Virus record (IMG/VR): IMGVR_UViG_3300008339_000051
Location: 1 to 62,526 of that record
Source of the DNA: a virus
Strand: one strand, 5' to 3'
DNA length: 62,526 nucleotides
Of the stretch, positions 1 to 62,526 are shown in pieces. Under the pieces are notes generated by a model, which saw only the letters and a program-made list of their open reading frames with translations, did no database searches and was not told the DNA's origin. How positions within the stretch are numbered: the first letter of the stretch is position 1; each line of letters starts with the position of its first letter. The position numbers and the translations under genes are program-made.

Positions 1-2
1 CT

Positions 3-131
3 AACGACACTGCTGATTTAGATAGAAATCAAATGACTGGTAAAATTTATATCAAACCAACACGTTCACTTGAATTTATTGATATAACATTCTACATAAC
101 ACCAACAGGAGCATCTTTCGAAGATGTTTAA
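3..131 (+). CDS. Tail sheath protein, C-terminal end (partial)
   Basis: The window opens inside a reading frame that ends in TAA at 129-131; 42 residues are visible. They contain KPTRSLEFIDITFYITPTG followed by SFEDV. This matches the usual C-terminus of contractile phage sheath proteins such as T4 gp18, where a basic-Arg-Ser stretch and a beta strand join neighbouring subunits. The tube gene lies about 1 kb downstream, as expected for a sheath/tube pair. The N-terminal part lies outside the window. A terminator follows directly. Confidence 0.75.
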   Translation, partial: NDTADLDRNQMTGKIYIKPTRSLEFIDITFYITPTGASFEDV

Positions 132-152
132 ATAAAATAAAAACAAAGAAAG

Positions 153-178
153 AGGGGAACATAAATTCCCCTTTTTTT
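153..178 (+). terminator. Rho-independent terminator after the sheath gene
   Basis: A perfect 7-bp stem (AGGGGAA with TTCCCCT, 153-159 and 166-172) has a 6-base loop and is followed by a run of seven T. Confidence 0.85.
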
Positions 179-188
179 ATTTTGTTAA

Positions 189-195
189 TATTTAT
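189..195 (+). promoter_or_regulatory. TATTTAT element (putative late promoter)
   Basis: TATTTAT ends 5 bases before the ATG of the HAD-like gene and follows a terminator, so a new transcript must start near here. It is one of a recurring set upstream of structural genes. With so short a gap the message would be nearly leaderless. Confidence 0.4.
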
Positions 196-200
196 ATTAT

Positions 201-1121
201 ATGTTTAATTACAAAAAAATAGTAAAACGTATTATTTCAGAGGTCACTCAAGAAAATATGTTAAAATATGGTCTTAAGTATTATGCTTTTGATTGGGATG
301 ATAATTTAATGGAAATGCCGACCCTTATTTATTTAAAAGACGAAGATGGTGACGTTATTGGTATGTCCACTGAAGATTTTGCTGAATACAGAACTTTAGT
401 AGGTCAAGAACCGTTCAATTATAAAGGTCATATGATAGTAGGTTTTGATAAAGACCCATATAGAGATTTTGGAGTTTCAGGTGACAGGAAATTTTTAGAA
501 GATATTAAATACGCACCAATCGCATCACAAGATGTGTGGAATGACTTTAAAGAGGCTATCAACTATGGAAGTGTGTTTGCGATTATTACAGCAAGAGGAC
601 ATACACCATCAGTTCTAAAAAGAGCTGTCAAATATCTTATAGAAAACAATATGCATGGAATTGAGAAATCTCAGTTAATAAAAAATTTAAAAGAATATAG
701 AAGAAGAGCTGGGTTAAAACAAGTAGAAAATGAGAATTGGTTAATTAACGATTATTTAGAGAGATGTCAATTCTCACCTGTTTCATACAGAGCAGGTTCT
801 GCTGCAAATCCAGAGGAAGCGAAAATACGAGAAATAAAAAGATTTATGACAAATCAGAGAAGGTCATCAAAAAAATTTCAGAAATCCTATTTTATTAACC
901 ACGTTAGTTCGGGAGATGATTCTGTGGGAGGTAACCTATTTAAATTTGTTGAACCAAAATTTGGTTTTTCAGATGACGACGAAAGAAATGTCCATTCAAT
1001 GAAAAATAAATTAAGTGATAAAGAAAAAGAAAACTTAAATATTTATTTAACAAAAGGAGGAGAAAAAAATATTTATGAAAACTGGTCTAGTAGAAGATTA
1101 GTTCAAAATAAAAGGAAGTAA
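201..1121 (+). CDS. HAD-like phosphatase with a possible N-terminal propeptide
   Basis: A 306-residue protein. Residues 30-36 (FDWDDNL) fit haloacid dehalogenase motif I with Asp31 and Asp33. IITARG (residues 128-133) fits motif II with Thr130. FSDDDERNV (residues 254-262) fits the late Asp motif. The family mainly contains phosphohydrolases; the substrate cannot be told, and nucleotide or nucleic acid 5'/3' phosphates are possible. The N-terminus YKKIVKRIISE is basic and ends in I-S-E, like the first residues of several other proteins in this window, so the protein may be cleaved and packaged in the virion. It sits alone between sheath and tube, with its own upstream terminator. Confidence 0.6.
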   Translation: MFNYKKIVKRIISEVTQENMLKYGLKYYAFDWDDNLMEMPTLIYLKDEDGDVIGMSTEDFAEYRTLVGQEPFNYKGHMIVGFDKDPYRDFGVSGDRKFLEDIKYAPIASQDVWNDFKEAINYGSVFAIITARGHTPSVLKRAVKYLIENNMHGIEKSQLIKNLKEYRRRAGLKQVENENWLINDYLERCQFSPVSYRAGSAANPEEAKIREIKRFMTNQRRSSKKFQKSYFINHVSSGDDSVGGNLFKFVEPKFGFSDDDERNVHSMKNKLSDKEKENLNIYLTKGGEKNIYENWSSRRLVQNKRK

Positions 1122-1143
1122 ATAGAAAAAATTTTTTAACTAA

Positions 1144-1150
1144 TATTTAT
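1144..1150 (+). promoter_or_regulatory. TATTTAT element upstream of the tail tube gene
   Basis: TATTTAT 34 bases before the tube ATG, followed by an A-rich leader without a Shine-Dalgarno sequence. It belongs to the recurring set found before structural genes. Confidence 0.45.
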
Positions 1151-1184
1151 AATAAAATAAACTAAGAAAAAAAAATAATACAAC

Positions 1185-1673
1185 ATGGCTGATCTTTTAA
1201 TGAAAATGCCCATACCTTACGAACCAAAAAGACAGAATAGGTTCTTAATGAGATTCCCAACCGATTTGGGTATCAATGAGTGGGTAGTACAAACAGCATC
1301 GAGACCTAAAATTACAATAGGTTCACAAGCAATTAAATTCTTAAATACAGAAACATATGTTGCTGGTTCGTTCACATGGGGTGAAATTGCAGTGAAACTA
1401 TTAGACCCAATCGGTCCTTCAACCACCCAAGCGGTTATGGAATGGGTTAGATTGGTTGCAGAATCTGTTACAGGACGTATGGGTTATGCTGCAGGTTATA
1501 AAAGAAATGTAGATTTAGAAATGTTAGATCCTACGGGTGTTGTTATCGAAAAATGGTTATTGGTTAACGCATTTCCATTAGGATATGATGGTGGTTCTCT
1601 TGGTTACACAGGAGACGGTTTGAGTGAAGTTAACTTCACTCTGAAAATGGATAGAGCAATTTTGGTTTACTAA
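1185..1673 (+). CDS. 19: Tail tube protein (T4 gp19-like)
   Basis: A 162-residue protein, the same size as T4 gp19 (163). It begins with a short N-terminal segment, then KRQNRFLMRFP, a pattern common in tube subunits, and ends in a beta strand (VNFTLKMDRAIL). The tube polymerises on the baseplate hub inside the contractile sheath and forms the DNA channel. Position supports the call: it lies downstream of the sheath and upstream of the chaperone-like gene and tape measure. It is flanked by a TATTTAT element and a strong terminator, so it may be a single-gene transcript suited to a high-copy protein. Confidence 0.85.
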   Translation: MADLLMKMPIPYEPKRQNRFLMRFPTDLGINEWVVQTASRPKITIGSQAIKFLNTETYVAGSFTWGEIAVKLLDPIGPSTTQAVMEWVRLVAESVTGRMGYAAGYKRNVDLEMLDPTGVVIEKWLLVNAFPLGYDGGSLGYTGDGLSEVNFTLKMDRAILVY

Positions 1674-1694
1674 AAATAATATAACATTAAAATT

Positions 1695-1727
1695 AACCCA
1701 TATACATATTGTGTATGGGTTTTTTAT
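1695..1727 (+). terminator. Rho-independent terminator after the tube gene
   Basis: An 11-bp stem with one G-T wobble (1695-1705 with 1711-1721), a 5-base loop, and a run of T. It isolates the highly expressed tube gene from the next gene. Confidence 0.85.
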
Positions 1728-1769
1728 TTACATAAAAATACATGAAATTATATTTTTAACAAAAAGATT

Positions 1770-2525
1770 ATGGAAGATGAAATAAAATATGGTCAAATGA
1801 ATTTTACAATACCACATGATGTTATTGAATTACCATCAAAAGGTATTTTTTATAAATCAAAAAAATCAAGTGTCAAAGTAGGTTTTTTAAATGCAAGTGA
1901 CGAAGACGCTCTTTCATCAGGTTTGAAAAATAACAACTTATTAGTAACTTTGTTAAGAAATAAAGTATATGAACCTGAATTGAAACCTGAAGAAATGTTA
2001 GATGGAGATATTGAAGCAATATTAATATTTCTTAGAAACACATCATTCGGACCTGAATATACTGTTAAATTAACAGATCCATTAACAGGAAAACTTTTTG
2101 ACCACACATTTAGTTTGGAAGAATTAAGTTTCAAAAATCCAAAAGTAAATCCTGACAATGAAGGACTATTTGAAACAACATTACCAAAAAGTAATGCTAA
2201 AGTCAAACTTAAACTTTTGACGTTAGGTGAAAAACAAAAAATAACCAAAATGGAATCTACATATTTGAAAGGTCGAGTAACACCAACAACAGTTTGGACA
2301 TTACAAGAACAGATTGTAGAACTTAATGGTAGTAGAGATAAATCTTCGATAATTGATTTTATACAAAATATGCCAATTATGGATTCAAAATATATAAAAA
2401 GATTTATATCGGAAAATGAACCTGGAGTAGATTTAAGACTCAACGCAATAGCCCCGTCAGGAGAAAACGTATCGACTATGATATCGTTTGGGGTTGACTT
2501 TTTTCGGCCTTTCTTCGACGTATAA
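1770..2525 (+). CDS. gp26-like baseplate hub / tail assembly chaperone, zero-frame product
   Basis: A 251-residue protein. The opening (IELPSKGIFY, then GFLNASDEDAL) and the middle (ILIFLRNTSFGPEYTVKLTDP) are the pattern I associate with T4 gp26-type hub proteins of marine myophages. It lies between tube and tape measure, the place where long-tailed phages encode tail assembly chaperones that are often made in two forms by ribosomal frameshifting. The frame closes 7 codons after a T6C run (2499-2505), while a convincing 51-codon reading frame continues in the +1 frame. I therefore expect two products, of 251 and about 295 residues. The family name is less sure than the positional argument. 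Confidence 0.6.
   Translation: MEDEIKYGQMNFTIPHDVIELPSKGIFYKSKKSSVKVGFLNASDEDALSSGLKNNNLLVTLLRNKVYEPELKPEEMLDGDIEAILIFLRNTSFGPEYTVKLTDPLTGKLFDHTFSLEELSFKNPKVNPDNEGLFETTLPKSNAKVKLKLLTLGEKQKITKMESTYLKGRVTPTTVWTLQEQIVELNGSRDKSSIIDFIQNMPIMDSKYIKRFISENEPGVDLRLNAIAPSGENVSTMISFGVDFFRPFFDV
2499..2505 (+). other. Candidate slippery site for +1/-2 frameshifting
   Basis: TTT TTT C in the zero frame (Phe-Phe, then CGG). A +1 slip, or a -2 slip, moves the ribosome into the frame that encodes FGLSSTYKKYLLDQ. The run is the only obvious homopolymer where both frames are open, between the +1-frame stop at 2479-2481 and the zero-frame stop at 2523-2525. Confidence 0.5.
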
Positions 2526-2658
2526 AAAATATCTTTTAGATCAATATATTTTTCTTTCTAAATTTCTTCATGTCTCATACAGAGATTTTTTGATAATCCC
2601 AACCTACCAAAGGAATTATATGGTAGAGAAAGTTATTGAGATGAATAGAAGAAATTAA
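2503..2658 (+). CDS. Frameshifted C-terminal extension of the gp26/chaperone-like protein
   Basis: The +1 frame is open from 2482 to the TAA at 2656-2658 and reads like a genuine protein: GLSSTYKKYLLDQYIFLSK, then a helix-rich tail ending KVIEMNRRN. It has no ATG until near its end; the only alternative starts are TTG at 2488 or 2494. It fills what would otherwise be the longest gap in the structural cluster (2526-2688) and abuts the tape measure gene, as the T domain of G/GT-type tail chaperones does. In T4 the corresponding place holds gene 51, a nonstructural hub assembly factor. Expression as a fusion is inference. Confidence 0.55.
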   Translation, partial: FGLSSTYKKYLLDQYIFLSKFLHVSYRDFLIIPTYQRNYMVEKVIEMNRRN

Positions 2659-2666
2659 AATTACCG

Positions 2667-2677
2667 TATTTATTTAT
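2667..2677 (+). promoter_or_regulatory. Doubled TATTTAT element before the tape measure
   Basis: Two overlapping TATTTAT copies (2667-2673 and 2671-2677) end 11 bases before the ATG at 2689. They belong to the recurring structural-gene set. Confidence 0.45.
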
Positions 2678-2688
2678 AAAAGAATATT

Positions 2689-4692
2689 ATGATGTTTTTC
2701 GTAACAGGTGAAACCCAATTTGGGTTAGGTGGAGTTACTGACGCTTTAAAGTCAAACTTGACGGGTATACAACTCATGGTTGAAAATATCGACGAGCAGT
2801 TTGGAAAAATGGCCAATACTATTGGGTTTGGTCGAGAACAGGCATTTCTTTTAAAACAAACCCTTACAGAAGGTTTAACTGAAGTAACAAGATTAGGTGG
2901 TAATTTAGAAAAAATTGTTGCACAACAAACCGCATTATTTGAAACGTTTGGAACACAAATTATTCTCAACAAGAATGCAACAGATGAATTGTTTGCAACA
3001 ACTCAAGCCACTGGTATTGAAACTAAAACACTATTCGAAGGTTATGTAAACTTGGGAAAATCAATATACTCCGCAAACGAAGAAATGGCAACTATAATGG
3101 AGAGTGCCGATTTGATAGGAGTAAACGCTCAAACTGTTACCAAACTTGTAGGTGCAAATTTGAAAGAGTTATCAAGATTCAACTTTAAAGACGGAGTTAT
3201 TGGGTTGGCCGATATGGCAGCAAAATCCTCAATGTTAAGAGGGGATATGACGGCAGCTCTTGAAACCGCTAAATCTTTGTATCAACCTGAACAGGCTCAA
3301 GAGTTTGTTAATAAGTTATCTAGATTAGGTATTGTACAGTCAGAATTGATGGATGTTGAACGAGTTAGATTTTTATCAAGAAATGACCCTGAAAAATTAC
3401 AAGAAGAAATTGCTAAAATTGCTTCAACCTTTGTCGATGAAACAGGTAAAATGAGTGCGGTTGGAATGGATTTCATGGACGAACTTGCCAAAGGAACAAG
3501 CTTCAATGCTAACCAACTGTCAGAAATGGGGATTGCTTTCAAAGAAATGCAAGACAAACAAAAAATTATTAATGAAACTGGATTGAAAGGTTTGATTCCT
3601 GACGAGAAGGAAATGCAAAAATTGGAAAACATTTTAATTAAAGGTAAAGATGGAAGATTTGAAGTAACATATAAAGAAGATGGTCAACAAGTGACAAAGG
3701 CAATTCAAGATATGTCACAAACCGAACAACAAAAATTAGCCGATTTTTTAAAAACACAAAATGACCAAATAGAAAAAACGTTTGAAGCAAAACCAGGAGA
3801 AGACAAAGACCTGAAAGGACTCATAGAACAACAAATGGGAATAAGTGAAAAAGTTGCCAATTCACTCGCAGCCCTATCAACTGTAATCCCAAGTCAAATA
3901 GCTGGTTCTGAAAGAGGTGAAAAAATAATAGAAACAATGGCTAATACCCAAGACAAAATAGCAACAACAGCATTAGAATCTTTAGATAAATTGACAGACG
4001 ATGCGGGAAAAATGATTGAATTAAAACTGAGTTATTTAGATAAAGTTGGAAAAAATATTGAAGATAAAATGCCAACTATAATCTCTGGTGTTGAAGAATA
4101 TGGAGATAAAATTATTACAGAAATGCAAAATTTAATAGATACTTTAGATACAAATTTAAATAGTTTAATTACAAAATTAGGAGATTTTACTGGTAGTATT
4201 AAAAAATTCTTTGGGGTTGCGGATGACTTTGTTAGTTTTCCTGGTGATAATAGAATGTTGTTAGGTGAAGAAGGGGCAATTAGAATTAATCCTAAAGATA
4301 CTATAATTGGTTCTACAGAATTTCCACAAACAAAAGATGATTTTGATAAATTTATGGAAGGAATGAAATCACCTCAAAATCCTTATGTATCTGCACCAGT
4401 AGAAACAATAAGTCCGATAAATTTAGAAACTTTAAAATCGATGGGTTTAAAAAATGAGGAATTAACATCAATAATGATGCAGCCAAACCCAATAAACACA
4501 ACCCCAAGTGAAATAAAAACCTCAACAGATATAAATCATAAATTAGATATAATGGTAGATTTGAAAAATGTACCAACAGGTACTGATAAAGAAATGTTAA
4601 AATCTACAATAGAATCAGTGGTGTTAAAAGACGAATTTGTCAACAACATAAAAACAGTTTTAAATAGAATTAAAGGATTCAATTATCAATAA
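2689..4692 (+). CDS. Tape measure protein
   Basis: A 667-residue, largely helical protein rich in Lys, Glu, Gln and Ala, with long amphipathic stretches (for example residues 30-110 and 400-510). This is the composition expected of a tape measure, which sets tail length, fills the tube and is ejected ahead of DNA. Near the end, LLGEEGAIRINPKDTIIGST (about residues 523-542) is a signature often seen in the C-terminal third of tape measure proteins. At roughly 0.15 nm per residue it would specify a tail near 100 nm. The T4 counterpart is gp29. Start codons at 2689 and 2692 are adjacent; an in-frame stop at 2656 excludes anything further upstream. Confidence 0.75.
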   Translation: MMFFVTGETQFGLGGVTDALKSNLTGIQLMVENIDEQFGKMANTIGFGREQAFLLKQTLTEGLTEVTRLGGNLEKIVAQQTALFETFGTQIILNKNATDELFATTQATGIETKTLFEGYVNLGKSIYSANEEMATIMESADLIGVNAQTVTKLVGANLKELSRFNFKDGVIGLADMAAKSSMLRGDMTAALETAKSLYQPEQAQEFVNKLSRLGIVQSELMDVERVRFLSRNDPEKLQEEIAKIASTFVDETGKMSAVGMDFMDELAKGTSFNANQLSEMGIAFKEMQDKQKIINETGLKGLIPDEKEMQKLENILIKGKDGRFEVTYKEDGQQVTKAIQDMSQTEQQKLADFLKTQNDQIEKTFEAKPGEDKDLKGLIEQQMGISEKVANSLAALSTVIPSQIAGSERGEKIIETMANTQDKIATTALESLDKLTDDAGKMIELKLSYLDKVGKNIEDKMPTIISGVEEYGDKIITEMQNLIDTLDTNLNSLITKLGDFTGSIKKFFGVADDFVSFPGDNRMLLGEEGAIRINPKDTIIGSTEFPQTKDDFDKFMEGMKSPQNPYVSAPVETISPINLETLKSMGLKNEELTSIMMQPNPINTTPSEIKTSTDINHKLDIMVDLKNVPTGTDKEMLKSTIESVVLKDEFVNNIKTVLNRIKGFNYQ

Positions 4693-4717
4693 TGAACATA
4701 AAAAAATCTTTTGAATC

Positions 4718-4724
4718 TATTTAT
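4718..4724 (+). promoter_or_regulatory. TATTTAT element before the 1613-residue baseplate gene
   Basis: TATTTAT 15 bases before the ATG at 4740, in an A-rich 47-base gap. It belongs to the recurring structural-gene set. Confidence 0.45.
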
Positions 4725-4739
4725 AAGTAAAATAAAATA

Positions 4740-7700
4740 ATGCCTGAGAGTTTTTTAAGTTTCCAAAATAGTTCTTCATTTAGGAACGACTTAATAGTTA
4801 GAAATCTAACACCATATAGTGTTCCAGGTTTTTATAGTTCACCACCAGGACCTACAAATTATGAAAGTAATTTATCTGATTATTCAGTTTTAAATAGTCC
4901 CAACATCGGATCAACAAATGTTGCAAATAATTTTTACGTTTTAAATAAATTCGGTCCTAATGGAGGATTTCCAAACACTCCAGGAACACAACAAAATCCT
5001 ATTATAAATGGAACAAATGAGGGTGAGTATGATTTTACAGATAGTGATTTAGATTCTATAAGTTTTCCATCTAAAAATTTAGCTTACATTAAAAATAAGT
5101 ACAGTCCAATAGGAGGTTATTTAGAACAATTTACAGTTGAAGAAATACAACTTATAAACTCTATTCATCAACCGTATTATGATCCGATTATTTTTACTCC
5201 GTCAACGTATAATACATATACTATGTTTACGGTTCTTAATCCATCTGGAAGTAACGGACCTTTATCAAACGATTCATTTTTAGCTAATTTGTCTGCGAGT
5301 AAGTTACGTGATAATTTAAACGCAACAATTGCCGCAGAACAACAAAGACAATTATTTAGAGAAACAAGTACAAATCTTACATCACCTTCGGCTTTAGCTG
5401 GAAGTGGTTTAGGGGGAAGTAAGGATTATAGAATTACACTACCCCCAAGTAATATTACATTTTTAGATAGATTGAGAGGGGACTTTGACCCTAACTCACC
5501 ATTGATTGGACCTTTATTTACTGATGAAGATAGTAATAGAAACCCAAGTACTGGCGACCAAATAGCAAACGTTTTACAAAACACCGCAGCAGGGTCATTT
5601 AATCTTTTGGCTGATGGAGCAAGTAGATTTTTACAACCATCTAAATCTTTACTTACTCAAACAGGTGCAGGTCAAATATCAACACTATATTCTTTATTAG
5701 AAAAAAACATATATAGACCAAACTATCAGGTTGGTGGTATTGGAAACGCAGCGATAGCTGGTGTTAATACAATACTACGTTCAGTTGGGGCTACTGTAAC
5801 AGGTGGGTATTATTTGGGTTCTGATGTAAACAATCCACTATTTATTACCTCACCTGTAAATGCTGTACCGATAAATTCACTTGGTAAGTTAACAAATGCT
5901 ATTGTATTTGGACCAGATGAAATGGGTAACCAATATGAAGGGACAGGAATGGAACAAGCGTTCTTTGGTCTTAACGGTATAAGTACAGAAAATGGAGGTA
6001 AACCTGATGGTGGTTTTGTATGGACATCACCTAGATTTAAAGAAAACGCTGGATTCAAAGTAAAACAAGGGGGAGATGCGGTCTCAATAGATGAAGATTT
6101 TCCATCAATCGCAAATCCGTACTTGTTTAATGAATCAACTAACTTTGGATTAAAACAAGGTTCTATACTTGATAATACACAAAGATTAATTAATTCTGCA
6201 GATAATCTTTTTGGGAAAAGAAGATTAAAACACGCAGGAAACGCAATTAATCAAGTTAGTAAAGTTTTTCATGACGGTTATAGAGAAATAACTAAAGGTT
6301 CTAAAGTAATGTCCTATATTGATAATTCAACAGGAGAAGAAGCAGGAATTGAATATTGTAGAATTTTTACAAAAGATACACCGTATTATACGTTCAATGA
6401 CTTACAAAAGACAGATGGTATGACTACAGAGAATAGGAGATTTACCTATTCAGTTTTAGATAAAACTTATAATTTAAATATTGCACCAACAAAAGGTTTA
6501 GGTTCTACAAATATAACAAGAGACGGTGTTAAAAAATATATGTTGTCCATTGAAAACTTAGCTTGGAGAACTTCAGATAGACCAGGTTTTACGGTTGATG
6601 AGTTACCTTTATGTGAGAGAGGGCCGAATGGGGGAAGAATAATGTGGTTTCCACCATATGATTTAACATTCAGTGATACACCTTCAGTTAATTTTGATAG
6701 TATCCCAATTCTTGGTAGACCAGAAGAAATACATACGTATAAAAATTCTGGTCGATCAGGTAAACTTGGATTCAAGATTATTGTTGACCACCCATCTATA
6801 ATGAATTTGTTGGTGAATAAACAATTGGAAAAATTAGGTACACAAAAATTTGATGATTTGGTAAAGTCATTTATAGCTGGATGTACAAAATACGATTTAT
6901 ATGAGTTAGCGGCAAAATTTAATACTCTTCCGTTGAGAGAGTTAGAAATGTACCAAAACTTGTTAAATGACCCAAGATTAACACCAGAAGAATTAGAACA
7001 AATACAAAAAGAAATACCCGCTGAAAACACATCAGCGGATAACGCGAACACCATAGGGAATACACCTGAAGACGAAAAAGAGTTTCAAACAAATTTTGAA
7101 GGATTGACATTCTATTTTCAACCAAATTCAACAGATACAAATTATTCGTCTCAAATTACCGATTATTTATCCAAAGCGGTAGAATATTCTGAATTAGCTC
7201 CTGTTTCATATGTTGTTGTATCAACAGGAGAACCATTTACCAATACTGATACACAAGCATTTATTGAAGATGTGGTTCAATCAAATAATAATAAAATAAA
7301 TTCTGAATTTGTTGATGGTATAAAAAGTATTGTGTCGAATAAAAACATTGTTGACATTACAATTGATGGGAAAACAACTGTTTTTGCGGATTCGGCAAAA
7401 ACATTTTTAACAGAAAAATTACAAACCGAGATTGACAATAAAAAAGTCACTATACAAACAAGTGGTAGTTTATCTAAGGTTACAGTAAAAAGATATACAA
7501 CAGATGTTGGGGAAAATGGTGCGTCATTTGACACATCTCTTACAATAGATGCTATCCCACCAACAGTACTTAGCCCTACAGAAGTACCTTATGCGTATCC
7601 AAATTTGGCAATAAATTGTGCTGTTATTAGTAAAATAACAATTTCAGATGATATATCGTCAACAGATCCAACACAAGAAAATAATCTAAATCAAAGTACT

Positions 7701-9581
7701 CCTGACCAAACAAATCCACAAGGGGTAAAACCTCAACCAAATACTGATGTACAAGATAGATTAAAACAAGCAATAGGGAAAAAAATTATAAGAAGATTAC
7801 TTACCGAATGCGATTATTTTGAAATGTTAAAAGACAGTGACCCAATGGCGTTTCAAACACTTAAAGATAAACTAAAGTATTTTAACCCTGCATTTCATTC
7901 AATTACACCTGAAGGGTTAAATGCAAGACTTACATTTTTGAATCAATGTACAAGACCAGGTCAAACTATTCCTGTAATAGGTAGTGATGGTAAACCTAAA
8001 TATGATGATGCACTAAATACAAGTTTTGGTGCTCCACCTGTTTTAGTTATTAGAATGGGGGATTTTTACCATACAAAGGCTATACCAACAACTATATCAT
8101 TTAGTTATGAGAGTTCATTACTTGATTTAAACCCAGAAGGTATTGGTGTACAACCTATGGTTGTTGGTGTTACTGTGGATTTAAAATTTATTGGAGGTCA
8201 TGGTCTTGCAAAACCAATAGAAACTTTACAAAATGCTCTTTCATTTAATTATTACGCAAATACGGAAATGTATGATGAAAGAGCAGAAGAAACAGAATTG
8301 AACTATGCTCTTGTAGAATTGGTTGATAAGGCAATTGCCAATGCAACAACTAATAATGAACAAGCCACAGATGGTGGTGAAACAATTGGAACTGTTTTAA
8401 CAACAGTTAAAAGTGGTGATACTGAAACTGGCGATATAGACTATACAAATGTCTTTAAAGAATTATCCACACAATATAAAGAATATTTGGAAATAAGCAC
8501 GAATCAATATGGGACAATTGTAGACCAATACAATTATAGTATGTTACAACTTGTTAATTCAAATAGAAATTACACATCAGGTAATACTTTAATTTATACC
8601 GAAACAAAATTGGATACAAAAATTTACGGTAAACCAGATGAGTTTGAAAGAAAGGTAAACAAATTGGCACAAAAAATAAAAGAAGATATTGATGATGATG
8701 AAAATCCAGTAATTAAGGCGTTTTTGAATTCACCATCTTTAGCAGAAAGAGAAGATATTATTAGAGACGCAAAAAGTAAGTTAAAAAAATATGTCGAAAG
8801 TTTAGATAAAGAGGCGGTTGAAAATTTAACACAACCAGTAACAACAATAGTCGATGTAGAACAACTACTTTTGAAAACCTTAAATAAAATGAATGTTATT
8901 ACAACAAAAGAACTTCCTAACAATCCACCGTTTTATCCACCATTAAGGGGTTATGATGGAAAAATTTTAACTGATGGGGATGTTAAATTATATTTATTGG
9001 TTGAAGAAGAAGAAGTATTTGAACAAATGATAGTTGATGTTGGGGAGGTAACAAAAAAACTTAATGAATATGCTGACCAAAAAAATAACTCAAAAATTGT
9101 TCCTTTACCAACGGAAACATTTTACGATACTGAAAACTGTTTTCAGACCTCTAAAGATTATATGAATGATTTGACAGATGCTGAAAAAAGATTTTACACC
9201 TTAGCATCACAAACATTTACAAATGAGGATAAATATCAAATATTATTTGTTGAATTTGTATCAACACCACAAATTGAACAAATTGGTGGGGCAAAACAAG
9301 AGTTGACTGAAAATCTAAATGATATTAGAGATAAGTATGTTGAGATTTATGATTTAGATAAAAAAACTATAGAAGAGGATAAAACAAGTCCCGCTTATAC
9401 TGATTTAAAAAATTTCACATTAGATGAAAATGCAAACAGAAGAAGACTTTATCAAACAATTAAAAACCCAACATCACAAGATATTGACTCAAGAAGAAAA
9501 TCAATTCTAAAACAAATATATGGTACAACGAATTGGATTTTGGATAAAAAGACCTTTGATGGTAAAGTTAAATTAAGTTAA
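4740..9581 (+). CDS. Giant virion protein, probable baseplate/hub component
   Basis: A 1613-residue protein that I cannot assign to a T4 gene. The first 400 residues are Asn/Ser/Pro/Gly-rich and low in complexity. Around residues 1095-1190 the pattern PPVLVIRMGDFYHTKAIPT, then ISFSYESSLLDLNPEG, then VVGVTVDLKFIGGHGL resembles the beta-structured domain of tail and baseplate proteins, in which a short strand precedes a loop with LDLN and a final beta pair. After it come NALSFNYYANTEMYDERAE and long helical segments. Gene order after the tape measure and before a gp53-like gene supports a hub or inner-baseplate role. There is no signal peptide or membrane segment. It ends 2 bases before the next gene, so the two are co-translated. 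Confidence 0.55.
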   Translation: MPESFLSFQNSSSFRNDLIVRNLTPYSVPGFYSSPPGPTNYESNLSDYSVLNSPNIGSTNVANNFYVLNKFGPNGGFPNTPGTQQNPIINGTNEGEYDFTDSDLDSISFPSKNLAYIKNKYSPIGGYLEQFTVEEIQLINSIHQPYYDPIIFTPSTYNTYTMFTVLNPSGSNGPLSNDSFLANLSASKLRDNLNATIAAEQQRQLFRETSTNLTSPSALAGSGLGGSKDYRITLPPSNITFLDRLRGDFDPNSPLIGPLFTDEDSNRNPSTGDQIANVLQNTAAGSFNLLADGASRFLQPSKSLLTQTGAGQISTLYSLLEKNIYRPNYQVGGIGNAAIAGVNTILRSVGATVTGGYYLGSDVNNPLFITSPVNAVPINSLGKLTNAIVFGPDEMGNQYEGTGMEQAFFGLNGISTENGGKPDGGFVWTSPRFKENAGFKVKQGGDAVSIDEDFPSIANPYLFNESTNFGLKQGSILDNTQRLINSADNLFGKRRLKHAGNAINQVSKVFHDGYREITKGSKVMSYIDNSTGEEAGIEYCRIFTKDTPYYTFNDLQKTDGMTTENRRFTYSVLDKTYNLNIAPTKGLGSTNITRDGVKKYMLSIENLAWRTSDRPGFTVDELPLCERGPNGGRIMWFPPYDLTFSDTPSVNFDSIPILGRPEEIHTYKNSGRSGKLGFKIIVDHPSIMNLLVNKQLEKLGTQKFDDLVKSFIAGCTKYDLYELAAKFNTLPLRELEMYQNLLNDPRLTPEELEQIQKEIPAENTSADNANTIGNTPEDEKEFQTNFEGLTFYFQPNSTDTNYSSQITDYLSKAVEYSELAPVSYVVVSTGEPFTNTDTQAFIEDVVQSNNNKINSEFVDGIKSIVSNKNIVDITIDGKTTVFADSAKTFLTEKLQTEIDNKKVTIQTSGSLSKVTVKRYTTDVGENGASFDTSLTIDAIPPTVLSPTEVPYAYPNLAINCAVISKITISDDISSTDPTQENNLNQSTPDQTNPQGVKPQPNTDVQDRLKQAIGKKIIRRLLTECDYFEMLKDSDPMAFQTLKDKLKYFNPAFHSITPEGLNARLTFLNQCTRPGQTIPVIGSDGKPKYDDALNTSFGAPPVLVIRMGDFYHTKAIPTTISFSYESSLLDLNPEGIGVQPMVVGVTVDLKFIGGHGLAKPIETLQNALSFNYYANTEMYDERAEETELNYALVELVDKAIANATTNNEQATDGGETIGTVLTTVKSGDTETGDIDYTNVFKELSTQYKEYLEISTNQYGTIVDQYNYSMLQLVNSNRNYTSGNTLIYTETKLDTKIYGKPDEFERKVNKLAQKIKEDIDDDENPVIKAFLNSPSLAEREDIIRDAKSKLKKYVESLDKEAVENLTQPVTTIVDVEQLLLKTLNKMNVITTKELPNNPPFYPPLRGYDGKILTDGDVKLYLLVEEEEVFEQMIVDVGEVTKKLNEYADQKNNSKIVPLPTETFYDTENCFQTSKDYMNDLTDAEKRFYTLASQTFTNEDKYQILFVEFVSTPQIEQIGGAKQELTENLNDIRDKYVEIYDLDKKTIEEDKTSPAYTDLKNFTLDENANRRRLYQTIKNPTSQDIDSRRKSILKQIYGTTNWILDKKTFDGKVKLS

Positions 9582-9583
9582 AG

Positions 9584-9907
9584 ATGTCATCCCAATATTA
9601 TAATAGATACAATCAATTCCTTATTGATGGGGAACAAAAAACAGTTCCTTTTGTAAAATTAGATACAAAACCATCTGATAAGACTTATATTTATAAAGTC
9701 GGTCAATCTAGAATGGATAAAATATCACAACAATTTTATGGTACTCCATTTTTTGGTTGGTTAATAATGGCGAACAATCCACAATTCGGAGGAGAAGAAT
9801 GGAATATACCAGACGGTTCTATTTTAAGAGTTCCTTTTCCATTGATTGCGTCATTACAAGAATATAAAAATTCAATAGATAATTATTATTTTTATTATGG
9901 CGATTAA
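9584..9907 (+). CDS. Baseplate wedge protein with LysM-like fold (gp53-like)
   Basis: A 107-residue protein. YKVGQSRMDKISQQFYG, then FGWLIMANN, then IPDGSILRVPFP (residues 37-90) follows the LysM-like pattern of T4 gp53-type wedge proteins: a helix, the 'which-place-am-I' W-x-I-x-x-x-N segment, and a closing Pro-Gly-strand. gp53 links wedges during baseplate assembly in T4. This protein is only about half the length of T4 gp53, keeping mainly the LysM-like core. It starts 2 bases after the upstream giant gene, and its last 11 bases overlap the next gene, implying translational coupling. Confidence 0.6.
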   Translation: MSSQYYNRYNQFLIDGEQKTVPFVKLDTKPSDKTYIYKVGQSRMDKISQQFYGTPFFGWLIMANNPQFGGEEWNIPDGSILRVPFPLIASLQEYKNSIDNYYFYYGD

Positions 9908-12900
9908 TGACGAAAATATTTTAGTTGACTTTGATTACCAAAATATTATAATAATAGACCCTAACAGAATTGTAGATAACGAAGGTAATGTAAAAGAAAG
10001 ATTAGTCAAACATGAAAACATGGTCATGTATGCTAATTTGGAATGTAAAGTTTTACCTAGAACAAAACTTCTTCTTGGTGCAGTTCCACACAACAACGAT
10101 TTACAAACAGTGTCTGTTGCAAAAATTAATTTTTTAAATCCTGGTGATAAAAAGTTTTATGATAATTCATATTTAGACGAGTTTACAGGAAAAGGAACTC
10201 TCAAAGGTCAAGGTGTTAATCAAGCAAATCAATATGCAGTTAAAGACCCAAAAAATTCTGACCAATTTTATTTGAATCAAACTTTTACGAGTAACGGTCA
10301 AAATCAGGTCGTTGACTCTGGTTTATTAGGAATTAAGTCAATAAACGTGAGTACTGAGTTATCGTTAAAAACTCAAGTAACAATTTCTTTAATTGATGTT
10401 AGAGGTAGAGCTTTATTTGAGTTGGCAGACAATTCACCATACGGAGTATTTTTCCAATACCCATATCCACCTTTTACATTAACGATTAAAGGATACTATG
10501 GTAAAGCAGTTCAATATAAATTACAGTTAACAGATTTCAAGAGTTCTTTTGATGCAGATTCGGGAAATTTTGAAATTGAATTAAAATTTGATCCTTATAT
10601 TTTTTCAGTTTTGAATGAAATTAAACTTTCAGATTGTTTAGCGTTACCTCATATGTATGAGGCTAATACTGTTGTAACCTCAACACCAGGACAAGTAACA
10701 GATGTAAACGAAGGACAAACCGCAAAATTAACAAAGGGATATCAAAAAATTAGAGAAGTTTTCAAAGAATATAAGAACAAAAAACTTGTAGATGAAAATT
10801 TACCTGAATATACCGTTTATCAATTTAAAGAAAAGTTGAAAACATTTATAACGGATATTTTGAATAGTTATCAAAATCAAGAATCTCTTAGTGCTTTAAC
10901 TAACTGTGAAGTTTTTTTAAATGACATTACATCTTACAAAGATAAGATTTATCGAAATGACGATTCATGGTTAAAAACAAACTTATATGAGCCAAACTCT
11001 CTATTTCTCAGTTCTTACACTTCAGATAATAGTATTAAATATATAAAAAATATACCTTTTAAAAAAGAGATACAAACTGATATCAAGAAAAGAGAAACCG
11101 CGATTAATAATCTTAAAGGTATTATTGATGAGTATAATAAAAAATTAGGTAATAACCCAACATTTGGAGCGTCAGGTTCGAGTAAAAGTTATACAATAGC
11201 AAACGTTAAGACAGATTCTGTAATACCTGTAGATATAAAATTCGAAGATTTTTATTTTGATAAAATTGATAGTAAGTTGGTTGCTGCTGACCCAATAGAT
11301 TATCAAAAATCGTATCAATTGAGATATAATGCAACCCCTTCAGGGGATACAGACCCTATCTTAGTAGAATTCAAAAATAATGTAAAAACAACTGAATTAC
11401 CAACAAACGATTATTTTATATTTGAAGGTATTAGTCAAGGTAATAAATCATTTTTAGAAAAGATAAGTGATTTAGAAACAGCACTTAAAACAAAAAAAAC
11501 AGAAATTGAAAGTGCGCTTACTGAATCATTAAAGGAAACCTTAGAATTAAATTTAGGATTTAAACCTACTATAAATAATATGGTTGGTATAATATTGGCA
11601 AATGCTGAAGCTTTTCTGAGACTTATGGATGATGTACATAAAAGTGCGTGGAACAAAAGAGATGACCCAACAAGAAGAAGAGTGATATTGGAAAGTGTGT
11701 CAAATAGTGCATCTGTTGATAGACCTAAAATATCAAGGGCAACTTCTCCTGTTTATCCATGGCCTCAATTTATTGTTGAGGATACATCAAACCCTACTAA
11801 AACAAGTTATCAGGTAAAATATCCAGGCGATTACCCAACAGAAACAGGTTCTAATGATTATACAATTTGGCCGGAAGTTGAGTTTGTGGAAGAATATTTG
11901 AATGGGTTTATATTAAGAAATACGCCAGCAAATTTTGTTATAACTCAAAATCAAACACAAAATTTACCATTCACGTCTCTAAATACGGTAGAATATCCAC
12001 TTACTTATACGATATACTCAAGCTTAGAAGATGTTAAATTTATATATGAAATATACGAAAGAGTTATTACTTACGCATTTTATTCTAAATTAAACAGATT
12101 TGGAAGTAGGGATAACAGTGTATACAAAGTGTTAATTGATATGGAAGCACAAAATATCAAAAATGCACTCAAAACAGATAATCCATTTTTAATACAGATA
12201 CTTAAAAATTACAATTTTAACGCTAAAAATTTTGAATTAATTTTAAGACACCTATCTAATGATGGTGCTGGTGAAAGTTGGCAAAACTTTAGTAGAGGTA
12301 TATACAATACACCATATTTACAAAGTGTGACTGAAACTCCGTATTATATTTCTTCATTTGATCCTATAAAACAAGATTTAATTGGAACAAGTGAAAATGT
12401 AATAAATTTTTTAGAGTCAACAAAGAATAATGGTTTTGACCAAACAGACATTTATCCATATGTGAATGAAGATTGGGTTAATGAAAGTTTAGCAGATTCC
12501 GCAACAATAAGTGGAGATACTAATTTAGCTTTCAATACAACAAAAACCATTTTTTATAACACCAAAATTGTACAAACCGCAAATTTTACAGATGCGAGTG
12601 ATTCTTTTTTTGTAAGACCTTTTACATATTTTTATCAAACAAACGTAAATGACCCATCAATTGAGATAACAAATAAGGAAACTCTAAAAGCTTACTATGA
12701 GGATAAATCAAAAAACTTTGATAAACAACATATAACAGAAGGTAATATCAATTATATAGAATATGACAATCAATTGATTGGAGAACAAACAACATCCATG
12801 TTAAATACTCCATATTTTGTTAATTCAATAATAAAAGGGGTACAAAATTTTAGAGAATTCAATCAGTACCCATTTAGAGAAGCAGCTTACCTTTTCTTAA

Positions 12901-15900
12901 ACTCTTTACCATTAACAACTTTAAGAGAAAAATATAAAACGTATAGTAATACTGTAAGTACTGATTTAGATTATATGTTTGCAACATTTAAAAAATTTGG
13001 TTCAGTACATAAACTACCATATGCTTGGGTTCTCAAATACGGTTCAATTTGGAATAGATATAAAAGTTGGGTAGAGACAGGATTTGATTACATGACGATT
13101 CCTTGGGATAATTTTAATTACGCTGAAAATTACGACCCAATCACACAAGATATCTCAAAAGTATATACGTTAAGTGGTTTTACAAATATAACAACAGACC
13201 CTGTTGATATTTCATTACAAAGAGATATCGTTTCTGGGTTTCTTACAGGTACACAAATGAATTTGGGGTTTTATCCTAAACTTGTTGATGACTTTAATTT
13301 GTTCTTTAACGGACTGACAATTTTTGATACATATACGGATAGTGAAATTCAAGAACAAATTGATAATGGAAAACTATATATTAATCTTTCAGAAAGTTCA
13401 CTTTTGAATTATGATTTTGGTTTTGACCCATCCGACCAAAACAGAGCTATGAATATTTCTACACTATCAACTTTAGTAAAAGATGATAAAAGTGAAGATT
13501 ATTTTATAACACCGTCTTTTGGTAGTAGTTTTAATCAAACAAAATATGAGTGTTTTAAAGGTCCTGATGGACAACAAAAATTAAAAACTGAAGTAAAAGA
13601 TAACCCTGCGGTATTCAATGGTTCGGTAAGAGCTTTTTGGTCACTCCCAAATTATGGATATTTTGATAACAATAGATTGGCAATTAATTCACCAAATGAG
13701 TACTTGAAAACAGTTTTAAAAACATCAAAAAATCAAGAAAATTTCTCAATAAACGGGGATACAAATGGTAACGTAAATTTTGGGCCTTTTGTCCTATCGA
13801 CAAGAGATATATATACGAGTATTGAAGAAGTGTTTTCTGTGTTTGAAAGACAAGTATTAGATTTATTTGAGGAACACTTCTTAAACTTCTCAAAATCTAA
13901 ATATGACTATACAAATATTTTAAAAACACCTGAAACAAATCCAGCGTCTGAAGACGATATTCTAATTAAATACAGAAATTTCCAATTGTTAGCAACTGAA
14001 TTGTTCAGAATACCTGGTGAAGATTTTATTAACGAAAGTGTTAGTGATGAAGCGTTATCGAAAATTAAATTAACCCAATTAGATAATGTTTATAGTTTAT
14101 TAAACAAGTTTATGAATTATGATATAATGTTTAATAATGGAAATCCGTCTTTTTATAATAAAAAGACATTTTACAGTCTTTCATCATCCCCTTTGGTTGA
14201 TAAATTAAATCCTGTATCCTATAACTTAAGTACCCCATACGCATTACCATATTTGGGTGGTACAACAACTTTAGCACAATCACAAAATTTTTATTCAGAC
14301 GAGTGGAGGGCTTTGGAAACATATGTTGGTTATTCGTCAATACCAAATTTAGTTTATACTGATAATGGTTCTTTCATAACTGATTTTTTTATTGATTTGG
14401 ATATTGCTTTTACTGTGGACAATATTAAAGACTTTGCCCCATTAGTTAAAATTTATGCTACTCAAAAACTTGAAGACAACACATTAGACGAATTTAAATT
14501 TAGACAAATTCTCACAAACATAATAGAAACTAACAACCTATTCAAAGATGACATTATTAATACTTTGATGGAAGAAGTCCTTAAAAATTTACCAAATACT
14601 GTCATCACACCACAACCAAAAAAGGCAAATTATACAGGGGATATTGGTAGAATTGAAATTTGGGAAAAATTAAAGGCAATGAATGATAAATGGATATCAG
14701 GTAATGATTATAAAGAATTTACATTATTTGAAGATTTTCTTTTCTTAGATAGAGCATCAAGAAATATAAGTAGTGAAGTTTATTGTGATGTCATCTTATG
14801 GAAAGATAAATTAGAAAATTCCGTACTTAACACTCCAGATAGACAACTTGGTTTGATATTAAGAGAGTTAATTCAAAGTAGTGGGTTTAATATTGAAGAA
14901 CACGCAGGATATGTCAATTATTATGACGTTAATGATGTTACAGTTAGACCTAACCCATCAAATCAAGGTTCAACATCGGTAGCGAATGATTTATTTGGAA
15001 CTTTTTTAAATGTGGATTATAGAAAGTCAAAAACAAAAATGGTGTGTACTTTCGCAAACGAAGCAAGTAAAAATTTGGATATCCCAAATAGTGATTTTAG
15101 AAATGACGTTTTCCAATTGAACAGACAATCTGAAAATCCTTTAGTTGAAGACCAAAGTAAAAAACAAGATTGGGGTAAATCTAATAAATTAGTTGCTTTT
15201 AATTTGGATATAGGTAGACAAAATCAAGGAATTTTTACTTCCTTTTCTGTTAATATGAATTCAGGTCAAAAAACTGCAGAAGAAATAAGATTAGCAAACT
15301 ATACTGCAAATCAAGGTGGAGGTATTAATGCAACACCTCAAAGTCAATCAATGTACAACTTTTACAAATACAGAGTTTACACTTGTGATGTAACAATGAT
15401 AGGTAATGCATTGATGCAACCAAAAATGTATTTCAATTTAAGAAATGTACCATTGTTTTCAGGTCCTTATCAAATAACAAAGGTTTCTCATAGAATTAAC
15501 GCTGGTACATTCTCTACTAGCTTTTCAGGAACAAGACAACCTGTATATGAAATATCAACACAAGATTCTTATTTACAAACAATTTATAAGAATTTTGTAA
15601 CACCATTATTAACCAAAGCAAAAACAGAAACGGAAGCTAATATATCAACTAATATTATTGGAGAACAATCAACAAAAATGAATGAAGTAAACGGACCGAA
15701 TACGCCTGGACCGGATTCTTGTTCCCAAGATTTAGCATCACCATTCCGAGCACTATCATATAGTGCATCAACAGCGACATCTGGATTAAGTGATACCCAA
15801 ATTGCCACTGATATCAAAACAACTGTTAATTTGTTACCAACATCATCAACACTTACTCAGAATCAAAAAGTAACATTGAGATATTTGACATTCCTTGTAG

Positions 15901-16349
15901 GATATATTTCAAATTACGACGGAACAACGTTCAAAATAAACGCATCAAATTTTGGTAACCTCCAATTGAACGTATCTTATTCAGCTGATTCTGATAAATT
16001 TATAATGGATAAAACAAAACATCATTTCTGTCAAAACATGGGTGGTAAACAGAACGTTCCTGTTGGATATTTTACTGATGTAAAAGACCCTATGTATGTA
16101 ATTGCTAATAGATTTATCGCTTTAGTAAGAAGTGGAGGTGACAATATATTATCTAATTTAACAACAAATGATTTATTAAATCCATCAACCGTATTAATTG
16201 ATTATTTAGCAAAAACATATATAACCCAATGGCCAAACTTAGTTAATGATAATGTATATAGTCAATTACAACCTTTAGATAAAACAAATTTAATTAAAGA
16301 AGTGGAAAATTGTTTATCATTAGCCAAAACAATTAACTTGAGTAGTTAA
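9897..16349 (+). CDS. Very large baseplate/tail protein, 2150 residues
   Basis: The longest gene here. Residues 143-240 contain GIKSINVSTELSLKTQVTIS, then DVRGRALFE, SPYGVFFQYPYPPFTLTIKG and FDADSGNFEIELKF. This beta domain recurs in large baseplate proteins of marine myophages and is often placed near the hub. A second beta region (about 1720-1900) contains YKYRVYTCDVTMIGNALMQP and YQITKVSHRIN, a pattern found in hub proteins. The last 150 residues (NFGNLQL, FCQNMGG, PVGYFTDVKDPMYVIANRF) faintly resemble a lysozyme-type domain, which would suit a tail lysozyme, but I see no certain catalytic residues. The gene overlaps the gp53-like gene by 11 bases. Confidence 0.5.
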   Translation: MAINDENILVDFDYQNIIIIDPNRIVDNEGNVKERLVKHENMVMYANLECKVLPRTKLLLGAVPHNNDLQTVSVAKINFLNPGDKKFYDNSYLDEFTGKGTLKGQGVNQANQYAVKDPKNSDQFYLNQTFTSNGQNQVVDSGLLGIKSINVSTELSLKTQVTISLIDVRGRALFELADNSPYGVFFQYPYPPFTLTIKGYYGKAVQYKLQLTDFKSSFDADSGNFEIELKFDPYIFSVLNEIKLSDCLALPHMYEANTVVTSTPGQVTDVNEGQTAKLTKGYQKIREVFKEYKNKKLVDENLPEYTVYQFKEKLKTFITDILNSYQNQESLSALTNCEVFLNDITSYKDKIYRNDDSWLKTNLYEPNSLFLSSYTSDNSIKYIKNIPFKKEIQTDIKKRETAINNLKGIIDEYNKKLGNNPTFGASGSSKSYTIANVKTDSVIPVDIKFEDFYFDKIDSKLVAADPIDYQKSYQLRYNATPSGDTDPILVEFKNNVKTTELPTNDYFIFEGISQGNKSFLEKISDLETALKTKKTEIESALTESLKETLELNLGFKPTINNMVGIILANAEAFLRLMDDVHKSAWNKRDDPTRRRVILESVSNSASVDRPKISRATSPVYPWPQFIVEDTSNPTKTSYQVKYPGDYPTETGSNDYTIWPEVEFVEEYLNGFILRNTPANFVITQNQTQNLPFTSLNTVEYPLTYTIYSSLEDVKFIYEIYERVITYAFYSKLNRFGSRDNSVYKVLIDMEAQNIKNALKTDNPFLIQILKNYNFNAKNFELILRHLSNDGAGESWQNFSRGIYNTPYLQSVTETPYYISSFDPIKQDLIGTSENVINFLESTKNNGFDQTDIYPYVNEDWVNESLADSATISGDTNLAFNTTKTIFYNTKIVQTANFTDASDSFFVRPFTYFYQTNVNDPSIEITNKETLKAYYEDKSKNFDKQHITEGNINYIEYDNQLIGEQTTSMLNTPYFVNSIIKGVQNFREFNQYPFREAAYLFLNSLPLTTLREKYKTYSNTVSTDLDYMFATFKKFGSVHKLPYAWVLKYGSIWNRYKSWVETGFDYMTIPWDNFNYAENYDPITQDISKVYTLSGFTNITTDPVDISLQRDIVSGFLTGTQMNLGFYPKLVDDFNLFFNGLTIFDTYTDSEIQEQIDNGKLYINLSESSLLNYDFGFDPSDQNRAMNISTLSTLVKDDKSEDYFITPSFGSSFNQTKYECFKGPDGQQKLKTEVKDNPAVFNGSVRAFWSLPNYGYFDNNRLAINSPNEYLKTVLKTSKNQENFSINGDTNGNVNFGPFVLSTRDIYTSIEEVFSVFERQVLDLFEEHFLNFSKSKYDYTNILKTPETNPASEDDILIKYRNFQLLATELFRIPGEDFINESVSDEALSKIKLTQLDNVYSLLNKFMNYDIMFNNGNPSFYNKKTFYSLSSSPLVDKLNPVSYNLSTPYALPYLGGTTTLAQSQNFYSDEWRALETYVGYSSIPNLVYTDNGSFITDFFIDLDIAFTVDNIKDFAPLVKIYATQKLEDNTLDEFKFRQILTNIIETNNLFKDDIINTLMEEVLKNLPNTVITPQPKKANYTGDIGRIEIWEKLKAMNDKWISGNDYKEFTLFEDFLFLDRASRNISSEVYCDVILWKDKLENSVLNTPDRQLGLILRELIQSSGFNIEEHAGYVNYYDVNDVTVRPNPSNQGSTSVANDLFGTFLNVDYRKSKTKMVCTFANEASKNLDIPNSDFRNDVFQLNRQSENPLVEDQSKKQDWGKSNKLVAFNLDIGRQNQGIFTSFSVNMNSGQKTAEEIRLANYTANQGGGINATPQSQSMYNFYKYRVYTCDVTMIGNALMQPKMYFNLRNVPLFSGPYQITKVSHRINAGTFSTSFSGTRQPVYEISTQDSYLQTIYKNFVTPLLTKAKTETEANISTNIIGEQSTKMNEVNGPNTPGPDSCSQDLASPFRALSYSASTATSGLSDTQIATDIKTTVNLLPTSSTLTQNQKVTLRYLTFLVGYISNYDGTTFKINASNFGNLQLNVSYSADSDKFIMDKTKHHFCQNMGGKQNVPVGYFTDVKDPMYVIANRFIALVRSGGDNILSNLTTNDLLNPSTVLIDYLAKTYITQWPNLVNDNVYSQLQPLDKTNLIKEVENCLSLAKTINLSS

Positions 16350-16376
16350 TAAGTTGAACATTTATAGAATTCATTA

Positions 16377-16383
16377 TATTTAT
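16377..16383 (+). promoter_or_regulatory. TATTTAT element before the 75-residue gene
   Basis: TATTTAT 13 bases before the ATG at 16397, in a 47-base gap after the giant gene. It belongs to the recurring set. Confidence 0.4.
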
Positions 16384-16396
16384 TAATAAAAGAATT

Positions 16397-16624
16397 ATGA
16401 GTAATACAAAATTAATATTGGATAATTTTCTTGGTAAAAATACAAGAATGTCTGAAAAAGATACAGGTAACGGATTCAAAGAAGTTTGTGACTTAGATAC
16501 TGGTGATTGTTATACAATAAGAATGAAAGATGGTTTGATAGAAAGAGTAGATAACACTATGAACAAATTCAAAAAAATTCAGGTAGAAACAAAATCAGGA
16601 ATAAAAACATTATTAAATGGTTAA
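16397..16624 (+). CDS. Small hypothetical protein, 75 residues
   Basis: Not recognised. Residues 22-52 (KDTGNGFKEVCDLDTGDCYTI, followed by RMKDGLIERVDN) look like a compact beta-hairpin domain with two cysteines. It is preceded by a TATTTAT element and is 3 bases upstream of the Gly/Pro-rich gene, so the two are probably co-expressed late. A minor virion protein is possible but unproven. Confidence 0.5.
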   Translation: MSNTKLILDNFLGKNTRMSEKDTGNGFKEVCDLDTGDCYTIRMKDGLIERVDNTMNKFKKIQVETKSGIKTLLNG

Positions 16625-16627
16625 TAT

Positions 16628-17317
16628 ATGAATATTGATAGAAAAATATTAGAGGAGATTAATAGATACAGGAGTATTAATAATTATATAAATGAACAAG
16701 AAGACCCATTAGCGGGTGGAGCACCACCGGCAGATCCGTTAGCGGGTGGAGACCCGTTAGCAGGAGGAGATCCAATGGCGGGAGGTGACCCAATGGCTGC
16801 AGGAGCACCACCAGCAGGAGCACCACCAGCAGGAGCACCAGAAGGAGGAGCACCACCAGCAGGAGGAACAGAAGCTGCCCCTGTTGATGTAAGTACCGAC
16901 CCTGATGTCGAAGAAGTAGGTAAAGAAGAAGAGGATGAAGAATTAGACATCACAGATTTAGTTACGGCTCAAAAAAACATAGAAACTAAACAAGAGGAAT
17001 ATTTTCAAAATCTATTTAAACAATTAGAAACTTTAGATGCAAAACTAAAAGAAATGGATGGAATTGCATCTAAACTTACCTCGATAGAAGATAAAGTAGA
17101 AAGGTATAAACCAAAAACACCTCAAGAAAAATTAGAGTTACGAAGTTTAGATTCAGGTCCTTTCAAACAAAAACTATCCGATTTTTTTGTTGATAAACAA
17201 GAAGAGATGGAAAAATCGGGAAAAAATGAATATGTGTTAACTTCCGACGAAGTTAAAGATTTTTCCTCTGGACAAATTGAGGATTCATTTAATGAATATT
17301 TAGACGAAGAATACTAA
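16628..17317 (+). CDS. Gly/Ala/Pro-repeat protein with possible propeptide and coiled-coil tail
   Basis: A 229-residue protein in three parts. Residues 1-24 are charged and end in YINE followed by QEDP, matching the (I/L)xE ending seen on other proteins here. Residues 25-85 are tandem PLAGGDP and GAPPA units, unlike anything nearby and locally GC-rich. Residues 100-229 are acidic and helical, with heptad-like spacing around 125-165 (coiled coil likely), and end in FNEYLDEEY. No enzyme motif. It could be a scaffold-like, packaged or linker protein. It lies at the end of a structural transcript, directly before a terminator and the replication block. Confidence 0.55.
   Translation: MNIDRKILEEINRYRSINNYINEQEDPLAGGAPPADPLAGGDPLAGGDPMAGGDPMAAGAPPAGAPPAGAPEGGAPPAGGTEAAPVDVSTDPDVEEVGKEEEDEELDITDLVTAQKNIETKQEEYFQNLFKQLETLDAKLKEMDGIASKLTSIEDKVERYKPKTPQEKLELRSLDSGPFKQKLSDFFVDKQEEMEKSGKNEYVLTSDEVKDFSSGQIEDSFNEYLDEEY
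16700..16875 (+). repeat. Imperfect tandem repeats encoding PLAGGDP / GAPPA
   Basis: Short direct repeats built on gcaccaccagcagga and gcgggtggagacccg variants. They are strikingly GC-richer than the surrounding AT-rich DNA and code for the low-complexity segment of the gene at 16628. Confidence 0.75.
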
Positions 17318-17318
17318 T

Positions 17319-17350
17319 TTGAAAGGGACAAGGATGTCCCTTTCAAAAAT
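17319..17350 (+). terminator. Terminator between structural and replication genes
   Basis: A perfect 12-bp stem (17319-17330 with 17335-17346) with the tetraloop AGGA. The following tract is AAAATTTT rather than a pure T run, so it could also act on the other strand or as an mRNA-stabilising hairpin. Confidence 0.7.
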
Positions 17351-17363
17351 TTTAACAACTATA

Positions 17364-17397
17364 TTGACTGCGACACTTTTATAATTTATATTTTAAC
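17364..17397 (+). promoter_or_regulatory. TTGAC-N18-TATATTT promoter of the ssDNA-binding protein gene
   Basis: TTGAC at 17364-17368 is followed after 18 bases by TATATTTTAAC (17387-17397). This resembles the Bacteroidota sigma-A pattern TTG-N19-TAnnTTTG with a T in the last position. The same arrangement precedes the Mre11-like gene. It directly follows a terminator and gives a leader of about 20 bases. Confidence 0.55.
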
Positions 17398-17423
17398 TTG
17401 TAAACTTTTAATAACACAAATAT

Positions 17424-18284
17424 ATGGCGACAAATGTCTTAGATGCGGTTTTGGCTCAGTACGAAAGTTCAAAACAAAGTGGTTCTTCTTCCACTTCAAA
17501 AATGTCACAAGAAGAAAGAATGAAAAAATATTTCGCGGCTATCCTTAAAGAAAGCGAAAAACAAGGACAAAAAAGAATCCGAATCCTCCCTACCACAGAC
17601 GGTTCATCACCATTCAAAGAAGTATGGTTTCATGAAATTTTAGTTGATGGAAAATGGCAAAAGTTCTACGATCCAGGAAAGAATGATAACGAACGTTCTC
17701 CACTTAATGAAGTACATGATGAGCTTATGTCAACAGGTAGAGATTCTGATAAAGAACTTGCAAAACAATACAAACCACGTAAGTTTTATATTGTTAAAGT
17801 AATCGATCGTGATAACGAACAAGACGGACCTAAGTTTTGGAGATTTAAACACAATTACAAACAAGAAGGGATTTTTGATAAAATCATACCAATCTATAAA
17901 GCAAAAGGAGACGTTGCCGACGCTGATAAAGGAAGAGATTTAATCCTTGAACTTACAAAGGCAAAAACACCAAAAGGGGCTTTTTACACTGTGATTCAAA
18001 CAGTTATGTATGATGACCCAACACCAATCCACGAAGATGAAGAAGTAATGTCTGAATGGTTATCTGACGAGTTGACTTGGGAGGATGTATATTCTAAAAA
18101 GCCAACTGAATACCTTGAGGCGATTGCGCGAGGAGAAACACCAAGATGGGATTCAGATAAAGGAGGTTATGTATACTCAAATTCTGAAGAAGGTGAAATT
18201 TCTATGGGAGGTTCTAAAAGTGAATCAAAGAAAGTAGAAGACCCTCAAGCTAATGATGACATCGACGAAGAGTTACCATTTTAA
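17424..18284 (+). CDS. 32: Single-stranded DNA-binding protein (T4 gp32-like)
   Basis: A 286-residue protein, close to T4 gp32 (301). The N-terminus is basic and Ser-rich. The core (residues 45-185) begins QKRIRILPTTDGSSPFKEVW, which fits the OB-fold of gp32-type proteins of marine myophages. The tail is acidic and ends DDIDEELPF, the protein-interaction tip typical of SSBs. The zinc-binding Cys/His set of T4 gp32 is not visible. It coats ssDNA during replication and recombination and recruits the helicase and recombinase. It heads the replication block, next to uvsX, has its own promoter, and is followed by a strong terminator. Confidence 0.8.
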   Translation: MATNVLDAVLAQYESSKQSGSSSTSKMSQEERMKKYFAAILKESEKQGQKRIRILPTTDGSSPFKEVWFHEILVDGKWQKFYDPGKNDNERSPLNEVHDELMSTGRDSDKELAKQYKPRKFYIVKVIDRDNEQDGPKFWRFKHNYKQEGIFDKIIPIYKAKGDVADADKGRDLILELTKAKTPKGAFYTVIQTVMYDDPTPIHEDEEVMSEWLSDELTWEDVYSKKPTEYLEAIARGETPRWDSDKGGYVYSNSEEGEISMGGSKSESKKVEDPQANDDIDEELPF

Positions 18285-18298
18285 TATTCACAAACACA

Positions 18299-18330
18299 AA
18301 AACACCGATTTACAATGTCGGTGTTTTTTT
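18299..18330 (+). terminator. Rho-independent terminator after the gp32-like gene
   Basis: An 8-bp stem (AACACCGA 18301-18308 with TCGGTGTT 18318-18325) and a run of seven T. Confidence 0.85.
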
Positions 18331-18349
18331 CTATTTTTTAATAAAAAAT

Positions 18350-19357
18350 ATGGCAATTAAAAAAAATGATTTTAGTTCACTGAAGAAAAAATTCTCAACT
18401 TCAGCAAAATACAAACCACAAAGATTCTTTGATTTAGGACAATCTTTTTTAGATGCGGTTGGACTTCCAGGTCCTGCTATTGGACACATTAATATGTTCT
18501 TAGGTCACTCTGATACAGGTAAAACTACCGCACTTGTAAAAACTGCGGTTGATGCTCAAAAGAAAGGAATACTACCTGTATTCATTATTACAGAACAAAA
18601 GTGGAGTTTTGAACACGCGAAGTTAATGGGGTTTCAGTGTGAGGAAGTAGTAGACGAAGAAACAGGAGAACTTGATTGGGACGGGTTTTACATTTTTAAC
18701 AACAACTTTGATTATATCGAACAGATTACAGATTTTATCAATGATATGTTAGACGCACAAGAAAAGGGTGAGTTGGAATATGATTTATGTTTTCTATGGG
18801 ACTCAGTAGGTTCTGTTCCTTGTAAAATGACATATGAAGGTAAAGGTGGTAAACAACACAATGCTTCAGTTCTTGCCGATAAAATCGGTATGGGAATCAA
18901 CCAAAGAATTTCAGGGTCAAGAAAGTCAGAATCAAAGTTCGAAAACACATTAATCATTGTTAATCAGCCTTGGGTTGAATTACCTGACAATCCTTTTGGA
19001 CAACCAAAAATTAAAGCAAAAGGTGGTGAAGCGGTTTGGTTAAATTCGTCTTTAGTGTTCTTGTTTGGTAATCAAAAAGGTGCGGGAACAACAAAGATTA
19101 CTGCAACCAAAGACAAGAGAACTGTTAAGTTCGCTTCAAGAACAAAAGTATCTGTCATGAAAAACCACATCAATGGACTTGGATTTGAAGATGGTAAAAT
19201 TATAGTAACACCACACGGATTTTTACCTGGCAAAGATACGACAGAAGAAAAGGCATCGATTGAAAATTACAAAAAAGAATATGCCGATTATTGGAAAACG
19301 ATTATCGGAGTTGAAGGTGATTTTGATTTGAAAACAGAAAAAGAAGAAGTAGAGTAA
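18350..19357 (+). CDS. uvsX: RecA/UvsX-like recombinase
   Basis: A 335-residue RecA-fold ATPase. Walker A is GHSDTGKT (residues 52-59). The catalytic-type glutamate is in TEQKW (Glu82). Walker B is LCFLWD ending at Asp151. NQRISGSR (about 184-191) lies in the loop-1 region, and KAKGGEAVWLNSS (about 222-234) fits DNA-binding loop L2 and the strand after it. It forms filaments on ssDNA and drives strand exchange in recombination-dependent replication with the gp32-like protein. Length is slightly below T4 UvsX (391). It sits immediately after the ssb terminator and 20 bases before the FEN gene. Confidence 0.88.
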   Translation: MAIKKNDFSSLKKKFSTSAKYKPQRFFDLGQSFLDAVGLPGPAIGHINMFLGHSDTGKTTALVKTAVDAQKKGILPVFIITEQKWSFEHAKLMGFQCEEVVDEETGELDWDGFYIFNNNFDYIEQITDFINDMLDAQEKGELEYDLCFLWDSVGSVPCKMTYEGKGGKQHNASVLADKIGMGINQRISGSRKSESKFENTLIIVNQPWVELPDNPFGQPKIKAKGGEAVWLNSSLVFLFGNQKGAGTTKITATKDKRTVKFASRTKVSVMKNHINGLGFEDGKIIVTPHGFLPGKDTTEEKASIENYKKEYADYWKTIIGVEGDFDLKTEKEEVE

Positions 19358-19377
19358 GAACCTTTTAAATTAGTCAA

Positions 19378-20385
19378 ATGACTAAAACATTATTAGTTGA
19401 CGGAAACAACTTATTAAAAATCGGATTTCATGGAGTTAGGGATTTTTTCCACAAAGGAGAACACGTCGGTGGTACTTGGCACTTTCTTAACACGTTAAGA
19501 AGATTTTTAGAGGAAACAAATTTCAATAAGGTAGTTGTATTTTGGGATAGTGAAACTAGTTCTTCGCAGAGAAGATTACTCTATCCCAAATACAAACTTA
19601 ATAGAAAGTCATCTGAAAACGAATTTAAAGAAGAGTCTTTTTCAAATCAAAAAGTCAGAGTTAAACAATATCTTGAAGAGATGTTTGTTAGACAAGTCGA
19701 ATTTCCAAATTCAGAAGCCGACGATTTAATTGCGTATTATTGTCAGATATCTGAAGATGAGGAAAAAACAATATTTTCGTCTGATAGAGATTTAACACAG
19801 CTCATTTCAGAGAAAGTAAAAATATATTCACCACAACAAAAAAAATATTATGTTAATGGGGACAACATCAAATTATACGATGCTGAAATTCCACATTATA
19901 ATATTAAAACATACAAAATTCTTACAGGTGATAGTTCAGATAACATCGATGGGATTTATTATTTAGGAGAAAAAACATTTATTAAATTATTTCCTGAAAT
20001 CCTTGAAAAAGAAGTTTCATTTAACGATATTTTATCAAAAGGTGAACAATTACTCAAAGAACAAAAAGATAATGTCGCTTTGAAAAATCTACTCAGTGGA
20101 AAAACCAAAGAGGGGATATTTGGGGAAGAGTTTTTTATCATCAATAAGAAGTTAGTTGATTTATCAGAACCATTAATTTCTGAGGAAGGAAAAGAGTTAG
20201 TTAGGATGTATCACTCAGAGTCAATGGATCCAGACGGAAGAGGACACCGAAACTTAATTAGAATGATGATGGAAGACGGATTCTTTAAATTTTTACCAAA
20301 AGGTGATGAAGCGTGGGTAAATTTTTTGAAACCATTTTTAAAACTTTCTAGAAAAGAAAAAACAAAATTTAGAAACAAAAAGTAA
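19378..20385 (+). CDS. rnh: 5'-3' exonuclease / RNase H of the FEN family
   Basis: A 335-residue protein with the FEN metal-binding set: LLVDGNN (Asp8), VVFWD (Asp57), EADDLIAY (Glu113, Asp115, Asp116), SSDRDLTQL (Asp136, Asp138) and GDSSDNIDG (Asp185, Asp188), followed by a helix-hairpin-helix-like LGEKT turn. T4 RNase H removes RNA primers and flaps from lagging-strand fragments, and this gene should do the same. Its location between uvsX and the helicase fits. It is probably co-transcribed with uvsX (20-base gap) and with the next gene (12-base gap). Confidence 0.85.
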   Translation: MTKTLLVDGNNLLKIGFHGVRDFFHKGEHVGGTWHFLNTLRRFLEETNFNKVVVFWDSETSSSQRRLLYPKYKLNRKSSENEFKEESFSNQKVRVKQYLEEMFVRQVEFPNSEADDLIAYYCQISEDEEKTIFSSDRDLTQLISEKVKIYSPQQKKYYVNGDNIKLYDAEIPHYNIKTYKILTGDSSDNIDGIYYLGEKTFIKLFPEILEKEVSFNDILSKGEQLLKEQKDNVALKNLLSGKTKEGIFGEEFFIINKKLVDLSEPLISEEGKELVRMYHSESMDPDGRGHRNLIRMMMEDGFFKFLPKGDEAWVNFLKPFLKLSRKEKTKFRNKK

Positions 20386-20397
20386 AAAACAAAATTT

Positions 20398-20841
20398 ATG
20401 AGAGATCAAGAAGTAACAAAAGTAGAGTTTTTGTTGAAATGTAACGACAACATTGTAGTACAAAGATTCTTCAATGTTAAGGGGTTTAATAGAAGTGCAT
20501 CTAAATCAGAAGAATTGTACAACTACATTAGAAGTTTTTGTAACAAACTACAGTATGATTTAAAAATGAGAACAGTTGTTTACATGATGGACAATCAGTA
20601 TGAAATTACAGAAAACCCTGAAGTTCTAAACACATCTATCACAGAGGGTGAAGAAAACTTTAATTTGTTTATAAAGGTTGGAGATATGACAATTTGTCAG
20701 AGAACCTTTAACGCTAAATTGTACCCCCCAAAGGTTAGATATACTGTGGACCTTAGACCAAACTTGAAAAGTATACTCAGTGACCTGACTGACATTTTTT
20801 CAGGCAAAAATTTTAATTATTTTTATCCCGAATTAATCTAA
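20398..20841 (+). CDS. Conserved-looking hypothetical protein in the replication block
   Basis: A 147-residue protein not recognised from sequence. It is mixed alpha/beta with no Cys-x-x-Cys, Walker or nuclease motifs, signal peptide or membrane helix. Two similar halves may be present, each opening with a beta strand and a Gln-Arg-(T)-Phe-(N) segment (VVQRFFNVKGF near residues 19-29 and ICQRTFNAKLY near 97-107), suggesting an internal duplication. The position between FEN and helicase would suit a helicase loader or accessory factor such as gp59, but the size and sequence give no direct support. Confidence 0.55.
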   Translation: MRDQEVTKVEFLLKCNDNIVVQRFFNVKGFNRSASKSEELYNYIRSFCNKLQYDLKMRTVVYMMDNQYEITENPEVLNTSITEGEENFNLFIKVGDMTICQRTFNAKLYPPKVRYTVDLRPNLKSILSDLTDIFSGKNFNYFYPELI

Positions 20842-20850
20842 TTTCAGTAG

Positions 20851-20857
20851 TATTTAT
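20851..20857 (+). promoter_or_regulatory. TATTTAT element before the helicase gene
   Basis: TATTTAT 23 bases upstream of the helicase ATG. This is the only member of the set in front of a clear replication gene, so it may be coincidental or give late expression. Confidence 0.3.
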
Positions 20858-20880
20858 CATTACTAACAGTAGAACAATTT

Positions 20881-22263
20881 ATGGCGACAAACAAAAACTT
20901 CGAGTACTTAGGAAACAATTTTCAACTTCAATTACTTAACCAAATCATCTTAGACAAAAACTTTTCACACACTATTGTGGACGTTATTGAGAATGATTAT
21001 TTTGAAAATAAATACTTTAAAATTATCATTCAAATGATTAAAGAGTATCATAAAAAGTATGAACACACACCATCCTTTGATACTCTTGAGCAAATCACAA
21101 AATCAGAGTTACAACAAGAAACAGCATCAAAGATTGTTCTTGATACAATTAAAAAAATTAAGGACGCACCTATCGATGGTGTAGATTTCGTACAAGAAAA
21201 GGCTCTGAAATTCTGTAAACAACAGGAACTACAGAAGGTTATGAAAAAAGCACAAAAAATCATTGACGGGGGTGAGTTTGAAAACTACGACACCCTTGAA
21301 GAAATGGTTAGAGACGCACTGCTAGTAGGTTCAAAAGACACAACAATGATGGATGTCTTTTCAAACTTAGACCAAGTTCTTGAGGAGGATTACAGACACC
21401 CAATTCCTATGGGTATACCAGGAATTGATAGACTACTTAAAGGTGGTTTAGCAAAAGGTGAAATAGGTGTAATACTTGCACCAACAGGAGTTGGTAAATC
21501 AACAGTGTTAACAAAGATTTCAAACCACGCATTTAACTTAGGTTTTAACGTTTTACAAGTGTTTTTTGAAGACAATCCAAAAGTAATTCAAAGAAAACAT
21601 TTTACACTTTGGACTAAGATTCATCCTGATGAATTGTCAAACAAAAAAGAAGAGGTTATGACAAAGGTTAGGGATATTAAAAGTTCTATGCCAAATGAAC
21701 TAATATTAAAAAAATTACCGTCAGATCAAAAAACAATGTTACAAATTAAGAATGAAATTCGTAAGATGATTGCTGATGGTACAAAAATTGACATGATTGT
21801 TTTGGATTATATAGATTGTGTTGTTCCTGACAAAAACTTAGGTGATGAATGGAAAAGTGAAGGTTCTGTCATGAGAGCGTTTGAGGCGATGTGTCACGAA
21901 CTTAACATAGTTGGTTGGACAGCAACACAAGGAAATAGAAACTCAATTTCATCTGAAGTAGTAACCACAGACCAAATGGGTGGTTCTATTAAAAAGGCAC
22001 AAGTTGGACACGTTATTATAACAGTGGCCAAGACATTACAACAAAAAGAGATGAAGTTGGCTACAATTGCAATTACAAAATCAAGGATAGGTGATGATGG
22101 TGTTGTATTCGAAAATTGTAAATTCGACAATGCTATGATTGAAATTGATACCGAAAGTACAACAACGTTTTTAGGTTTGGAAGAACAAAAAGAAGAAAGA
22201 CAACGACAAAGAGTTAGGGAGTTGTTAGAAAAGAAAAAACAACGGGAAAATAATCAAGGATAA
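20881..22263 (+). CDS. 41: Replicative DNA helicase (DnaB / T4 gp41-like)
   Basis: A 460-residue protein, near T4 gp41 (475). The N-terminal helical domain (1-150) is followed by a RecA-like motor. Walker A is APTGVGKST (residues 200-208); FFEDNP (about 228-233) carries the glutamate of motif 1a; Walker B is MIVLDYID (305-312); and TATQGNR (near 346-352) fits the DnaB H3 Gln motif. It unwinds the fork as a hexamer and partners with the primase encoded at 56.4 kb. The C-terminus is highly charged (KEERQRQRVREL), typical of an interaction tail. Confidence 0.88.
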   Translation: MATNKNFEYLGNNFQLQLLNQIILDKNFSHTIVDVIENDYFENKYFKIIIQMIKEYHKKYEHTPSFDTLEQITKSELQQETASKIVLDTIKKIKDAPIDGVDFVQEKALKFCKQQELQKVMKKAQKIIDGGEFENYDTLEEMVRDALLVGSKDTTMMDVFSNLDQVLEEDYRHPIPMGIPGIDRLLKGGLAKGEIGVILAPTGVGKSTVLTKISNHAFNLGFNVLQVFFEDNPKVIQRKHFTLWTKIHPDELSNKKEEVMTKVRDIKSSMPNELILKKLPSDQKTMLQIKNEIRKMIADGTKIDMIVLDYIDCVVPDKNLGDEWKSEGSVMRAFEAMCHELNIVGWTATQGNRNSISSEVVTTDQMGGSIKKAQVGHVIITVAKTLQQKEMKLATIAITKSRIGDDGVVFENCKFDNAMIEIDTESTTTFLGLEEQKEERQRQRVRELLEKKKQRENNQG

Positions 22264-22290
22264 AAATAAAAATTATTAAATTTGTTAAAA

Positions 22291-24150
22291 ATGGATATTT
22301 CGCAAAAAATATTGAGTGATATTACAGTGTATATGAAATACGCTAAATTTATTCCCGAATTAAATAGAAGGGAAACATGGGAAGAATTGGTGACACGAAA
22401 CAAAGAGATGCACCAAAAGAAATACCCACAAATCAAAGATCAGATTGAAGAAGTATATCAAATGGTATATGATAAAAAAATTCTTCCATCAATGAGATCA
22501 TTACAATTTGGTGGTAAACCAATTGAAATCTCGCCAAACAGAGTTTACAATTGTGCTTACTTACCAATCGACCATACAGATGCGTTTGCAGAAACTATGT
22601 TCCTATTATTAGGTGGAACAGGAGTTGGATTCTCAGTTCAAAAACACCACGTAGATAAACTACCTGAAATAAAAAAACCAAATCCAAACAGAACAAGAAG
22701 ATACCTCATCGGAGATTCAATCGAAGGATGGGCAGATGCTATTAAAGTATTAATTGAATCATACTTGGGGACAAAATCATCTACACCTGTGTTTGATTTT
22801 TCTGATATTCGTCATAAAGGAGCGTTACTTGTAACATCAGGAGGAAAAGCACCAGGACCTCAACCACTTAAAGATTGTATTCATAACATTACAAAAGTGT
22901 TGGACGCAAAACAAGAAGGAGAAAAACTAACCCCGATTGAAACTCACGATATTGTATGTCATATTGCAGATGCGGTATTAGCAGGTGGTATTCGTAGAGC
23001 GGCACTTATCTCATTATTCAGTGCTGATGATGATGAAATGATTTCTTGTAAGTCAGGTAATTGGTGGGAGAACAATCCACAAAGAGGTAGAGCAAATAAC
23101 TCAGCAGTTCTTCTTCGTCACAAAGTAACACAAGAATATTTTATGGAACTTTGGAAACGAATTGAATTGTCAGGAGCAGGAGAGCCAGGAATCTACTTGT
23201 CAAATGACAAAGATTGGGGAACAAACCCTTGTTGTGAAATTGGGCTTCGTCCTTATCAATTCTGTAACTTGTGTGAGGTAAACGCTTCGGACATTGAGTC
23301 ACAAGAAGATTTTGAAAAAAGAGTTAGAGGTGCCGCATTCATCGGAACACTACAAGCGGGATATACTGACTTCCACTACCTACGTGATGTATGGAAAAGA
23401 ACAACAGAAAAAGACGCACTTATTGGTGTTGGTATGACAGGTATTGGTTCTGGTGTTGTTTTAGGTTATGATATGAAAGCTGCGGCACAGGCGGTAAAAG
23501 AAGAAAACGAAAGAGTTGCAAACCTCATCGGAATTAATAAAGCAGCAAGAACAACAACCGTTAAACCTTCAGGGACATCATCATTAGTATTGGGAACTTC
23601 TTCAGGAATTCACGCTTGGCATAATGACTATTATTTGAGAAGAATCCGTGTTGGTAAGAATGAAGCGATTTATTCTTATCTTGCAATCAACCATCCAGAG
23701 TTGGTAGAAGACGAATACTTCCGTCCTCATGATACAGCTGTAATTACTATCCCTCAAATGGCACCTGAAGGTTCAATTCTACGATACGAATCTGTGTTCC
23801 AAATGTTGGAAAGAGTTAAGAAAGTATCACAAGAGTGGGTAAGAAGTGGACACAGAGGTGGACAGAACTCACATAATGTATCAGCGACAGTTTCAATCAA
23901 AGAAGATGAATGGGAACTTGTAGGTGATTGGATGTGGAAAAACAGAAAATACTACAATGGTTTGTCTGTTCTACCTTATAACGGAGGAACTTACACACAA
24001 GCTCCATTTGAAGATTGTACAAAAGAAGATTTTGAAAGATTAGTTAACACTTTGAAAGATGTTGATTTAACAAAAGTTATCGAGTTACAAGACAATACAG
24101 ATTTAAGAGGTGAAGTAGCTTGTGCTGGCGGAGCTTGTGAAATTGTTTAA
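22291..24150 (+). CDS. nrdJ: Adenosylcobalamin-dependent (class II) ribonucleotide reductase
   Basis: A 619-residue protein from the ATG at 22291; an upstream TTG at 22282 is possible but less likely. Hallmarks are SMRSLQFGG, NRVYNCAY (substrate-site Cys), GGTGVGFS, NPCCEIGL with the thiyl-radical Cys region, FCNLCEVN, TVKPSGTSS and a C-terminal CAGGAC pair that re-reduces the active site. The pattern and size fit monomeric B12-dependent ribonucleoside-triphosphate reductases (RtpR/NrdJ). NPCCEI replaces the commoner NPCGEI. It makes dNTPs for phage DNA from ribonucleotides, without oxygen or a small subunit. No thioredoxin or glutaredoxin gene is adjacent. Confidence 0.85.
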   Translation: MDISQKILSDITVYMKYAKFIPELNRRETWEELVTRNKEMHQKKYPQIKDQIEEVYQMVYDKKILPSMRSLQFGGKPIEISPNRVYNCAYLPIDHTDAFAETMFLLLGGTGVGFSVQKHHVDKLPEIKKPNPNRTRRYLIGDSIEGWADAIKVLIESYLGTKSSTPVFDFSDIRHKGALLVTSGGKAPGPQPLKDCIHNITKVLDAKQEGEKLTPIETHDIVCHIADAVLAGGIRRAALISLFSADDDEMISCKSGNWWENNPQRGRANNSAVLLRHKVTQEYFMELWKRIELSGAGEPGIYLSNDKDWGTNPCCEIGLRPYQFCNLCEVNASDIESQEDFEKRVRGAAFIGTLQAGYTDFHYLRDVWKRTTEKDALIGVGMTGIGSGVVLGYDMKAAAQAVKEENERVANLIGINKAARTTTVKPSGTSSLVLGTSSGIHAWHNDYYLRRIRVGKNEAIYSYLAINHPELVEDEYFRPHDTAVITIPQMAPEGSILRYESVFQMLERVKKVSQEWVRSGHRGGQNSHNVSATVSIKEDEWELVGDWMWKNRKYYNGLSVLPYNGGTYTQAPFEDCTKEDFERLVNTLKDVDLTKVIELQDNTDLRGEVACAGGACEIV

Positions 24151-24176
24151 GAAATGAAAGTACAATGGGGTAATAA

Positions 24177-24212
24177 TACAACGCTAACATATCAAATACT
24201 GTTGGCGTTGTA
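24177..24212 (+). terminator. Hairpin after the reductase gene, probable terminator
   Basis: A 13-bp stem with one G-T wobble (24177-24189 with 24200-24212) and a 10-base loop. It is followed by TAATTTAAG rather than a T run, so termination may be inefficient. Confidence 0.5.
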
Positions 24213-24235
24213 TAATTTAAGAAAAAAAAATTAAT

Positions 24236-24457
24236 ATGAATGTAGGGGCATCAAAAGATTGGATACAAGAAATGTATATTAGGGAATTTATAAAACCTAA
24301 ATTACAGGATACAGACTTTTATTGGAAAGACGGTAAGATGGTTATGACGGAATTTTATCACAAAAAAAGAGGAAGTTGTTGTGGTTCAGGTTGTCTCCAT
24401 TGTCCATATGAACCCAAACATAAAAAAGGTAATACAACATTAAAGGAATCACTGTGA
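24236..24457 (+). CDS. DUF5522-like small cysteine protein
   Basis: A 73-residue protein. FYWKDGKMVMTEFYHKKRG followed by CCGSGCLHCPYEP (residues 28-59) matches the Cys-rich core of small bacterial proteins of the DUF5522 type, with Tyr-His-x-x-Arg-Gly then Cys-Cys-Gly-x-Gly-Cys-x-His-Cys-Pro-Tyr. The four Cys and one His suggest metal or cluster binding. Function of the family is unknown to me. In bacteria the gene is common in Bacteroidota, so it was probably taken from a host. It is isolated between two hairpins at the end of the replication block; the terminator stem overlaps its last codons. Confidence 0.65.
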   Translation: MNVGASKDWIQEMYIREFIKPKLQDTDFYWKDGKMVMTEFYHKKRGSCCGSGCLHCPYEPKHKKGNTTLKESL

Positions 24458-24475
24458 AAACAGTGATTTCTTGTT
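24447..24475 (+). terminator. Rho-independent terminator overlapping the DUF5522-like stop codon
   Basis: A perfect 8-bp stem (AATCACTG 24447-24454 with CAGTGATT 24461-24468), with the TGA stop in its loop, then a T-rich tract. Confidence 0.75.
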
Positions 24476-24497
24476 TATATAAAAATAATGAGGTTTA

Positions 24498-24504
24498 TAT
24501 TTAT
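24498..24504 (+). promoter_or_regulatory. TATTTAT element before the gp25-like gene
   Basis: TATTTAT 5 bases before the ATG, directly after a terminator, so it marks the start of the second baseplate transcript. Confidence 0.4.
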
Positions 24505-24509
24505 ATGAT

Positions 24510-24968
24510 ATGGCAAATGGAGTAACATATGGTATTACCTTCCCCTTTAGAGATTCCTTCAATGGGAAGTTTTTAGATTTAACTGACTATTCATCAGAAG
24601 AAGTTCGTTCTAATTTAACACACTTATTATTAACAAGAAAGGGGTCTAGATATTATTTACCTGATTTTGGAACAAGAATATATGAATATATTTTTGAACC
24701 ATTAGATGGACCCACATTCGCTGAGATAGAATCAGAAATTAGAGATTCTGTCGAACAATATATGCCTGGAGTATTGATTACCAACATTAAAATCACAGAC
24801 GCATCTACAGAATTAGAAAATAAAGGTACGTATATTAGTGGTAATGACCAAAAAGAATTCACAGTTCCTAACATTGGTCAATTAGAACATACGGCAAAAG
24901 TTAGAATAGATTATAAAATAACTAGTGAATCTTTCGAAAGTGGAGATTTCATTATTTTGAATATTTAA
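24510..24968 (+). CDS. 25: Baseplate wedge protein gp25 / GPW family
   Basis: A 152-residue protein, the size of T4 gp25 (132) plus a small insert. LLLTRKGSRYYLPDFGTRIY followed by EYIFEPLD (residues 39-66) is the hallmark of the GPW/gp25 family: Thr-Arg-x-Gly-x-Arg, then Pro-Asp-Phe-Gly, then Phe-Glu-Pro. gp25 forms the wedge core that nucleates sheath assembly, so it must contact the sheath whose end lies at the start of this window. It is first in the second baseplate operon, with 6 bases to the gp6-like gene. Confidence 0.88.
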   Translation: MANGVTYGITFPFRDSFNGKFLDLTDYSSEEVRSNLTHLLLTRKGSRYYLPDFGTRIYEYIFEPLDGPTFAEIESEIRDSVEQYMPGVLITNIKITDASTELENKGTYISGNDQKEFTVPNIGQLEHTAKVRIDYKITSESFESGDFIILNI

Positions 24969-24974
24969 TATTAT

Positions 24975-26816
24975 ATGGCAGAAAAAAAGATTTCGTATAC
25001 AGTAAGGGACTTCCAAGCAGTAAGAGGGGAACTTATAAATTTTGTAAAAACATATTATCCTGAGTTAATACAAAATTTTAACGACGCATCTGTATTTTCA
25101 GTTTTGATGGATATGAATGCGGCAGTTGCCGATAATCTTAATTATCAAATTGACAGAAGTTTACAAGAAACTGTTTTACAATTTGCTCAACAAAAAAACT
25201 CATTATATAATATAGCAAGAACTTATGGTTTAAAAATTCCTGGACAAAGACCCTCTGTTTCATTAGTGGATTTTTCTATAACTGTACCTGCATTTGGTGA
25301 TAAAGAAGATATTAGATATTGTGGGATTTTAAGAAGAGGAACACAAGTAAACGGTGCTGGACAATCATTTGAAACGGTATACGATATAGACTTTTCTTCA
25401 CAATTTAATGGGGAAGGACAACCAAACTCAAGAATTGTAAGACCTAATTTTGATGCTGATGGAGGACTACTTAATTATACGATAACAAAAAGAGAAGTTG
25501 TTGTTAACGGTTTAACAAAAGTTTTTAAAAGAATCATTACTCCAAATGACGTTAGACCATTTTTTGAATTATTTTTACCCGAAAGAAATGTTTTAGGTGT
25601 GACTAGTGTAATTGTCAAAGATGGAACCGCTTACACAAATGTTCCCACAGACCAAGAATTTTTGTCTACAACCAATAGGTGGTATGAAGTAAGGTCATTA
25701 GTAGAAGATAGAGTTTTTGTTGAAGACCCAACTAAACCGTCTGATGCGCCTGGTATAAAGATAGGAAAATATATAACAACAAGTGACAAATTTATAACTG
25801 AATATACACCACAAGGTTTTATGAAAATGACTTTTGGTGGTGGAAACAATTCAGCAGAAAATCAATTAAGAGATTTTGCAAGAGATGGGATTGTTTTGAA
25901 CCTAAATAAATATTCAGATAATTTAGGATTAGGTAGTACGCTAAAATCAAACTCAACTTTGTTTATACAGTATAGAGTTGGTGGAGGAGTTTCAAGTAAT
26001 GTTGGTGTAGGAGTTATTAGTCAAGTACAAAGGAGTAACTTTTTTGTAAACGGACCATCAGAAATTATAAATACAACTACTGTAAATTCATTAAGTTGTT
26101 CGAACCCAATTGCCGCCATTGGAGGAGCACCTGCACCTACGTTAGAAGAAATAAGAAATTTGGTTGCGTTTAATTTCTCTGCTCAAAACAGAGCGGTGAC
26201 GGTTAACGATTATGATTCTATATTGAGAACTATGCCCTCACAGTTTGGAGCACCCTCTAAAGTCTCAATAGTTGAAGAAAATAATAAAATTAAAATAAAA
26301 ATACTTTCATACGACTCTAGTGGAAAACTAACATCAGTAACCCCAAATGCAATTAAAACAAATATTGCAAATTACCTTTCCAATTACCGAATGATAAATG
26401 ATTACATTTCAGTTGAAAGTGCAAATGTGATTGATTTAGGATTTGATATATCGGTTGTTTTAGATTCATCTCAAAGTCAAGGAGCGATAATTGCTAAAAT
26501 AATAGATATAGTCTCAACATATATGTCACCAGTTAATAGACAATTAGGTGAAAATGTCAATATATCTGAACTAAGAAGACAAATACAATCAGAGAATGGT
26601 GTATTATCTATAGACGACATTCAAGTCTTTAATAAAGTAGGAGGACAATATTCATCGGCTCAGACATCACAACCTTATTCTAATCCGTCAACAAAACAAA
26701 TAGGTTTGATATCAGATACAATATTTGCCGACCCAACACAGGTTTATCAAGTTCGATTCCCAAATGTTGATATTAGAGTTAGTGTTCTTAATTTATCAAC
26801 AGTAACATTCAGCTGA
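24975..26816 (+). CDS. 6: Baseplate wedge protein gp6 / baseplate J-like
   Basis: A 613-residue protein, close to T4 gp6 (660). The N-terminus FNDASVFSVLMDMNAAVADN then LNYQIDRSLQET (about 36-67) is the conserved helical region of gp6/J-like proteins. ARTYGLKIPGQRPS (about 80-93) and NRAVTVNDYDSIL (about 410-422) are also typical. The gp6 dimer ring is the central iris of the wedge that opens on contraction. gp25 and gp6 are neighbours in many myophages, as here. Confidence 0.85.
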   Translation: MAEKKISYTVRDFQAVRGELINFVKTYYPELIQNFNDASVFSVLMDMNAAVADNLNYQIDRSLQETVLQFAQQKNSLYNIARTYGLKIPGQRPSVSLVDFSITVPAFGDKEDIRYCGILRRGTQVNGAGQSFETVYDIDFSSQFNGEGQPNSRIVRPNFDADGGLLNYTITKREVVVNGLTKVFKRIITPNDVRPFFELFLPERNVLGVTSVIVKDGTAYTNVPTDQEFLSTTNRWYEVRSLVEDRVFVEDPTKPSDAPGIKIGKYITTSDKFITEYTPQGFMKMTFGGGNNSAENQLRDFARDGIVLNLNKYSDNLGLGSTLKSNSTLFIQYRVGGGVSSNVGVGVISQVQRSNFFVNGPSEIINTTTVNSLSCSNPIAAIGGAPAPTLEEIRNLVAFNFSAQNRAVTVNDYDSILRTMPSQFGAPSKVSIVEENNKIKIKILSYDSSGKLTSVTPNAIKTNIANYLSNYRMINDYISVESANVIDLGFDISVVLDSSQSQGAIIAKIIDIVSTYMSPVNRQLGENVNISELRRQIQSENGVLSIDDIQVFNKVGGQYSSAQTSQPYSNPSTKQIGLISDTIFADPTQVYQVRFPNVDIRVSVLNLSTVTFS

Positions 26817-26818
26817 TA

Positions 26819-26862
26819 ATTTCCTTTTCAAGTATTGTGATTATTTTTTGAAAATAGGAAAT
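26819..26862 (+). terminator. Imperfect hairpin after the gp6-like gene
   Basis: ATTTCC/GGAAAT and TTTTCAA/TTGAAAA pair around a 16-base loop with a 2-base bulge. There is no following T run, so it may stabilise mRNA rather than terminate. Confidence 0.35.
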
Positions 26863-26866
26863 AAAC

Positions 26867-26873
26867 TATTTAT
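26867..26873 (+). promoter_or_regulatory. TATTTAT element before the 1835-residue gene
   Basis: TATTTAT 17 bases before the ATG at 26891, just after the hairpin. It belongs to the recurring set. Confidence 0.45.
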
Positions 26874-26890
26874 CAAAAAAAGATAATTTA

Positions 26891-29800
26891 ATGCCACATT
26901 CATATAGAATCAGAACCAACATAGGAGTTGATAAACAAGTTAATCTTCAATTTGACCAAGACTTCGATTTCATTGAGATTCTTTCACTAAAGTTAACACA
27001 AACTGAAATATATCAAAGAAGATGTTCTGATTATGGTGTCATAGCTGGAAGAATTTCAGTTAACGGTGGATTTGGTTTACCAAATGCAAAATTGTCTGTA
27101 TTCATTCCATTAACAAATGAAGACTCAAATAACCCAATAATATCAGAACTATACCCATATAAAACACCAACAGATAAAAATGAAGATGGGTATAAATATA
27201 ATTTATTACCTAAGTCTCCACAATACGTAGGACACGTTCCTACAGGGACATTCTTCGATAGAGATGAAGTATTACTTGAAAAATCTATAATAGAAGTTTA
27301 TGACAAGTATTATAAGTACACTGTATCAACAAACGATAGTGGTGACTTTATGATTTTTGGTGTCCCAACAGGACAGCAAACTTTGGTAATGAATCTCGAT
27401 TTATCTGATATTGGTTGTTTTTCATTATCACCACAAGATTTGATTGACGCTGGTTTAGCGGTAGAAAGTCAAGTAAACGGATCTCAATTTAAATCCTCAA
27501 GTAACTTAAACGAGTTACCTCAAATATTAACTTTATATAAACAAGTAAATGTAGAACCATTATGGGGTGACCCTGATATTTGTTTTATTGGTATTACAAG
27601 AACAGACTTTGATTTATCGACAGAAGTTAATTTAACAATAAAACCTACAGGAGTATTCATGGGGTCTATTGCAACCACACAAGATGAGGAAGCGTTAAAG
27701 ACTAATTGTAGAGTTCCTTTTAAAGCTGGTAACTTTTGTAGTTTGAAAGCAGGGCAAGGAAGAATTTCTGCAATAAGACAAACTATAAATATTGATGATA
27801 ATGGAAATCCAATATTAGAAGAGTATTTTTTCGAACAAGGTGGTAAAGTTATAGATGGAGATGGTACTTTTTTGGTTAAAGTCCCAATGAATTTAGATTA
27901 TGTGACAACAGATGAGTTTGGTAACCAAATATTATCAATAGACCCAAATGTCGGTATACCAACAAAAGGAAAATATAGGTTTAAGGTAAGTTGGCAAAAT
28001 GACGGTGGTATTGAGAATGAAATTCTAAGGGCTAATTTTTTAGTACCTAATATTAAAGAATACGGATGGGCAATAACAACACCTAATGCTGACCCAACGT
28101 TAAACCCCCCAACCGATTTTACTGTAAACGTTCCTGGTACATCAACTTCTTCGTCCCCCCCATTAGTTTTACCACTACAAACAGGAGGGTTAATATTACA
28201 AAATTTTACAAACAGTCAAGACGTTTCCATTACAATTAATGGTGTACCATATACAGGTAGTTTAACGTCTATCCCAATCACATCACCTGGTGCTAACATT
28301 GTTGTAAACTGTACTGCGGTAGACACATCACAAAATCAAATTTTTGAGTTTTCATTTTATGACCAAGCAAGTTACGATGCGTATCGTTCATATGCATTTA
28401 GTTTAGATTGGGATGATTACGGTGATTCTGCAATGGTTCAAGAAGCAATTGACTGTGAAGATAGATTCTATGAATTTAATTATAACAAAGTATATACTAC
28501 AGCAATGTTCTTGGATAGATACAAAAATGGTATTTTGAGGTCAAGACATTTAGGTATTAAAGAAATAGATGACAGGGAATGTATATCAAAAAACAATCCA
28601 TTTCCTGTAAATGATGCGGTTCAGAAATTTGATTTTATTTATTTCTTGGCGATGTTGTTATTAAACATTTTAACATTCCCAATTCTTATATTGTTATTTG
28701 TTGCACACTTTGTTGCATGGGCATGGCCTGTCTTAAAGTGGGTTCTTATTATATTATGTATATATTTTCTCTACATACAAGTAAGAGAAACTATTGATGC
28801 GATTAATTCCGCAATTGAAAGTGCCGCAACGGCAATACCAGGAGGTCCTGTAATAAACATAGGTGCGGTTCTAAGGGCGGCGTGGCAAATATTACAAGCT
28901 TTATTCAAACTTGCGTTATACATACTATTCTTTGCGTTTGTAATAGTTTACATAGTAAGACTAAAAGGATTTAGGAGGATAGGACTTCCTATGCTTGCAT
29001 ATCCCGAATGTAATTCATGTTCATGTGATTGTGGTGATGTTGAGGTTGACGATGATTTTGATATTGGTTCTGTAACACAACAACTTAATGATGGTTATAA
29101 TCAACAACAAGCTGATGCTGGAAGTCCAGCACAGACATCAACCGACAATACATTTTTAGCACCAGTTAATCAACCACAATTTTATTCTCTATCTGAACAC
29201 TCAAATTATGCTCAAATCGATGACAATACCGACATAGATGACAACGCAGGAGGTAAATTTTATTGTGGAGGATCTAGTAGGTATAGATCTCTTTTGAATA
29301 GAGTTTTTAATGAAGAAATTACCCCTAATGTTTTAGAAAGGGCTTTATTAGATTTCCAAAGAATGTTTTCGGGTTATGATGTTATAGAACCTTCAGAAAA
29401 ATATAAACTTCACGCTCCACAACCTTTCTTATTCGCCGCTGAATTAACAAGCGGTGGTGATGAAAGATGGTTTGCTTACCCAACAAGAGAAACTTATCCC
29501 CAAAAACTAAATGAATTTAATACGAGAGATAAATATTTTTATGATTCAGTAGGTTCCGCACCTGGCACAGGTGTCAATAAAATAAAAACAGTTTTGAACC
29601 CGTCGTTAACCTCAACACCAAGTGACCCAATAGAAGACCAAGTTATAGTATTATTGGCTAAAGCGGGAACAACCTTACAATTGGGGACAGGAGAATTGGT
29701 TACCTTCCAAGACCCAAATTCATCAAATTGTTCTGTCAATATAACAGGAGCGACTGAAAACCAATTCAATAATAACGCAATTACAGGGGTTACTGCTTTT

Positions 29801-32398
29801 GGTAACGTATCTGCACCAATATCAAGAACTGTTGATTATGCCAACCCTTCCTCTAATGGTTCTGTCGGAATTACCGCAAATGTCTACTTATTGAATACTG
29901 GAGATACAGACAATTATTTACAATACCCAACAGATATAGAGTACTTCCAAGTCATAACAGGTATGACATATAGTTCATTCTATAACTTAGCTAACATAAC
30001 CAATGTAGGTTATTATCCATTAACATATTTACTTCATGAAATTCAATTCGTGTATGAGAACCAATGTTTTCCATATACAAATACTGACCCACTTTTTCAA
30101 AATTTAGGACCGGCAATTGACAATGTTGAAGCCTCAAACAGAAATTCACTTGAAGTAATTATATTAACTAGAGGTGTTGACCCTTTCACTCCTAAACAAG
30201 AAATTGAATATGACTTATCATATATTTTTGGTGAGACATCTTATGGTACAGGTCCAATAGTGACAGGAGAATATTACTTCAACTATCCGATTCAACCTCT
30301 CTCAACTAATAATGTTAAACCATTATCTCATGATACTTTGGATAATACTACAACAAATTTATATTTTCCATCATTAACTTTTGATTTGACACCTGGACAA
30401 TTTACGGCATTTACTTCGACATTACCTTATTATTATTTATCTACTGATGATAATTCAGGGTCATATACACCATCAACATCACCAGTGTTTATTCCTGTAT
30501 CATCCCAATCATCCGCACCGTATAACCTTCTAACAAACTCCCCTTTCAATCAAGTAATACCTAAATACGTACAAGATTATTTTGTTGGAGGAACATTCAT
30601 TGGTGCGGGTTCACCAACAAGTTCAGGGGTTGGATGTACAGGTACTCCACAAGACGGTCCTTCAAATCAACCAACATATTATTGTTATTTAGATAGTGTT
30701 AGTACAAACGACGAGTATGGGGATCCACCAAGTGGTTACAATGCGTTATATTCAAGAGCGTATTATAGATATCTTGCAAGTACCGTAAACTTTTCTGACG
30801 AAACAAAACTTGTTATGAGAAGTGATAGATTACCAACATCAACAAGAACGGAAGATGGTGTAGGTTCTGAAACGGGTTATGGATTACATCAAAACAATAA
30901 TTTCTATTACTTCAAACCAGGAAGTGCCGGAAGTACACCAACATTATCATCGCCTGGTACACCACCGACAGGTAATTATGCTGACTCATCAGGATTAATT
31001 ACAGGTCTTACATCCACTCTTACTTGTGAAGGATTAACATCATTAAAATGTTATACTGGATCAGGGACTAACTTTGGTGTCAGTACTAATTGTGACGTAC
31101 CTGATGATAGAGTAGTAAAAGGTTGTTATTGTCTATTGAATAAAAAATATATTACAGAATATAAAGAAGATGTTTTATTATTTTTAGAATGGAAAGTTAG
31201 ATATCTTTTGATGTTGGCCGCTTGTCGAGGAGTGTTTGCTAGAGTATTCCAAAACAATTGGATTAACGGTTTCTTATATATGCCGTCGTTTAATAAAACC
31301 GCAACATACGCATCAAACTCAGTAACAGACCCCACTTATAATTATTGTAGAGATACAATTGTGTTTGATGACACACAAAATAGTTTTTATTATAGATCGT
31401 CACCTTATGATAGATTTATTAATCAATTTATTGGTAAACCATCACCTACACCTCCTAACAATTTAGCATCATTGGTTGTTAGTAATCCTGGATATAATGA
31501 CAAACAATTACAATCACCAACAACAATAGTTGATTTAGGACCACGAGATGGTTTTATAAATCAAGTTTGTGGTAATGAAAACCTTGAGGGTTATTTTGTT
31601 AATCAAATGAAGTCAACATCATATAATGATGACTCAGATATACTTCAAATGGGAATTATTTCAAGGTTAATTAACCAAACTATAGTACAACAAATGTTAC
31701 CTATCGCCACAAACAGTAATGAAGGTGAAGGAATTGGAGTTATACAGTTCTTTAATAGTAATAGAGGTGGTGATAGAATTGACGGTGATTTCGCACAAGC
31801 CTTTTCTGCAAACAGTGAGTTTAAAGTTAAACCATATTTAAATGAGAATTACCCAAATAACTATCTTTTTGTTGGTGAAGATACACAGTCACCTGCTAGA
31901 CCTGTTTTCGGTGTTTTTTACCAATCAGATTCAGAACAAACAGTCACTAGAAAAAGATATTCACCTGGAGTTCAAACATATAATTTAACTCCTTTTGTTG
32001 GTTATAATTTTGGTTATCCATCAACTCAAGAAGTGCCTTTTTATAAATGGCAAATAACAACACCAACTCAAAATATTTTCGGAACAGAAAATAACAATTG
32101 GTATACACAGATTTTAACAACAAACAACGGTTTTTATAAATCAAGATATCAAGATTTAGACCCACAAACATCAGATTATTTCAAAACAACTACAACACAA
32201 GATTGGCATATAACTAATTTTACTCCATCTCCTGACCCATCAATTACAAACGTAGTTTATGGAGCACCTAATTCACCAGGTCAAGACCCAATACTTATGG
32301 GAGCACCATTCCACTTTTATTTTGGGTTGAATAATGGTTTTACCGCACTTGACAGGTTTATAAAACTTTATGTAAACAACTCACAAACAAATGGGTAA
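26891..32398 (+). CDS. Giant structural protein with internal membrane segments
   Basis: An 1835-residue protein of unknown function. VIAGRISVNGGFGLPNAKLS (about residues 50-69) and the later VSTNDSGDFMIFGVPTG (about 145-161) look like a carboxypeptidase-regulatory-type beta domain. Two very hydrophobic stretches follow, at about 580-632 (AMLLLNILTFPILILLFVA and onward; two or three helices) and 668-692 (LALYILFFAFVIVYIV), then a cysteine cluster CNSCSCDCGD near 707-716. The remaining 1100 residues are Asn/Thr/Ser/Tyr-rich and beta-like. It overlaps the next gene by 8 bases and shares its operon with wedge proteins, so it is probably on the virion. Membrane helices in such a protein are unusual. 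Confidence 0.5.
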   Translation: MPHSYRIRTNIGVDKQVNLQFDQDFDFIEILSLKLTQTEIYQRRCSDYGVIAGRISVNGGFGLPNAKLSVFIPLTNEDSNNPIISELYPYKTPTDKNEDGYKYNLLPKSPQYVGHVPTGTFFDRDEVLLEKSIIEVYDKYYKYTVSTNDSGDFMIFGVPTGQQTLVMNLDLSDIGCFSLSPQDLIDAGLAVESQVNGSQFKSSSNLNELPQILTLYKQVNVEPLWGDPDICFIGITRTDFDLSTEVNLTIKPTGVFMGSIATTQDEEALKTNCRVPFKAGNFCSLKAGQGRISAIRQTINIDDNGNPILEEYFFEQGGKVIDGDGTFLVKVPMNLDYVTTDEFGNQILSIDPNVGIPTKGKYRFKVSWQNDGGIENEILRANFLVPNIKEYGWAITTPNADPTLNPPTDFTVNVPGTSTSSSPPLVLPLQTGGLILQNFTNSQDVSITINGVPYTGSLTSIPITSPGANIVVNCTAVDTSQNQIFEFSFYDQASYDAYRSYAFSLDWDDYGDSAMVQEAIDCEDRFYEFNYNKVYTTAMFLDRYKNGILRSRHLGIKEIDDRECISKNNPFPVNDAVQKFDFIYFLAMLLLNILTFPILILLFVAHFVAWAWPVLKWVLIILCIYFLYIQVRETIDAINSAIESAATAIPGGPVINIGAVLRAAWQILQALFKLALYILFFAFVIVYIVRLKGFRRIGLPMLAYPECNSCSCDCGDVEVDDDFDIGSVTQQLNDGYNQQQADAGSPAQTSTDNTFLAPVNQPQFYSLSEHSNYAQIDDNTDIDDNAGGKFYCGGSSRYRSLLNRVFNEEITPNVLERALLDFQRMFSGYDVIEPSEKYKLHAPQPFLFAAELTSGGDERWFAYPTRETYPQKLNEFNTRDKYFYDSVGSAPGTGVNKIKTVLNPSLTSTPSDPIEDQVIVLLAKAGTTLQLGTGELVTFQDPNSSNCSVNITGATENQFNNNAITGVTAFGNVSAPISRTVDYANPSSNGSVGITANVYLLNTGDTDNYLQYPTDIEYFQVITGMTYSSFYNLANITNVGYYPLTYLLHEIQFVYENQCFPYTNTDPLFQNLGPAIDNVEASNRNSLEVIILTRGVDPFTPKQEIEYDLSYIFGETSYGTGPIVTGEYYFNYPIQPLSTNNVKPLSHDTLDNTTTNLYFPSLTFDLTPGQFTAFTSTLPYYYLSTDDNSGSYTPSTSPVFIPVSSQSSAPYNLLTNSPFNQVIPKYVQDYFVGGTFIGAGSPTSSGVGCTGTPQDGPSNQPTYYCYLDSVSTNDEYGDPPSGYNALYSRAYYRYLASTVNFSDETKLVMRSDRLPTSTRTEDGVGSETGYGLHQNNNFYYFKPGSAGSTPTLSSPGTPPTGNYADSSGLITGLTSTLTCEGLTSLKCYTGSGTNFGVSTNCDVPDDRVVKGCYCLLNKKYITEYKEDVLLFLEWKVRYLLMLAACRGVFARVFQNNWINGFLYMPSFNKTATYASNSVTDPTYNYCRDTIVFDDTQNSFYYRSSPYDRFINQFIGKPSPTPPNNLASLVVSNPGYNDKQLQSPTTIVDLGPRDGFINQVCGNENLEGYFVNQMKSTSYNDDSDILQMGIISRLINQTIVQQMLPIATNSNEGEGIGVIQFFNSNRGGDRIDGDFAQAFSANSEFKVKPYLNENYPNNYLFVGEDTQSPARPVFGVFYQSDSEQTVTRKRYSPGVQTYNLTPFVGYNFGYPSTQEVPFYKWQITTPTQNIFGTENNNWYTQILTTNNGFYKSRYQDLDPQTSDYFKTTTTQDWHITNFTPSPDPSITNVVYGAPNSPGQDPILMGAPFHFYFGLNNGFTALDRFIKLYVNNSQTNG

Positions 32399-34142
32399 CA
32401 ATGAAAACATAAAAATTATTTTAGGTTCTAAAAAGAACAAGGTATCAAGTAACGTTGACGAGGCAATCAGAGTACCACTAAATCAAACCTTCAAGCAACA
32501 AGTTGAGTTTGATAGAACAGAGCAAATCAATTTAGCTGAATTGTTTCAAAAAGAAAGAAATGAATCAACAATTTTTAGACCAACAAGTAAAATAGTTTTT
32601 CTTTTTGAAAACGCATACAAAGGAGATGTAACTTATAATCCATATAAAAACAACTTATTTTATACTGACTCTATTGCAAATGCTGTTTCATCGGCATCAA
32701 ACCCCTCTTCGCCATGGGAAGGATGTCCACAGTTTAGTGAGTTTGATTTTATACGAACTGATAATAATGTTAATGGATACACTACTGGTGTTAACTCACA
32801 AGTAAATTTTGTAAACAAAAGTGCAACAACATATAATTGGCAATATTACATAACATATCCTTATGAAAATACTGATAGAGAATTGTATGCCGATGATGGA
32901 CAGACTACTAATAATTGGACATGGATGGCATCAGAAGGAATTCCTTTTATAATAGAAACAAATTCGTTATATGGGGATAATGTTATTTCTTTTAGATGCC
33001 CAATGAAACACGGGTTAAATATAGGAGAATCAGTTAAACTTAGTTTTGATTATAATGGAACTGATTTGTTCCAAGTTTCATCGTTAGGGAATGAAAATTT
33101 TGGTACAAATGAATATATATTCAACATACAAAATATTGGATATCTACCACCAACATTTGATGTTGGAACAATAGGAACATTTAAAAGGGTTGTAAATCAA
33201 ACGAATCCTTTGGATACAGAATCTAGATATTACGTAAGAAAACACAAAATATTAACTTTATTAGATGACACAGTATTAGTTAATGCTGGTTTTGAAAAAA
33301 ACATATTTAGGAAAGTAACTCAATATGAAAAGGCAGTTTTAACACCAAACGGTGTAAATAGAATTTCAGTCAAAGAAGGTAATGATTCTTATAATCTTGT
33401 TTTTAATAGGGACATTGATATTGCCGGATTAAGAGACAATTGGTATAGACCAGTTTCAGAATTGTTTGTTTCAATAATATGGAGAGGGTATTTTGGTTGG
33501 ACATTAGGTCCAAACTCACAACTTAAAGAAGGGTACGAATTTAATTTACCATTAGAGGGTACCACACCAAGTACATGGTGGGCAACAACAAACTCAAACT
33601 CAGATACTAATTTACCGATTTCAACATATAACACAAATACTAATGATTTTTATTATGTTGACACTTTAAATATTGGTGATGTTTTAAATGGTGATTTTTG
33701 TGAATACAATGGTTATGAACAAATAGAAAGGGTTATTTCTGATTCGTATCATAAATTCACATTTAATCCTAACTACTTTTCTTCACCTGATTTATTATCC
33801 TATCAAAATCAATTGGGATATTATTATAAACCCCATCACCCAATTACCATAAAAGTCTTTTCTACATCAATAAATGAGGAAGGTTACCAAAATTTGAACA
33901 TAGTTCCCGACTACTCATATTATTCTATAATAAGTCAGACTTTTAGATGGAGAGATATTTACCCTTATGGATACATAGATAGTGAAGGTTATGGTGTTGA
34001 TTACCCGTTTTTAAATGGCGCCCATTACCCATATAATCAAATAATTTTCAGATTGTTTAGTGACGGTAATAATATTAGTTTAGGAAATAATATGAATAAC
34101 TTTAATACAATACAAGACCCTTCGATAGATGATTGTGAATAA
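32391..34142 (+). CDS. Structural protein of the second baseplate operon, 583 residues
   Basis: Not recognised. The N-terminus (IKIILGSKKNK and EAIRVPLNQTFKQQVEF) is followed by an Asn/Tyr/Asp-rich, beta-type body with many aromatic residues and no helix-rich region, as in baseplate periphery or fibre-attachment proteins. No catalytic motif, signal or membrane segment is seen. It overlaps the genes on both sides (8 and 14 bases), so it is translated together with the 1835- and 260-residue proteins and probably assembles with them. Confidence 0.5.
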   Translation: MGNNENIKIILGSKKNKVSSNVDEAIRVPLNQTFKQQVEFDRTEQINLAELFQKERNESTIFRPTSKIVFLFENAYKGDVTYNPYKNNLFYTDSIANAVSSASNPSSPWEGCPQFSEFDFIRTDNNVNGYTTGVNSQVNFVNKSATTYNWQYYITYPYENTDRELYADDGQTTNNWTWMASEGIPFIIETNSLYGDNVISFRCPMKHGLNIGESVKLSFDYNGTDLFQVSSLGNENFGTNEYIFNIQNIGYLPPTFDVGTIGTFKRVVNQTNPLDTESRYYVRKHKILTLLDDTVLVNAGFEKNIFRKVTQYEKAVLTPNGVNRISVKEGNDSYNLVFNRDIDIAGLRDNWYRPVSELFVSIIWRGYFGWTLGPNSQLKEGYEFNLPLEGTTPSTWWATTNSNSDTNLPISTYNTNTNDFYYVDTLNIGDVLNGDFCEYNGYEQIERVISDSYHKFTFNPNYFSSPDLLSYQNQLGYYYKPHHPITIKVFSTSINEEGYQNLNIVPDYSYYSIISQTFRWRDIYPYGYIDSEGYGVDYPFLNGAHYPYNQIIFRLFSDGNNISLGNNMNNFNTIQDPSIDDCE

Positions 34143-34911
34143 CTATAGAATATTGAACAAACCAAATGACAATTACGTCAATATACCTATTGAAATAAAA
34201 TGGGATATTGATGGTAATGATGATGCTATCGACCAATTTGTTGAAGAAACAATCGAAGATGTCATTGGTACAATTAATAGTTTTGAGATATCAAGATTTT
34301 CACACAAAAAACATGATGATAGTGATAGAACAGATGTTAGGTACAACTTTAATTTTTTTGAACAAGCTTTGAATATTTACACTCCTTCTTATTTGACAGA
34401 AGGGTTTACTGTAAATGAATTATATTATTTTTCACAACCATTCACAAAAAGTTTTTTTAAGTTGGATTTGTATGATACTAAAGACGATGCAACACAAAAA
34501 AATTACTTAACAGTAATAATTCCAGTACAACAAGGGGCGACTCAATCAGGTCAAGTTTTAACACCAACATTACCAACAGTGTCAATTAAAAGACCACAAT
34601 TCACGTTGGACTTTTTAGGTGATAAAGAAGGGTACTTTTTATATTGGTTAAGAAGTACTGAATATATCAATATTGATACCTTGTATATGAAGGCAAAATT
34701 CTTCAACGGGAAAACAGGTTCGTATGTGGTAATGACAAACACACCACAGAATTTAATACTCCCAACTCCTTATAATTTCGACCCTACTGTGTATTTTTAC
34801 TATGAAGTAAACTTTGATTATAACGATTTCACATATACAATTTTAGATAACAACGGAAATAGAATTGGAACAAACAACCCAATAAACTGGTATGAATATA
34901 TTAACCCATAA
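34129..34911 (+). CDS. Structural protein, 260 residues
   Basis: Not recognised. A beta-rich protein with an acidic N-terminal third. IPIEIKWDIDGNDDAIDQFV and SIKRPQFTLDFLGDKEGYF are the clearest conserved-looking segments. It starts at an ATG inside the end of the previous gene (14-base overlap; a GTG at 34135 is an alternative), and its stop overlaps the next ATG by one base (TAATG). Gene packing points to a virion or assembly role with its neighbours. Confidence 0.5.
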   Translation: MIVNNYRILNKPNDNYVNIPIEIKWDIDGNDDAIDQFVEETIEDVIGTINSFEISRFSHKKHDDSDRTDVRYNFNFFEQALNIYTPSYLTEGFTVNELYYFSQPFTKSFFKLDLYDTKDDATQKNYLTVIIPVQQGATQSGQVLTPTLPTVSIKRPQFTLDFLGDKEGYFLYWLRSTEYINIDTLYMKAKFFNGKTGSYVVMTNTPQNLILPTPYNFDPTVYFYYEVNFDYNDFTYTILDNNGNRIGTNNPINWYEYINP

Positions 34912-36056
34912 TGGAAGAACAAAGATATTATATACAAATTGGTTTAGAGGACATTAAGAATAAAATATTTCCTGTAAATTGGACAGGTGACTGTGAGGAG
35001 ATAATAATTGAAGACCCTTGTTGTCCTGGTTCTGGTGTTACATACATAAATTGTGAAACAGGAACAACATATGTGTATTCCTCAATGACACAACTCTTGT
35101 CAGGAGGAACTAATGGTACATCAACGTTAACGGGTTTAACAATACCAATAATGTTAACGCAAACAACCTATGATATGGGTTGGTATTCTGTTTTTGATGG
35201 TCTAGTTTATCAGAAAGAAACTCTTAACAATTTTATATACTCATCTGATACAATTAATCCATATACGTTCTATGTATTTAACACATCAAATAACGTAATA
35301 CAATCAACATATGAAGTTAATTGGGGTGACGGATCACCATCAGTTCCGATTAATACTTTTTCACCATCATCGGTAAGTCACACATATCCAGCGACAAATG
35401 GTACCTATACTGTTACAATAACAGGAACTACGCCTTGGGGAATAACAACGGTTTCAAAAACAATAACCGTACCATATGTTAACGTTGTTCCATTAAATCC
35501 AAACGGAACTGTTACATTTTTCCCACAAGGAGGAAATTGGAATAATATACCAATAAGTTATGATTTTTTATTTACAGGAGACTCGAATACGAATATTATA
35601 GATTATATATCCTCAAGTTACGTGAACATACCATTCATTGTTTCAGGATATACAACCTCGGCTTTAGCTGACTTAGAACAATATGGGGCGATACCGTATC
35701 CTATAGGTGTTCAAGTTACAGGAGAAACAGGGGTTGTTGGGACATATTATGGGGCGGTACCAAATAATTCATATTCGGCATATACAATCAATGGTGTCGA
35801 CTATTGGGATTTAAGTGGAGGAACTACTTTGTATTTTGTTCAATCGTCAGGATTGACAATAGATGATATAGTTTTTTCTGCAATAACAAAAGAAGAAGCG
35901 TTGATAGGTGTTGCGTATGAACCAGAGATAAGGTCTGATATTTTTATCGAAAGAGGAAGAGTTTCAGCACTTGAATCAATTATGAGATTAGGTGAAGTGG
36001 ATAACATTGGAGATTTAGTTAAGTATGGTTACGGATTTTTTAATGTAGAAACTTAA
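34911..36056 (+). CDS. Baseplate/fibre-attachment protein with PKD domain
   Basis: A 381-residue protein. Residues 137-185 (YEVNWGDGSPSVPINTFSPS, then SHTYPATNGTYTVTITGT) form a PKD/immunoglobulin-like domain with the signature Trp-Gly-Asp-Gly and His-Thr-Tyr-x-x-x-Gly-x-Tyr. The C-terminus ERGRVSALESIMRLGEVDNI then GDLVKYGYGFFNV (about 345-378) is a pattern I associate with virion proteins of related large phages and may anchor it to the baseplate. A CCPG cluster lies near residue 37. The start overlaps the upstream stop by one base. PKD domains usually bind carbohydrate or protein at cell surfaces. Confidence 0.6.
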   Translation: MEEQRYYIQIGLEDIKNKIFPVNWTGDCEEIIIEDPCCPGSGVTYINCETGTTYVYSSMTQLLSGGTNGTSTLTGLTIPIMLTQTTYDMGWYSVFDGLVYQKETLNNFIYSSDTINPYTFYVFNTSNNVIQSTYEVNWGDGSPSVPINTFSPSSVSHTYPATNGTYTVTITGTTPWGITTVSKTITVPYVNVVPLNPNGTVTFFPQGGNWNNIPISYDFLFTGDSNTNIIDYISSSYVNIPFIVSGYTTSALADLEQYGAIPYPIGVQVTGETGVVGTYYGAVPNNSYSAYTINGVDYWDLSGGTTLYFVQSSGLTIDDIVFSAITKEEALIGVAYEPEIRSDIFIERGRVSALESIMRLGEVDNIGDLVKYGYGFFNVET

Positions 36057-36063
36057 AATTAAA

Positions 36064-36070
36064 TATTTAT
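36064..36070 (+). promoter_or_regulatory. TATTTAT element before the 302-residue gene
   Basis: TATTTAT 20 bases before the ATG at 36091, with an A-rich leader. It belongs to the recurring set. Confidence 0.45.
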
Positions 36071-36090
36071 AAAAAACAAAAAGAAAAAAA

Positions 36091-36999
36091 ATGGCAACAG
36101 GAACATATGGAACGATAAGACCCGCTGATGTTAGCCCAACTGACGTAGATATTATATTAAATTACACTCAATCTAGAGATGTGACAAATGATTTTCAGTT
36201 AACGAAATTAAACTCTTCTGCGGTTTTAACTCCTTATTTTCATAATACAAACACTGGTGGTAACGCTGACATTGAGATATTGGGTGGTTTGTATAACTTA
36301 AGATTACCGGCAAATGTCTTTAATCAGTTAGGAATATACACATTATATATAAGACCTGCTGAAATCAGAACTACAATTACGGATTGTGGTATTTTGGCCT
36401 CACTACCAAATATAAAGGGTATTGTTGTTGATTTGAATAATGTTCCCGTTGCATTCAGAGACAAGTTTGTAAATCAAGGTTTAATCGGATATAGAGTTGA
36501 GTACCTTCAACCAAATGGGGCAAAAATACCAAACTTTTTTAGAATTATAACATCATCTTTTTATTGTGAACCCGTTGTACAAAACTCAACGAACACAACA
36601 ACAAGTATTGTTAGATATCAATATGTTAATGGTGTAACTAATTTAATGTTTTGTACTCTTTCACCATCATCATCACCATCTAACAAACCAAACGCAACAC
36701 CATTTATTGGCCAACCAGATCAAGATATTATCATTTCAAATACATTCTTTAATCCTGTAACAATGGAAATTGAAATAGTAGAACATGATATATCAACATT
36801 GGCAATAGCATTGTTTGGTAACCAAACCAAGTCACTTAATGACGGTATCTATACGCTTTACGATACTCAAAACAATATTTACAAACAATATAACCTATTT
36901 GAAATCAGAGACCAATACAACGAACTTCTATTCGAAGTTAGAGAAGATAGAGGTGATAATATTGATTTCAGTAAAAACTTTTCAAATATAACTCAATAA
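36091..36999 (+). CDS. Baseplate-associated structural protein, 302 residues
   Basis: Not assigned to a T4 gene. IRPADVSPTDVDIILNYTQS at the N-terminus, a beta-rich body (GGLYNLRLPANVFNQLGIYT, YIRPAEIRT), a Ser/Pro spacer near residue 190 (LSPSSSPSN) and an acidic tail are visible. This arrangement is familiar from wedge-operon proteins of large marine phages, but I cannot give a role. It ends one base into the next gene's start (TAATGG), so the two are coupled. Confidence 0.5.
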   Translation: MATGTYGTIRPADVSPTDVDIILNYTQSRDVTNDFQLTKLNSSAVLTPYFHNTNTGGNADIEILGGLYNLRLPANVFNQLGIYTLYIRPAEIRTTITDCGILASLPNIKGIVVDLNNVPVAFRDKFVNQGLIGYRVEYLQPNGAKIPNFFRIITSSFYCEPVVQNSTNTTTSIVRYQYVNGVTNLMFCTLSPSSSPSNKPNATPFIGQPDQDIIISNTFFNPVTMEIEIVEHDISTLAIALFGNQTKSLNDGIYTLYDTQNNIYKQYNLFEIRDQYNELLFEVREDRGDNIDFSKNFSNITQ

Positions 37000-39900
37000 T
37001 GGCGGTAATAAAATATAAATGGCCACCACAAACAGATACTGGAGCAAGTGCATTTGCCGATGAATTAGTTGGTGTACAATTAGTTGCGGGTGGTGGACTC
37101 ACAAACGCCAATTTTGAATTTACAACAGGATTATCAGAAAAACAAAACAGAGGGTTTAATATTGGGGCGTTTTCAAGTCCCATTAGTCTTTCCGATTTGG
37201 ATTTATCTTCAATTGAAGAGTCTAAAAATCTAGTTGCACAAAGTTTACAGGTTTATCCTAATTTTGATTTATCTGAGGTTACCAATTTTACTTTATACGG
37301 GTCTTTATCAAAAAGAATTTCAACCTCAGTATCAAAAATAATAAATTATTTTCCGGCCGCTATTGAGTGTATATCCACAAATTTAAATTTTAGAACAGGA
37401 CTTACTGCTGTAAATATAGTCTATAACCAAGTTCTCAATGAAACATATTTGGAGTTACCATTAAATTGGATACGAAACCCTTTTGATATTGATTATACAT
37501 CAAATGCAACAAGAAACCTTCAATTAAGTGAAGTGGAGGTTTCACCATTAAGAAATTTGACAACACAGTACTTAAATTATTCAATATTTGTTGACAATAC
37601 TGAGTATAATTTAACATTTCTGACACCAACAACTGATGTTGACCAATATTTAAAATTTTATGTTAAAGGAAATCCTTTTGATGGTTTATCTGCAACAACA
37701 AAAAGTATTGTTTTAAGACCAAACAGTTTTTACACAGAAAAATCATTTACAGAGTTTTTTGATGAGGTAGAACAATTTTTATTAAATAGACTAATTAAAC
37801 CAATATATAGTGCAACATTCCAAGTACCACAAGAAAATGATGATGGCACATACTCAATCGTACAAGAAGTAATAAATTGGCCATTAGATGGAAACTGGAA
37901 CTTGGATATTAGAACAAATGATTTTGATAAGTATTTAACATCATTGAATGAAATCTGCGAAAATTTAGATTCATATAAGACAGATTTAATATCACGTTTT
38001 TTCACAACAGGAGCATTAAAAGAATTTGATACTTCTGATAGAAAGTACGAAAAAATACTTCAAATATATGGTAGAAGTTTCGATGAAGTGAGAAAATTTG
38101 TTATGTCATTAGCAAACATGACATCAGTAAATTACAATACGGGAAATGATATACCATCACAACTTCTAAAAAACTTAGCTGAAACATTAGGTTGGAAAAC
38201 AAATATATCACCAATAAGTAATGAAACACTTATACAATCAGTTTTTGGAACAAATGAACCAAGTAATTTTCCGGGTTACTCAAGAGCTTTGACACCAAAC
38301 GAAATTAACTACCAATATTATAAAAATTTAATTTTAAACGCTGCTTACCTTTTCAAATCCAAAGGTACGAGAAGGTCAATAGAAATTTTGTTAAGGTTAG
38401 TAGGTGCCCCTGAAGCTTTGATAGACTTTAATGAATATGTTTACTTAGCGGATGAAAGAATTAACCTTTCTCAATTTGAAAATCAATATTTAAATATATC
38501 AGGAGGATTATATGTGACACAAATACCTGTTTTAGACCCAACAAATGTTTTTACAATTATGGGAGTACAATATACGGGTTTTACAATACAAACAGTTATT
38601 AGTGCAACAACTTTGAGTAGAAGTGATTATCCTATGGATAGTCAAGGATACCCATCTTCAGTTCCAGACTCTGAAAGTTACTTCTTTCAAATAGGGGGAG
38701 GATGGTTCGAGTCAACACCAGACCACCATATGCCAGAAAATGTTAATGAAACAAATCAAGTCTTTGTTGGTTCTAATCCAAGTTATCAGACAAGTTTATT
38801 ACCGTTTAATTATGGTCAAATATATCTTGACAGATATAGAAGGTTTCCATTTATGAATTTGGGGTATGATTTAGTTAAAGTAATTGATAACAAAAAAAGT
38901 TGGACAATTGATGAAGACGGGTTAAGAAATACTTCTGATGGTGGATTTACCGCTTATTATAGAGTTTATGATGAAAGATTTGTTATAAATGTTAAAAATG
39001 TTGATGTTTTCTTAAATCCGGCACAAGGGTTGGCATATGACGTTTGGTCTATGTCAAGAAGATACAATTACCCAATACCAAACGAAGGGTTGGACTATAT
39101 AGAACCAACATATTGTAATCCATATCCAAATGGACCATATCCAAATAGAGGTGGTATAGATTGGACAGAAATTAACCCTAAGCCAAAACAAAAAACATTT
39201 TTTGAGTTCGCTCAAACGTTTTGGAAAAACATGATTAATGTCAGAAATAGACAATTTATAACAGATGGTAAAACAGGGGGATACCCAACCTTACAATCTA
39301 TTTATTGGAGGTATTTAGAATCTAACCAAGCAATCAATATTCCGAATGATAATTTCACATATAAAACCATGATTGAGTATGTGAATGGATTAGGTGATTA
39401 TTGGATTAAATTAGTTGGTCAATTAATTCCCGCAACAACTTTATTAACATCAGGTGTAAGATTAGAAAACTCTATTTTTCACCGACAAAAATTTGTTTGG
39501 AGAAGACAAATGGGTTGTAAAATTGTTCCAGTACCTTGTAAACCATGTTCTTTGGTTGGTCAATTATTTGCGGTTGATTGTCCAATACAAGAGGTTGTTT
39601 GTCCTATATATCCTTGGGGTTCTAACCCTAATGTCACATCATTTGCCGTGATACTTAATAATTTATTGTTGGCAAATAATTTACTTCCACCTAATTGTCA
39701 AACGGACACCTTACAAAGTACATGGTATGTTGATTTGATTTTAAATGGTGTAAACTTAGTTCATAAAGAATTTTTTACAGGTTACGGAAATACAAATCCT
39801 ATAGCAAGTTACCCAAGTGCAAACACTTGGTTAGTGTCTCTGAAGGACGCTTTAGATGATTTACAATCAGATGGGTTAAGTTATGTTATAAATAATACAA

Positions 39901-40001
39901 ATCAAACTGTGACTATATATAATGGTAACTGTTTACCATTAAGCGTGACACAGGACTTCAAAATTAACGTTGGAATAAACTTCAATATGTTGTGTAATTA
40001 A
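36999..40001 (+). CDS. Large baseplate wedge / tail protein with gpI-like motif
   Basis: A 1000-residue protein. Around residues 445-482, LILNAAYLFKSKGTRRSIEI followed by LLRLVGAPEALIDFNEYVY resembles the Lys-Gly-Thr-x-x-(A/S)-(I/V)-x-x-x-(L/I)-x-x-(L/V)-Gly motif of P2 gpI-type baseplate proteins, which connect the wedge to fibres. ENSIFHRQKFVWRRQMGC (about 823-840) marks the end of the conserved core. After it comes a Cys-rich C-terminal piece (KIVPVPCKPCSLVGQLFAVD and onward) that may carry an attachment domain. Its ATG overlaps the previous stop, and its own stop overlaps the fibre gene's ATG, consistent with joining baseplate to fibre. Confidence 0.6.
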   Translation: MAVIKYKWPPQTDTGASAFADELVGVQLVAGGGLTNANFEFTTGLSEKQNRGFNIGAFSSPISLSDLDLSSIEESKNLVAQSLQVYPNFDLSEVTNFTLYGSLSKRISTSVSKIINYFPAAIECISTNLNFRTGLTAVNIVYNQVLNETYLELPLNWIRNPFDIDYTSNATRNLQLSEVEVSPLRNLTTQYLNYSIFVDNTEYNLTFLTPTTDVDQYLKFYVKGNPFDGLSATTKSIVLRPNSFYTEKSFTEFFDEVEQFLLNRLIKPIYSATFQVPQENDDGTYSIVQEVINWPLDGNWNLDIRTNDFDKYLTSLNEICENLDSYKTDLISRFFTTGALKEFDTSDRKYEKILQIYGRSFDEVRKFVMSLANMTSVNYNTGNDIPSQLLKNLAETLGWKTNISPISNETLIQSVFGTNEPSNFPGYSRALTPNEINYQYYKNLILNAAYLFKSKGTRRSIEILLRLVGAPEALIDFNEYVYLADERINLSQFENQYLNISGGLYVTQIPVLDPTNVFTIMGVQYTGFTIQTVISATTLSRSDYPMDSQGYPSSVPDSESYFFQIGGGWFESTPDHHMPENVNETNQVFVGSNPSYQTSLLPFNYGQIYLDRYRRFPFMNLGYDLVKVIDNKKSWTIDEDGLRNTSDGGFTAYYRVYDERFVINVKNVDVFLNPAQGLAYDVWSMSRRYNYPIPNEGLDYIEPTYCNPYPNGPYPNRGGIDWTEINPKPKQKTFFEFAQTFWKNMINVRNRQFITDGKTGGYPTLQSIYWRYLESNQAINIPNDNFTYKTMIEYVNGLGDYWIKLVGQLIPATTLLTSGVRLENSIFHRQKFVWRRQMGCKIVPVPCKPCSLVGQLFAVDCPIQEVVCPIYPWGSNPNVTSFAVILNNLLLANNLLPPNCQTDTLQSTWYVDLILNGVNLVHKEFFTGYGNTNPIASYPSANTWLVSLKDALDDLQSDGLSYVINNTNQTVTIYNGNCLPLSVTQDFKINVGINFNMLCN

Positions 40002-43000
40002 TGAGTTGTGGTGTAATAATATTGAATAATATTCAAATAACAGGCGATTGTCAAAACACAGGTTCAGGGGCGTTTTCCTTTACAATAGCGGGGGGTGTCT
40101 CTCCTTACTCAGTTTCAGAATTTACGTCAACAGGTTTAATACCACCCGCAGGACCAGTTACCTCATATACCGCAACTAGTTTGACGGCTGGAACATATAC
40201 TGTAGAAATATTAGACAGTTGTAGTGAACCAGGACACACAAGAGGTTATTTTAATTTTACAATATCATCAGGAAGTTGTGTTTCGATAGAAGCGTCAGGA
40301 ACAACTTGTGGATTGAACAATGGATCGATTACCGCAAATACATCTGTCGTATATGGTACATCAACTTTAGATTTGTACGATATCGATGGTAATTTAATTG
40401 GAACTGGAAGTAACATTAATAACACTTTTAATAATTTATCACCAGGTTTATATTATGTGATTGGAAATGATGGTGGGGGTTGTACAGGAAAAAGTGAAGT
40501 TTGTTTAATAAAGGAATCAGACCCATTGGATTTTGGGTTATTTGGTGTTAATGATTCTAGCTGCGTATCAATAGATGGAAATGGTAAAATTTTTGTTACA
40601 GGATTAACAGGAACACCACCATACACATATAACTGGACACCAAATGTGGGTGTTCAAACAGGACCTGAAGTTATTGGTTTAAATCCGGGAACTTATGGTG
40701 TAACAATAATAGATGCAAATGGTTGTACATTAACTAAAACTATTACATTATCTGAAGTCCCAATACTTGGAGTTGCTTCTATTTTAACAACTGAACAACC
40801 AAGTTGTTTTACAAATGATGGGGAGGTTACTGTTGTATTATCAGGAGGAACCGCACCATATTATTTTTCAGGTTCAAACGGAGATATCCAAGTTGAATTC
40901 GGAAATACTCATACCTTTACAGGATTACCTGCGGGAGTTTTTTCAGTATTTGTAACAGACTCAGGATTATGTACAACAACAGCCTCCGTTAGTTTATTAA
41001 CACCAAACGGTTTTATTGTCACAACTTTACAGGTAACAAATTCAAACTGTAATTTGAACGACGGTTCAGTTCACATTGAGTTAAATAATGGATTAGCACC
41101 AGGAAACTTTCAATACACATTGACCGACCCATTCGGAAATACAACAATTACGACCGCATTATCAATTTGTGATTTCAGTGGGTTGACAAGTGGTTTATAT
41201 ACATTATCAATACAAGATATACCAAATAATTCAGGTTGTATTTTTACAACAAGTTTTAGTGTTTTAAATGAGAATAAATACACAATTGCAACAAGTTTCT
41301 CAAATACATTTTGTGGATTTAATAATGGAACGGTTATAATTACGGCTTCATCAGGAGGTACATTACCATTAACGTATACTTTGTCAGGTGGAACACCAAT
41401 AACAACCACAACACAATTAACAAATACATTCACAAATCTTACACCAGGTTTTTATTTGGCTTCAGTTTCTGATTCTGCAACACCACCTTGTGTACAACAA
41501 GAGTTAATTTATATATCACCATCACAACCAGTTGATTTTTTCCTTTCGACTATACAACCCGTAAGTGGAAACGATGGTGAAATATTTTTAAATATAACAG
41601 ATGGTATTCCTCCGTTTACAATTAATTGGAGTTCTAATGTTGGTTCACAAACAGGATTACATTTAGTTAATTTATCAAATGGTACATATTCTGTAACCGT
41701 TATAGATAGTAGTGGATGTACTAAAACGGCTGAGGTTGTTTTAAGTGGAACAGAAATAACCACAATATACGAGTCCTATACTATTTGTAGTGATGATTTT
41801 GTTAACACGGGTAAATATGGGAAAAGAGGGATACTTCAAATGATGAATGAAGGATTCTTCGATTTGACAGTTGGTAATACAGGTTGTCAAATAATTAATG
41901 CCACATTTACAACACAAGTAAACATTGATGGTAATATAAAAGAAAATTTATTTTATACCTATACTGGGGGAACATTTGCCACTTTTGCAGAGTACCTTTG
42001 GATCCAAAGCTTACAAAATACACTTAATGAATATCCCGAAATAGGAGATGTGTTTATTGATGTTGCAACAAACAAAATCACAATAACAAATAATTGTGAT
42101 GAAAAAAATAAAAATTGTATATCGGTTAATTTTAATGAATTGGCAGATATTAATGTTAAAATCAATCTTCTAATTGAATATGAGATAATTTGTGAGACTT
42201 GTGGTAAACAGCGTGATTGTAATAATTTTATTGCGGATATAACATTAAATGATTCTTGTGAGGATTTCGAGGCTGATATTGAATTTGCAACCCCAACCCC
42301 AACAATAACATTAACACCAACACCCACACCTACAATAAGTGTTACACCAACATTAACGCCAACCCCAACATTAACACCAAGCCCGACACCTACAAATTGT
42401 TTTTGTTATTTCTTAGATGGTAATTATTTTGTGGCAACAATATTCGACTATGATGATTGTAAAATCGGACCAACATCAATACTATTAAGAGAACAAGTAG
42501 CTTATGTGTGTTCAACATCAGTACCTACAGTTGTTTCTGGTCCTGGTTCTGCTACTTTGTCAATCATTTACTCTTGTGACACAGGAGAATGTGGACCAAC
42601 ACCTTCACCAACACCAACACCTACACCTACACCATCATTACCAACACCTCCTGACCTTTTATCTTGTGATGTTATTGTTTGTGATTTTACAAATGTTTAT
42701 GGGTATTTTACCCCCACAAATAGTGAAACAAATTTAGTTCCTTTTATTACAGGTTGGGTGTCTGCGTTTTTTTCAGATAACGCACATACAGCAAATAAAC
42801 TTTGGTTGTTAGACAGTAGCTTAGGAAATGTTAATATTTTTGAATATGATATAACACTTTCACCATTTTCAGGTAATTACAATAGAACTATTAGTTTTGG
42901 ATCAACACAATTTGGACCAGGATTGGCAGCAATTGATGACACAACATTGATATGTGTGACAGGTGTGACACAAATTATAGAAATGGACATAAGTGGTGTT

Positions 43001-43357
43001 TCACCTGTAATTACAAATAAGTTTAACATACCTTTTACACGACAAGTGTCTGGTGACTTTATATATACTACAAGTAATAAACTTATAGTAACAACAAAGG
43101 ATGATGGTAATGAATATATAAGTCAGTATGATTATACAACTGGTGTACAAGAAATAGACATACAACTTAGCCCAACAATTACAGATGCTTTTGGTTTGTA
43201 CACAGAGTCATCAAAAATACACATAGTCACATCATATGGTCAGGTTTGGACAATTGACGAAACGTTCCCTTATGGATTAAACTTCCTACAAACCTCCACA
43301 CTATTATTCAACGGGGCATCACAATTACCATCATGTAATATAATAAACTTTACATAA
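40001..43357 (+). CDS. Tail fibre with SprB-like repeats and Pro/Thr linkers
   Basis: An 1118-residue protein. Residues about 30-580 hold roughly seven beta repeats of the SprB kind (for example GTPPYTYNWTPN, LNPGTYGVTIIDANGC at 203-243, and GIPPFTINWSSN, LSNGTYSVTVIDSSGC at 535-574). A domain at 585-755 begins YESYTICSDDFV. A Pro/Thr linker (763-797) leads to a Cys-rich CxCY module (798-866), then a second Pro/Thr linker. The last 230 residues have repeated strand patterns like a beta-propeller (NKLWLLDSSLGNVNIFEYDI). SprB-type repeats are typical of flavobacterial surface adhesins, so a receptor-binding role is likely. It is the first gene after the baseplate operon and overlaps it by one base. 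Confidence 0.7.
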   Translation: MSCGVIILNNIQITGDCQNTGSGAFSFTIAGGVSPYSVSEFTSTGLIPPAGPVTSYTATSLTAGTYTVEILDSCSEPGHTRGYFNFTISSGSCVSIEASGTTCGLNNGSITANTSVVYGTSTLDLYDIDGNLIGTGSNINNTFNNLSPGLYYVIGNDGGGCTGKSEVCLIKESDPLDFGLFGVNDSSCVSIDGNGKIFVTGLTGTPPYTYNWTPNVGVQTGPEVIGLNPGTYGVTIIDANGCTLTKTITLSEVPILGVASILTTEQPSCFTNDGEVTVVLSGGTAPYYFSGSNGDIQVEFGNTHTFTGLPAGVFSVFVTDSGLCTTTASVSLLTPNGFIVTTLQVTNSNCNLNDGSVHIELNNGLAPGNFQYTLTDPFGNTTITTALSICDFSGLTSGLYTLSIQDIPNNSGCIFTTSFSVLNENKYTIATSFSNTFCGFNNGTVIITASSGGTLPLTYTLSGGTPITTTTQLTNTFTNLTPGFYLASVSDSATPPCVQQELIYISPSQPVDFFLSTIQPVSGNDGEIFLNITDGIPPFTINWSSNVGSQTGLHLVNLSNGTYSVTVIDSSGCTKTAEVVLSGTEITTIYESYTICSDDFVNTGKYGKRGILQMMNEGFFDLTVGNTGCQIINATFTTQVNIDGNIKENLFYTYTGGTFATFAEYLWIQSLQNTLNEYPEIGDVFIDVATNKITITNNCDEKNKNCISVNFNELADINVKINLLIEYEIICETCGKQRDCNNFIADITLNDSCEDFEADIEFATPTPTITLTPTPTPTISVTPTLTPTPTLTPSPTPTNCFCYFLDGNYFVATIFDYDDCKIGPTSILLREQVAYVCSTSVPTVVSGPGSATLSIIYSCDTGECGPTPSPTPTPTPTPSLPTPPDLLSCDVIVCDFTNVYGYFTPTNSETNLVPFITGWVSAFFSDNAHTANKLWLLDSSLGNVNIFEYDITLSPFSGNYNRTISFGSTQFGPGLAAIDDTTLICVTGVTQIIEMDISGVSPVITNKFNIPFTRQVSGDFIYTTSNKLIVTTKDDGNEYISQYDYTTGVQEIDIQLSPTITDAFGLYTESSKIHIVTSYGQVWTIDETFPYGLNFLQTSTLLFNGASQLPSCNIINFT
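42290..42392 (+). repeat. Pro/Thr linker repeat, copy A
   Basis: Tandem degenerate ACACCAAC/CCAACA units encoding alternating Thr-Pro with ISVTP insertions, linking the domains of the fibre at 40001. Confidence 0.8.
42596..42650 (+). repeat. Pro/Thr linker repeat, copy B, with 17-base inverted match
   Basis: ACACCAACACCTACACC at 42611-42627 is matched exactly, in inverted orientation, at 55601-55617 in the minus-strand fibre gene. Confidence 0.75.
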
Positions 43358-43364
43358 AAAATAA

Positions 43365-43371
43365 TATTTAT
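43365..43371 (+). promoter_or_regulatory. TATTTAT element before the 726-residue fibre gene
   Basis: TATTTAT 5 bases before the ATG at 43377, in a 19-base gap between fibre genes. It belongs to the recurring set. Confidence 0.35.
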
Positions 43372-43376
43372 AAAAT

Positions 43377-45557
43377 ATGGCATCACCAACAGAAGTTACA
43401 ATAAATTCTATATCAGCGGCAACATATCCTGTTGATGTTTTTGTTTGTTCAGGATGTCCTGATACTAATTGTGTATTAGTCGACACAATCACATCTGTTC
43501 CAGTAACTATAACAATCCCACCACCATATGCTTTAGACCCAACATTTTCGGTTTCTATAGTCGATTCTGAAAATTGTATATATTGTCAAACATTTGGAAC
43601 AACAACTACAACAACTACAACAATAAATCAAATTTGTGATATATGTGAAATTGGATTTGACTTTTATGACACTAACCCAATATCTGAAATATCGGTTGGT
43701 GTAGTTACGGGTAGTTGTGACACAACAATTACCGACTATGTTATTGATTGGTATGGTCCTGGAATTGGAAGTACAAACGTTGCTTTCACTTCAGGATTAG
43801 GTAGTTTATATAGTGGTGACTACACATATATACACCCTTTAACGGGTACAAGTGCCGTTCCTGTTGCTGCGGGTATTTATACTCCTATCATAAGAATTAT
43901 TACAGTAGACGGTGTTGAATACACAGATGCGAATTGTTTTTCATCAACATTTGTTGATGTTGACGCACTTACTTGTACAAATGGTTCACCAACAAATTAT
44001 CCACAATATTCGCATAAAATTTCTTATAGTGCGACGACTAATGTCATACCACAACCAGTTTATAGTACATTCGCATTAGATCCGACTAAACCATATTTTG
44101 CGTTCCGAGTTTTGGGGTATTCGGTATTTGATACATTTACAATAACATTTTTTGGTAGCGATTATCAAGATCCAATAGTGATTGAAAATTTGTCCGTAGG
44201 GTTAGACTTAACAGAAACAAATTTTAACTTTTCTCTTAACCCTAAAACTGCAAAACCGTTTCTTACACCAGAAACTTACTTGTCAAAAGTTTTAACTTTG
44301 ACAGGTTTTACAATAAATAACGGTGATTATTTAGAAATAAAAATAACACCAAATCAAACTAATCTGAATACAAATTATCAATTTTATTGTGAATGTTTAG
44401 AATCGTTTGATTGTTCATTATGTTATGATACAAATAACACACCACCATTTAAAATAATACAATCGTCAATAACACAAACAACACCAACTGCGTGTGATAG
44501 AATAAACATGACATTTCAAGTCAGCTCTTGTACTGATAGTGACTTTTATCAATATATGTTAACTAATACAAGATGGGTTGATACTGTGTACGAAGACTTA
44601 TTTTATAACGAAAATATTTTTACATTAAATAATTTGAGTTCTGTATCTCAATTATTTTGTAGTATTTCTGCGGTACAATATCCAGTATCTTGTAAAATAC
44701 CAAATACTAATACAATAACATATGACAAAATAGTTTCTGGTGGAATAGGGTTGATAAATATGACTTTCAGTGATTTTAATGATATGTCTGATTATTATAA
44801 TGATTGGCAAACCAAATATTCATTATACTCAGGAAGTCCTTTTGATTGTACTAGCCTCGGTTATTTGAGGTACTTTCAACTTCAAATTCCATTAGCACAG
44901 GGTGCTGAAAATTGTGGAGATAATACAGGATACCAAACTTTTATCATACACCCCTCCTCAACGGTAACCAGCGGTGGAACTGGACCTTGGACATTATCAT
45001 TTACTATGCCAACTATACCAGATTGTACGAGTTTTTCACAATGTGATTTTAATTGTGAAAATGTGGTAAACAATGTGATTACAAATATTAATATACAGTC
45101 TACTGCTACAACAAATAATATTAGTGTTGTTAGCAATACTGGGTCTATGTTAGAACAACCAATAGTTCTATGGGCAGTTACTCAAACCGGTACCTCTGCA
45201 TATTCTGCGGCAACATTTGGAACTCAGATGAGCATTCCTCAATACATAAATGAAACAATACCATATTCTGGATTACCTCTAACGATAATCCCAAGTTTAA
45301 GTGCAAAAACTTGTAATTTTAGTGATTGGACATTTCGTAGTTATTCACCAACTAATAATTTGAGTTACTATCTCAACATTGGTTTACAAGTAAAAGTAAC
45401 AAGACCGAATCCATTAAATGTTGAAGACTTCGAACTATGGTCATATGTTCCTGTTAATGGTACGTGGCCAGGATATCCAGTGGTAGATCCATTTGTAAAA
45501 ATATACGAACAAATAGGTGGTGTACCTAACGTAATTGACCCAAGTTTTTTCATATAA
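43377..45557 (+). CDS. Fibre/appendage protein with shared N-terminal module and poly-Thr linker
   Basis: A 726-residue protein. Residues 1-70 form a small beta module (VTINSISAATYPVDVFVCSG, then a late VSIVDSENCIYCQ) that recurs in the next gene and on the minus strand at 56281. A run of Thr (about 73-80) is the linker. The remainder is a Cys-rich, Asn/Thr-rich beta protein with segments such as FDFYDTNPISEISVGVVTG and FAFRVLGYSVFD, not assignable to a known fold from sequence alone. No enzyme motif. Its place among fibre genes indicates a surface appendage. It is 1 base from the next gene's ATG. Confidence 0.55.
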   Translation: MASPTEVTINSISAATYPVDVFVCSGCPDTNCVLVDTITSVPVTITIPPPYALDPTFSVSIVDSENCIYCQTFGTTTTTTTTINQICDICEIGFDFYDTNPISEISVGVVTGSCDTTITDYVIDWYGPGIGSTNVAFTSGLGSLYSGDYTYIHPLTGTSAVPVAAGIYTPIIRIITVDGVEYTDANCFSSTFVDVDALTCTNGSPTNYPQYSHKISYSATTNVIPQPVYSTFALDPTKPYFAFRVLGYSVFDTFTITFFGSDYQDPIVIENLSVGLDLTETNFNFSLNPKTAKPFLTPETYLSKVLTLTGFTINNGDYLEIKITPNQTNLNTNYQFYCECLESFDCSLCYDTNNTPPFKIIQSSITQTTPTACDRINMTFQVSSCTDSDFYQYMLTNTRWVDTVYEDLFYNENIFTLNNLSSVSQLFCSISAVQYPVSCKIPNTNTITYDKIVSGGIGLINMTFSDFNDMSDYYNDWQTKYSLYSGSPFDCTSLGYLRYFQLQIPLAQGAENCGDNTGYQTFIIHPSSTVTSGGTGPWTLSFTMPTIPDCTSFSQCDFNCENVVNNVITNINIQSTATTNNISVVSNTGSMLEQPIVLWAVTQTGTSAYSAATFGTQMSIPQYINETIPYSGLPLTIIPSLSAKTCNFSDWTFRSYSPTNNLSYYLNIGLQVKVTRPNPLNVEDFELWSYVPVNGTWPGYPVVDPFVKIYEQIGGVPNVIDPSFFI

Positions 45558-45558
45558 A

Positions 45559-45864
45559 ATGTCACAAATACAAATTGTAAATAGCACAACATTGGCATTA
45601 CCATATCAGGTATTTGCTTGTGATGTGTATGGAAATCAATGCGCCATTTTAGCAACTATCGGAAGTTATCAACCGCCAATATTAACTTTAACCCTACCAC
45701 CACAATTTAATTATGCACCATCAATAGGAGTTAAAATAATAGATTTTAACGAATGTGAATACTTTAAGATATTGTCGTGTTTAGTATACCCTGAGAACAA
45801 ACAGTTTCAAAATGGGGAAAACTTCTTTTTTATGGATGACATATCATACGATTTTCAAAGTTAA
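45559..45864 (+). CDS. Small stand-alone copy of the shared fibre module
   Basis: A 101-residue protein from the ATG at 45559, 1 base after the upstream stop; an upstream in-frame ATG at 45535 would overlap that gene and seems less likely. IQIVNSTTLALPYQVFACD and SIGVKIIDFNECEYF align with the N-terminal module of the 726-residue protein: hydrophobic strand, Pro-Tyr-x-Val-(F/W)-x-Cys, then late (V/I)-x-I-(I/V)-D. A short tail ends FMDDISYDFQS. It may be a cap, connector or chaperone for the fibre made just upstream. Confidence 0.6.
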   Translation: MSQIQIVNSTTLALPYQVFACDVYGNQCAILATIGSYQPPILTLTLPPQFNYAPSIGVKIIDFNECEYFKILSCLVYPENKQFQNGENFFFMDDISYDFQS

Positions 45865-45889
45865 GATAATTATTAATTAAAAGGATATA

Positions 45890-46423
45890 ATGGGTTATCT
45901 TACCGATAGAACTTTCATTTCATACATTAAACCAACTGACTTAATTCATGTGGTCGATCCGACTGATGTTTCTCAAGGAAATCCTGACGGTTCGTCATAT
46001 AAAGGGTCGATACAACAAGTTTTTGATGCTTTTTTTGATGTTTTTGTGACTGGTGGAACATATTCTAACGGAACAGTAACATTTAGAAATAATACGGGAG
46101 GAACATTTAATGTAACAGGATTCTATACTGGTGGAAGCGATTTTTATACCGTAACAGGTATAACAACATCACAAACATTAATTTGGGACAAATCATATTG
46201 GGGTATTAGTGGAAGTTCGAATGTAGATTTGACTTTACCATCTACTGTTGGTAAAGATGGTTATTTTATAACAATAAAAGATGAATCTGGAACTTGTGGT
46301 ACATACAGAATAAGATTAACACCAACATCAGGTTTAATTGATGGTAATTCATACGTTGATATGAATATAAACTATATGTCTCTTACTGTTATGGTGAGAA
46401 ACGGAAATTGGTATATAATATGA
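45890..46423 (+). CDS. Short tail fibre-like protein, 177 residues
   Basis: YIKPTDLIHVVDPTDVSQGN followed by SYKGSIQQVFDAF (residues 12-50) is a pattern I recognise from the N-terminus of fibre proteins of marine phages, probably the attachment part. The rest is beta-rich (GGTYSNGTVTFRNNTGGTFN, then LTLPSTVGKDGYFITIKDES). The end resembles a compact C-terminal tip. It overlaps the next gene by 4 bases (ATGA), so the two are translationally coupled. Confidence 0.55.
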   Translation: MGYLTDRTFISYIKPTDLIHVVDPTDVSQGNPDGSSYKGSIQQVFDAFFDVFVTGGTYSNGTVTFRNNTGGTFNVTGFYTGGSDFYTVTGITTSQTLIWDKSYWGISGSSNVDLTLPSTVGKDGYFITIKDESGTCGTYRIRLTPTSGLIDGNSYVDMNINYMSLTVMVRNGNWYII

Positions 46424-47640
46424 GTTTTATTTTTAATAATCAGATTTCTTATAGTGATAGTGCAAATTTGGATGCATTTGGTAGATTGAGAACCGCAGCA
46501 GTTCAAAATTTAGTGGATATTAAACACGTATACGATAAAAATCCGTTACAAATTAATGAGGTAACCGCAGGAACTGCAACATCCATTTTTAATCAAGAGT
46601 ATGCAAGAGTTAGAATGTCAACATCCGCAAATAATGATTTGGTGATTAGACAAGGTAAGACACACCCAATTTATCAACCAGGTAAAAGTCAGTTATTTCA
46701 AGCGAGTTTCTCAAATTTTCAGTTAGAAACAAATATCATAAAAAGGGTTGGGGCTTTTACAACAATAACAGGGTCACCATACAATTCAGTTTTTGATGGA
46801 TACTTTTTGGAAAGTAATGGGGTTACAAATGAAATAAGTTTTCAGATATGGAGGTCGGGTACAACAGTTTACACTGCGGCAACAACCACATGGAACAGTA
46901 ATGAATTTGACCCAATAGGTTTAGATTGGTCTAACACTAATTTAATGTCGGTTGATTATCAATGGTTAGGTGTTGGTAGAATGAGATTTGGATTAGATTT
47001 AGCAGGGATATTAATTTACTTTACAGAACATAATTGTGCTAATAACGAACCTGATGTTTATATGTCATCACCAAATCAACCTATCAGGTACGAAATAAGA
47101 CAGGTTGGGGTTGGTTCAGGTTATTTTGATATGATATGTTCACAAGTATGTTCAGAAGGAGCATTAAACGGGTTATATTCAACTGTAGGTGTGATAAACT
47201 CAACAACGGCAGATTTAAATTCATCAGGTACAAAATATCCATATATTGGTTATAGGCTTAAACCGACTTATAAATCTGTGACATCACAATATAGTAGTTT
47301 GAGTATTTTAAACACCTCAAATGATAATTACTTACTAACTATTGAGTATAACCCTACATTATCTGTAACCCCAAGTTGGACCGACATACCAAACTCACCA
47401 TTTCAGTATTCAGTTTATAACGGAACTGTGACGGCAACAATAACATCACCAGGACATATTATGTCATCCTTAATTGGTGAATCAGGAACATCCGCCCTTA
47501 CAACCCTTAAAATTGACGACAATCAAATTAGAGTTGGTTCTAATGTTAATGGAACACTTGATGAAATGTGGATATGTATAACACCATTAAGCGCGAGTGC
47601 AACATTTTTGGGAACTGCAGAAGTATTATATTATCTTTGA
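46420..47640 (+). CDS. Virion structural protein of the fibre region, 406 residues
   Basis: The start at 46420 (ATGA overlap) is preferred over an in-frame ATG at 46408. SDSANLDAFGRLRTAAVQNL and DIKHVYDKNPLQINEV (residues 10-47) form a recognisable opening seen in structural proteins of large marine phages. The body is beta-rich, with YARVRMSTSANNDLVIRQG and FDGYFLESNGV, and has no catalytic motif. Such proteins may be trimeric fibre shafts or capsid decorations; the neighbourhood favours fibre. Confidence 0.55.
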   Translation: MSFIFNNQISYSDSANLDAFGRLRTAAVQNLVDIKHVYDKNPLQINEVTAGTATSIFNQEYARVRMSTSANNDLVIRQGKTHPIYQPGKSQLFQASFSNFQLETNIIKRVGAFTTITGSPYNSVFDGYFLESNGVTNEISFQIWRSGTTVYTAATTTWNSNEFDPIGLDWSNTNLMSVDYQWLGVGRMRFGLDLAGILIYFTEHNCANNEPDVYMSSPNQPIRYEIRQVGVGSGYFDMICSQVCSEGALNGLYSTVGVINSTTADLNSSGTKYPYIGYRLKPTYKSVTSQYSSLSILNTSNDNYLLTIEYNPTLSVTPSWTDIPNSPFQYSVYNGTVTATITSPGHIMSSLIGESGTSALTTLKIDDNQIRVGSNVNGTLDEMWICITPLSASATFLGTAEVLYYL

Positions 47641-47642
47641 TT

Positions 47643-47649
47643 TATTTAT
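47643..47649 (+). promoter_or_regulatory. TATTTAT element before the glycosyltransferase gene
   Basis: TATTTAT 25 bases before the ATG at 47675. It suggests that the enzyme is expressed with the late fibre genes. Confidence 0.4.
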
Positions 47650-47674
47650 TTGTTTTATTTCATAATTTTTAATT

Positions 47675-48652
47675 ATGGAAGATATTTTATTTGTAACAGC
47701 TCAACCTGACGTTCCTTATTTTCATTGGCAAGTAAAACTATATGTGTATAATTTTATTGAAAAAGGAATAGACCCACAAAATATTCATGTGATATTTGCT
47801 ATGGTTCACGGAAAAAAAGAACCTAGCGATGAGGCAAATGAATTAAAAAATTATGGTATAAATGTTCATTTTTATACTGATGATAGAAACTCAAAAACAT
47901 ATATACCAAGTATTAAACCCTATCTTATTTATAGATGGTTAGAGGAAAATCCAAGATATGGAAAATTATTCTTTTTACACGATGCCGATATAATATTCAA
48001 TTACCTACCTAATTTTGATGGTATGTTAGATGATGATTTTACTTATCTGTCGGATACAATTGGTTATATTGGTTATAACTACATAAAGGATTGTTGTAAT
48101 AGATATGAAACACAACATCCTAACTCTGAAGTAGAACAATTACTTAGAGAAATGACAGATGTTGTTGGTGTATCAATAGAATGTGTTAAATGTAATCAAG
48201 AAAATTCAGGTGGGGGACAATATCTTATCAAAAACACAGACAGTGAATTATGGAAAAAAATATATAACGATTGTACCCCATTATATTATCAAATGTTAGA
48301 CTACCAAAAAAGATTTCCGATAAATCCTGGTCAAATACAATTTTGGACTGCCGAAATGTGGTCATTACTTTGGAATTTATGGTTAAATGGTAAAGAGACT
48401 ATTGTGACAGAAAAATTGGATTTTTCATGGGCGACAGATAATATCAAAATTTATGAAAAAAAACCAATACTTCATATGGCGGGTGTTACAGAAAATTTAA
48501 AGTCTACTAAATTTTATAAAGGTGATTACATAAATGTTGACCCAATTGAAAAATTAAAAAATGATAAGTCATATTTTGATTATGTAGACAAAGATAGTTC
48601 TACGATAAAATACATAGAGGTCATGAAATCCTTTATTGAAAAAAATAAATAA
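47675..48652 (+). CDS. GT-A-type glycosyltransferase in the fibre cluster
   Basis: A 325-residue protein. Opening ILFVTAQPDVPYFHWQVKLY, then LFFLHDADIIF with a DxD-type Asp103-Ala-Asp105 for metal and nucleotide-sugar binding, then SGGGQYLIKN and FWTAEMWSLLWNLW, follow the layout of GT-A glycosyltransferases. The start somewhat resembles enzymes that glycosylate Pro-rich proteins, but I cannot name the family with certainty. It is surrounded by genes whose proteins carry Thr-Pro and poly-Thr linkers, natural O-glycosylation substrates. Modification of phage DNA or the host surface is an alternative. Confidence 0.6.
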   Translation: MEDILFVTAQPDVPYFHWQVKLYVYNFIEKGIDPQNIHVIFAMVHGKKEPSDEANELKNYGINVHFYTDDRNSKTYIPSIKPYLIYRWLEENPRYGKLFFLHDADIIFNYLPNFDGMLDDDFTYLSDTIGYIGYNYIKDCCNRYETQHPNSEVEQLLREMTDVVGVSIECVKCNQENSGGGQYLIKNTDSELWKKIYNDCTPLYYQMLDYQKRFPINPGQIQFWTAEMWSLLWNLWLNGKETIVTEKLDFSWATDNIKIYEKKPILHMAGVTENLKSTKFYKGDYINVDPIEKLKNDKSYFDYVDKDSSTIKYIEVMKSFIEKNK

Positions 48653-48655
48653 TTG

Positions 48656-48662
48656 TATTTAT
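48656..48662 (+). promoter_or_regulatory. TATTTAT element before the 357-residue fibre gene
   Basis: TATTTAT 16 bases before the GTG start at 48679. It belongs to the recurring set. Confidence 0.4.
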
Positions 48663-48678
48663 TATTAAAGTTAAAATA

Positions 48679-49752
48679 GTGAGTGAACCAAAGACACCAG
48701 CAAGTATTATACCAAGGAATGAATGTGATGTTATCACAATATTTCCTATGGGTGCAAAGTGTTTTACAAAACAACCGACAACTTCACAGTCTTTTGATGG
48801 TGCAGTTACATTAGGTGTAACAGGAGGGACACCACCATATACAATAAATTGGAGTAATGGTAGTATATCTCCTGCTTTGAATAATTTAGGTGTGGGAGAA
48901 TATCAAGTTACCGTGAGAGATACTTACGGTGATTTTATTGTTACAACAAAATGTGTGTTAGGGATAACACCAACCCCCACTCCTACACCAACAAATACAC
49001 CTGCATTAACACCTACACCAACCTCTACAGTAACACCAACACCTACAGTAACGCCAACACTTTCAATAACACCAACACCAACTAACACACCATTACCAAC
49101 TTTAACACCATCACCTACTACACTACCAGTAATTTGTTTTGTAACTGAATATGAAGAGTTAGGTCCAATATATACGGCTATAACTCAGACTGGTTTATAT
49201 AATGGAAAACCATATTATGAACTTGTTGGTATTGTAAATAGTATTTTTGTTTGGTATAACACTTCATTAGATAGGTGGGAACTAACAACTGTTTTAGGTG
49301 GTGGTACATTGTTGGCTTATTTAGAATCAACAAATGACTTCCCTGTTGACAACACTGTTGACTGGCAAGCGGTTAGAGTATTATATATGTATACATCTTT
49401 CGGTGATTGTGCTTACCCTCCTGTGGAAATGTGTTTTAACGTTAAGAAAAATGGTGAAGTACCAATTAATATTTCATACACTGGATATGTTGTTGGAACA
49501 TTGAATGGAAAATATATTTATGGTATATATAACGGAAATATATTAATAGGTAATGTATATTATGATAACACACAAAATAGATGGGAATTTTATCAAGTTG
49601 TGTCACAATCAGGCCCAAGTGGGACATTCTACGCTTACCTAAACTCTACGGGTAATTATCCAAACAGTACCATTTCTGCGACTTGGGTCAACCAACCTAA
49701 CGTTGGATACGGAATAAACGAATCGACATTAGGACCATGTCATATAGGGTAA
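48679..49752 (+). CDS. Modular fibre: SprB-like repeat, Pro/Thr linker, two NRWE modules
   Basis: A 357-residue protein starting at GTG (no suitable ATG; the next Met is residue 24, inside the first domain). Residues 47-95 are an SprB-like repeat (GGTPPYTINWSNGSISPALN). Residues 97-150 are a long Thr-Pro linker. Residues 151-250 and 253-355 are two copies of one module, each with a Gly-Lys-x-Tyr segment and a WYN/YYD-(N/S)-x-x-x-R-W-E strand (FVWYNTSLDRWEL; VYYDNTQNRWEF). The module also occurs downstream and on the minus strand. Likely a short receptor-binding protein. Only 7 bases separate it from the next gene. Confidence 0.65.
   Translation: MSEPKTPASIIPRNECDVITIFPMGAKCFTKQPTTSQSFDGAVTLGVTGGTPPYTINWSNGSISPALNNLGVGEYQVTVRDTYGDFIVTTKCVLGITPTPTPTPTNTPALTPTPTSTVTPTPTVTPTLSITPTPTNTPLPTLTPSPTTLPVICFVTEYEELGPIYTAITQTGLYNGKPYYELVGIVNSIFVWYNTSLDRWELTTVLGGGTLLAYLESTNDFPVDNTVDWQAVRVLYMYTSFGDCAYPPVEMCFNVKKNGEVPINISYTGYVVGTLNGKYIYGIYNGNILIGNVYYDNTQNRWEFYQVVSQSGPSGTFYAYLNSTGNYPNSTISATWVNQPNVGYGINESTLGPCHIG
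48968..49128 (+). repeat. Pro/Thr linker repeat, copy C
   Basis: About 160 bases of degenerate ACACCAACA-type units encoding Thr-Pro, the longest such linker in the window. It shares 15-base exact words with linkers on both strands. Confidence 0.8.
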
Positions 49753-49759
49753 TTGATTT

Positions 49760-50755
49760 ATGAATTTATGTGCTCAAATACAAATCTATGAAAATCAACA
49801 AAATAGCCTGTTGAATATCGTGCTCCAACAAGGAAATACGATAAATGGAAAACAAAGTTGGAATAGTGTCAATGGATTGTCAATTTATTGGTACACAGGT
49901 ACAACGAATCAATGGTTATTAACTGGATACCCAAACACATTTATTTTCTCATATACAACAGATGAAATACCTTTATTTGGTTGGCAAATATTAGGGTCTC
50001 AACCACCAAGACAAATAAAAGATGTGACCATTATTACAGGTGATTGTAATCCAAATACGGTGGTTGATGTTAATGTGGATGTAACAAATTCAACTTGTGG
50101 TTGTGATGGTTCTATAGTAATTAATCCTTTAGGTGGTCAAAGACCATTTAGTTATTTTGTCAATGGAGTTAGACAAATTACTAATTTTGTACAAAAACTT
50201 TGTAAAGGAAAATATGTAATAAGCACGGAAGATGTTAGTGGTAACACCGCATTTAAAGAAGTGTTTGTTGGTGGTAATGAAGTAACAAATTATTTTATAA
50301 CCTCTAGTTTCAATAAAGAGTCAAAAACCTTTGAAATAAGTGTGAACCCACCATTAAAAAACAACACACAAATTATTTTTGATTTAGTTTATACAAATAT
50401 TTTTGATTATACACCAAGTTTTTCTTCTGTAACACAAAATGTTAATGAAAGGATTTTTAAAAATAGACAAGAGTTAGGACAATATGATATTATTAATCAA
50501 AATACGCAAACACAAACTTTGAAAAGACCTTGTGATGGAACAAAATATACACAAACAACAATAAAACAATGGAAGAACTTAACAATTGGTAGTGGTGATA
50601 CAATTAATGGATTTATATTTAGTGATATGATACCTAATATAGATGTAACAACAAATTGTTTTGTCTATAACCAAAATTTGAACATTAATTTAAGTAATGT
50701 GAAGGTGTTAAATTGTGGGTGTTGTAATGTAACAAAAATAATTAATAACAAATAA
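49760..50755 (+). CDS. Modular fibre: NRWE-like module plus SprB-like repeat
   Basis: A 331-residue protein. Residues 1-85 are a degenerate copy of the NRWE module (INGKQSWNSVNGLSIYWYTG then NQWLLTG). Residues 100-175 are SprB-like (VTNSTCGCDGSIVINPLGGQ, RPFSYFVNGV, CKGKYVISTEDVSGN). The C-terminal half is another beta domain with a CDGTKYTQ segment and a closing CGCC near the end. The order of modules is reversed relative to the upstream gene, as expected from shuffling. It is probably co-transcribed with the upstream gene. Confidence 0.6.
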   Translation: MNLCAQIQIYENQQNSLLNIVLQQGNTINGKQSWNSVNGLSIYWYTGTTNQWLLTGYPNTFIFSYTTDEIPLFGWQILGSQPPRQIKDVTIITGDCNPNTVVDVNVDVTNSTCGCDGSIVINPLGGQRPFSYFVNGVRQITNFVQKLCKGKYVISTEDVSGNTAFKEVFVGGNEVTNYFITSSFNKESKTFEISVNPPLKNNTQIIFDLVYTNIFDYTPSFSSVTQNVNERIFKNRQELGQYDIINQNTQTQTLKRPCDGTKYTQTTIKQWKNLTIGSGDTINGFIFSDMIPNIDVTTNCFVYNQNLNINLSNVKVLNCGCCNVTKIINNK

Positions 50756-50769
50756 AAATAATTGTATAA

Positions 50770-50776
50770 TATTTAT
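50770..50776 (+). promoter_or_regulatory. TATTTAT element before the 1045-residue fibre gene
   Basis: TATTTAT 7 bases before the ATG at 50784. It belongs to the recurring set. Confidence 0.35.
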
Positions 50777-50783
50777 ATCTTAA

Positions 50784-53700
50784 ATGGCTTATATCATTAA
50801 AAATACTTCAGGATTAGTTAACACAAGAGTAACTGACACAGGAAGAAAAAAACTTTCACAAGGAAGGTTTAATGTTGCCTATTTCCAAATAGGAGATAGT
50901 GAAGTATCCTATGATAAATTACCAACAAATTATAATTATTCTAATTCATTTGTTTTAGAACCAGCTTTTAATAGTCAAAACTCGGCTGGTGTACCAGAAT
51001 CAAATAGACAAAATATTAAATATCCTTATTATGTGGACGGGAGTAGTGGGTCAACATATGGTATACCATATATGGACTCAACTGTTGACCCTGTTTATAA
51101 TAGAGCTCCACTTAGAGGGTTTTTTAGTGGAAATACAACAGCACAAACTATTACATGGAGCGCTTTAACGAATGACCAATATGTTGTTACGTCTAATTAT
51201 GTTGTTGATATGTCAACACTCAATGGGTCAAATAAGATTGATATAATATATTCAGGTTGTAATACATTTAATATTAAAACACCATCAATTGGTGATTTTA
51301 TAACAATTTATTATGATGGTAATGGTAAGTATAATTGTGAGTGTACTAACTTACCCTCACCAACACCTACACCAACACCAACAATTACGCCAACGATAAG
51401 TGTTACACCAACAATTACGCCAACGATAAGTGTTACACCAACAATTACGCCAACGATAAGTGTTACCCCAACAACTAATGTTCCCGTACAATGTAATTGT
51501 TATGAGGTCACAAATAATAGTTTTGAAGGTGAGTTAGTAGAATATATTGATTGTGAAAACACAGTAAGAAATATATTTTTAACTGTTGGGGAAAATGTTA
51601 TTTTATGTTCAACTGTAGAACCATATAATGTTACTAGAGGAACTGTAACAGTATCATTAATTGGTCAGTGTATTAATGGTGTTTGTGTGGAAATCCCACC
51701 AACCCCAACCCCAACGGTTAGTGTTTCACCTTCACCAGGTTCACCTGAATGTATATGTTATAATGTACAAAGTACCGGTGGTGCGGATGTTTTAATAACA
51801 AATTGTGATGGAATTGAGGAAATAATACCACTTCCAGGAAGTAGGTTTGGAATTGACATTTGTTCTAGAACTTTTCCGGTTGAACTTAGTGGTAGTATTG
51901 TTGTTGTAGTAGGTTTACCTTGTGTTGGAGGTCTTTGTCCTGTGGCTTTAGATAATCAAATATTTGGAGAAACAACCACACCAACCCCAACACCTACACC
52001 ATCAGTTACAAAAAATTATGACCCGTGTGCTTCACCAACTCCTACACCTACCCCATCAAAAACACCGTGTTTAACACCAACACCAAGTAGATTATGTCCA
52101 GCGCCACCACCGCCAACTTGTTTGGTACCAATGAACTCCTGTTATCAAATATTAACATATAGAATTTTAGATGTTTGTGAAAATACATTAACATTAGATA
52201 GAAATACACCAGATTTTTGTGGAGTTGCGCACTCTAATTGTTTGGCTAGAACTTTAGTCTATCCCCCAAACATGACATCAATATATGATAGTATTACACC
52301 AAATCCACATTGGGGTGAGCAAGTTATAGATTTTGAATCAATTTGTGATACAGACCAATTTGATGTAAAAATATGGAATATGAACATTCCTTGGACAGAA
52401 AATCCAGCGGGAATGTTACCATCAAAGTATGAAGGGTATGAGTACTTTGGATCGATAGATTACATCGGTAGTAAAGAATATTTTGGATATAACTCAAGTT
52501 CAGGTCAAACATTTTTTATTAATAATACTTTAAGTGCCGAAACTACTGATACATTCTTTTATAATTCTTTAGGTGAAGTAGTAAAGGTACTACCAGAAGA
52601 ACAAAAATCTATTGCTATAGTTCACTACACAAATCAAACAATTGATTTTTTCTATGGTGAAAAATTTGCTTTAGAACCTTATGACCCATCTAACCCTGAT
52701 GATACAACAGGACAAGCAAGAAACTTTAAGGTACATATTCCTTGGTTAATGTGGCACAAAAATCCACAATGTTGTTTTGGTCAAACTTTTTGGGTTGACC
52801 CACCAGGATTTGATAATTTGGAGTTATTTAAAGTCAGATATATCCAAACAACCAAAAATGATGATATGAATAATCCTGGTATAAGGTATTATCATTTGTG
52901 GGATACAAATAAAAATATTGATGGAATGCCTAACAGAGTTGGTAAAGTATTCCCTGATAGTAAATTAATTATTATTGATGATGAAGAGTTAGTTGCGGCA
53001 ATGTCCTACAAGTCAAATAGAAACTGGACATTACCTGCTCCTCAATTATCTTTAATCACACCAAACACTTGTGGACAACCTTCTACAACAGCAATGGGCG
53101 TACTTACAGGGCATGGTGAAACTATGTATGTTACGTACAGATTTACTAATAATAACTGTAACACAAATTCGTTACATTCAAATTATTATGTAAAACAAGT
53201 TGGAAACAATAATGATTGTACACCTAACGTTTCTCAAAATGTTGCAGTAAGATTCGGAAGAGAGTTTAATTGTTTAGGGTTTAATAATCCTGTAACAACA
53301 ACAACGACATTTAATCCGTTAACAACTACAACAACTGAAAATATTTTAACAACTACAACTACTTTCATACCCATAACAACAACTACTACAACTATCTGTC
53401 CACCAATATGTGACATTCCACAAGGTTTCTTTGCCGAAAGATTTGAGATAATAGCACAAAAAGTACCAACAGGACAAAGACCTAATCCGTCTAATTGGAA
53501 AATAATTGACTACACAAATACATTAAGTTTGGGTGTTACACAAGACTCATTAACATCCACCACTTTTGTTATAACTAAAGAATTATACGATAAAGCTCCT
53601 TATTATGATTTAGGTAAGTATATTAATCTAACTCGTTTAGGTAATGAGGGTGTGGACTTGAACTTTGGAGATGAATACTATTTTTATGGTTCATTAGAAA

Positions 53701-53921
53701 CGGATATCATGGCAACAATATATGAAATGAAATATAAAATAAATCTTTCTTTCACAGAGTTCCTTAACACAACAAACCCAAGTTGGACACCAGGAACTAA
53801 CTCATATGTCACTGAAATAGCTTTATTGGACGAAGAAAAAAACGTTTTAGTTATGTCAAAGTTACAATCTCCAGTATTGAGACAAGGAATACAACAGTAT
53901 CTTGTGAAGATTGACTTTTAA
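50784..53921 (+). CDS. Large modular fibre protein with Pro/Thr and poly-Thr linkers
   Basis: A 1045-residue protein. The N-terminus TRVTDTGRKKLSQGRFNVAY followed by FQIGDSEVSYD (residues 14-45) is a recurrent opening in virion proteins of large T4-like marine phages, probably the attachment domain. A Thr-Pro linker (191-232, with a triplicated 10-residue unit) joins two Cys-rich CxCY modules (236-305 and 321-390) and a Pro/Cys-rich stretch (400-450). Residues 450-830 are a large domain with many aromatic residues (LMWHKNPQCCFGQTFWVDPP). Poly-Thr linkers (837-870) lead to a C-terminal domain that ends QGIQQYLVKIDF. Its modules are shared with the fibre gene at 40001. Confidence 0.65.
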   Translation: MAYIIKNTSGLVNTRVTDTGRKKLSQGRFNVAYFQIGDSEVSYDKLPTNYNYSNSFVLEPAFNSQNSAGVPESNRQNIKYPYYVDGSSGSTYGIPYMDSTVDPVYNRAPLRGFFSGNTTAQTITWSALTNDQYVVTSNYVVDMSTLNGSNKIDIIYSGCNTFNIKTPSIGDFITIYYDGNGKYNCECTNLPSPTPTPTPTITPTISVTPTITPTISVTPTITPTISVTPTTNVPVQCNCYEVTNNSFEGELVEYIDCENTVRNIFLTVGENVILCSTVEPYNVTRGTVTVSLIGQCINGVCVEIPPTPTPTVSVSPSPGSPECICYNVQSTGGADVLITNCDGIEEIIPLPGSRFGIDICSRTFPVELSGSIVVVVGLPCVGGLCPVALDNQIFGETTTPTPTPTPSVTKNYDPCASPTPTPTPSKTPCLTPTPSRLCPAPPPPTCLVPMNSCYQILTYRILDVCENTLTLDRNTPDFCGVAHSNCLARTLVYPPNMTSIYDSITPNPHWGEQVIDFESICDTDQFDVKIWNMNIPWTENPAGMLPSKYEGYEYFGSIDYIGSKEYFGYNSSSGQTFFINNTLSAETTDTFFYNSLGEVVKVLPEEQKSIAIVHYTNQTIDFFYGEKFALEPYDPSNPDDTTGQARNFKVHIPWLMWHKNPQCCFGQTFWVDPPGFDNLELFKVRYIQTTKNDDMNNPGIRYYHLWDTNKNIDGMPNRVGKVFPDSKLIIIDDEELVAAMSYKSNRNWTLPAPQLSLITPNTCGQPSTTAMGVLTGHGETMYVTYRFTNNNCNTNSLHSNYYVKQVGNNNDCTPNVSQNVAVRFGREFNCLGFNNPVTTTTTFNPLTTTTTENILTTTTTFIPITTTTTTICPPICDIPQGFFAERFEIIAQKVPTGQRPNPSNWKIIDYTNTLSLGVTQDSLTSTTFVITKELYDKAPYYDLGKYINLTRLGNEGVDLNFGDEYYFYGSLETDIMATIYEMKYKINLSFTEFLNTTNPSWTPGTNSYVTEIALLDEEKNVLVMSKLQSPVLRQGIQQYLVKIDF
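51381..51470 (+). repeat. Three tandem 30-base repeats
   Basis: Units at 51381-51410, 51411-51440 and 51441-51470; the first two are identical and the third differs by one base. Each encodes TITPTISVTP. Because the unit is a multiple of 3, copy-number change would lengthen or shorten the linker in frame. Confidence 0.95.
51978..52090 (+). repeat. Pro/Thr linker repeat, copy D
   Basis: ACACCAACC/CCTACACC-type units interrupted by Cys codons; they separate the CxCY modules from the large domain of the 1045-residue fibre. Confidence 0.7.
53296..53392 (+). repeat. ACA/ACT repeats encoding poly-Thr linkers
   Basis: Four clusters of five or six Thr codons separated by short hydrophobic spacers, in the fibre gene at 50784. 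A related run lies at 43597-43624. Confidence 0.8.
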
Positions 53922-53966
53922 TATTCATTTTTCAACAACATAAGTTATTTTCTTATAAAAACATTT

Positions 53967-54566
53967 ATGAAAAAAATAAAGAACTCACCCAAAGTATTGG
54001 GGTTGGACATATCCACCAAAACAATTGGTTGGGCGTTATTTGACATACAAACTCAAGAGTTATTGGAATTGACACATATATCGCCAAGACCCAAAATGAA
54101 AGAAGACGACAAACTCAAAGAGTTGTTACTGAAGTGTGAGATTTTTAAAGAAAAGTTAATACAATATAAAAATTTAGGTATTGTAAGTGTTGTTATTGAA
54201 GAACCATTAATAAATTCCAATAATGTTTATACAATACAAACTTTGTTAAGGTTTAATAGTTTTGTTTTTAAAGAGATATATGAAACCATAAATGTTGTAC
54301 CTGAATTTATATCAACATATAATTCAAGAAAATATGCGTTTCCTGAGTTAGTACAAGAAAATGACAAAGGAAAACACGTTTTATTTGGAGGGTTACCTAA
54401 AGACGTTGATAAAAAAATGTTAATATGGGAAAAAGTTGCAAAAAAAGAACCACAAATAAAATGGGGATATACCAAAAATAATACATTAAAGAAAGAAAAT
54501 TTTGACCAAACAGATGCTTATACTTGTGTTTTAGGTTATATGAAATCAAAAGAAATTTGGAAATAA
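53967..54566 (+). CDS. RuvC/RNase H-fold nuclease, probable Holliday junction resolvase
   Basis: A 199-residue protein with the acidic set of RuvC-like resolvases: LGLDISTKTIGWALFD (Asp14), VVIEEPL (Glu78/Glu79) and NFDQTDAYTCVLGY (Asp180, Asp183). The size matches RuvC-type enzymes. It would resolve recombination or packaging junctions, a task done by the unrelated endonuclease VII in T4. It is oddly placed between fibre genes and lacks a TATTTAT element close to its start. It shares a terminator region with the converging minus-strand fibre gene. Confidence 0.7.
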   Translation: MKKIKNSPKVLGLDISTKTIGWALFDIQTQELLELTHISPRPKMKEDDKLKELLLKCEIFKEKLIQYKNLGIVSVVIEEPLINSNNVYTIQTLLRFNSFVFKEIYETINVVPEFISTYNSRKYAFPELVQENDKGKHVLFGGLPKDVDKKMLIWEKVAKKEPQIKWGYTKNNTLKKENFDQTDAYTCVLGYMKSKEIWK

Positions 54567-54592
54567 TATCATTTAAAACACCGATAATTTAG

Positions 54593-54623
54593 AATATCGT
54601 CTTTTTAGACGATATTTTTTTTT
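54593..54623 (+). terminator. Strong terminator between converging genes
   Basis: A perfect 10-bp stem (AATATCGTCT 54593-54602 with AGACGATATT 54607-54616) with a TTTT loop and nine T. It serves the plus-strand RuvC-like gene and overlaps the stop of the minus-strand gene. Confidence 0.85.
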
Positions 54624-56064
54624 ATGGTATAGGTTGAACAGGAACTGATGGTGTAATTGACACGTCACATATATCAACAGCAGTTCCACCCAATATAGGA
54701 GGGTTGTCACCAAGAATGGTTAATGTTGTGTATGAACTAGGTGAGGTTATTTTGAAAACTCCACCACCTATTGTGTTACCATGAATCGGATCATTACAAG
54801 GTGTTGCTTTTATTAAAGTATCTATAATTTCCGCACAACAATATTCACATGATGTAATAGTCACCCCACCACCGTTTGTTACAAACCTGAAAGACTCAAA
54901 CACTGTTGGACTTACATATTCATAACCTAACAATCTTATTACTACATTATTTACAGGTGAACCAAATGTTAAAGTATAATTGAAAGGATTAGGATTTGCG
55001 GTTGGGTTTAATGAATTACTTCCCAAAGATAAGTAACCATCCATCACCGCAGGTTCACCTACGCAATATGGTAAGAAACCTCCAAAAATACCCTCTTCTA
55101 TTGAACCAGTACCTGTTGCACTCAACGTGACACCATTTATTACTATTGAGTTACCCGGTTGAGGTAAGTTACTTACAGTTTTGCATTCAAAACAAGGAAT
55201 TGCCTGTGTTGGTGTAGGTGTTGGGGTTGGTGTTATTGTTGGTGTTGGAGTGTTTGATTGAATAGGCACACATTGAATACAAGCACCTTGAGAACTTAAA
55301 CCGATCTCACGAACTATTTCAATGTTGTCAACACCTGATATATTATCAACTAAACCAACAAATGATGCACATACTGTTTTATTGTTTATTATTAATTCAT
55401 AAACATAACCTTCATTTGGTGTTTGACCACTTAAAAGTAAAAGTTCTGACGTGTAATAATCTTTACCTGTAAAACAATCTACAAACTTCTTACTGTTAGA
55501 ACATCTGATATAATCATCAATGATATTAAAAGTTACCAAACCACCAACAAAACATTCATTTGTCGGTGTTGGTGTTGGCATTGGTGTATTACTAATAGTT
55601 GGTGTAGGTGTTGGTGTATATGTTATTCCGCCAGCGGTAAAATCTAAAACATTACAAACATTAGATGCTGTTGGAGTTGGTGTTGGTGTTATTGTTGGTG
55701 TAATAGACGGAGTAGGTGTAGGTGAAACTGGTACATCACAATTAAAATATGCGTCAAAATCTATAATACCACAAGATTCCAAAGTTGTTGTAGTGGGTGA
55801 GACAACACAATATCCATTAAAGAAAAAAGTATCACACAAATTAGGACAAGGACTGTCAAAATTACAACTTGGAGGACCGAATAAATCACAAGAACCCCCT
55901 AAACTTGTTGAAACACACCATCTATTTTCTGATGAAGAAAAATATATAACATAAGTCCCATTAGAACCTGTATAATAAGGGTAAAACAAGTAAGTACCCG
56001 CTTCTGTGTAGTTGTCGTCATAAATTGTTGTTCCTGAAATACAGTATTCGGTAGGGCAAGTCAT
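54622..56064 (-). CDS. Minus-strand modular fibre protein with three Pro/Thr linkers
   Basis: A 480-residue protein. Residues 1-87 are an NRWE-type module (YVIYFSSSENRWCVSTSLGG). Three Thr-Pro linkers (about 114-132, 149-168, 271-286) separate small Cys-containing domains. The last 190 residues are a beta domain (GNSIVINGVTLSATGTGSI; NNVVIRLLGYEYVSP). Composition, linkers and modules are those of the plus-strand fibres, but the gene is inverted. Its start is 1 base from the stop of the minus-strand gene at 56066, forming a two-gene operon read toward the plus-strand genes. Confidence 0.65.
   Translation of the reverse strand: MTCPTEYCISGTTIYDDNYTEAGTYLFYPYYTGSNGTYVIYFSSSENRWCVSTSLGGSCDLFGPPSCNFDSPCPNLCDTFFFNGYCVVSPTTTTLESCGIIDFDAYFNCDVPVSPTPTPSITPTITPTPTPTASNVCNVLDFTAGGITYTPTPTPTISNTPMPTPTPTNECFVGGLVTFNIIDDYIRCSNSKKFVDCFTGKDYYTSELLLLSGQTPNEGYVYELIINNKTVCASFVGLVDNISGVDNIEIVREIGLSSQGACIQCVPIQSNTPTPTITPTPTPTPTQAIPCFECKTVSNLPQPGNSIVINGVTLSATGTGSIEEGIFGGFLPYCVGEPAVMDGYLSLGSNSLNPTANPNPFNYTLTFGSPVNNVVIRLLGYEYVSPTVFESFRFVTNGGGVTITSCEYCCAEIIDTLIKATPCNDPIHGNTIGGGVFKITSPSSYTTLTILGDNPPILGGTAVDICDVSITPSVPVQPIP
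55203..55253 (-). repeat. Pro/Thr linker repeat, minus strand, copy E
   Basis: GTTGGTGTAGGTGTTGGGGT-type units, the reverse complement of the plus-strand linker units. Confidence 0.75.
55562..55620 (-). repeat. Pro/Thr linker repeat, minus strand, copy F, with 17-base inverted match
   Basis: GGTGTAGGTGTTGGTGT at 55601-55617 is the exact reverse complement of 42611-42627. Confidence 0.8.
55672..55730 (-). repeat. Pro/Thr linker repeat, minus strand, copy G
   Basis: The third Thr-Pro coding array of the inverted fibre gene, made of GTTGGTGTTG-type units. Confidence 0.75.
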
Positions 56065-56065
56065 A

Positions 56066-56281
56066 CTAAACGGTTATTGTATCTGTTTTTATACAGTTAT
56101 TATTGTCTATAATTTTCAAAACGAAAACACTTAATTCTGAATATATGTCTGGAACATTAAAAGAATAAGGTGCTGACGAGATTGTGGATACGTAAATACA
56201 ACCTGTGGATGCTGAGTTGCAAACCCAAACATCATAAGGTGAAGAACCAGTTAAACTGCTTATAGTTACTAAAGTTGGCAT
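56066..56281 (-). CDS. Minus-strand stand-alone copy of the shared small fibre module
   Basis: A 71-residue protein that is almost entirely the recurring module: LVTISSLTGSSPYDVWVCNS, then a middle strand, then VFVLKIIDNNNCIKTD. It aligns with residues 1-70 of the protein at 43377 and with the protein at 45559. It is the first gene of the minus-strand fibre operon, 1 base before the 480-residue fibre. Repeated pairing of this module with a large fibre suggests an assembly, cap or attachment role. Confidence 0.6.
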   Translation of the reverse strand: MPTLVTISSLTGSSPYDVWVCNSASTGCIYVSTISSAPYSFNVPDIYSELSVFVLKIIDNNNCIKTDTITV

Positions 56282-56298
56282 ATATTCGAATATCTCTT

Positions 56299-56305
56299 AT
56301 AAATA
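56299..56305 (-). promoter_or_regulatory. TATTTAT element on the minus strand
   Basis: Read on the minus strand it is TATTTAT followed by AAGAG, 17 bases before the ATG of the minus-strand operon. It shows that the element follows gene direction and supports a promoter role. Confidence 0.5.
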
Positions 56306-56366
56306 TAGAAAATCAAAAAATCTTGTGTAGTTGAATAAATGAAATATTTCAGTTATCATTAAATGA

Positions 56367-57269
56367 ATGGACGAACAAGAGGCATTAGTTGAATTATTAG
56401 AGGAGGTTTTGGGTGAACACGGACTTCATTATCCTAATAGAGGACAAATATCCTTTAATTGTCCCGTCTGCGATGAAGATAGAAATAAACACAACTTAGA
56501 AGTTAATTATTTCAACAATGTCTATAAATGTTGGGCTTGTGGTGATAGTGAGGGAACACATGGTTCATTATCAAAATTTTTTGACAAATACGGTACAAGA
56601 AAACAAAAGAAACTTTATCGAATTCTTAGTCTCGACACAGAAGAAAGGGTAGTTAAAAAGAAAAAACCAAAAGTTGTTCTTCCCGATAACTTTACGACAT
56701 TCAAAGACTCACATCCCGTATATCCAGTTAGAAAACAAGCCATAAATTACCTATATAATCGGGGAATTTCCGATTATATGATTGAAAAATATCAAATTGG
56801 GTTTTGCGATAAGGGTAGTCATGCTGGAAGAATAATCATTCCGTCCTATGACTCAAATGGAAAATTAAATTATTATGTTGGTAGAAGTTGGGACACATTT
56901 AGTAGAGCAAAATATAGAAACCCTGAAGCAGAAAAAGAAAAAATTATATTTTGGGAAAGTCTGATTGATTGGGATAAAGATATATATCTTGTTGAAGGAG
57001 CGTTCGATGGAATGTTTTTAGATAATCCAGTTGTAATGCTTGGAAAACATATGTCAGAATTATTGTTTGAAACAATCTACAATAAAGCAAAAGGAAATGT
57101 TATAATTTGTTTGGATGGTGACGCATGGGATAATGCCGTCCAATTATATCACGAATTAAACGGTGGGGAATTATATCAAAGAATTAAAATACTCAAACTA
57201 CCAAAAGATAGAGATGTCTGTGATTTGAAAGGACAGATTGATGAATATTACGTTGAAATTAGAGATTGA
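56367..57269 (+). CDS. DNA primase (zinc-binding plus TOPRIM)
   Basis: A 300-residue protein. The N-terminal zinc site is formed by FNCPVC (Cys32, Cys35) and YKCWAC (Cys55, Cys58). The TOPRIM domain has IYLVEGAFDGM (Glu210, Asp214) and VIICLDGDAW (Asp250, Asp252). Size and domain order match T4 gp61-type and short DnaG-type primases. It lays RNA primers for the helicase at 20.9 kb, although the genes are 34 kb apart. It starts divergently from the minus-strand fibre operon, and its stop overlaps the next ATG (TGATG). Confidence 0.85.
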   Translation: MDEQEALVELLEEVLGEHGLHYPNRGQISFNCPVCDEDRNKHNLEVNYFNNVYKCWACGDSEGTHGSLSKFFDKYGTRKQKKLYRILSLDTEERVVKKKKPKVVLPDNFTTFKDSHPVYPVRKQAINYLYNRGISDYMIEKYQIGFCDKGSHAGRIIIPSYDSNGKLNYYVGRSWDTFSRAKYRNPEAEKEKIIFWESLIDWDKDIYLVEGAFDGMFLDNPVVMLGKHMSELLFETIYNKAKGNVIICLDGDAWDNAVQLYHELNGGELYQRIKILKLPKDRDVCDLKGQIDEYYVEIRD

Positions 57270-58123
57270 TGGATTTACAAGAAATAGCAAAAGAGATTAG
57301 AGAAATCTTAAATAAAAAAAGAGGAGAACTCCAACTAACATTTGAGGAGGAAGCCCATAAATATACAATGGTTGATTTGGATGGGAAGTTAAGAACTGAC
57401 TTCCCATCTGTATCGAAGGTTATGAAGTTGTTTTATGATGAGTTTCCTGCAGATAAGAAGGCATTTGAAATGGCTGGTGGAGATCCCGATGAAACTGAAA
57501 GAATATTATCTGAGTGGGCAGAGAAGGGTAGGAAATCAACAAACATGGGTTCACGAGTCCATTACTTTTTAGAAGAACATACCCTTAAAGAATTTGGTAT
57601 TGATAAACAAGTAAGACAACCAATATTTGATGTAGATATACAACAGTTGATGACAAGTGACTCAATGATTGTCGGAGGAAAAAAATACATCGATTTGTTA
57701 AAAGAAAGAGGTTGTGTTTTATTAGATACGGAAATTGTTTTGGGACATCCTGAATTAGGTTATACGGGACAACCAGATAAGGTATGGTTAGTAGTTGGAA
57801 CATCAGGTCAAATTGGACTTTTAATAACAGATTGGAAAAGTAATAAAGAGAAAAACTTTATTGTACAAAAGTACATCAAACCAATGAGAAAACCATTTGA
57901 ACACTTACCAAACAACGCTCTCGGACATTATAAAACACAACTACCATTATACGGAAAATTGTTGATTAAAATGTTAGAAGGAACAAAATACGAGAACATT
58001 CCTTTATTGGGTTGTATCATTGTGAGAGTGACTGAAGAAAGAGAATTTGTTGAGTATAGGGTTGATAAATTAACAATGAATACCATATTAGATATGGACA
58101 TTAAAAAACTGTTGAAAAAATAA
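57269..58123 (+). CDS. PD-(D/E)XK exonuclease (RecB/Cas4-like)
   Basis: A 284-residue protein from the ATG at 57269, overlapping the primase stop by one base; a TTG at 57266 is an alternative. The nuclease core is visible: TEIVLGH (Glu155), GQPDKVWLV (Asp170), LLITDWKSN (Asp188, Lys190) and YKTQLPLYGKLL (Gln-x-x-x-Tyr, 224-228). SRVHYFLEE (residues 95-103) fits the preceding conserved helix with a His. Such enzymes trim or degrade DNA ends in recombination or host DNA breakdown. Coupling to the primase suggests a role at phage DNA ends. Confidence 0.75.
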   Translation: MDLQEIAKEIREILNKKRGELQLTFEEEAHKYTMVDLDGKLRTDFPSVSKVMKLFYDEFPADKKAFEMAGGDPDETERILSEWAEKGRKSTNMGSRVHYFLEEHTLKEFGIDKQVRQPIFDVDIQQLMTSDSMIVGGKKYIDLLKERGCVLLDTEIVLGHPELGYTGQPDKVWLVVGTSGQIGLLITDWKSNKEKNFIVQKYIKPMRKPFEHLPNNALGHYKTQLPLYGKLLIKMLEGTKYENIPLLGCIIVRVTEEREFVEYRVDKLTMNTILDMDIKKLLKK

Positions 58124-58145
58124 ATTAATTAAATTATAATTGGAT

Positions 58146-58238
58146 ATGGAAGATGCAATTGAAATGGTTTGGTATACAACCACCACTTGGGATTATTTTG
58201 GGATAGGAAAAATAAAAGTTAATTATATAGTAAAATGA
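58146..58238 (+). CDS. Possible 30-residue peptide
   Basis: ATG at 58146 to TGA at 58236-58238, overlapping the next ATG by ATGA. The peptide reads MEDAIEMVWYTTTTWDYFG and ends VNYIVK, with several aromatic residues. It is too short to judge by composition. The coupling overlap and the filled 111-base gap favour a real gene. Confidence 0.35.
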   Translation: MEDAIEMVWYTTTTWDYFGIGKIKVNYIVK

Positions 58239-58486
58239 AAATTAGAATGACACGTTCATATGAGATGTGGGAATCTTATGAACCAATTGAAATTAACCCA
58301 GAGGATTACCCTGAATTGGAAGGAATGTCAGAAGAAGAGGTTCTTGATTACCTAAATGAGAATATGTATGAGTTTGAATTAAAAGATGGTAGTGAGGGAA
58401 ATCTTGCAGATGAAATCATGTTCAACAAAGAGATTATAAAAGATAAAATGGGTGATGAAACATTCACATTATATTTAGAAGATTAA
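58235..58486 (+). CDS. Small acidic hypothetical protein, 83 residues
   Basis: Not recognised. It is acidic and helical, with a WESYEPIEINPEDYPELEGM segment followed by SEEEVLDYLNENMYEFEL. Many small phage proteins that bind basic partners look like this, but no specific role can be inferred. It overlaps the 30-residue ORF upstream and lies 4 bases before the zinc-ribbon gene, within a run of small genes. Confidence 0.5.
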   Translation: MKIRMTRSYEMWESYEPIEINPEDYPELEGMSEEEVLDYLNENMYEFELKDGSEGNLADEIMFNKEIIKDKMGDETFTLYLED

Positions 58487-58490
58487 AATT

Positions 58491-58709
58491 ATGGAAGATA
58501 ATATTATAAGACCTAAAATTGACTTAAAAAAACAAGAAACGGTTATTTGTGAGAAATGTGAAGGAAAGTTTTTCAAAGAGATAGTACTCATTAAAAAAGT
58601 ACCAAAATTACTAACGGGTAGTCATGAAGATACATTAGTCCCTTTCCCAACATATATGTGTAATGAATGTGGACACGTAAATAAAGATTTTGAATTATTC
58701 GATAAGTAA
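58491..58709 (+). CDS. Small zinc-ribbon protein, 72 residues
   Basis: Residues 19-23 (VICEKCEG) and 55-60 (YMCNECGH) provide two Cys-x-x-Cys knuckles about 33 residues apart, forming a probable zinc ribbon. The centre contains FKEIVLIKKVPKLLTGS. Such proteins often bind nucleic acid or RNA polymerase, so a role in transcription is possible but unproven. The stop overlaps the next ATG by one base. Confidence 0.6.
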   Translation: MEDNIIRPKIDLKKQETVICEKCEGKFFKEIVLIKKVPKLLTGSHEDTLVPFPTYMCNECGHVNKDFELFDK

Positions 58710-58921
58710 TGAATTATAGAGAGTTTTATATTTGGTTGGAAGGGTACTTACATAATAAATTGGAAAACGAACATATAAGTATCACACCTATTGTAGAAAA
58801 AATGTCTGAAGTTATTTCAGATGAACAAAAATGGATTGATGATTTTAAAAGGTATAAAGATATAAATCCATTACCTATTAAACCAAACCCGTATGAACCT
58901 CCTTTTGACGTAACTTGTTAA
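58709..58921 (+). CDS. Small hypothetical protein, 70 residues
   Basis: Not recognised. A helical N-terminal half (YREFYIWLEGYLHNKLENEH) is followed by a Pro-rich end (NPLPIKPNPYEPPFD). The opening Phe-Tyr-x-Trp-Leu-x-Gly-(Y/F)-L resembles small phage proteins that I have seen in this kind of genome, but no function follows from it. It is translationally coupled (TAATG) to the zinc-ribbon gene and converges on the minus-strand gene. Confidence 0.5.
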   Translation: MNYREFYIWLEGYLHNKLENEHISITPIVEKMSEVISDEQKWIDDFKRYKDINPLPIKPNPYEPPFDVTC

Positions 58922-58925
58922 AAAA

Positions 58926-59552
58926 TTATTTGCTGTAAAACATACTGATTATCTTTTTGTCTATTTCTGAATAACTTGTAGTTTTAGTCCATCCCTGAAA
59001 GAATATACTTTCAGGGTATCGCCATGAATCATTAAAAAAACCTAAAGACTGTGTTAGTTCTTCACGAAGTAAATGTTTTTTTTCATCAATATTTTTTGTT
59101 CGATATATGTCAACATACATAGTACCTTTATATATTGTGTTGTTTTTTACATGAACCAAAAATAACCCCAAATCAACCACCGTTTTGTTTTTACTCAAAT
59201 AAACTTCAGAATTATACCATTTATCCGATCCTAAATAGATTCTAAAATTAGAACTATCTTTATTTTTTGTTATGTATATATCAAAATTAGAAATTAAACA
59301 ATTTAATTCTGAAACAATATTCGTTAATTCATATTCCAACTGACATATGTCGAGATCAATGTCTTTTCTATATTGAGGGTCATTAAAATAATCCTCGACA
59401 TAAATTATAATATTATTGTTCCATTTGTATGAAGACGTGTCATAATCATATTCACTTGAAAATGCAATCTCTTTTAAATAAGAGGTGTAATCTAATTCTT
59501 GAGAGTAACAAAAACTAGTATAAGCCAAAAATAAAAAAACAATTTTTTTCAT
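58926..59552 (-). CDS. Secreted protein resembling DUF2927, on the minus strand
   Basis: A 208-residue protein. The first 18 residues (Lys-Lys, a hydrophobic core, then CYSQ) form a signal peptide, probably cleaved before Glu-Leu. Near the C-terminus LLREELTQSLGFFNDSWRYP, then SIFF and YSEIDKKIISMFY, match the end of DUF2927-type proteins, related to zinc metallopeptidases, where Glu-Glu-x-x-Gln-x-Leu-Gly-x-x-Asn-Asp is typical. The classical HExxH His residues are absent, so activity is doubtful. Signal sequence, strand and upstream TAATTTTG suggest a host-derived accessory gene exported by the infected cell. Confidence 0.55.
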   Translation of the reverse strand: MKKIVFLFLAYTSFCYSQELDYTSYLKEIAFSSEYDYDTSSYKWNNNIIIYVEDYFNDPQYRKDIDLDICQLEYELTNIVSELNCLISNFDIYITKNKDSSNFRIYLGSDKWYNSEVYLSKNKTVVDLGLFLVHVKNNTIYKGTMYVDIYRTKNIDEKKHLLREELTQSLGFFNDSWRYPESIFFQGWTKTTSYSEIDKKIISMFYSK

Positions 59553-59559
59553 GATAGTA

Positions 59560-59567
59560 CAAAATTA
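59560..59567 (-). promoter_or_regulatory. Possible Bacteroidota -7 element of the secreted-protein gene
   Basis: On the minus strand, TAATTTTG matches TAnnTTTG 7 bases before the ATG. No clear TTG is seen 19-20 bases further upstream, so the call is weak. Confidence 0.3.
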
Positions 59568-59590
59568 ATATTTTTTTCTTTACACCGATA

Positions 59591-59597
59591 TATTTAT
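59591..59597 (+). promoter_or_regulatory. TATTTAT element before the 105-residue gene
   Basis: TATTTAT 33 bases before the ATG at 59631, with an A-rich leader. It suggests late expression of the small proteins that follow. Confidence 0.4.
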
Positions 59598-59630
59598 TAA
59601 TAAAAAATAAATAAAAAATAATTAATATAC

Positions 59631-59948
59631 ATGAAAAGAATTGTAAGATTAACAGAAAGAGACTTGACTAGAATTGTTAGAAGAGTTATCAAAGAACAAG
59701 AAGACACTGTTAAATCTGGTGGTGGTGGGTCAGGACAAGTTGGGTCTACAATGAGTAACGGAAAAAGGATTTTTAAATTCACACCATCAGAACAAGATTC
59801 AGAGGCTATTTTTGTTCAGACTGAAGATTCTGGTGCGGGTCAAATGTTTTATTGTGGTCGACACGAACAAGGTAAATACGCACTTCATCCATCCACTAAA
59901 ATTACACAAGAAGAATCTCAAGCAATTTACGATCAATTTTGTAAATAA
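59631..59948 (+). CDS. Small protein with basic (I/L)xE-ending N-terminal peptide
   Basis: A 105-residue protein. Residues 4-21 (VRLTERDLTRIVRRVIKE, then Q) form a basic amphipathic helix ending I-K-E. A Gly/Ser spacer (30-40) and a small domain with two Cys follow (FYCGRHEQGKYALHP). The same N-terminal pattern occurs in the next gene and, less exactly, at 201 and 16628. In T4, short N-terminal peptides ending in (I/L)-x-E target internal proteins to the prohead and are then cleaved, so a packaged internal protein is proposed. The mature domain is not recognised. Confidence 0.6.
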   Translation: MKRIVRLTERDLTRIVRRVIKEQEDTVKSGGGGSGQVGSTMSNGKRIFKFTPSEQDSEAIFVQTEDSGAGQMFYCGRHEQGKYALHPSTKITQEESQAIYDQFCK

Positions 59949-59955
59949 AAAAAAT

Positions 59956-60198
59956 ATGGAAAAAATTGTTAGATTTACAAATCAAGATATGAATCGTGTT
60001 GTTGGTCGTGTTTTAAGAGAGGACGATTCCGAAAAAGGTAGTAATGTAAGTACAATAAAGGGTAGAGGATATGAGATTAATATTAAACAAAGAAGAGGTG
60101 ACAATATTTTCGAAATTGAATCTACTATGGATGGTTTATCAGAAGTTATAGAAAAACTTCAGATGTTTGAAAAAAACATGAGAAAATATAGAAAATAA
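59956..60198 (+). CDS. Small protein with the same N-terminal peptide, 80 residues
   Basis: The start at 59956 lies 7 bases after the previous stop; a longer frame upstream overlaps the preceding gene and is discarded. Residues 4-21 (IVRFTNQDMNRVVGRVLR) followed by ED match the N-terminal peptide of the upstream protein, ending L-R-E. The remaining 58 residues are a small, very charged alpha/beta domain (GYEINIKQRRGDNIFEIEST) with a C-terminal helix. The two genes are probably co-transcribed and followed by a strong terminator. Confidence 0.6.
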   Translation: MEKIVRFTNQDMNRVVGRVLREDDSEKGSNVSTIKGRGYEINIKQRRGDNIFEIESTMDGLSEVIEKLQMFEKNMRKYRK

Positions 60199-60204
60199 AA
60201 AATT

Positions 60205-60231
60205 AACCCACCCCAAAAAGGTGGGTTTTTT
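60205..60231 (+). terminator. Rho-independent terminator after the small-protein pair
   Basis: A perfect 8-bp stem (AACCCACC 60205-60212 with GGTGGGTT 60220-60227), a 7-base loop, and a run of T. Confidence 0.9.
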
Positions 60232-60236
60232 GTTGA

Positions 60237-60266
60237 TTGACAAGTTAGATATATTTTCATATATTT
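60237..60266 (+). promoter_or_regulatory. TTGAC-N18-TATATTT promoter of the Mre11-like gene
   Basis: TTGAC at 60237-60241, then 18 bases, then TATATTTAAC (60260-60269). It has the same spacing and downstream AAC as the promoter of the gp32-like gene. The ATG at 60272 is so close that the message would be almost leaderless. Confidence 0.5.
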
Positions 60267-60271
60267 AACAT

Positions 60272-61051
60272 ATGATAAAAAAAATAGTACATTTTTCTGA
60301 TTTACATATTCGCCTCTATAAAGACCACGACCTATATAAGTCAATATTGGAAAACGCAATTAATCAATGGAGAGAAATAAATCCTGATAGAATAGTTTTC
60401 ACTGGTGACTTGGTTCATTCTAAAAATCAAATGACACCTGAACTTATTGAGATGGTTAGATGGTTATTGTTAGAGTGTTCATTTATTGCCCCAACTATTA
60501 TTATACCTGGAAACCATGATTTCCTTGTAAATAATATTGAAAGGTTGGACGCTCTAACACCAATCATTAATTCGTTAAATAATAAGAACATTTTCTATTA
60601 CAAAGATAGAGGTGTGTATGAGGATGAAAACATCAGTTGGTGTGTGTATTCACAGTATCAAGGTAATGTTCCACCTGATTTGAATGTTGCAACAGGTATA
60701 AAAGTAGGTTTGTTTCACGGACCAATCCAAGGAATGAAAACTGATTTGGGATTTGACTTTGGTGAGGAAGCTTATGATGTTGAGAAGTTCAACGGACTTG
60801 ATATTGTATTGTGTGGTGACATTCACAAAAGACAAGAGTTTAAGTTTAAGACTGGTAAAGGGTATATGATAGGAAGTCCCATCCAACAGAATATCGGGGA
60901 AAGTATTAAAAATCACGGATATGGTGTTTATGACTTTGAAACTAAAGAATATACTTATATTGATTTGGAAAATCCAAAACCATTTTTAAAGTTTTCAATT
61001 AAATCTTTTGAGGATATTGAAAATGGTATAGAAAAACTTGTAAATGTTTAA
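60272..61051 (+). CDS. 47: Mre11/SbcD-type nuclease (T4 gp47-like)
   Basis: A 259-residue protein with the calcineurin-like phosphoesterase motifs in order: FSDLHIR (Asp10, His12), FTGDLVH (45-46), IPGNHD (80-83), GLFHGPI (His149) and CGDIHKR (His185), then GSPIQQNIGE. With an SbcC/gp46 partner it processes double-strand ends for recombination-driven replication. No gp46-like gene is adjacent; it must lie outside the window or be missing. It is shorter than T4 gp47 (339), lacking most of the C-terminal cap. A 3-base gap to the epimerase-like gene implies co-transcription. Confidence 0.82.
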   Translation: MIKKIVHFSDLHIRLYKDHDLYKSILENAINQWREINPDRIVFTGDLVHSKNQMTPELIEMVRWLLLECSFIAPTIIIPGNHDFLVNNIERLDALTPIINSLNNKNIFYYKDRGVYEDENISWCVYSQYQGNVPPDLNVATGIKVGLFHGPIQGMKTDLGFDFGEEAYDVEKFNGLDIVLCGDIHKRQEFKFKTGKGYMIGSPIQQNIGESIKNHGYGVYDFETKEYTYIDLENPKPFLKFSIKSFEDIENGIEKLVNV

Positions 61052-61054
61052 TTT

Positions 61055-61549
61055 ATGGAAACATCAAGAAGATTACAGAACAAAATATTTTTCGATGATA
61101 GAGGATCGTTTAGTCCATTATCATTGAAAACACTTGAAAAAAATTGGATTCAGAGTAACATTAGTTACAACCCAAAAAAGTTTACATTAAGAGGATTACA
61201 TTTTCAAAAAGGAAATTTTGCACAGTCAAAATTAATCAAAGTTATAAATGGAAAAATATTGGATTTTGTCTTTGATATGAGAGATACTAAAGAAAGTAAA
61301 ACACTTGAATTTTTTGAAATGGGGATGGGTGATGAGATAATAGTACCAAGAGGTTATGCTCACGGATTCATAACATTGGAAAAAGATACGGTTGTACAGT
61401 ATCTAGTTGATAATGACTATAAACCATCTGAAGAAGGTGTTGTAGTTTGGACTAGTTTTCCTCAAATTGAGAATGAAATAAAATCTATTGTACCGGAATT
61501 TGAAATTGATATGGTGATAATATCTGAAAAAGATTTGGTAGAAAAATAG
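61055..61549 (+). CDS. RmlC-like dTDP-sugar 3,5-epimerase
   Basis: A 164-residue cupin protein. FDDRGSF (residues 13-19), TLRGLHFQ (catalytic-type His49 and Arg46), KLIKVINGKILDFVFDMR, then IIVPRGYAHGFITLE and QYLVDNDYKP (Tyr122) follow dTDP-4-dehydrorhamnose 3,5-epimerase almost segment by segment. It is slightly shorter than bacterial RmlC (about 180). No other rhamnose-pathway gene is visible here. It could feed a modified sugar to the glycosyltransferase at 47.7 kb, or alter host nucleotide-sugar pools or surface polysaccharide. Confidence 0.75.
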   Translation: METSRRLQNKIFFDDRGSFSPLSLKTLEKNWIQSNISYNPKKFTLRGLHFQKGNFAQSKLIKVINGKILDFVFDMRDTKESKTLEFFEMGMGDEIIVPRGYAHGFITLEKDTVVQYLVDNDYKPSEEGVVVWTSFPQIENEIKSIVPEFEIDMVIISEKDLVEK

Positions 61550-61553
61550 TAAT

Positions 61554-62219
61554 ATGTCAAATTATGAAATAATAAATGGTGACTATAGAGATTATGAGAT
61601 TCCGAAAGGTATTGTCATAACAGATCCCCCATATAATCAAGGTTACAAATATAATGATTATAAAGATAGGTTGTCAGAAGAAGGGTATGTAGAACTTCTT
61701 TCTAAAATACCAACTCCTTGTGTGATAATTCATTATCCCGAAGAAACAATCAATATTTTACCAAAAGCCATAAAAGACAAGTGTGAACAAGTTGTTTGTT
61801 GGGTATATAACTCAAACACAGGAAAACAATCAAGATTGATATCGTGGTGGGGATGTAAACCTGATTTTAGAAAAGTGAGACAACCATATAAGAACCTTAA
61901 TGACAAACGAATACAAAAAAGGATTTCAGAAGGTAAGACAGGGGCTAAACTTTATGATTGGTGGGAGATAAATCAGGTTAAAAACGTTAGTAAAGAAAAG
62001 ACAGAACATCCTTGTCAAATACCTGAAGAACTTATTGAAAGGATAATTCTTACAACTGCAAACAAAGAAGATTTAATTATTGATGTCTTTGCTGGAAGTG
62101 GAACAACATTGAAAGTAGCCAATCGTCTTGGGTATGAAAGTATTGGTTATGAGATTGATTCCCACTATTGTGAAATCATAAAAAATCGTATGGAATCCGA
62201 TGGAGTTAAAGTTAAATAA
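61554..62219 (+). CDS. DNA methyltransferase (DPPY type)
   Basis: A 221-residue protein. The catalytic DPPY is at residues 24-27 and the SAM-binding motif FAGSGTT at 179-185, in the catalytic-first order of beta-class adenine-N6 or cytosine-N4 methyltransferases. EHPCQIPEELIERII (151-165) is the usual helix before the SAM site. No restriction enzyme gene accompanies it, so protection of phage DNA against host restriction, or regulation, is likely. The target base and site cannot be told. It starts 4 bases after the epimerase-like gene. Confidence 0.8.
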   Translation: MSNYEIINGDYRDYEIPKGIVITDPPYNQGYKYNDYKDRLSEEGYVELLSKIPTPCVIIHYPEETINILPKAIKDKCEQVVCWVYNSNTGKQSRLISWWGCKPDFRKVRQPYKNLNDKRIQKRISEGKTGAKLYDWWEINQVKNVSKEKTEHPCQIPEELIERIILTTANKEDLIIDVFAGSGTTLKVANRLGYESIGYEIDSHYCEIIKNRMESDGVKVK

Positions 62220-62526
62220 ACAAATTGTAGACGGTGTCAATTTGTATTGTTCTAAAAACAATATTGACAATTTAGAAGAATTTATCTATCAATGTTTCAA
62301 ACAAGGATATGACATTAAAAAGTATGGTTTGTTGGGAGAACCACTTAATGAAGGTGAAAAACACTTAAAAACAAGCGGGATTGAAGAAAAATGGGCGGAA
62401 AAAGAGGTAATAGTTGAAAAACGAGTGGAAATACCTGTTGAAGTCATTAAAGAGGTTATAGTTGAGAAAGAGATAATTAAGGAAGTTGAAAAGATTGTTG
62501 AAGTTCCTGTTGAAAAAGTTGTCACA
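62200..62526 (+). CDS. Partial protein with Val/Glu/Lys repeats, cut by window end
   Basis: The ATG at 62200 lies inside the methyltransferase gene (20-base overlap) and the frame stays open to the end of the window, 109 codons. The N-terminal 60 residues look globular (IVDGVNLYCSKNNIDNLEEF). From residue 66 on, the sequence becomes repeated Val-Glu-Lys-Glu and Val-Glu-(I/V)-Pro-Val-Glu units (EKEVIVEKRVEIPVEVIKEV), forming a charged extended or coiled segment. The function is unknown. Confidence 0.6.
   Translation, partial: MELKLNKQIVDGVNLYCSKNNIDNLEEFIYQCFKQGYDIKKYGLLGEPLNEGEKHLKTSGIEEKWAEKEVIVEKRVEIPVEVIKEVIVEKEIIKEVEKIVEVPVEKVVT

What the first reader, a model, noticed from the sequence alone, without database searches (positions are those of the whole stretch)
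59631..60027. Recurring N-terminal peptide ending in (I/L)xE: a candidate capsid-targeting propeptide
Adjacent small proteins at 59631 and 59956 share an N-terminal basic amphipathic helix (RLTERDLTRIVRRVIKE and RFTNQDMNRVVGRVLRE) but differ afterwards. Looser versions begin the HAD-like protein at 201 (YKKIVKRIISE) and the Gly/Pro-repeat protein at 16628 (ending NNYINE). All end in I/L-x-E, the cleavage rule of the T4 prohead protease, whose internal proteins carry a short targeting peptide cleaved after such a Glu. This suggests a cargo system that packages unrelated proteins, including a phosphatase, into the head. Similar 'LTExDL' N-termini are, from memory, widespread on unknown proteins of Bacteroidota phages.
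Basis: partly seen in the sequence, partly recalled or inferred. Interest (0 to 1): 0.78.

Follow-up and report, generated by a model that had tools for sequence, protein, structure and literature searches.

The report
Cleavable head-packing tag on phage proteins
Large lake phages of Bacteroidota carry many unrelated proteins that share short detachable front-end tags ending exactly where the phage's own head protease should cut, which points to a large and previously overlooked cargo of proteins packed into the virus head and probably injected into the host.

Summary
The leader of the 59631 gene (MKRIVRLTERDLTRIVRRVIKE) begins 170 distinct phage proteins fetched here, whose remainders fall into 110 families. 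In a set gathered without using the ending, residue 22 is Glu in 106/108, residue 20 is Ile/Leu in 99/108, residue 21 is free, and conservation collapses just after. The same DNA pattern has only 5 matches, none a leader, in 257 Gb of prokaryote genomes.

Relatives with ~290-kb genomes carry other leader families with the same (I/L)xE end. Leaders are swapped on homologous cargo, including this gene's own mature domain (41% identity behind a different leader) and the HAD-like protein at 201. The relatives encode a T4 gp21-type prohead protease in a T4-like head cluster, and their capsid protein has the expected INE|A site. Leader genes share an upstream motif with head and tail genes.

Best reading: a T4-type capsid-targeting system, greatly expanded. 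Cleavage, packaging and injection are inferred; this phage's own protease lies outside every available contig. Supported; new variant of a known kind.

The parts
59591..59597 (+). TATTTAT late-promoter-like motif 33 bp upstream of the first leader gene
   Evidence: the same 7-mer is among the top two 7-mers enriched upstream of leader genes in three relatives
59631..59696 (+). Leader (class A, 22 aa) MKRIVRLTERDLTRIVRRVIKE; predicted cut after Glu22 (I-K-E|Q)
59697..59948 (+). Predicted mature cargo (83 aa, unknown function); a homologue in L068 (41% over 75 aa) has a class E leader instead
59956..60021 (+). Leader (class A variant, 22 aa) MEKIVRFTNQDMNRVVGRVLRE; predicted cut L-R-E|D
60022..60198 (+). 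Predicted mature cargo (58 aa); no relative found in the loci
189..195 (+). TATTTAT motif 5 bp upstream of the HAD-like gene
201..242 (+). Leader (class D, 14 aa) MFNYKKIVKRIISE; predicted cut I-S-E|V
243..1121 (+). HAD-like phosphatase cargo (DWDDN, TARGH, GFSDDDERN motifs); the model puts residues 1-22 below pLDDT 50; nearest folds are HAD phosphatases but not at a significant score
16628..16696 (+). Leader (23 aa) MNIDRKILEEINRYRSINNYINE; predicted cut I-N-E|Q
16697..17317 (+). Predicted mature Pro/Gly-linker protein, conserved in at least 80 contigs; next to the gp32-like gene in the window

Best explanation
The shared N-terminus is a capsid-targeting propeptide that works like the T4 internal-protein CTS. 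Late in infection, cargo proteins carrying one of several interchangeable amphipathic leaders bind the prohead core through the leader. The gp21-type prohead protease then cuts after (I/L)-x-E, and the freed mature proteins stay in the head with the DNA and are probably ejected into the host at the next infection. Shown by sequence: the modular leader, its exact end, leader swapping, the protease, the capsid-protein site and the shared upstream motif. Inferred: core binding, cleavage, packaging and ejection.
For: (1) One leader on 110 unrelated remainder families, always at the start codon, absent as a leader from 257 Gb of prokaryote genomes. (2) Position-specific end rule: residue 20 is I/L (while residue 16 of the same helix is V in 106/108), residue 21 free, residue 22 Glu 106/108, then collapse. 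(3) At least four other leader classes in the same genomes that end the same way, e.g. MKIIITESQYxxLxE, MNLQENIxRIKxMMGxIxE, MRxLIRHILKE, SEEEKxRIL...LNE; (I/L)xE present in 29/36, 13/16, 12/19 and 11/11 against shuffled means of 14, 6, 6 and 4. Hydrophobic-(I/L)xE occurs in residues 1-20 of 24% of ORFs against 6-14% elsewhere in the chain in three large genomes; 9% in partial T4 and crAss001 controls. (4) Leader swapping on homologous cargo: 59631 mature domain with class A versus class E leader; HAD protein; DHH-like protein with class D versus C (61% id) and a 75%-identical pair with class D versus an ITESQL leader. (5) Peptidase_S77 in 18/42 leader-bearing fragments and in 4 of the 5 records over 270 kb; E 3.6e-15 to T4 gp21; ELNHP and SRG motifs kept in 79/79 relatives; neighbours are a scaffold-like protein and gp23. 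(6) The gp23-type capsid protein keeps INE|A/S in 57/57, and similarity to mature gp23* starts right after it. (7) TATTTAT upstream: leader genes 59/102, structural 41/90, metabolic 5/30, rest 138/587; leader vs metabolic p=6e-5, leader vs rest p=3e-11. (8) T4 precedent: propeptides of 10-19 residues, L/I-x-E cleavage, diverse internal proteins (PMC9026906).
Against: No proteomics. The protease of this very phage was not found: its known contigs stop about 16 kb short of the expected place. Leaders are a little longer (14-28 aa) than in T4. 17/170 class A leaders have V/M at P3 or lack the Glu. Class D and other short leaders are defined loosely, so counts per genome are approximate. The upstream motif was picked from leader genes themselves; only the structural-versus-metabolic comparison is independent (p=0.005).
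Confidence: 0.85

Rival explanations
1. The leader is an uncut localisation or docking helix (for example to a membrane, replication site or other phage structure) shared by many phage proteins, and has nothing to do with the head.
For: Class A leaders are basic (mean net charge +3) and read as amphipathic helices, so they could bind membranes or a partner; no cleavage data exist.
Against: Does not explain the I/L at P3, free P2, invariant Glu and abrupt end of conservation, the same end on unrelated leader families, the matching capsid-protein site or the upstream motif shared with head genes.
Confidence: 0.09
2. The leader is only a homologous-recombination handle or relic of recent gene duplication, kept at the DNA level.
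For: Leader genes are clustered (e.g. G033 206-268 kb) and cargo turns over fast.
Against: Codons vary at fixed residues (T8 ACA 81/ACT 51/ACG 12; L12 TTA 82/TTG 32/CTT 31; R18 AGA 61/CGA 49), so selection is on the peptide; different peptides replace it on the same cargo.
Confidence: 0.03
3. Only part of the set is real: class A and a few others are true targeting peptides, while the loosely defined short leaders (class D and unclassified) are ordinary amphipathic N-termini.
For: The unclassified group contained obvious false positives such as metabolic enzymes; class D has 12/19 with the motif in the test interval, equal to the shuffled maximum, partly because its motif often lies before residue 12.
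Against: Class D leaders alternate with other leaders on homologous cargo, including the HAD protein of this window.
Confidence: 0.15

Closest known systems
Bacteriophage T4 internal proteins IPI/II/III with the capsid-targeting sequence (CTS)
   Same: Short N-terminal propeptide on divergent small proteins, ending L/I-x-E, gp21-type protease, gp22/gp23-type head cluster; T4 IPI is an injected anti-restriction protein (PMC9026906).
   Different: T4 has about four such proteins; here tens per genome, with several unrelated leader families, more cargo kinds (lysozyme, GNAT, HAD-like, DHH-like, annexin-like, pterin dehydratase), and different leader sequences.
Giant phages phiKZ / 201phi2-1 / SPN3US with extensive prohead proteolysis
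   Same: Large genomes and many processed head or ejection proteins cut after a short motif ending in Glu (PMC9026906).
   Different: The phiKZ motif is S/A-x-E and (from general knowledge) its propeptides are not a shared leader module; here P3 is I/L and the protease is close to T4 gp21.
bS21-encoding freshwater Bacteroidetes phages (PMC9723584)
   Same: Same head-gene neighbourhood with a reverse-strand S21-like ORF next to the prohead protease, genomes up to 331 kb, lake habitat; very probably the same phage group.
   Different: The passages of that paper read here say nothing of leader peptides or packaged cargo.

Membership tests
T4-type capsid-targeting sequence / internal protein system | Same short N-terminal peptide on otherwise unrelated proteins | tested here: met
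   170 proteins, 110 remainder families
T4-type capsid-targeting sequence / internal protein system | Peptide ends in (L/I)-x-E with divergence after the Glu | tested here: met
   (99/108 and 106/108); for other classes
T4-type capsid-targeting sequence / internal protein system | gp21-type prohead protease in the same phage | tested here: inconclusive
   Present in 18/42 leader-bearing fragments and in the collinear relative G010, but outside all contigs of the window's own phage
T4-type capsid-targeting sequence / internal protein system | Made late, together with head genes | tested here: inconclusive
   Shared TATTTAT upstream motif; no expression data
T4-type capsid-targeting sequence / internal protein system | Leader alone directs a protein into the prohead and is cut there | not testable with these tools
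   Needs packaging and mass-spectrometry experiments
T4-type capsid-targeting sequence / internal protein system | Leader sequence homologous to the T4 CTS | not tested
   No leader-to-T4-CTS comparison was made
Peptidase_S77 (T4 gp21) for the relatives' protease | Family profile above the curated cut-off, and conserved ELNHP and SRG motifs (taken as the catalytic His and Ser regions) | tested here: met
   (79/79 keep both motifs; their catalytic role is from general knowledge)
phiKZ-type head processing | S/A-x-E cleavage motif | tested here: not met
   P3 is I/L(V) here

The most novel reading that the evidence does not exclude
These phages carry a general effector-loading platform: several leader 'addresses', one protease rule, and some fifty exchangeable cargo proteins per virion, including enzymes, that enter the host with the DNA before any phage gene is expressed.
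Probability: 0.5. Interest if true: 0.86.

Novelty: new variant of a known kind. Interest (0 to 1): 0.74.

Why it matters
If true, one short sequence rule turns a large set of 'hypothetical' genes of abundant lake phages into predicted head cargo, that is, proteins made to act in the first moments of infection. It would show that the small T4 internal-protein set is the minor end of a much larger strategy, give a list of candidate anti-defence and take-over proteins to test, and provide new targeting tags for loading proteins into phage heads.

Tried and rejected
tblastn with the 26-aa window leader found nothing in 50,697 phage records, and the 23-aa consensus gave one hit at E 4, taken as chance: by this search the class A leader is not known from cultured phages. 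Literature search for LTESDL found no paper; searches on capsid targeting in Bacteroidetes phages found none on topic. T4-style TATAAATA was not clearly enriched upstream of leader genes in all three genomes; TATTTAT was. Walking from G045 to the head cluster of the window's phage failed, and proteases from the same samples were not identical to each other, so none could be assigned to it. Cargo is not systematically acidic, which argues against a set made only of DNA mimics. A weak ArdA match (E 1.4e-4) could not be traced to a member among the proteins rescanned and is not used. The HAD model gave only non-significant PDB matches. Window 40001 matched the class C pattern by accident; rejected.

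Full report
What is there. The two adjacent genes at 59631-59948 and 59956-60198 code for small proteins that share a 22-residue N-terminus and nothing else. The window is the whole 62,526-bp virus record, a fragment of a T4-like phage: T4-like tail tube, baseplate hub, gp32-like, UvsX-like and baseplate wedge proteins. It is collinear with, and 73.6% identical in protein to, G010, a 290,887-bp record. G010 and its relatives carry a reverse-strand S21-like ORF beside the prohead protease, the layout of the bS21 phages of freshwater Bacteroidetes (PMC9723584).

The leader is a mobile module. A viral-contig search with the 59631 protein gave 92 related stretches, nearly all aligned only over the first few tens of residues. 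All class A proteins in the fetched loci number 170, with 110 remainder families, 84 of them singletons. To avoid circularity I collected cases by residues 3-12 only and then read what follows. The start codon is always 2-3 residues upstream; residue 20 is I 87, L 12, V 8, M 1; residue 21 is N, K, S, R, M, A, T and others; residue 22 is E in 106/108; then conservation collapses. In 257 Gb of prokaryote genomes the same DNA pattern occurs five times, none as a protein start.

Other leaders in the same genomes. Pairwise comparison of N-termini in G033, G010 and immuto, extended by class patterns to G013, revealed further recurring leaders: ITESQY, MNLQENIxRIKxMMG, (R/K)xLIRHILKE, SEEEKxRI and others. 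They are different sequences but most end in (I/L)xE. By strict class patterns G033 has 48, G013 30 and G010 24 leader proteins; from the positional excess of hydrophobic-(I/L)xE in residues 1-20 (76-80 observed against roughly 25-30 expected from the rest of the chain), about 50 per genome.

Leaders are exchangeable. The mature domain of 59631 has a homologue in L068 (41% over 75 residues, alignment score 133 against a shuffled maximum of 45) that starts MGKFVISEEEKKRILNMHQSQYSKNVLKE|N, a class E leader. The HAD-like protein at 201 has orthologues with leaders MNYYKFLVKKIIKE|, MNYKTFVKDIITE| and MNIRKHVFNYLNKTNLNE|; in the leader only a Lys and the final Glu are invariant. A DHH-like protein starts MKNLIRRIIKE|ETTKLLNE|SGIR in G013 and MKMVITESQYKRLLNE|SGIR in G033; another pair starts MKNLDRLIKQVLRE|DKESSRYMFF and MNREIKITESQLTSLIRKVVNE|SHKESSRYMFF. 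The 16628 family keeps Y(I/V/L)xEQ while the x changes freely.

The matching protease and capsid. Peptidase_S77 was found in 18 of 42 leader-bearing records, including four of the five records over 270 kb; by position the fifth (G011) is a near-copy of G010 that stops before the protease (inference from coordinates). The protease matches T4 gp21 (5jbl_A, E 3.6e-15), and tblastn finds relatives of it, annotated as prohead proteases, in 2,410 phage records. It sits next to a 69-72-aa protein ending in or near KIDEVIE, a scaffold-like protein and gp23. In G010 similarity to mature T4 gp23* begins at residue 61, just after FLINE60; 57/57 relatives keep INE|A or S. This is the commonest class A ending, I-N-E. 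In immuto, a cultured Flavobacterium phage with a gp21-type protease, the capsid protein has IVSE|A at the same place.

Expression. The 7-mer TATTTAT is the most enriched upstream of leader genes in two of three genomes and second in the third, and is visible upstream of protease, scaffold and capsid genes. It occurs before 58% of leader genes, 46% of structural genes, 17% of metabolic genes and 24% of the rest. In the window it precedes 59631 and 201, and 16628 follows closely behind a gene that has it.

Cargo. Pfam names a minority: phage lysozyme, peptidoglycan-binding, GNAT, annexin-like, pterin-4a-carbinolamine dehydratase, DUF2237, LysM, UVR, carboxypeptidase-regulatory-like, weak DHH. 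Most are unknown. This fits proteins for cell-wall passage and early take-over of the host, but that is inference.

How it most likely works. As in T4, where internal-protein propeptides bind the core and are cut after L/I-x-E by gp21 (PMC9026906). Differences: size, number of leader families and breadth of cargo. Limits: no virion data, own protease not seen, simple ORF calling, loose class patterns.

Noticed in passing
G010 256810-256995 (-), G033 156088-156282 (+), L366 3605-3790 (-): A 61-64-aa ORF on the strand opposite to the prohead protease looks like phage ribosomal protein bS21, linking these phages to the published bS21 lake phages (PMC9723584).
   Followed up: partly
Upstream of many genes in window, G010, G013, G033: (A/G)TATTTAT(A/T)A, usually 0-20 bp before the start codon of head, tail and leader genes, is a likely late promoter element of these phages.
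   Followed up: partly
G010 185455, G013 262675, G033 238979: A near-identical Cys-containing segment YK(R/K)SI(D/N)CNNPKGFSQ(K/R)AHCQG occurs in three proteins with three different leader classes: a second exchangeable module.
   Followed up: partly
L005, L010, L028 leader proteins: Several class A cargo proteins carry annexin-like GLGTDE/GLGTDD segments (Pfam Annexin E 7.7e-5 for one class A member), odd for a phage.
   Followed up: no
window 58926-59552 (-); G010 87962, 103791, 200436: Small proteins with what look like Sec-type signal peptides ending SQ or GQ, apparently exported by the infected cell.
   Followed up: no
window 36999-50755 and 54622-56281 (-): Long array of proteins with GTPPY/GTSPY/GGTPPY repeat units resembling adhesin repeats, some on the opposite strand.
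   Followed up: no
L087:2085-3227: Class A leader on a 381-aa protein with a segment CKYGAGSKWCTTAKDS of unknown role.
   Followed up: no
G001, beyond the window's right end (reverse-complement coordinates from 52384): A record identical at this locus continues past the window and has further short leaders, MRNLNRVIKNVLTE|KQHK and MSLLEEIIRKNILKE|QKFH.
   Followed up: partly
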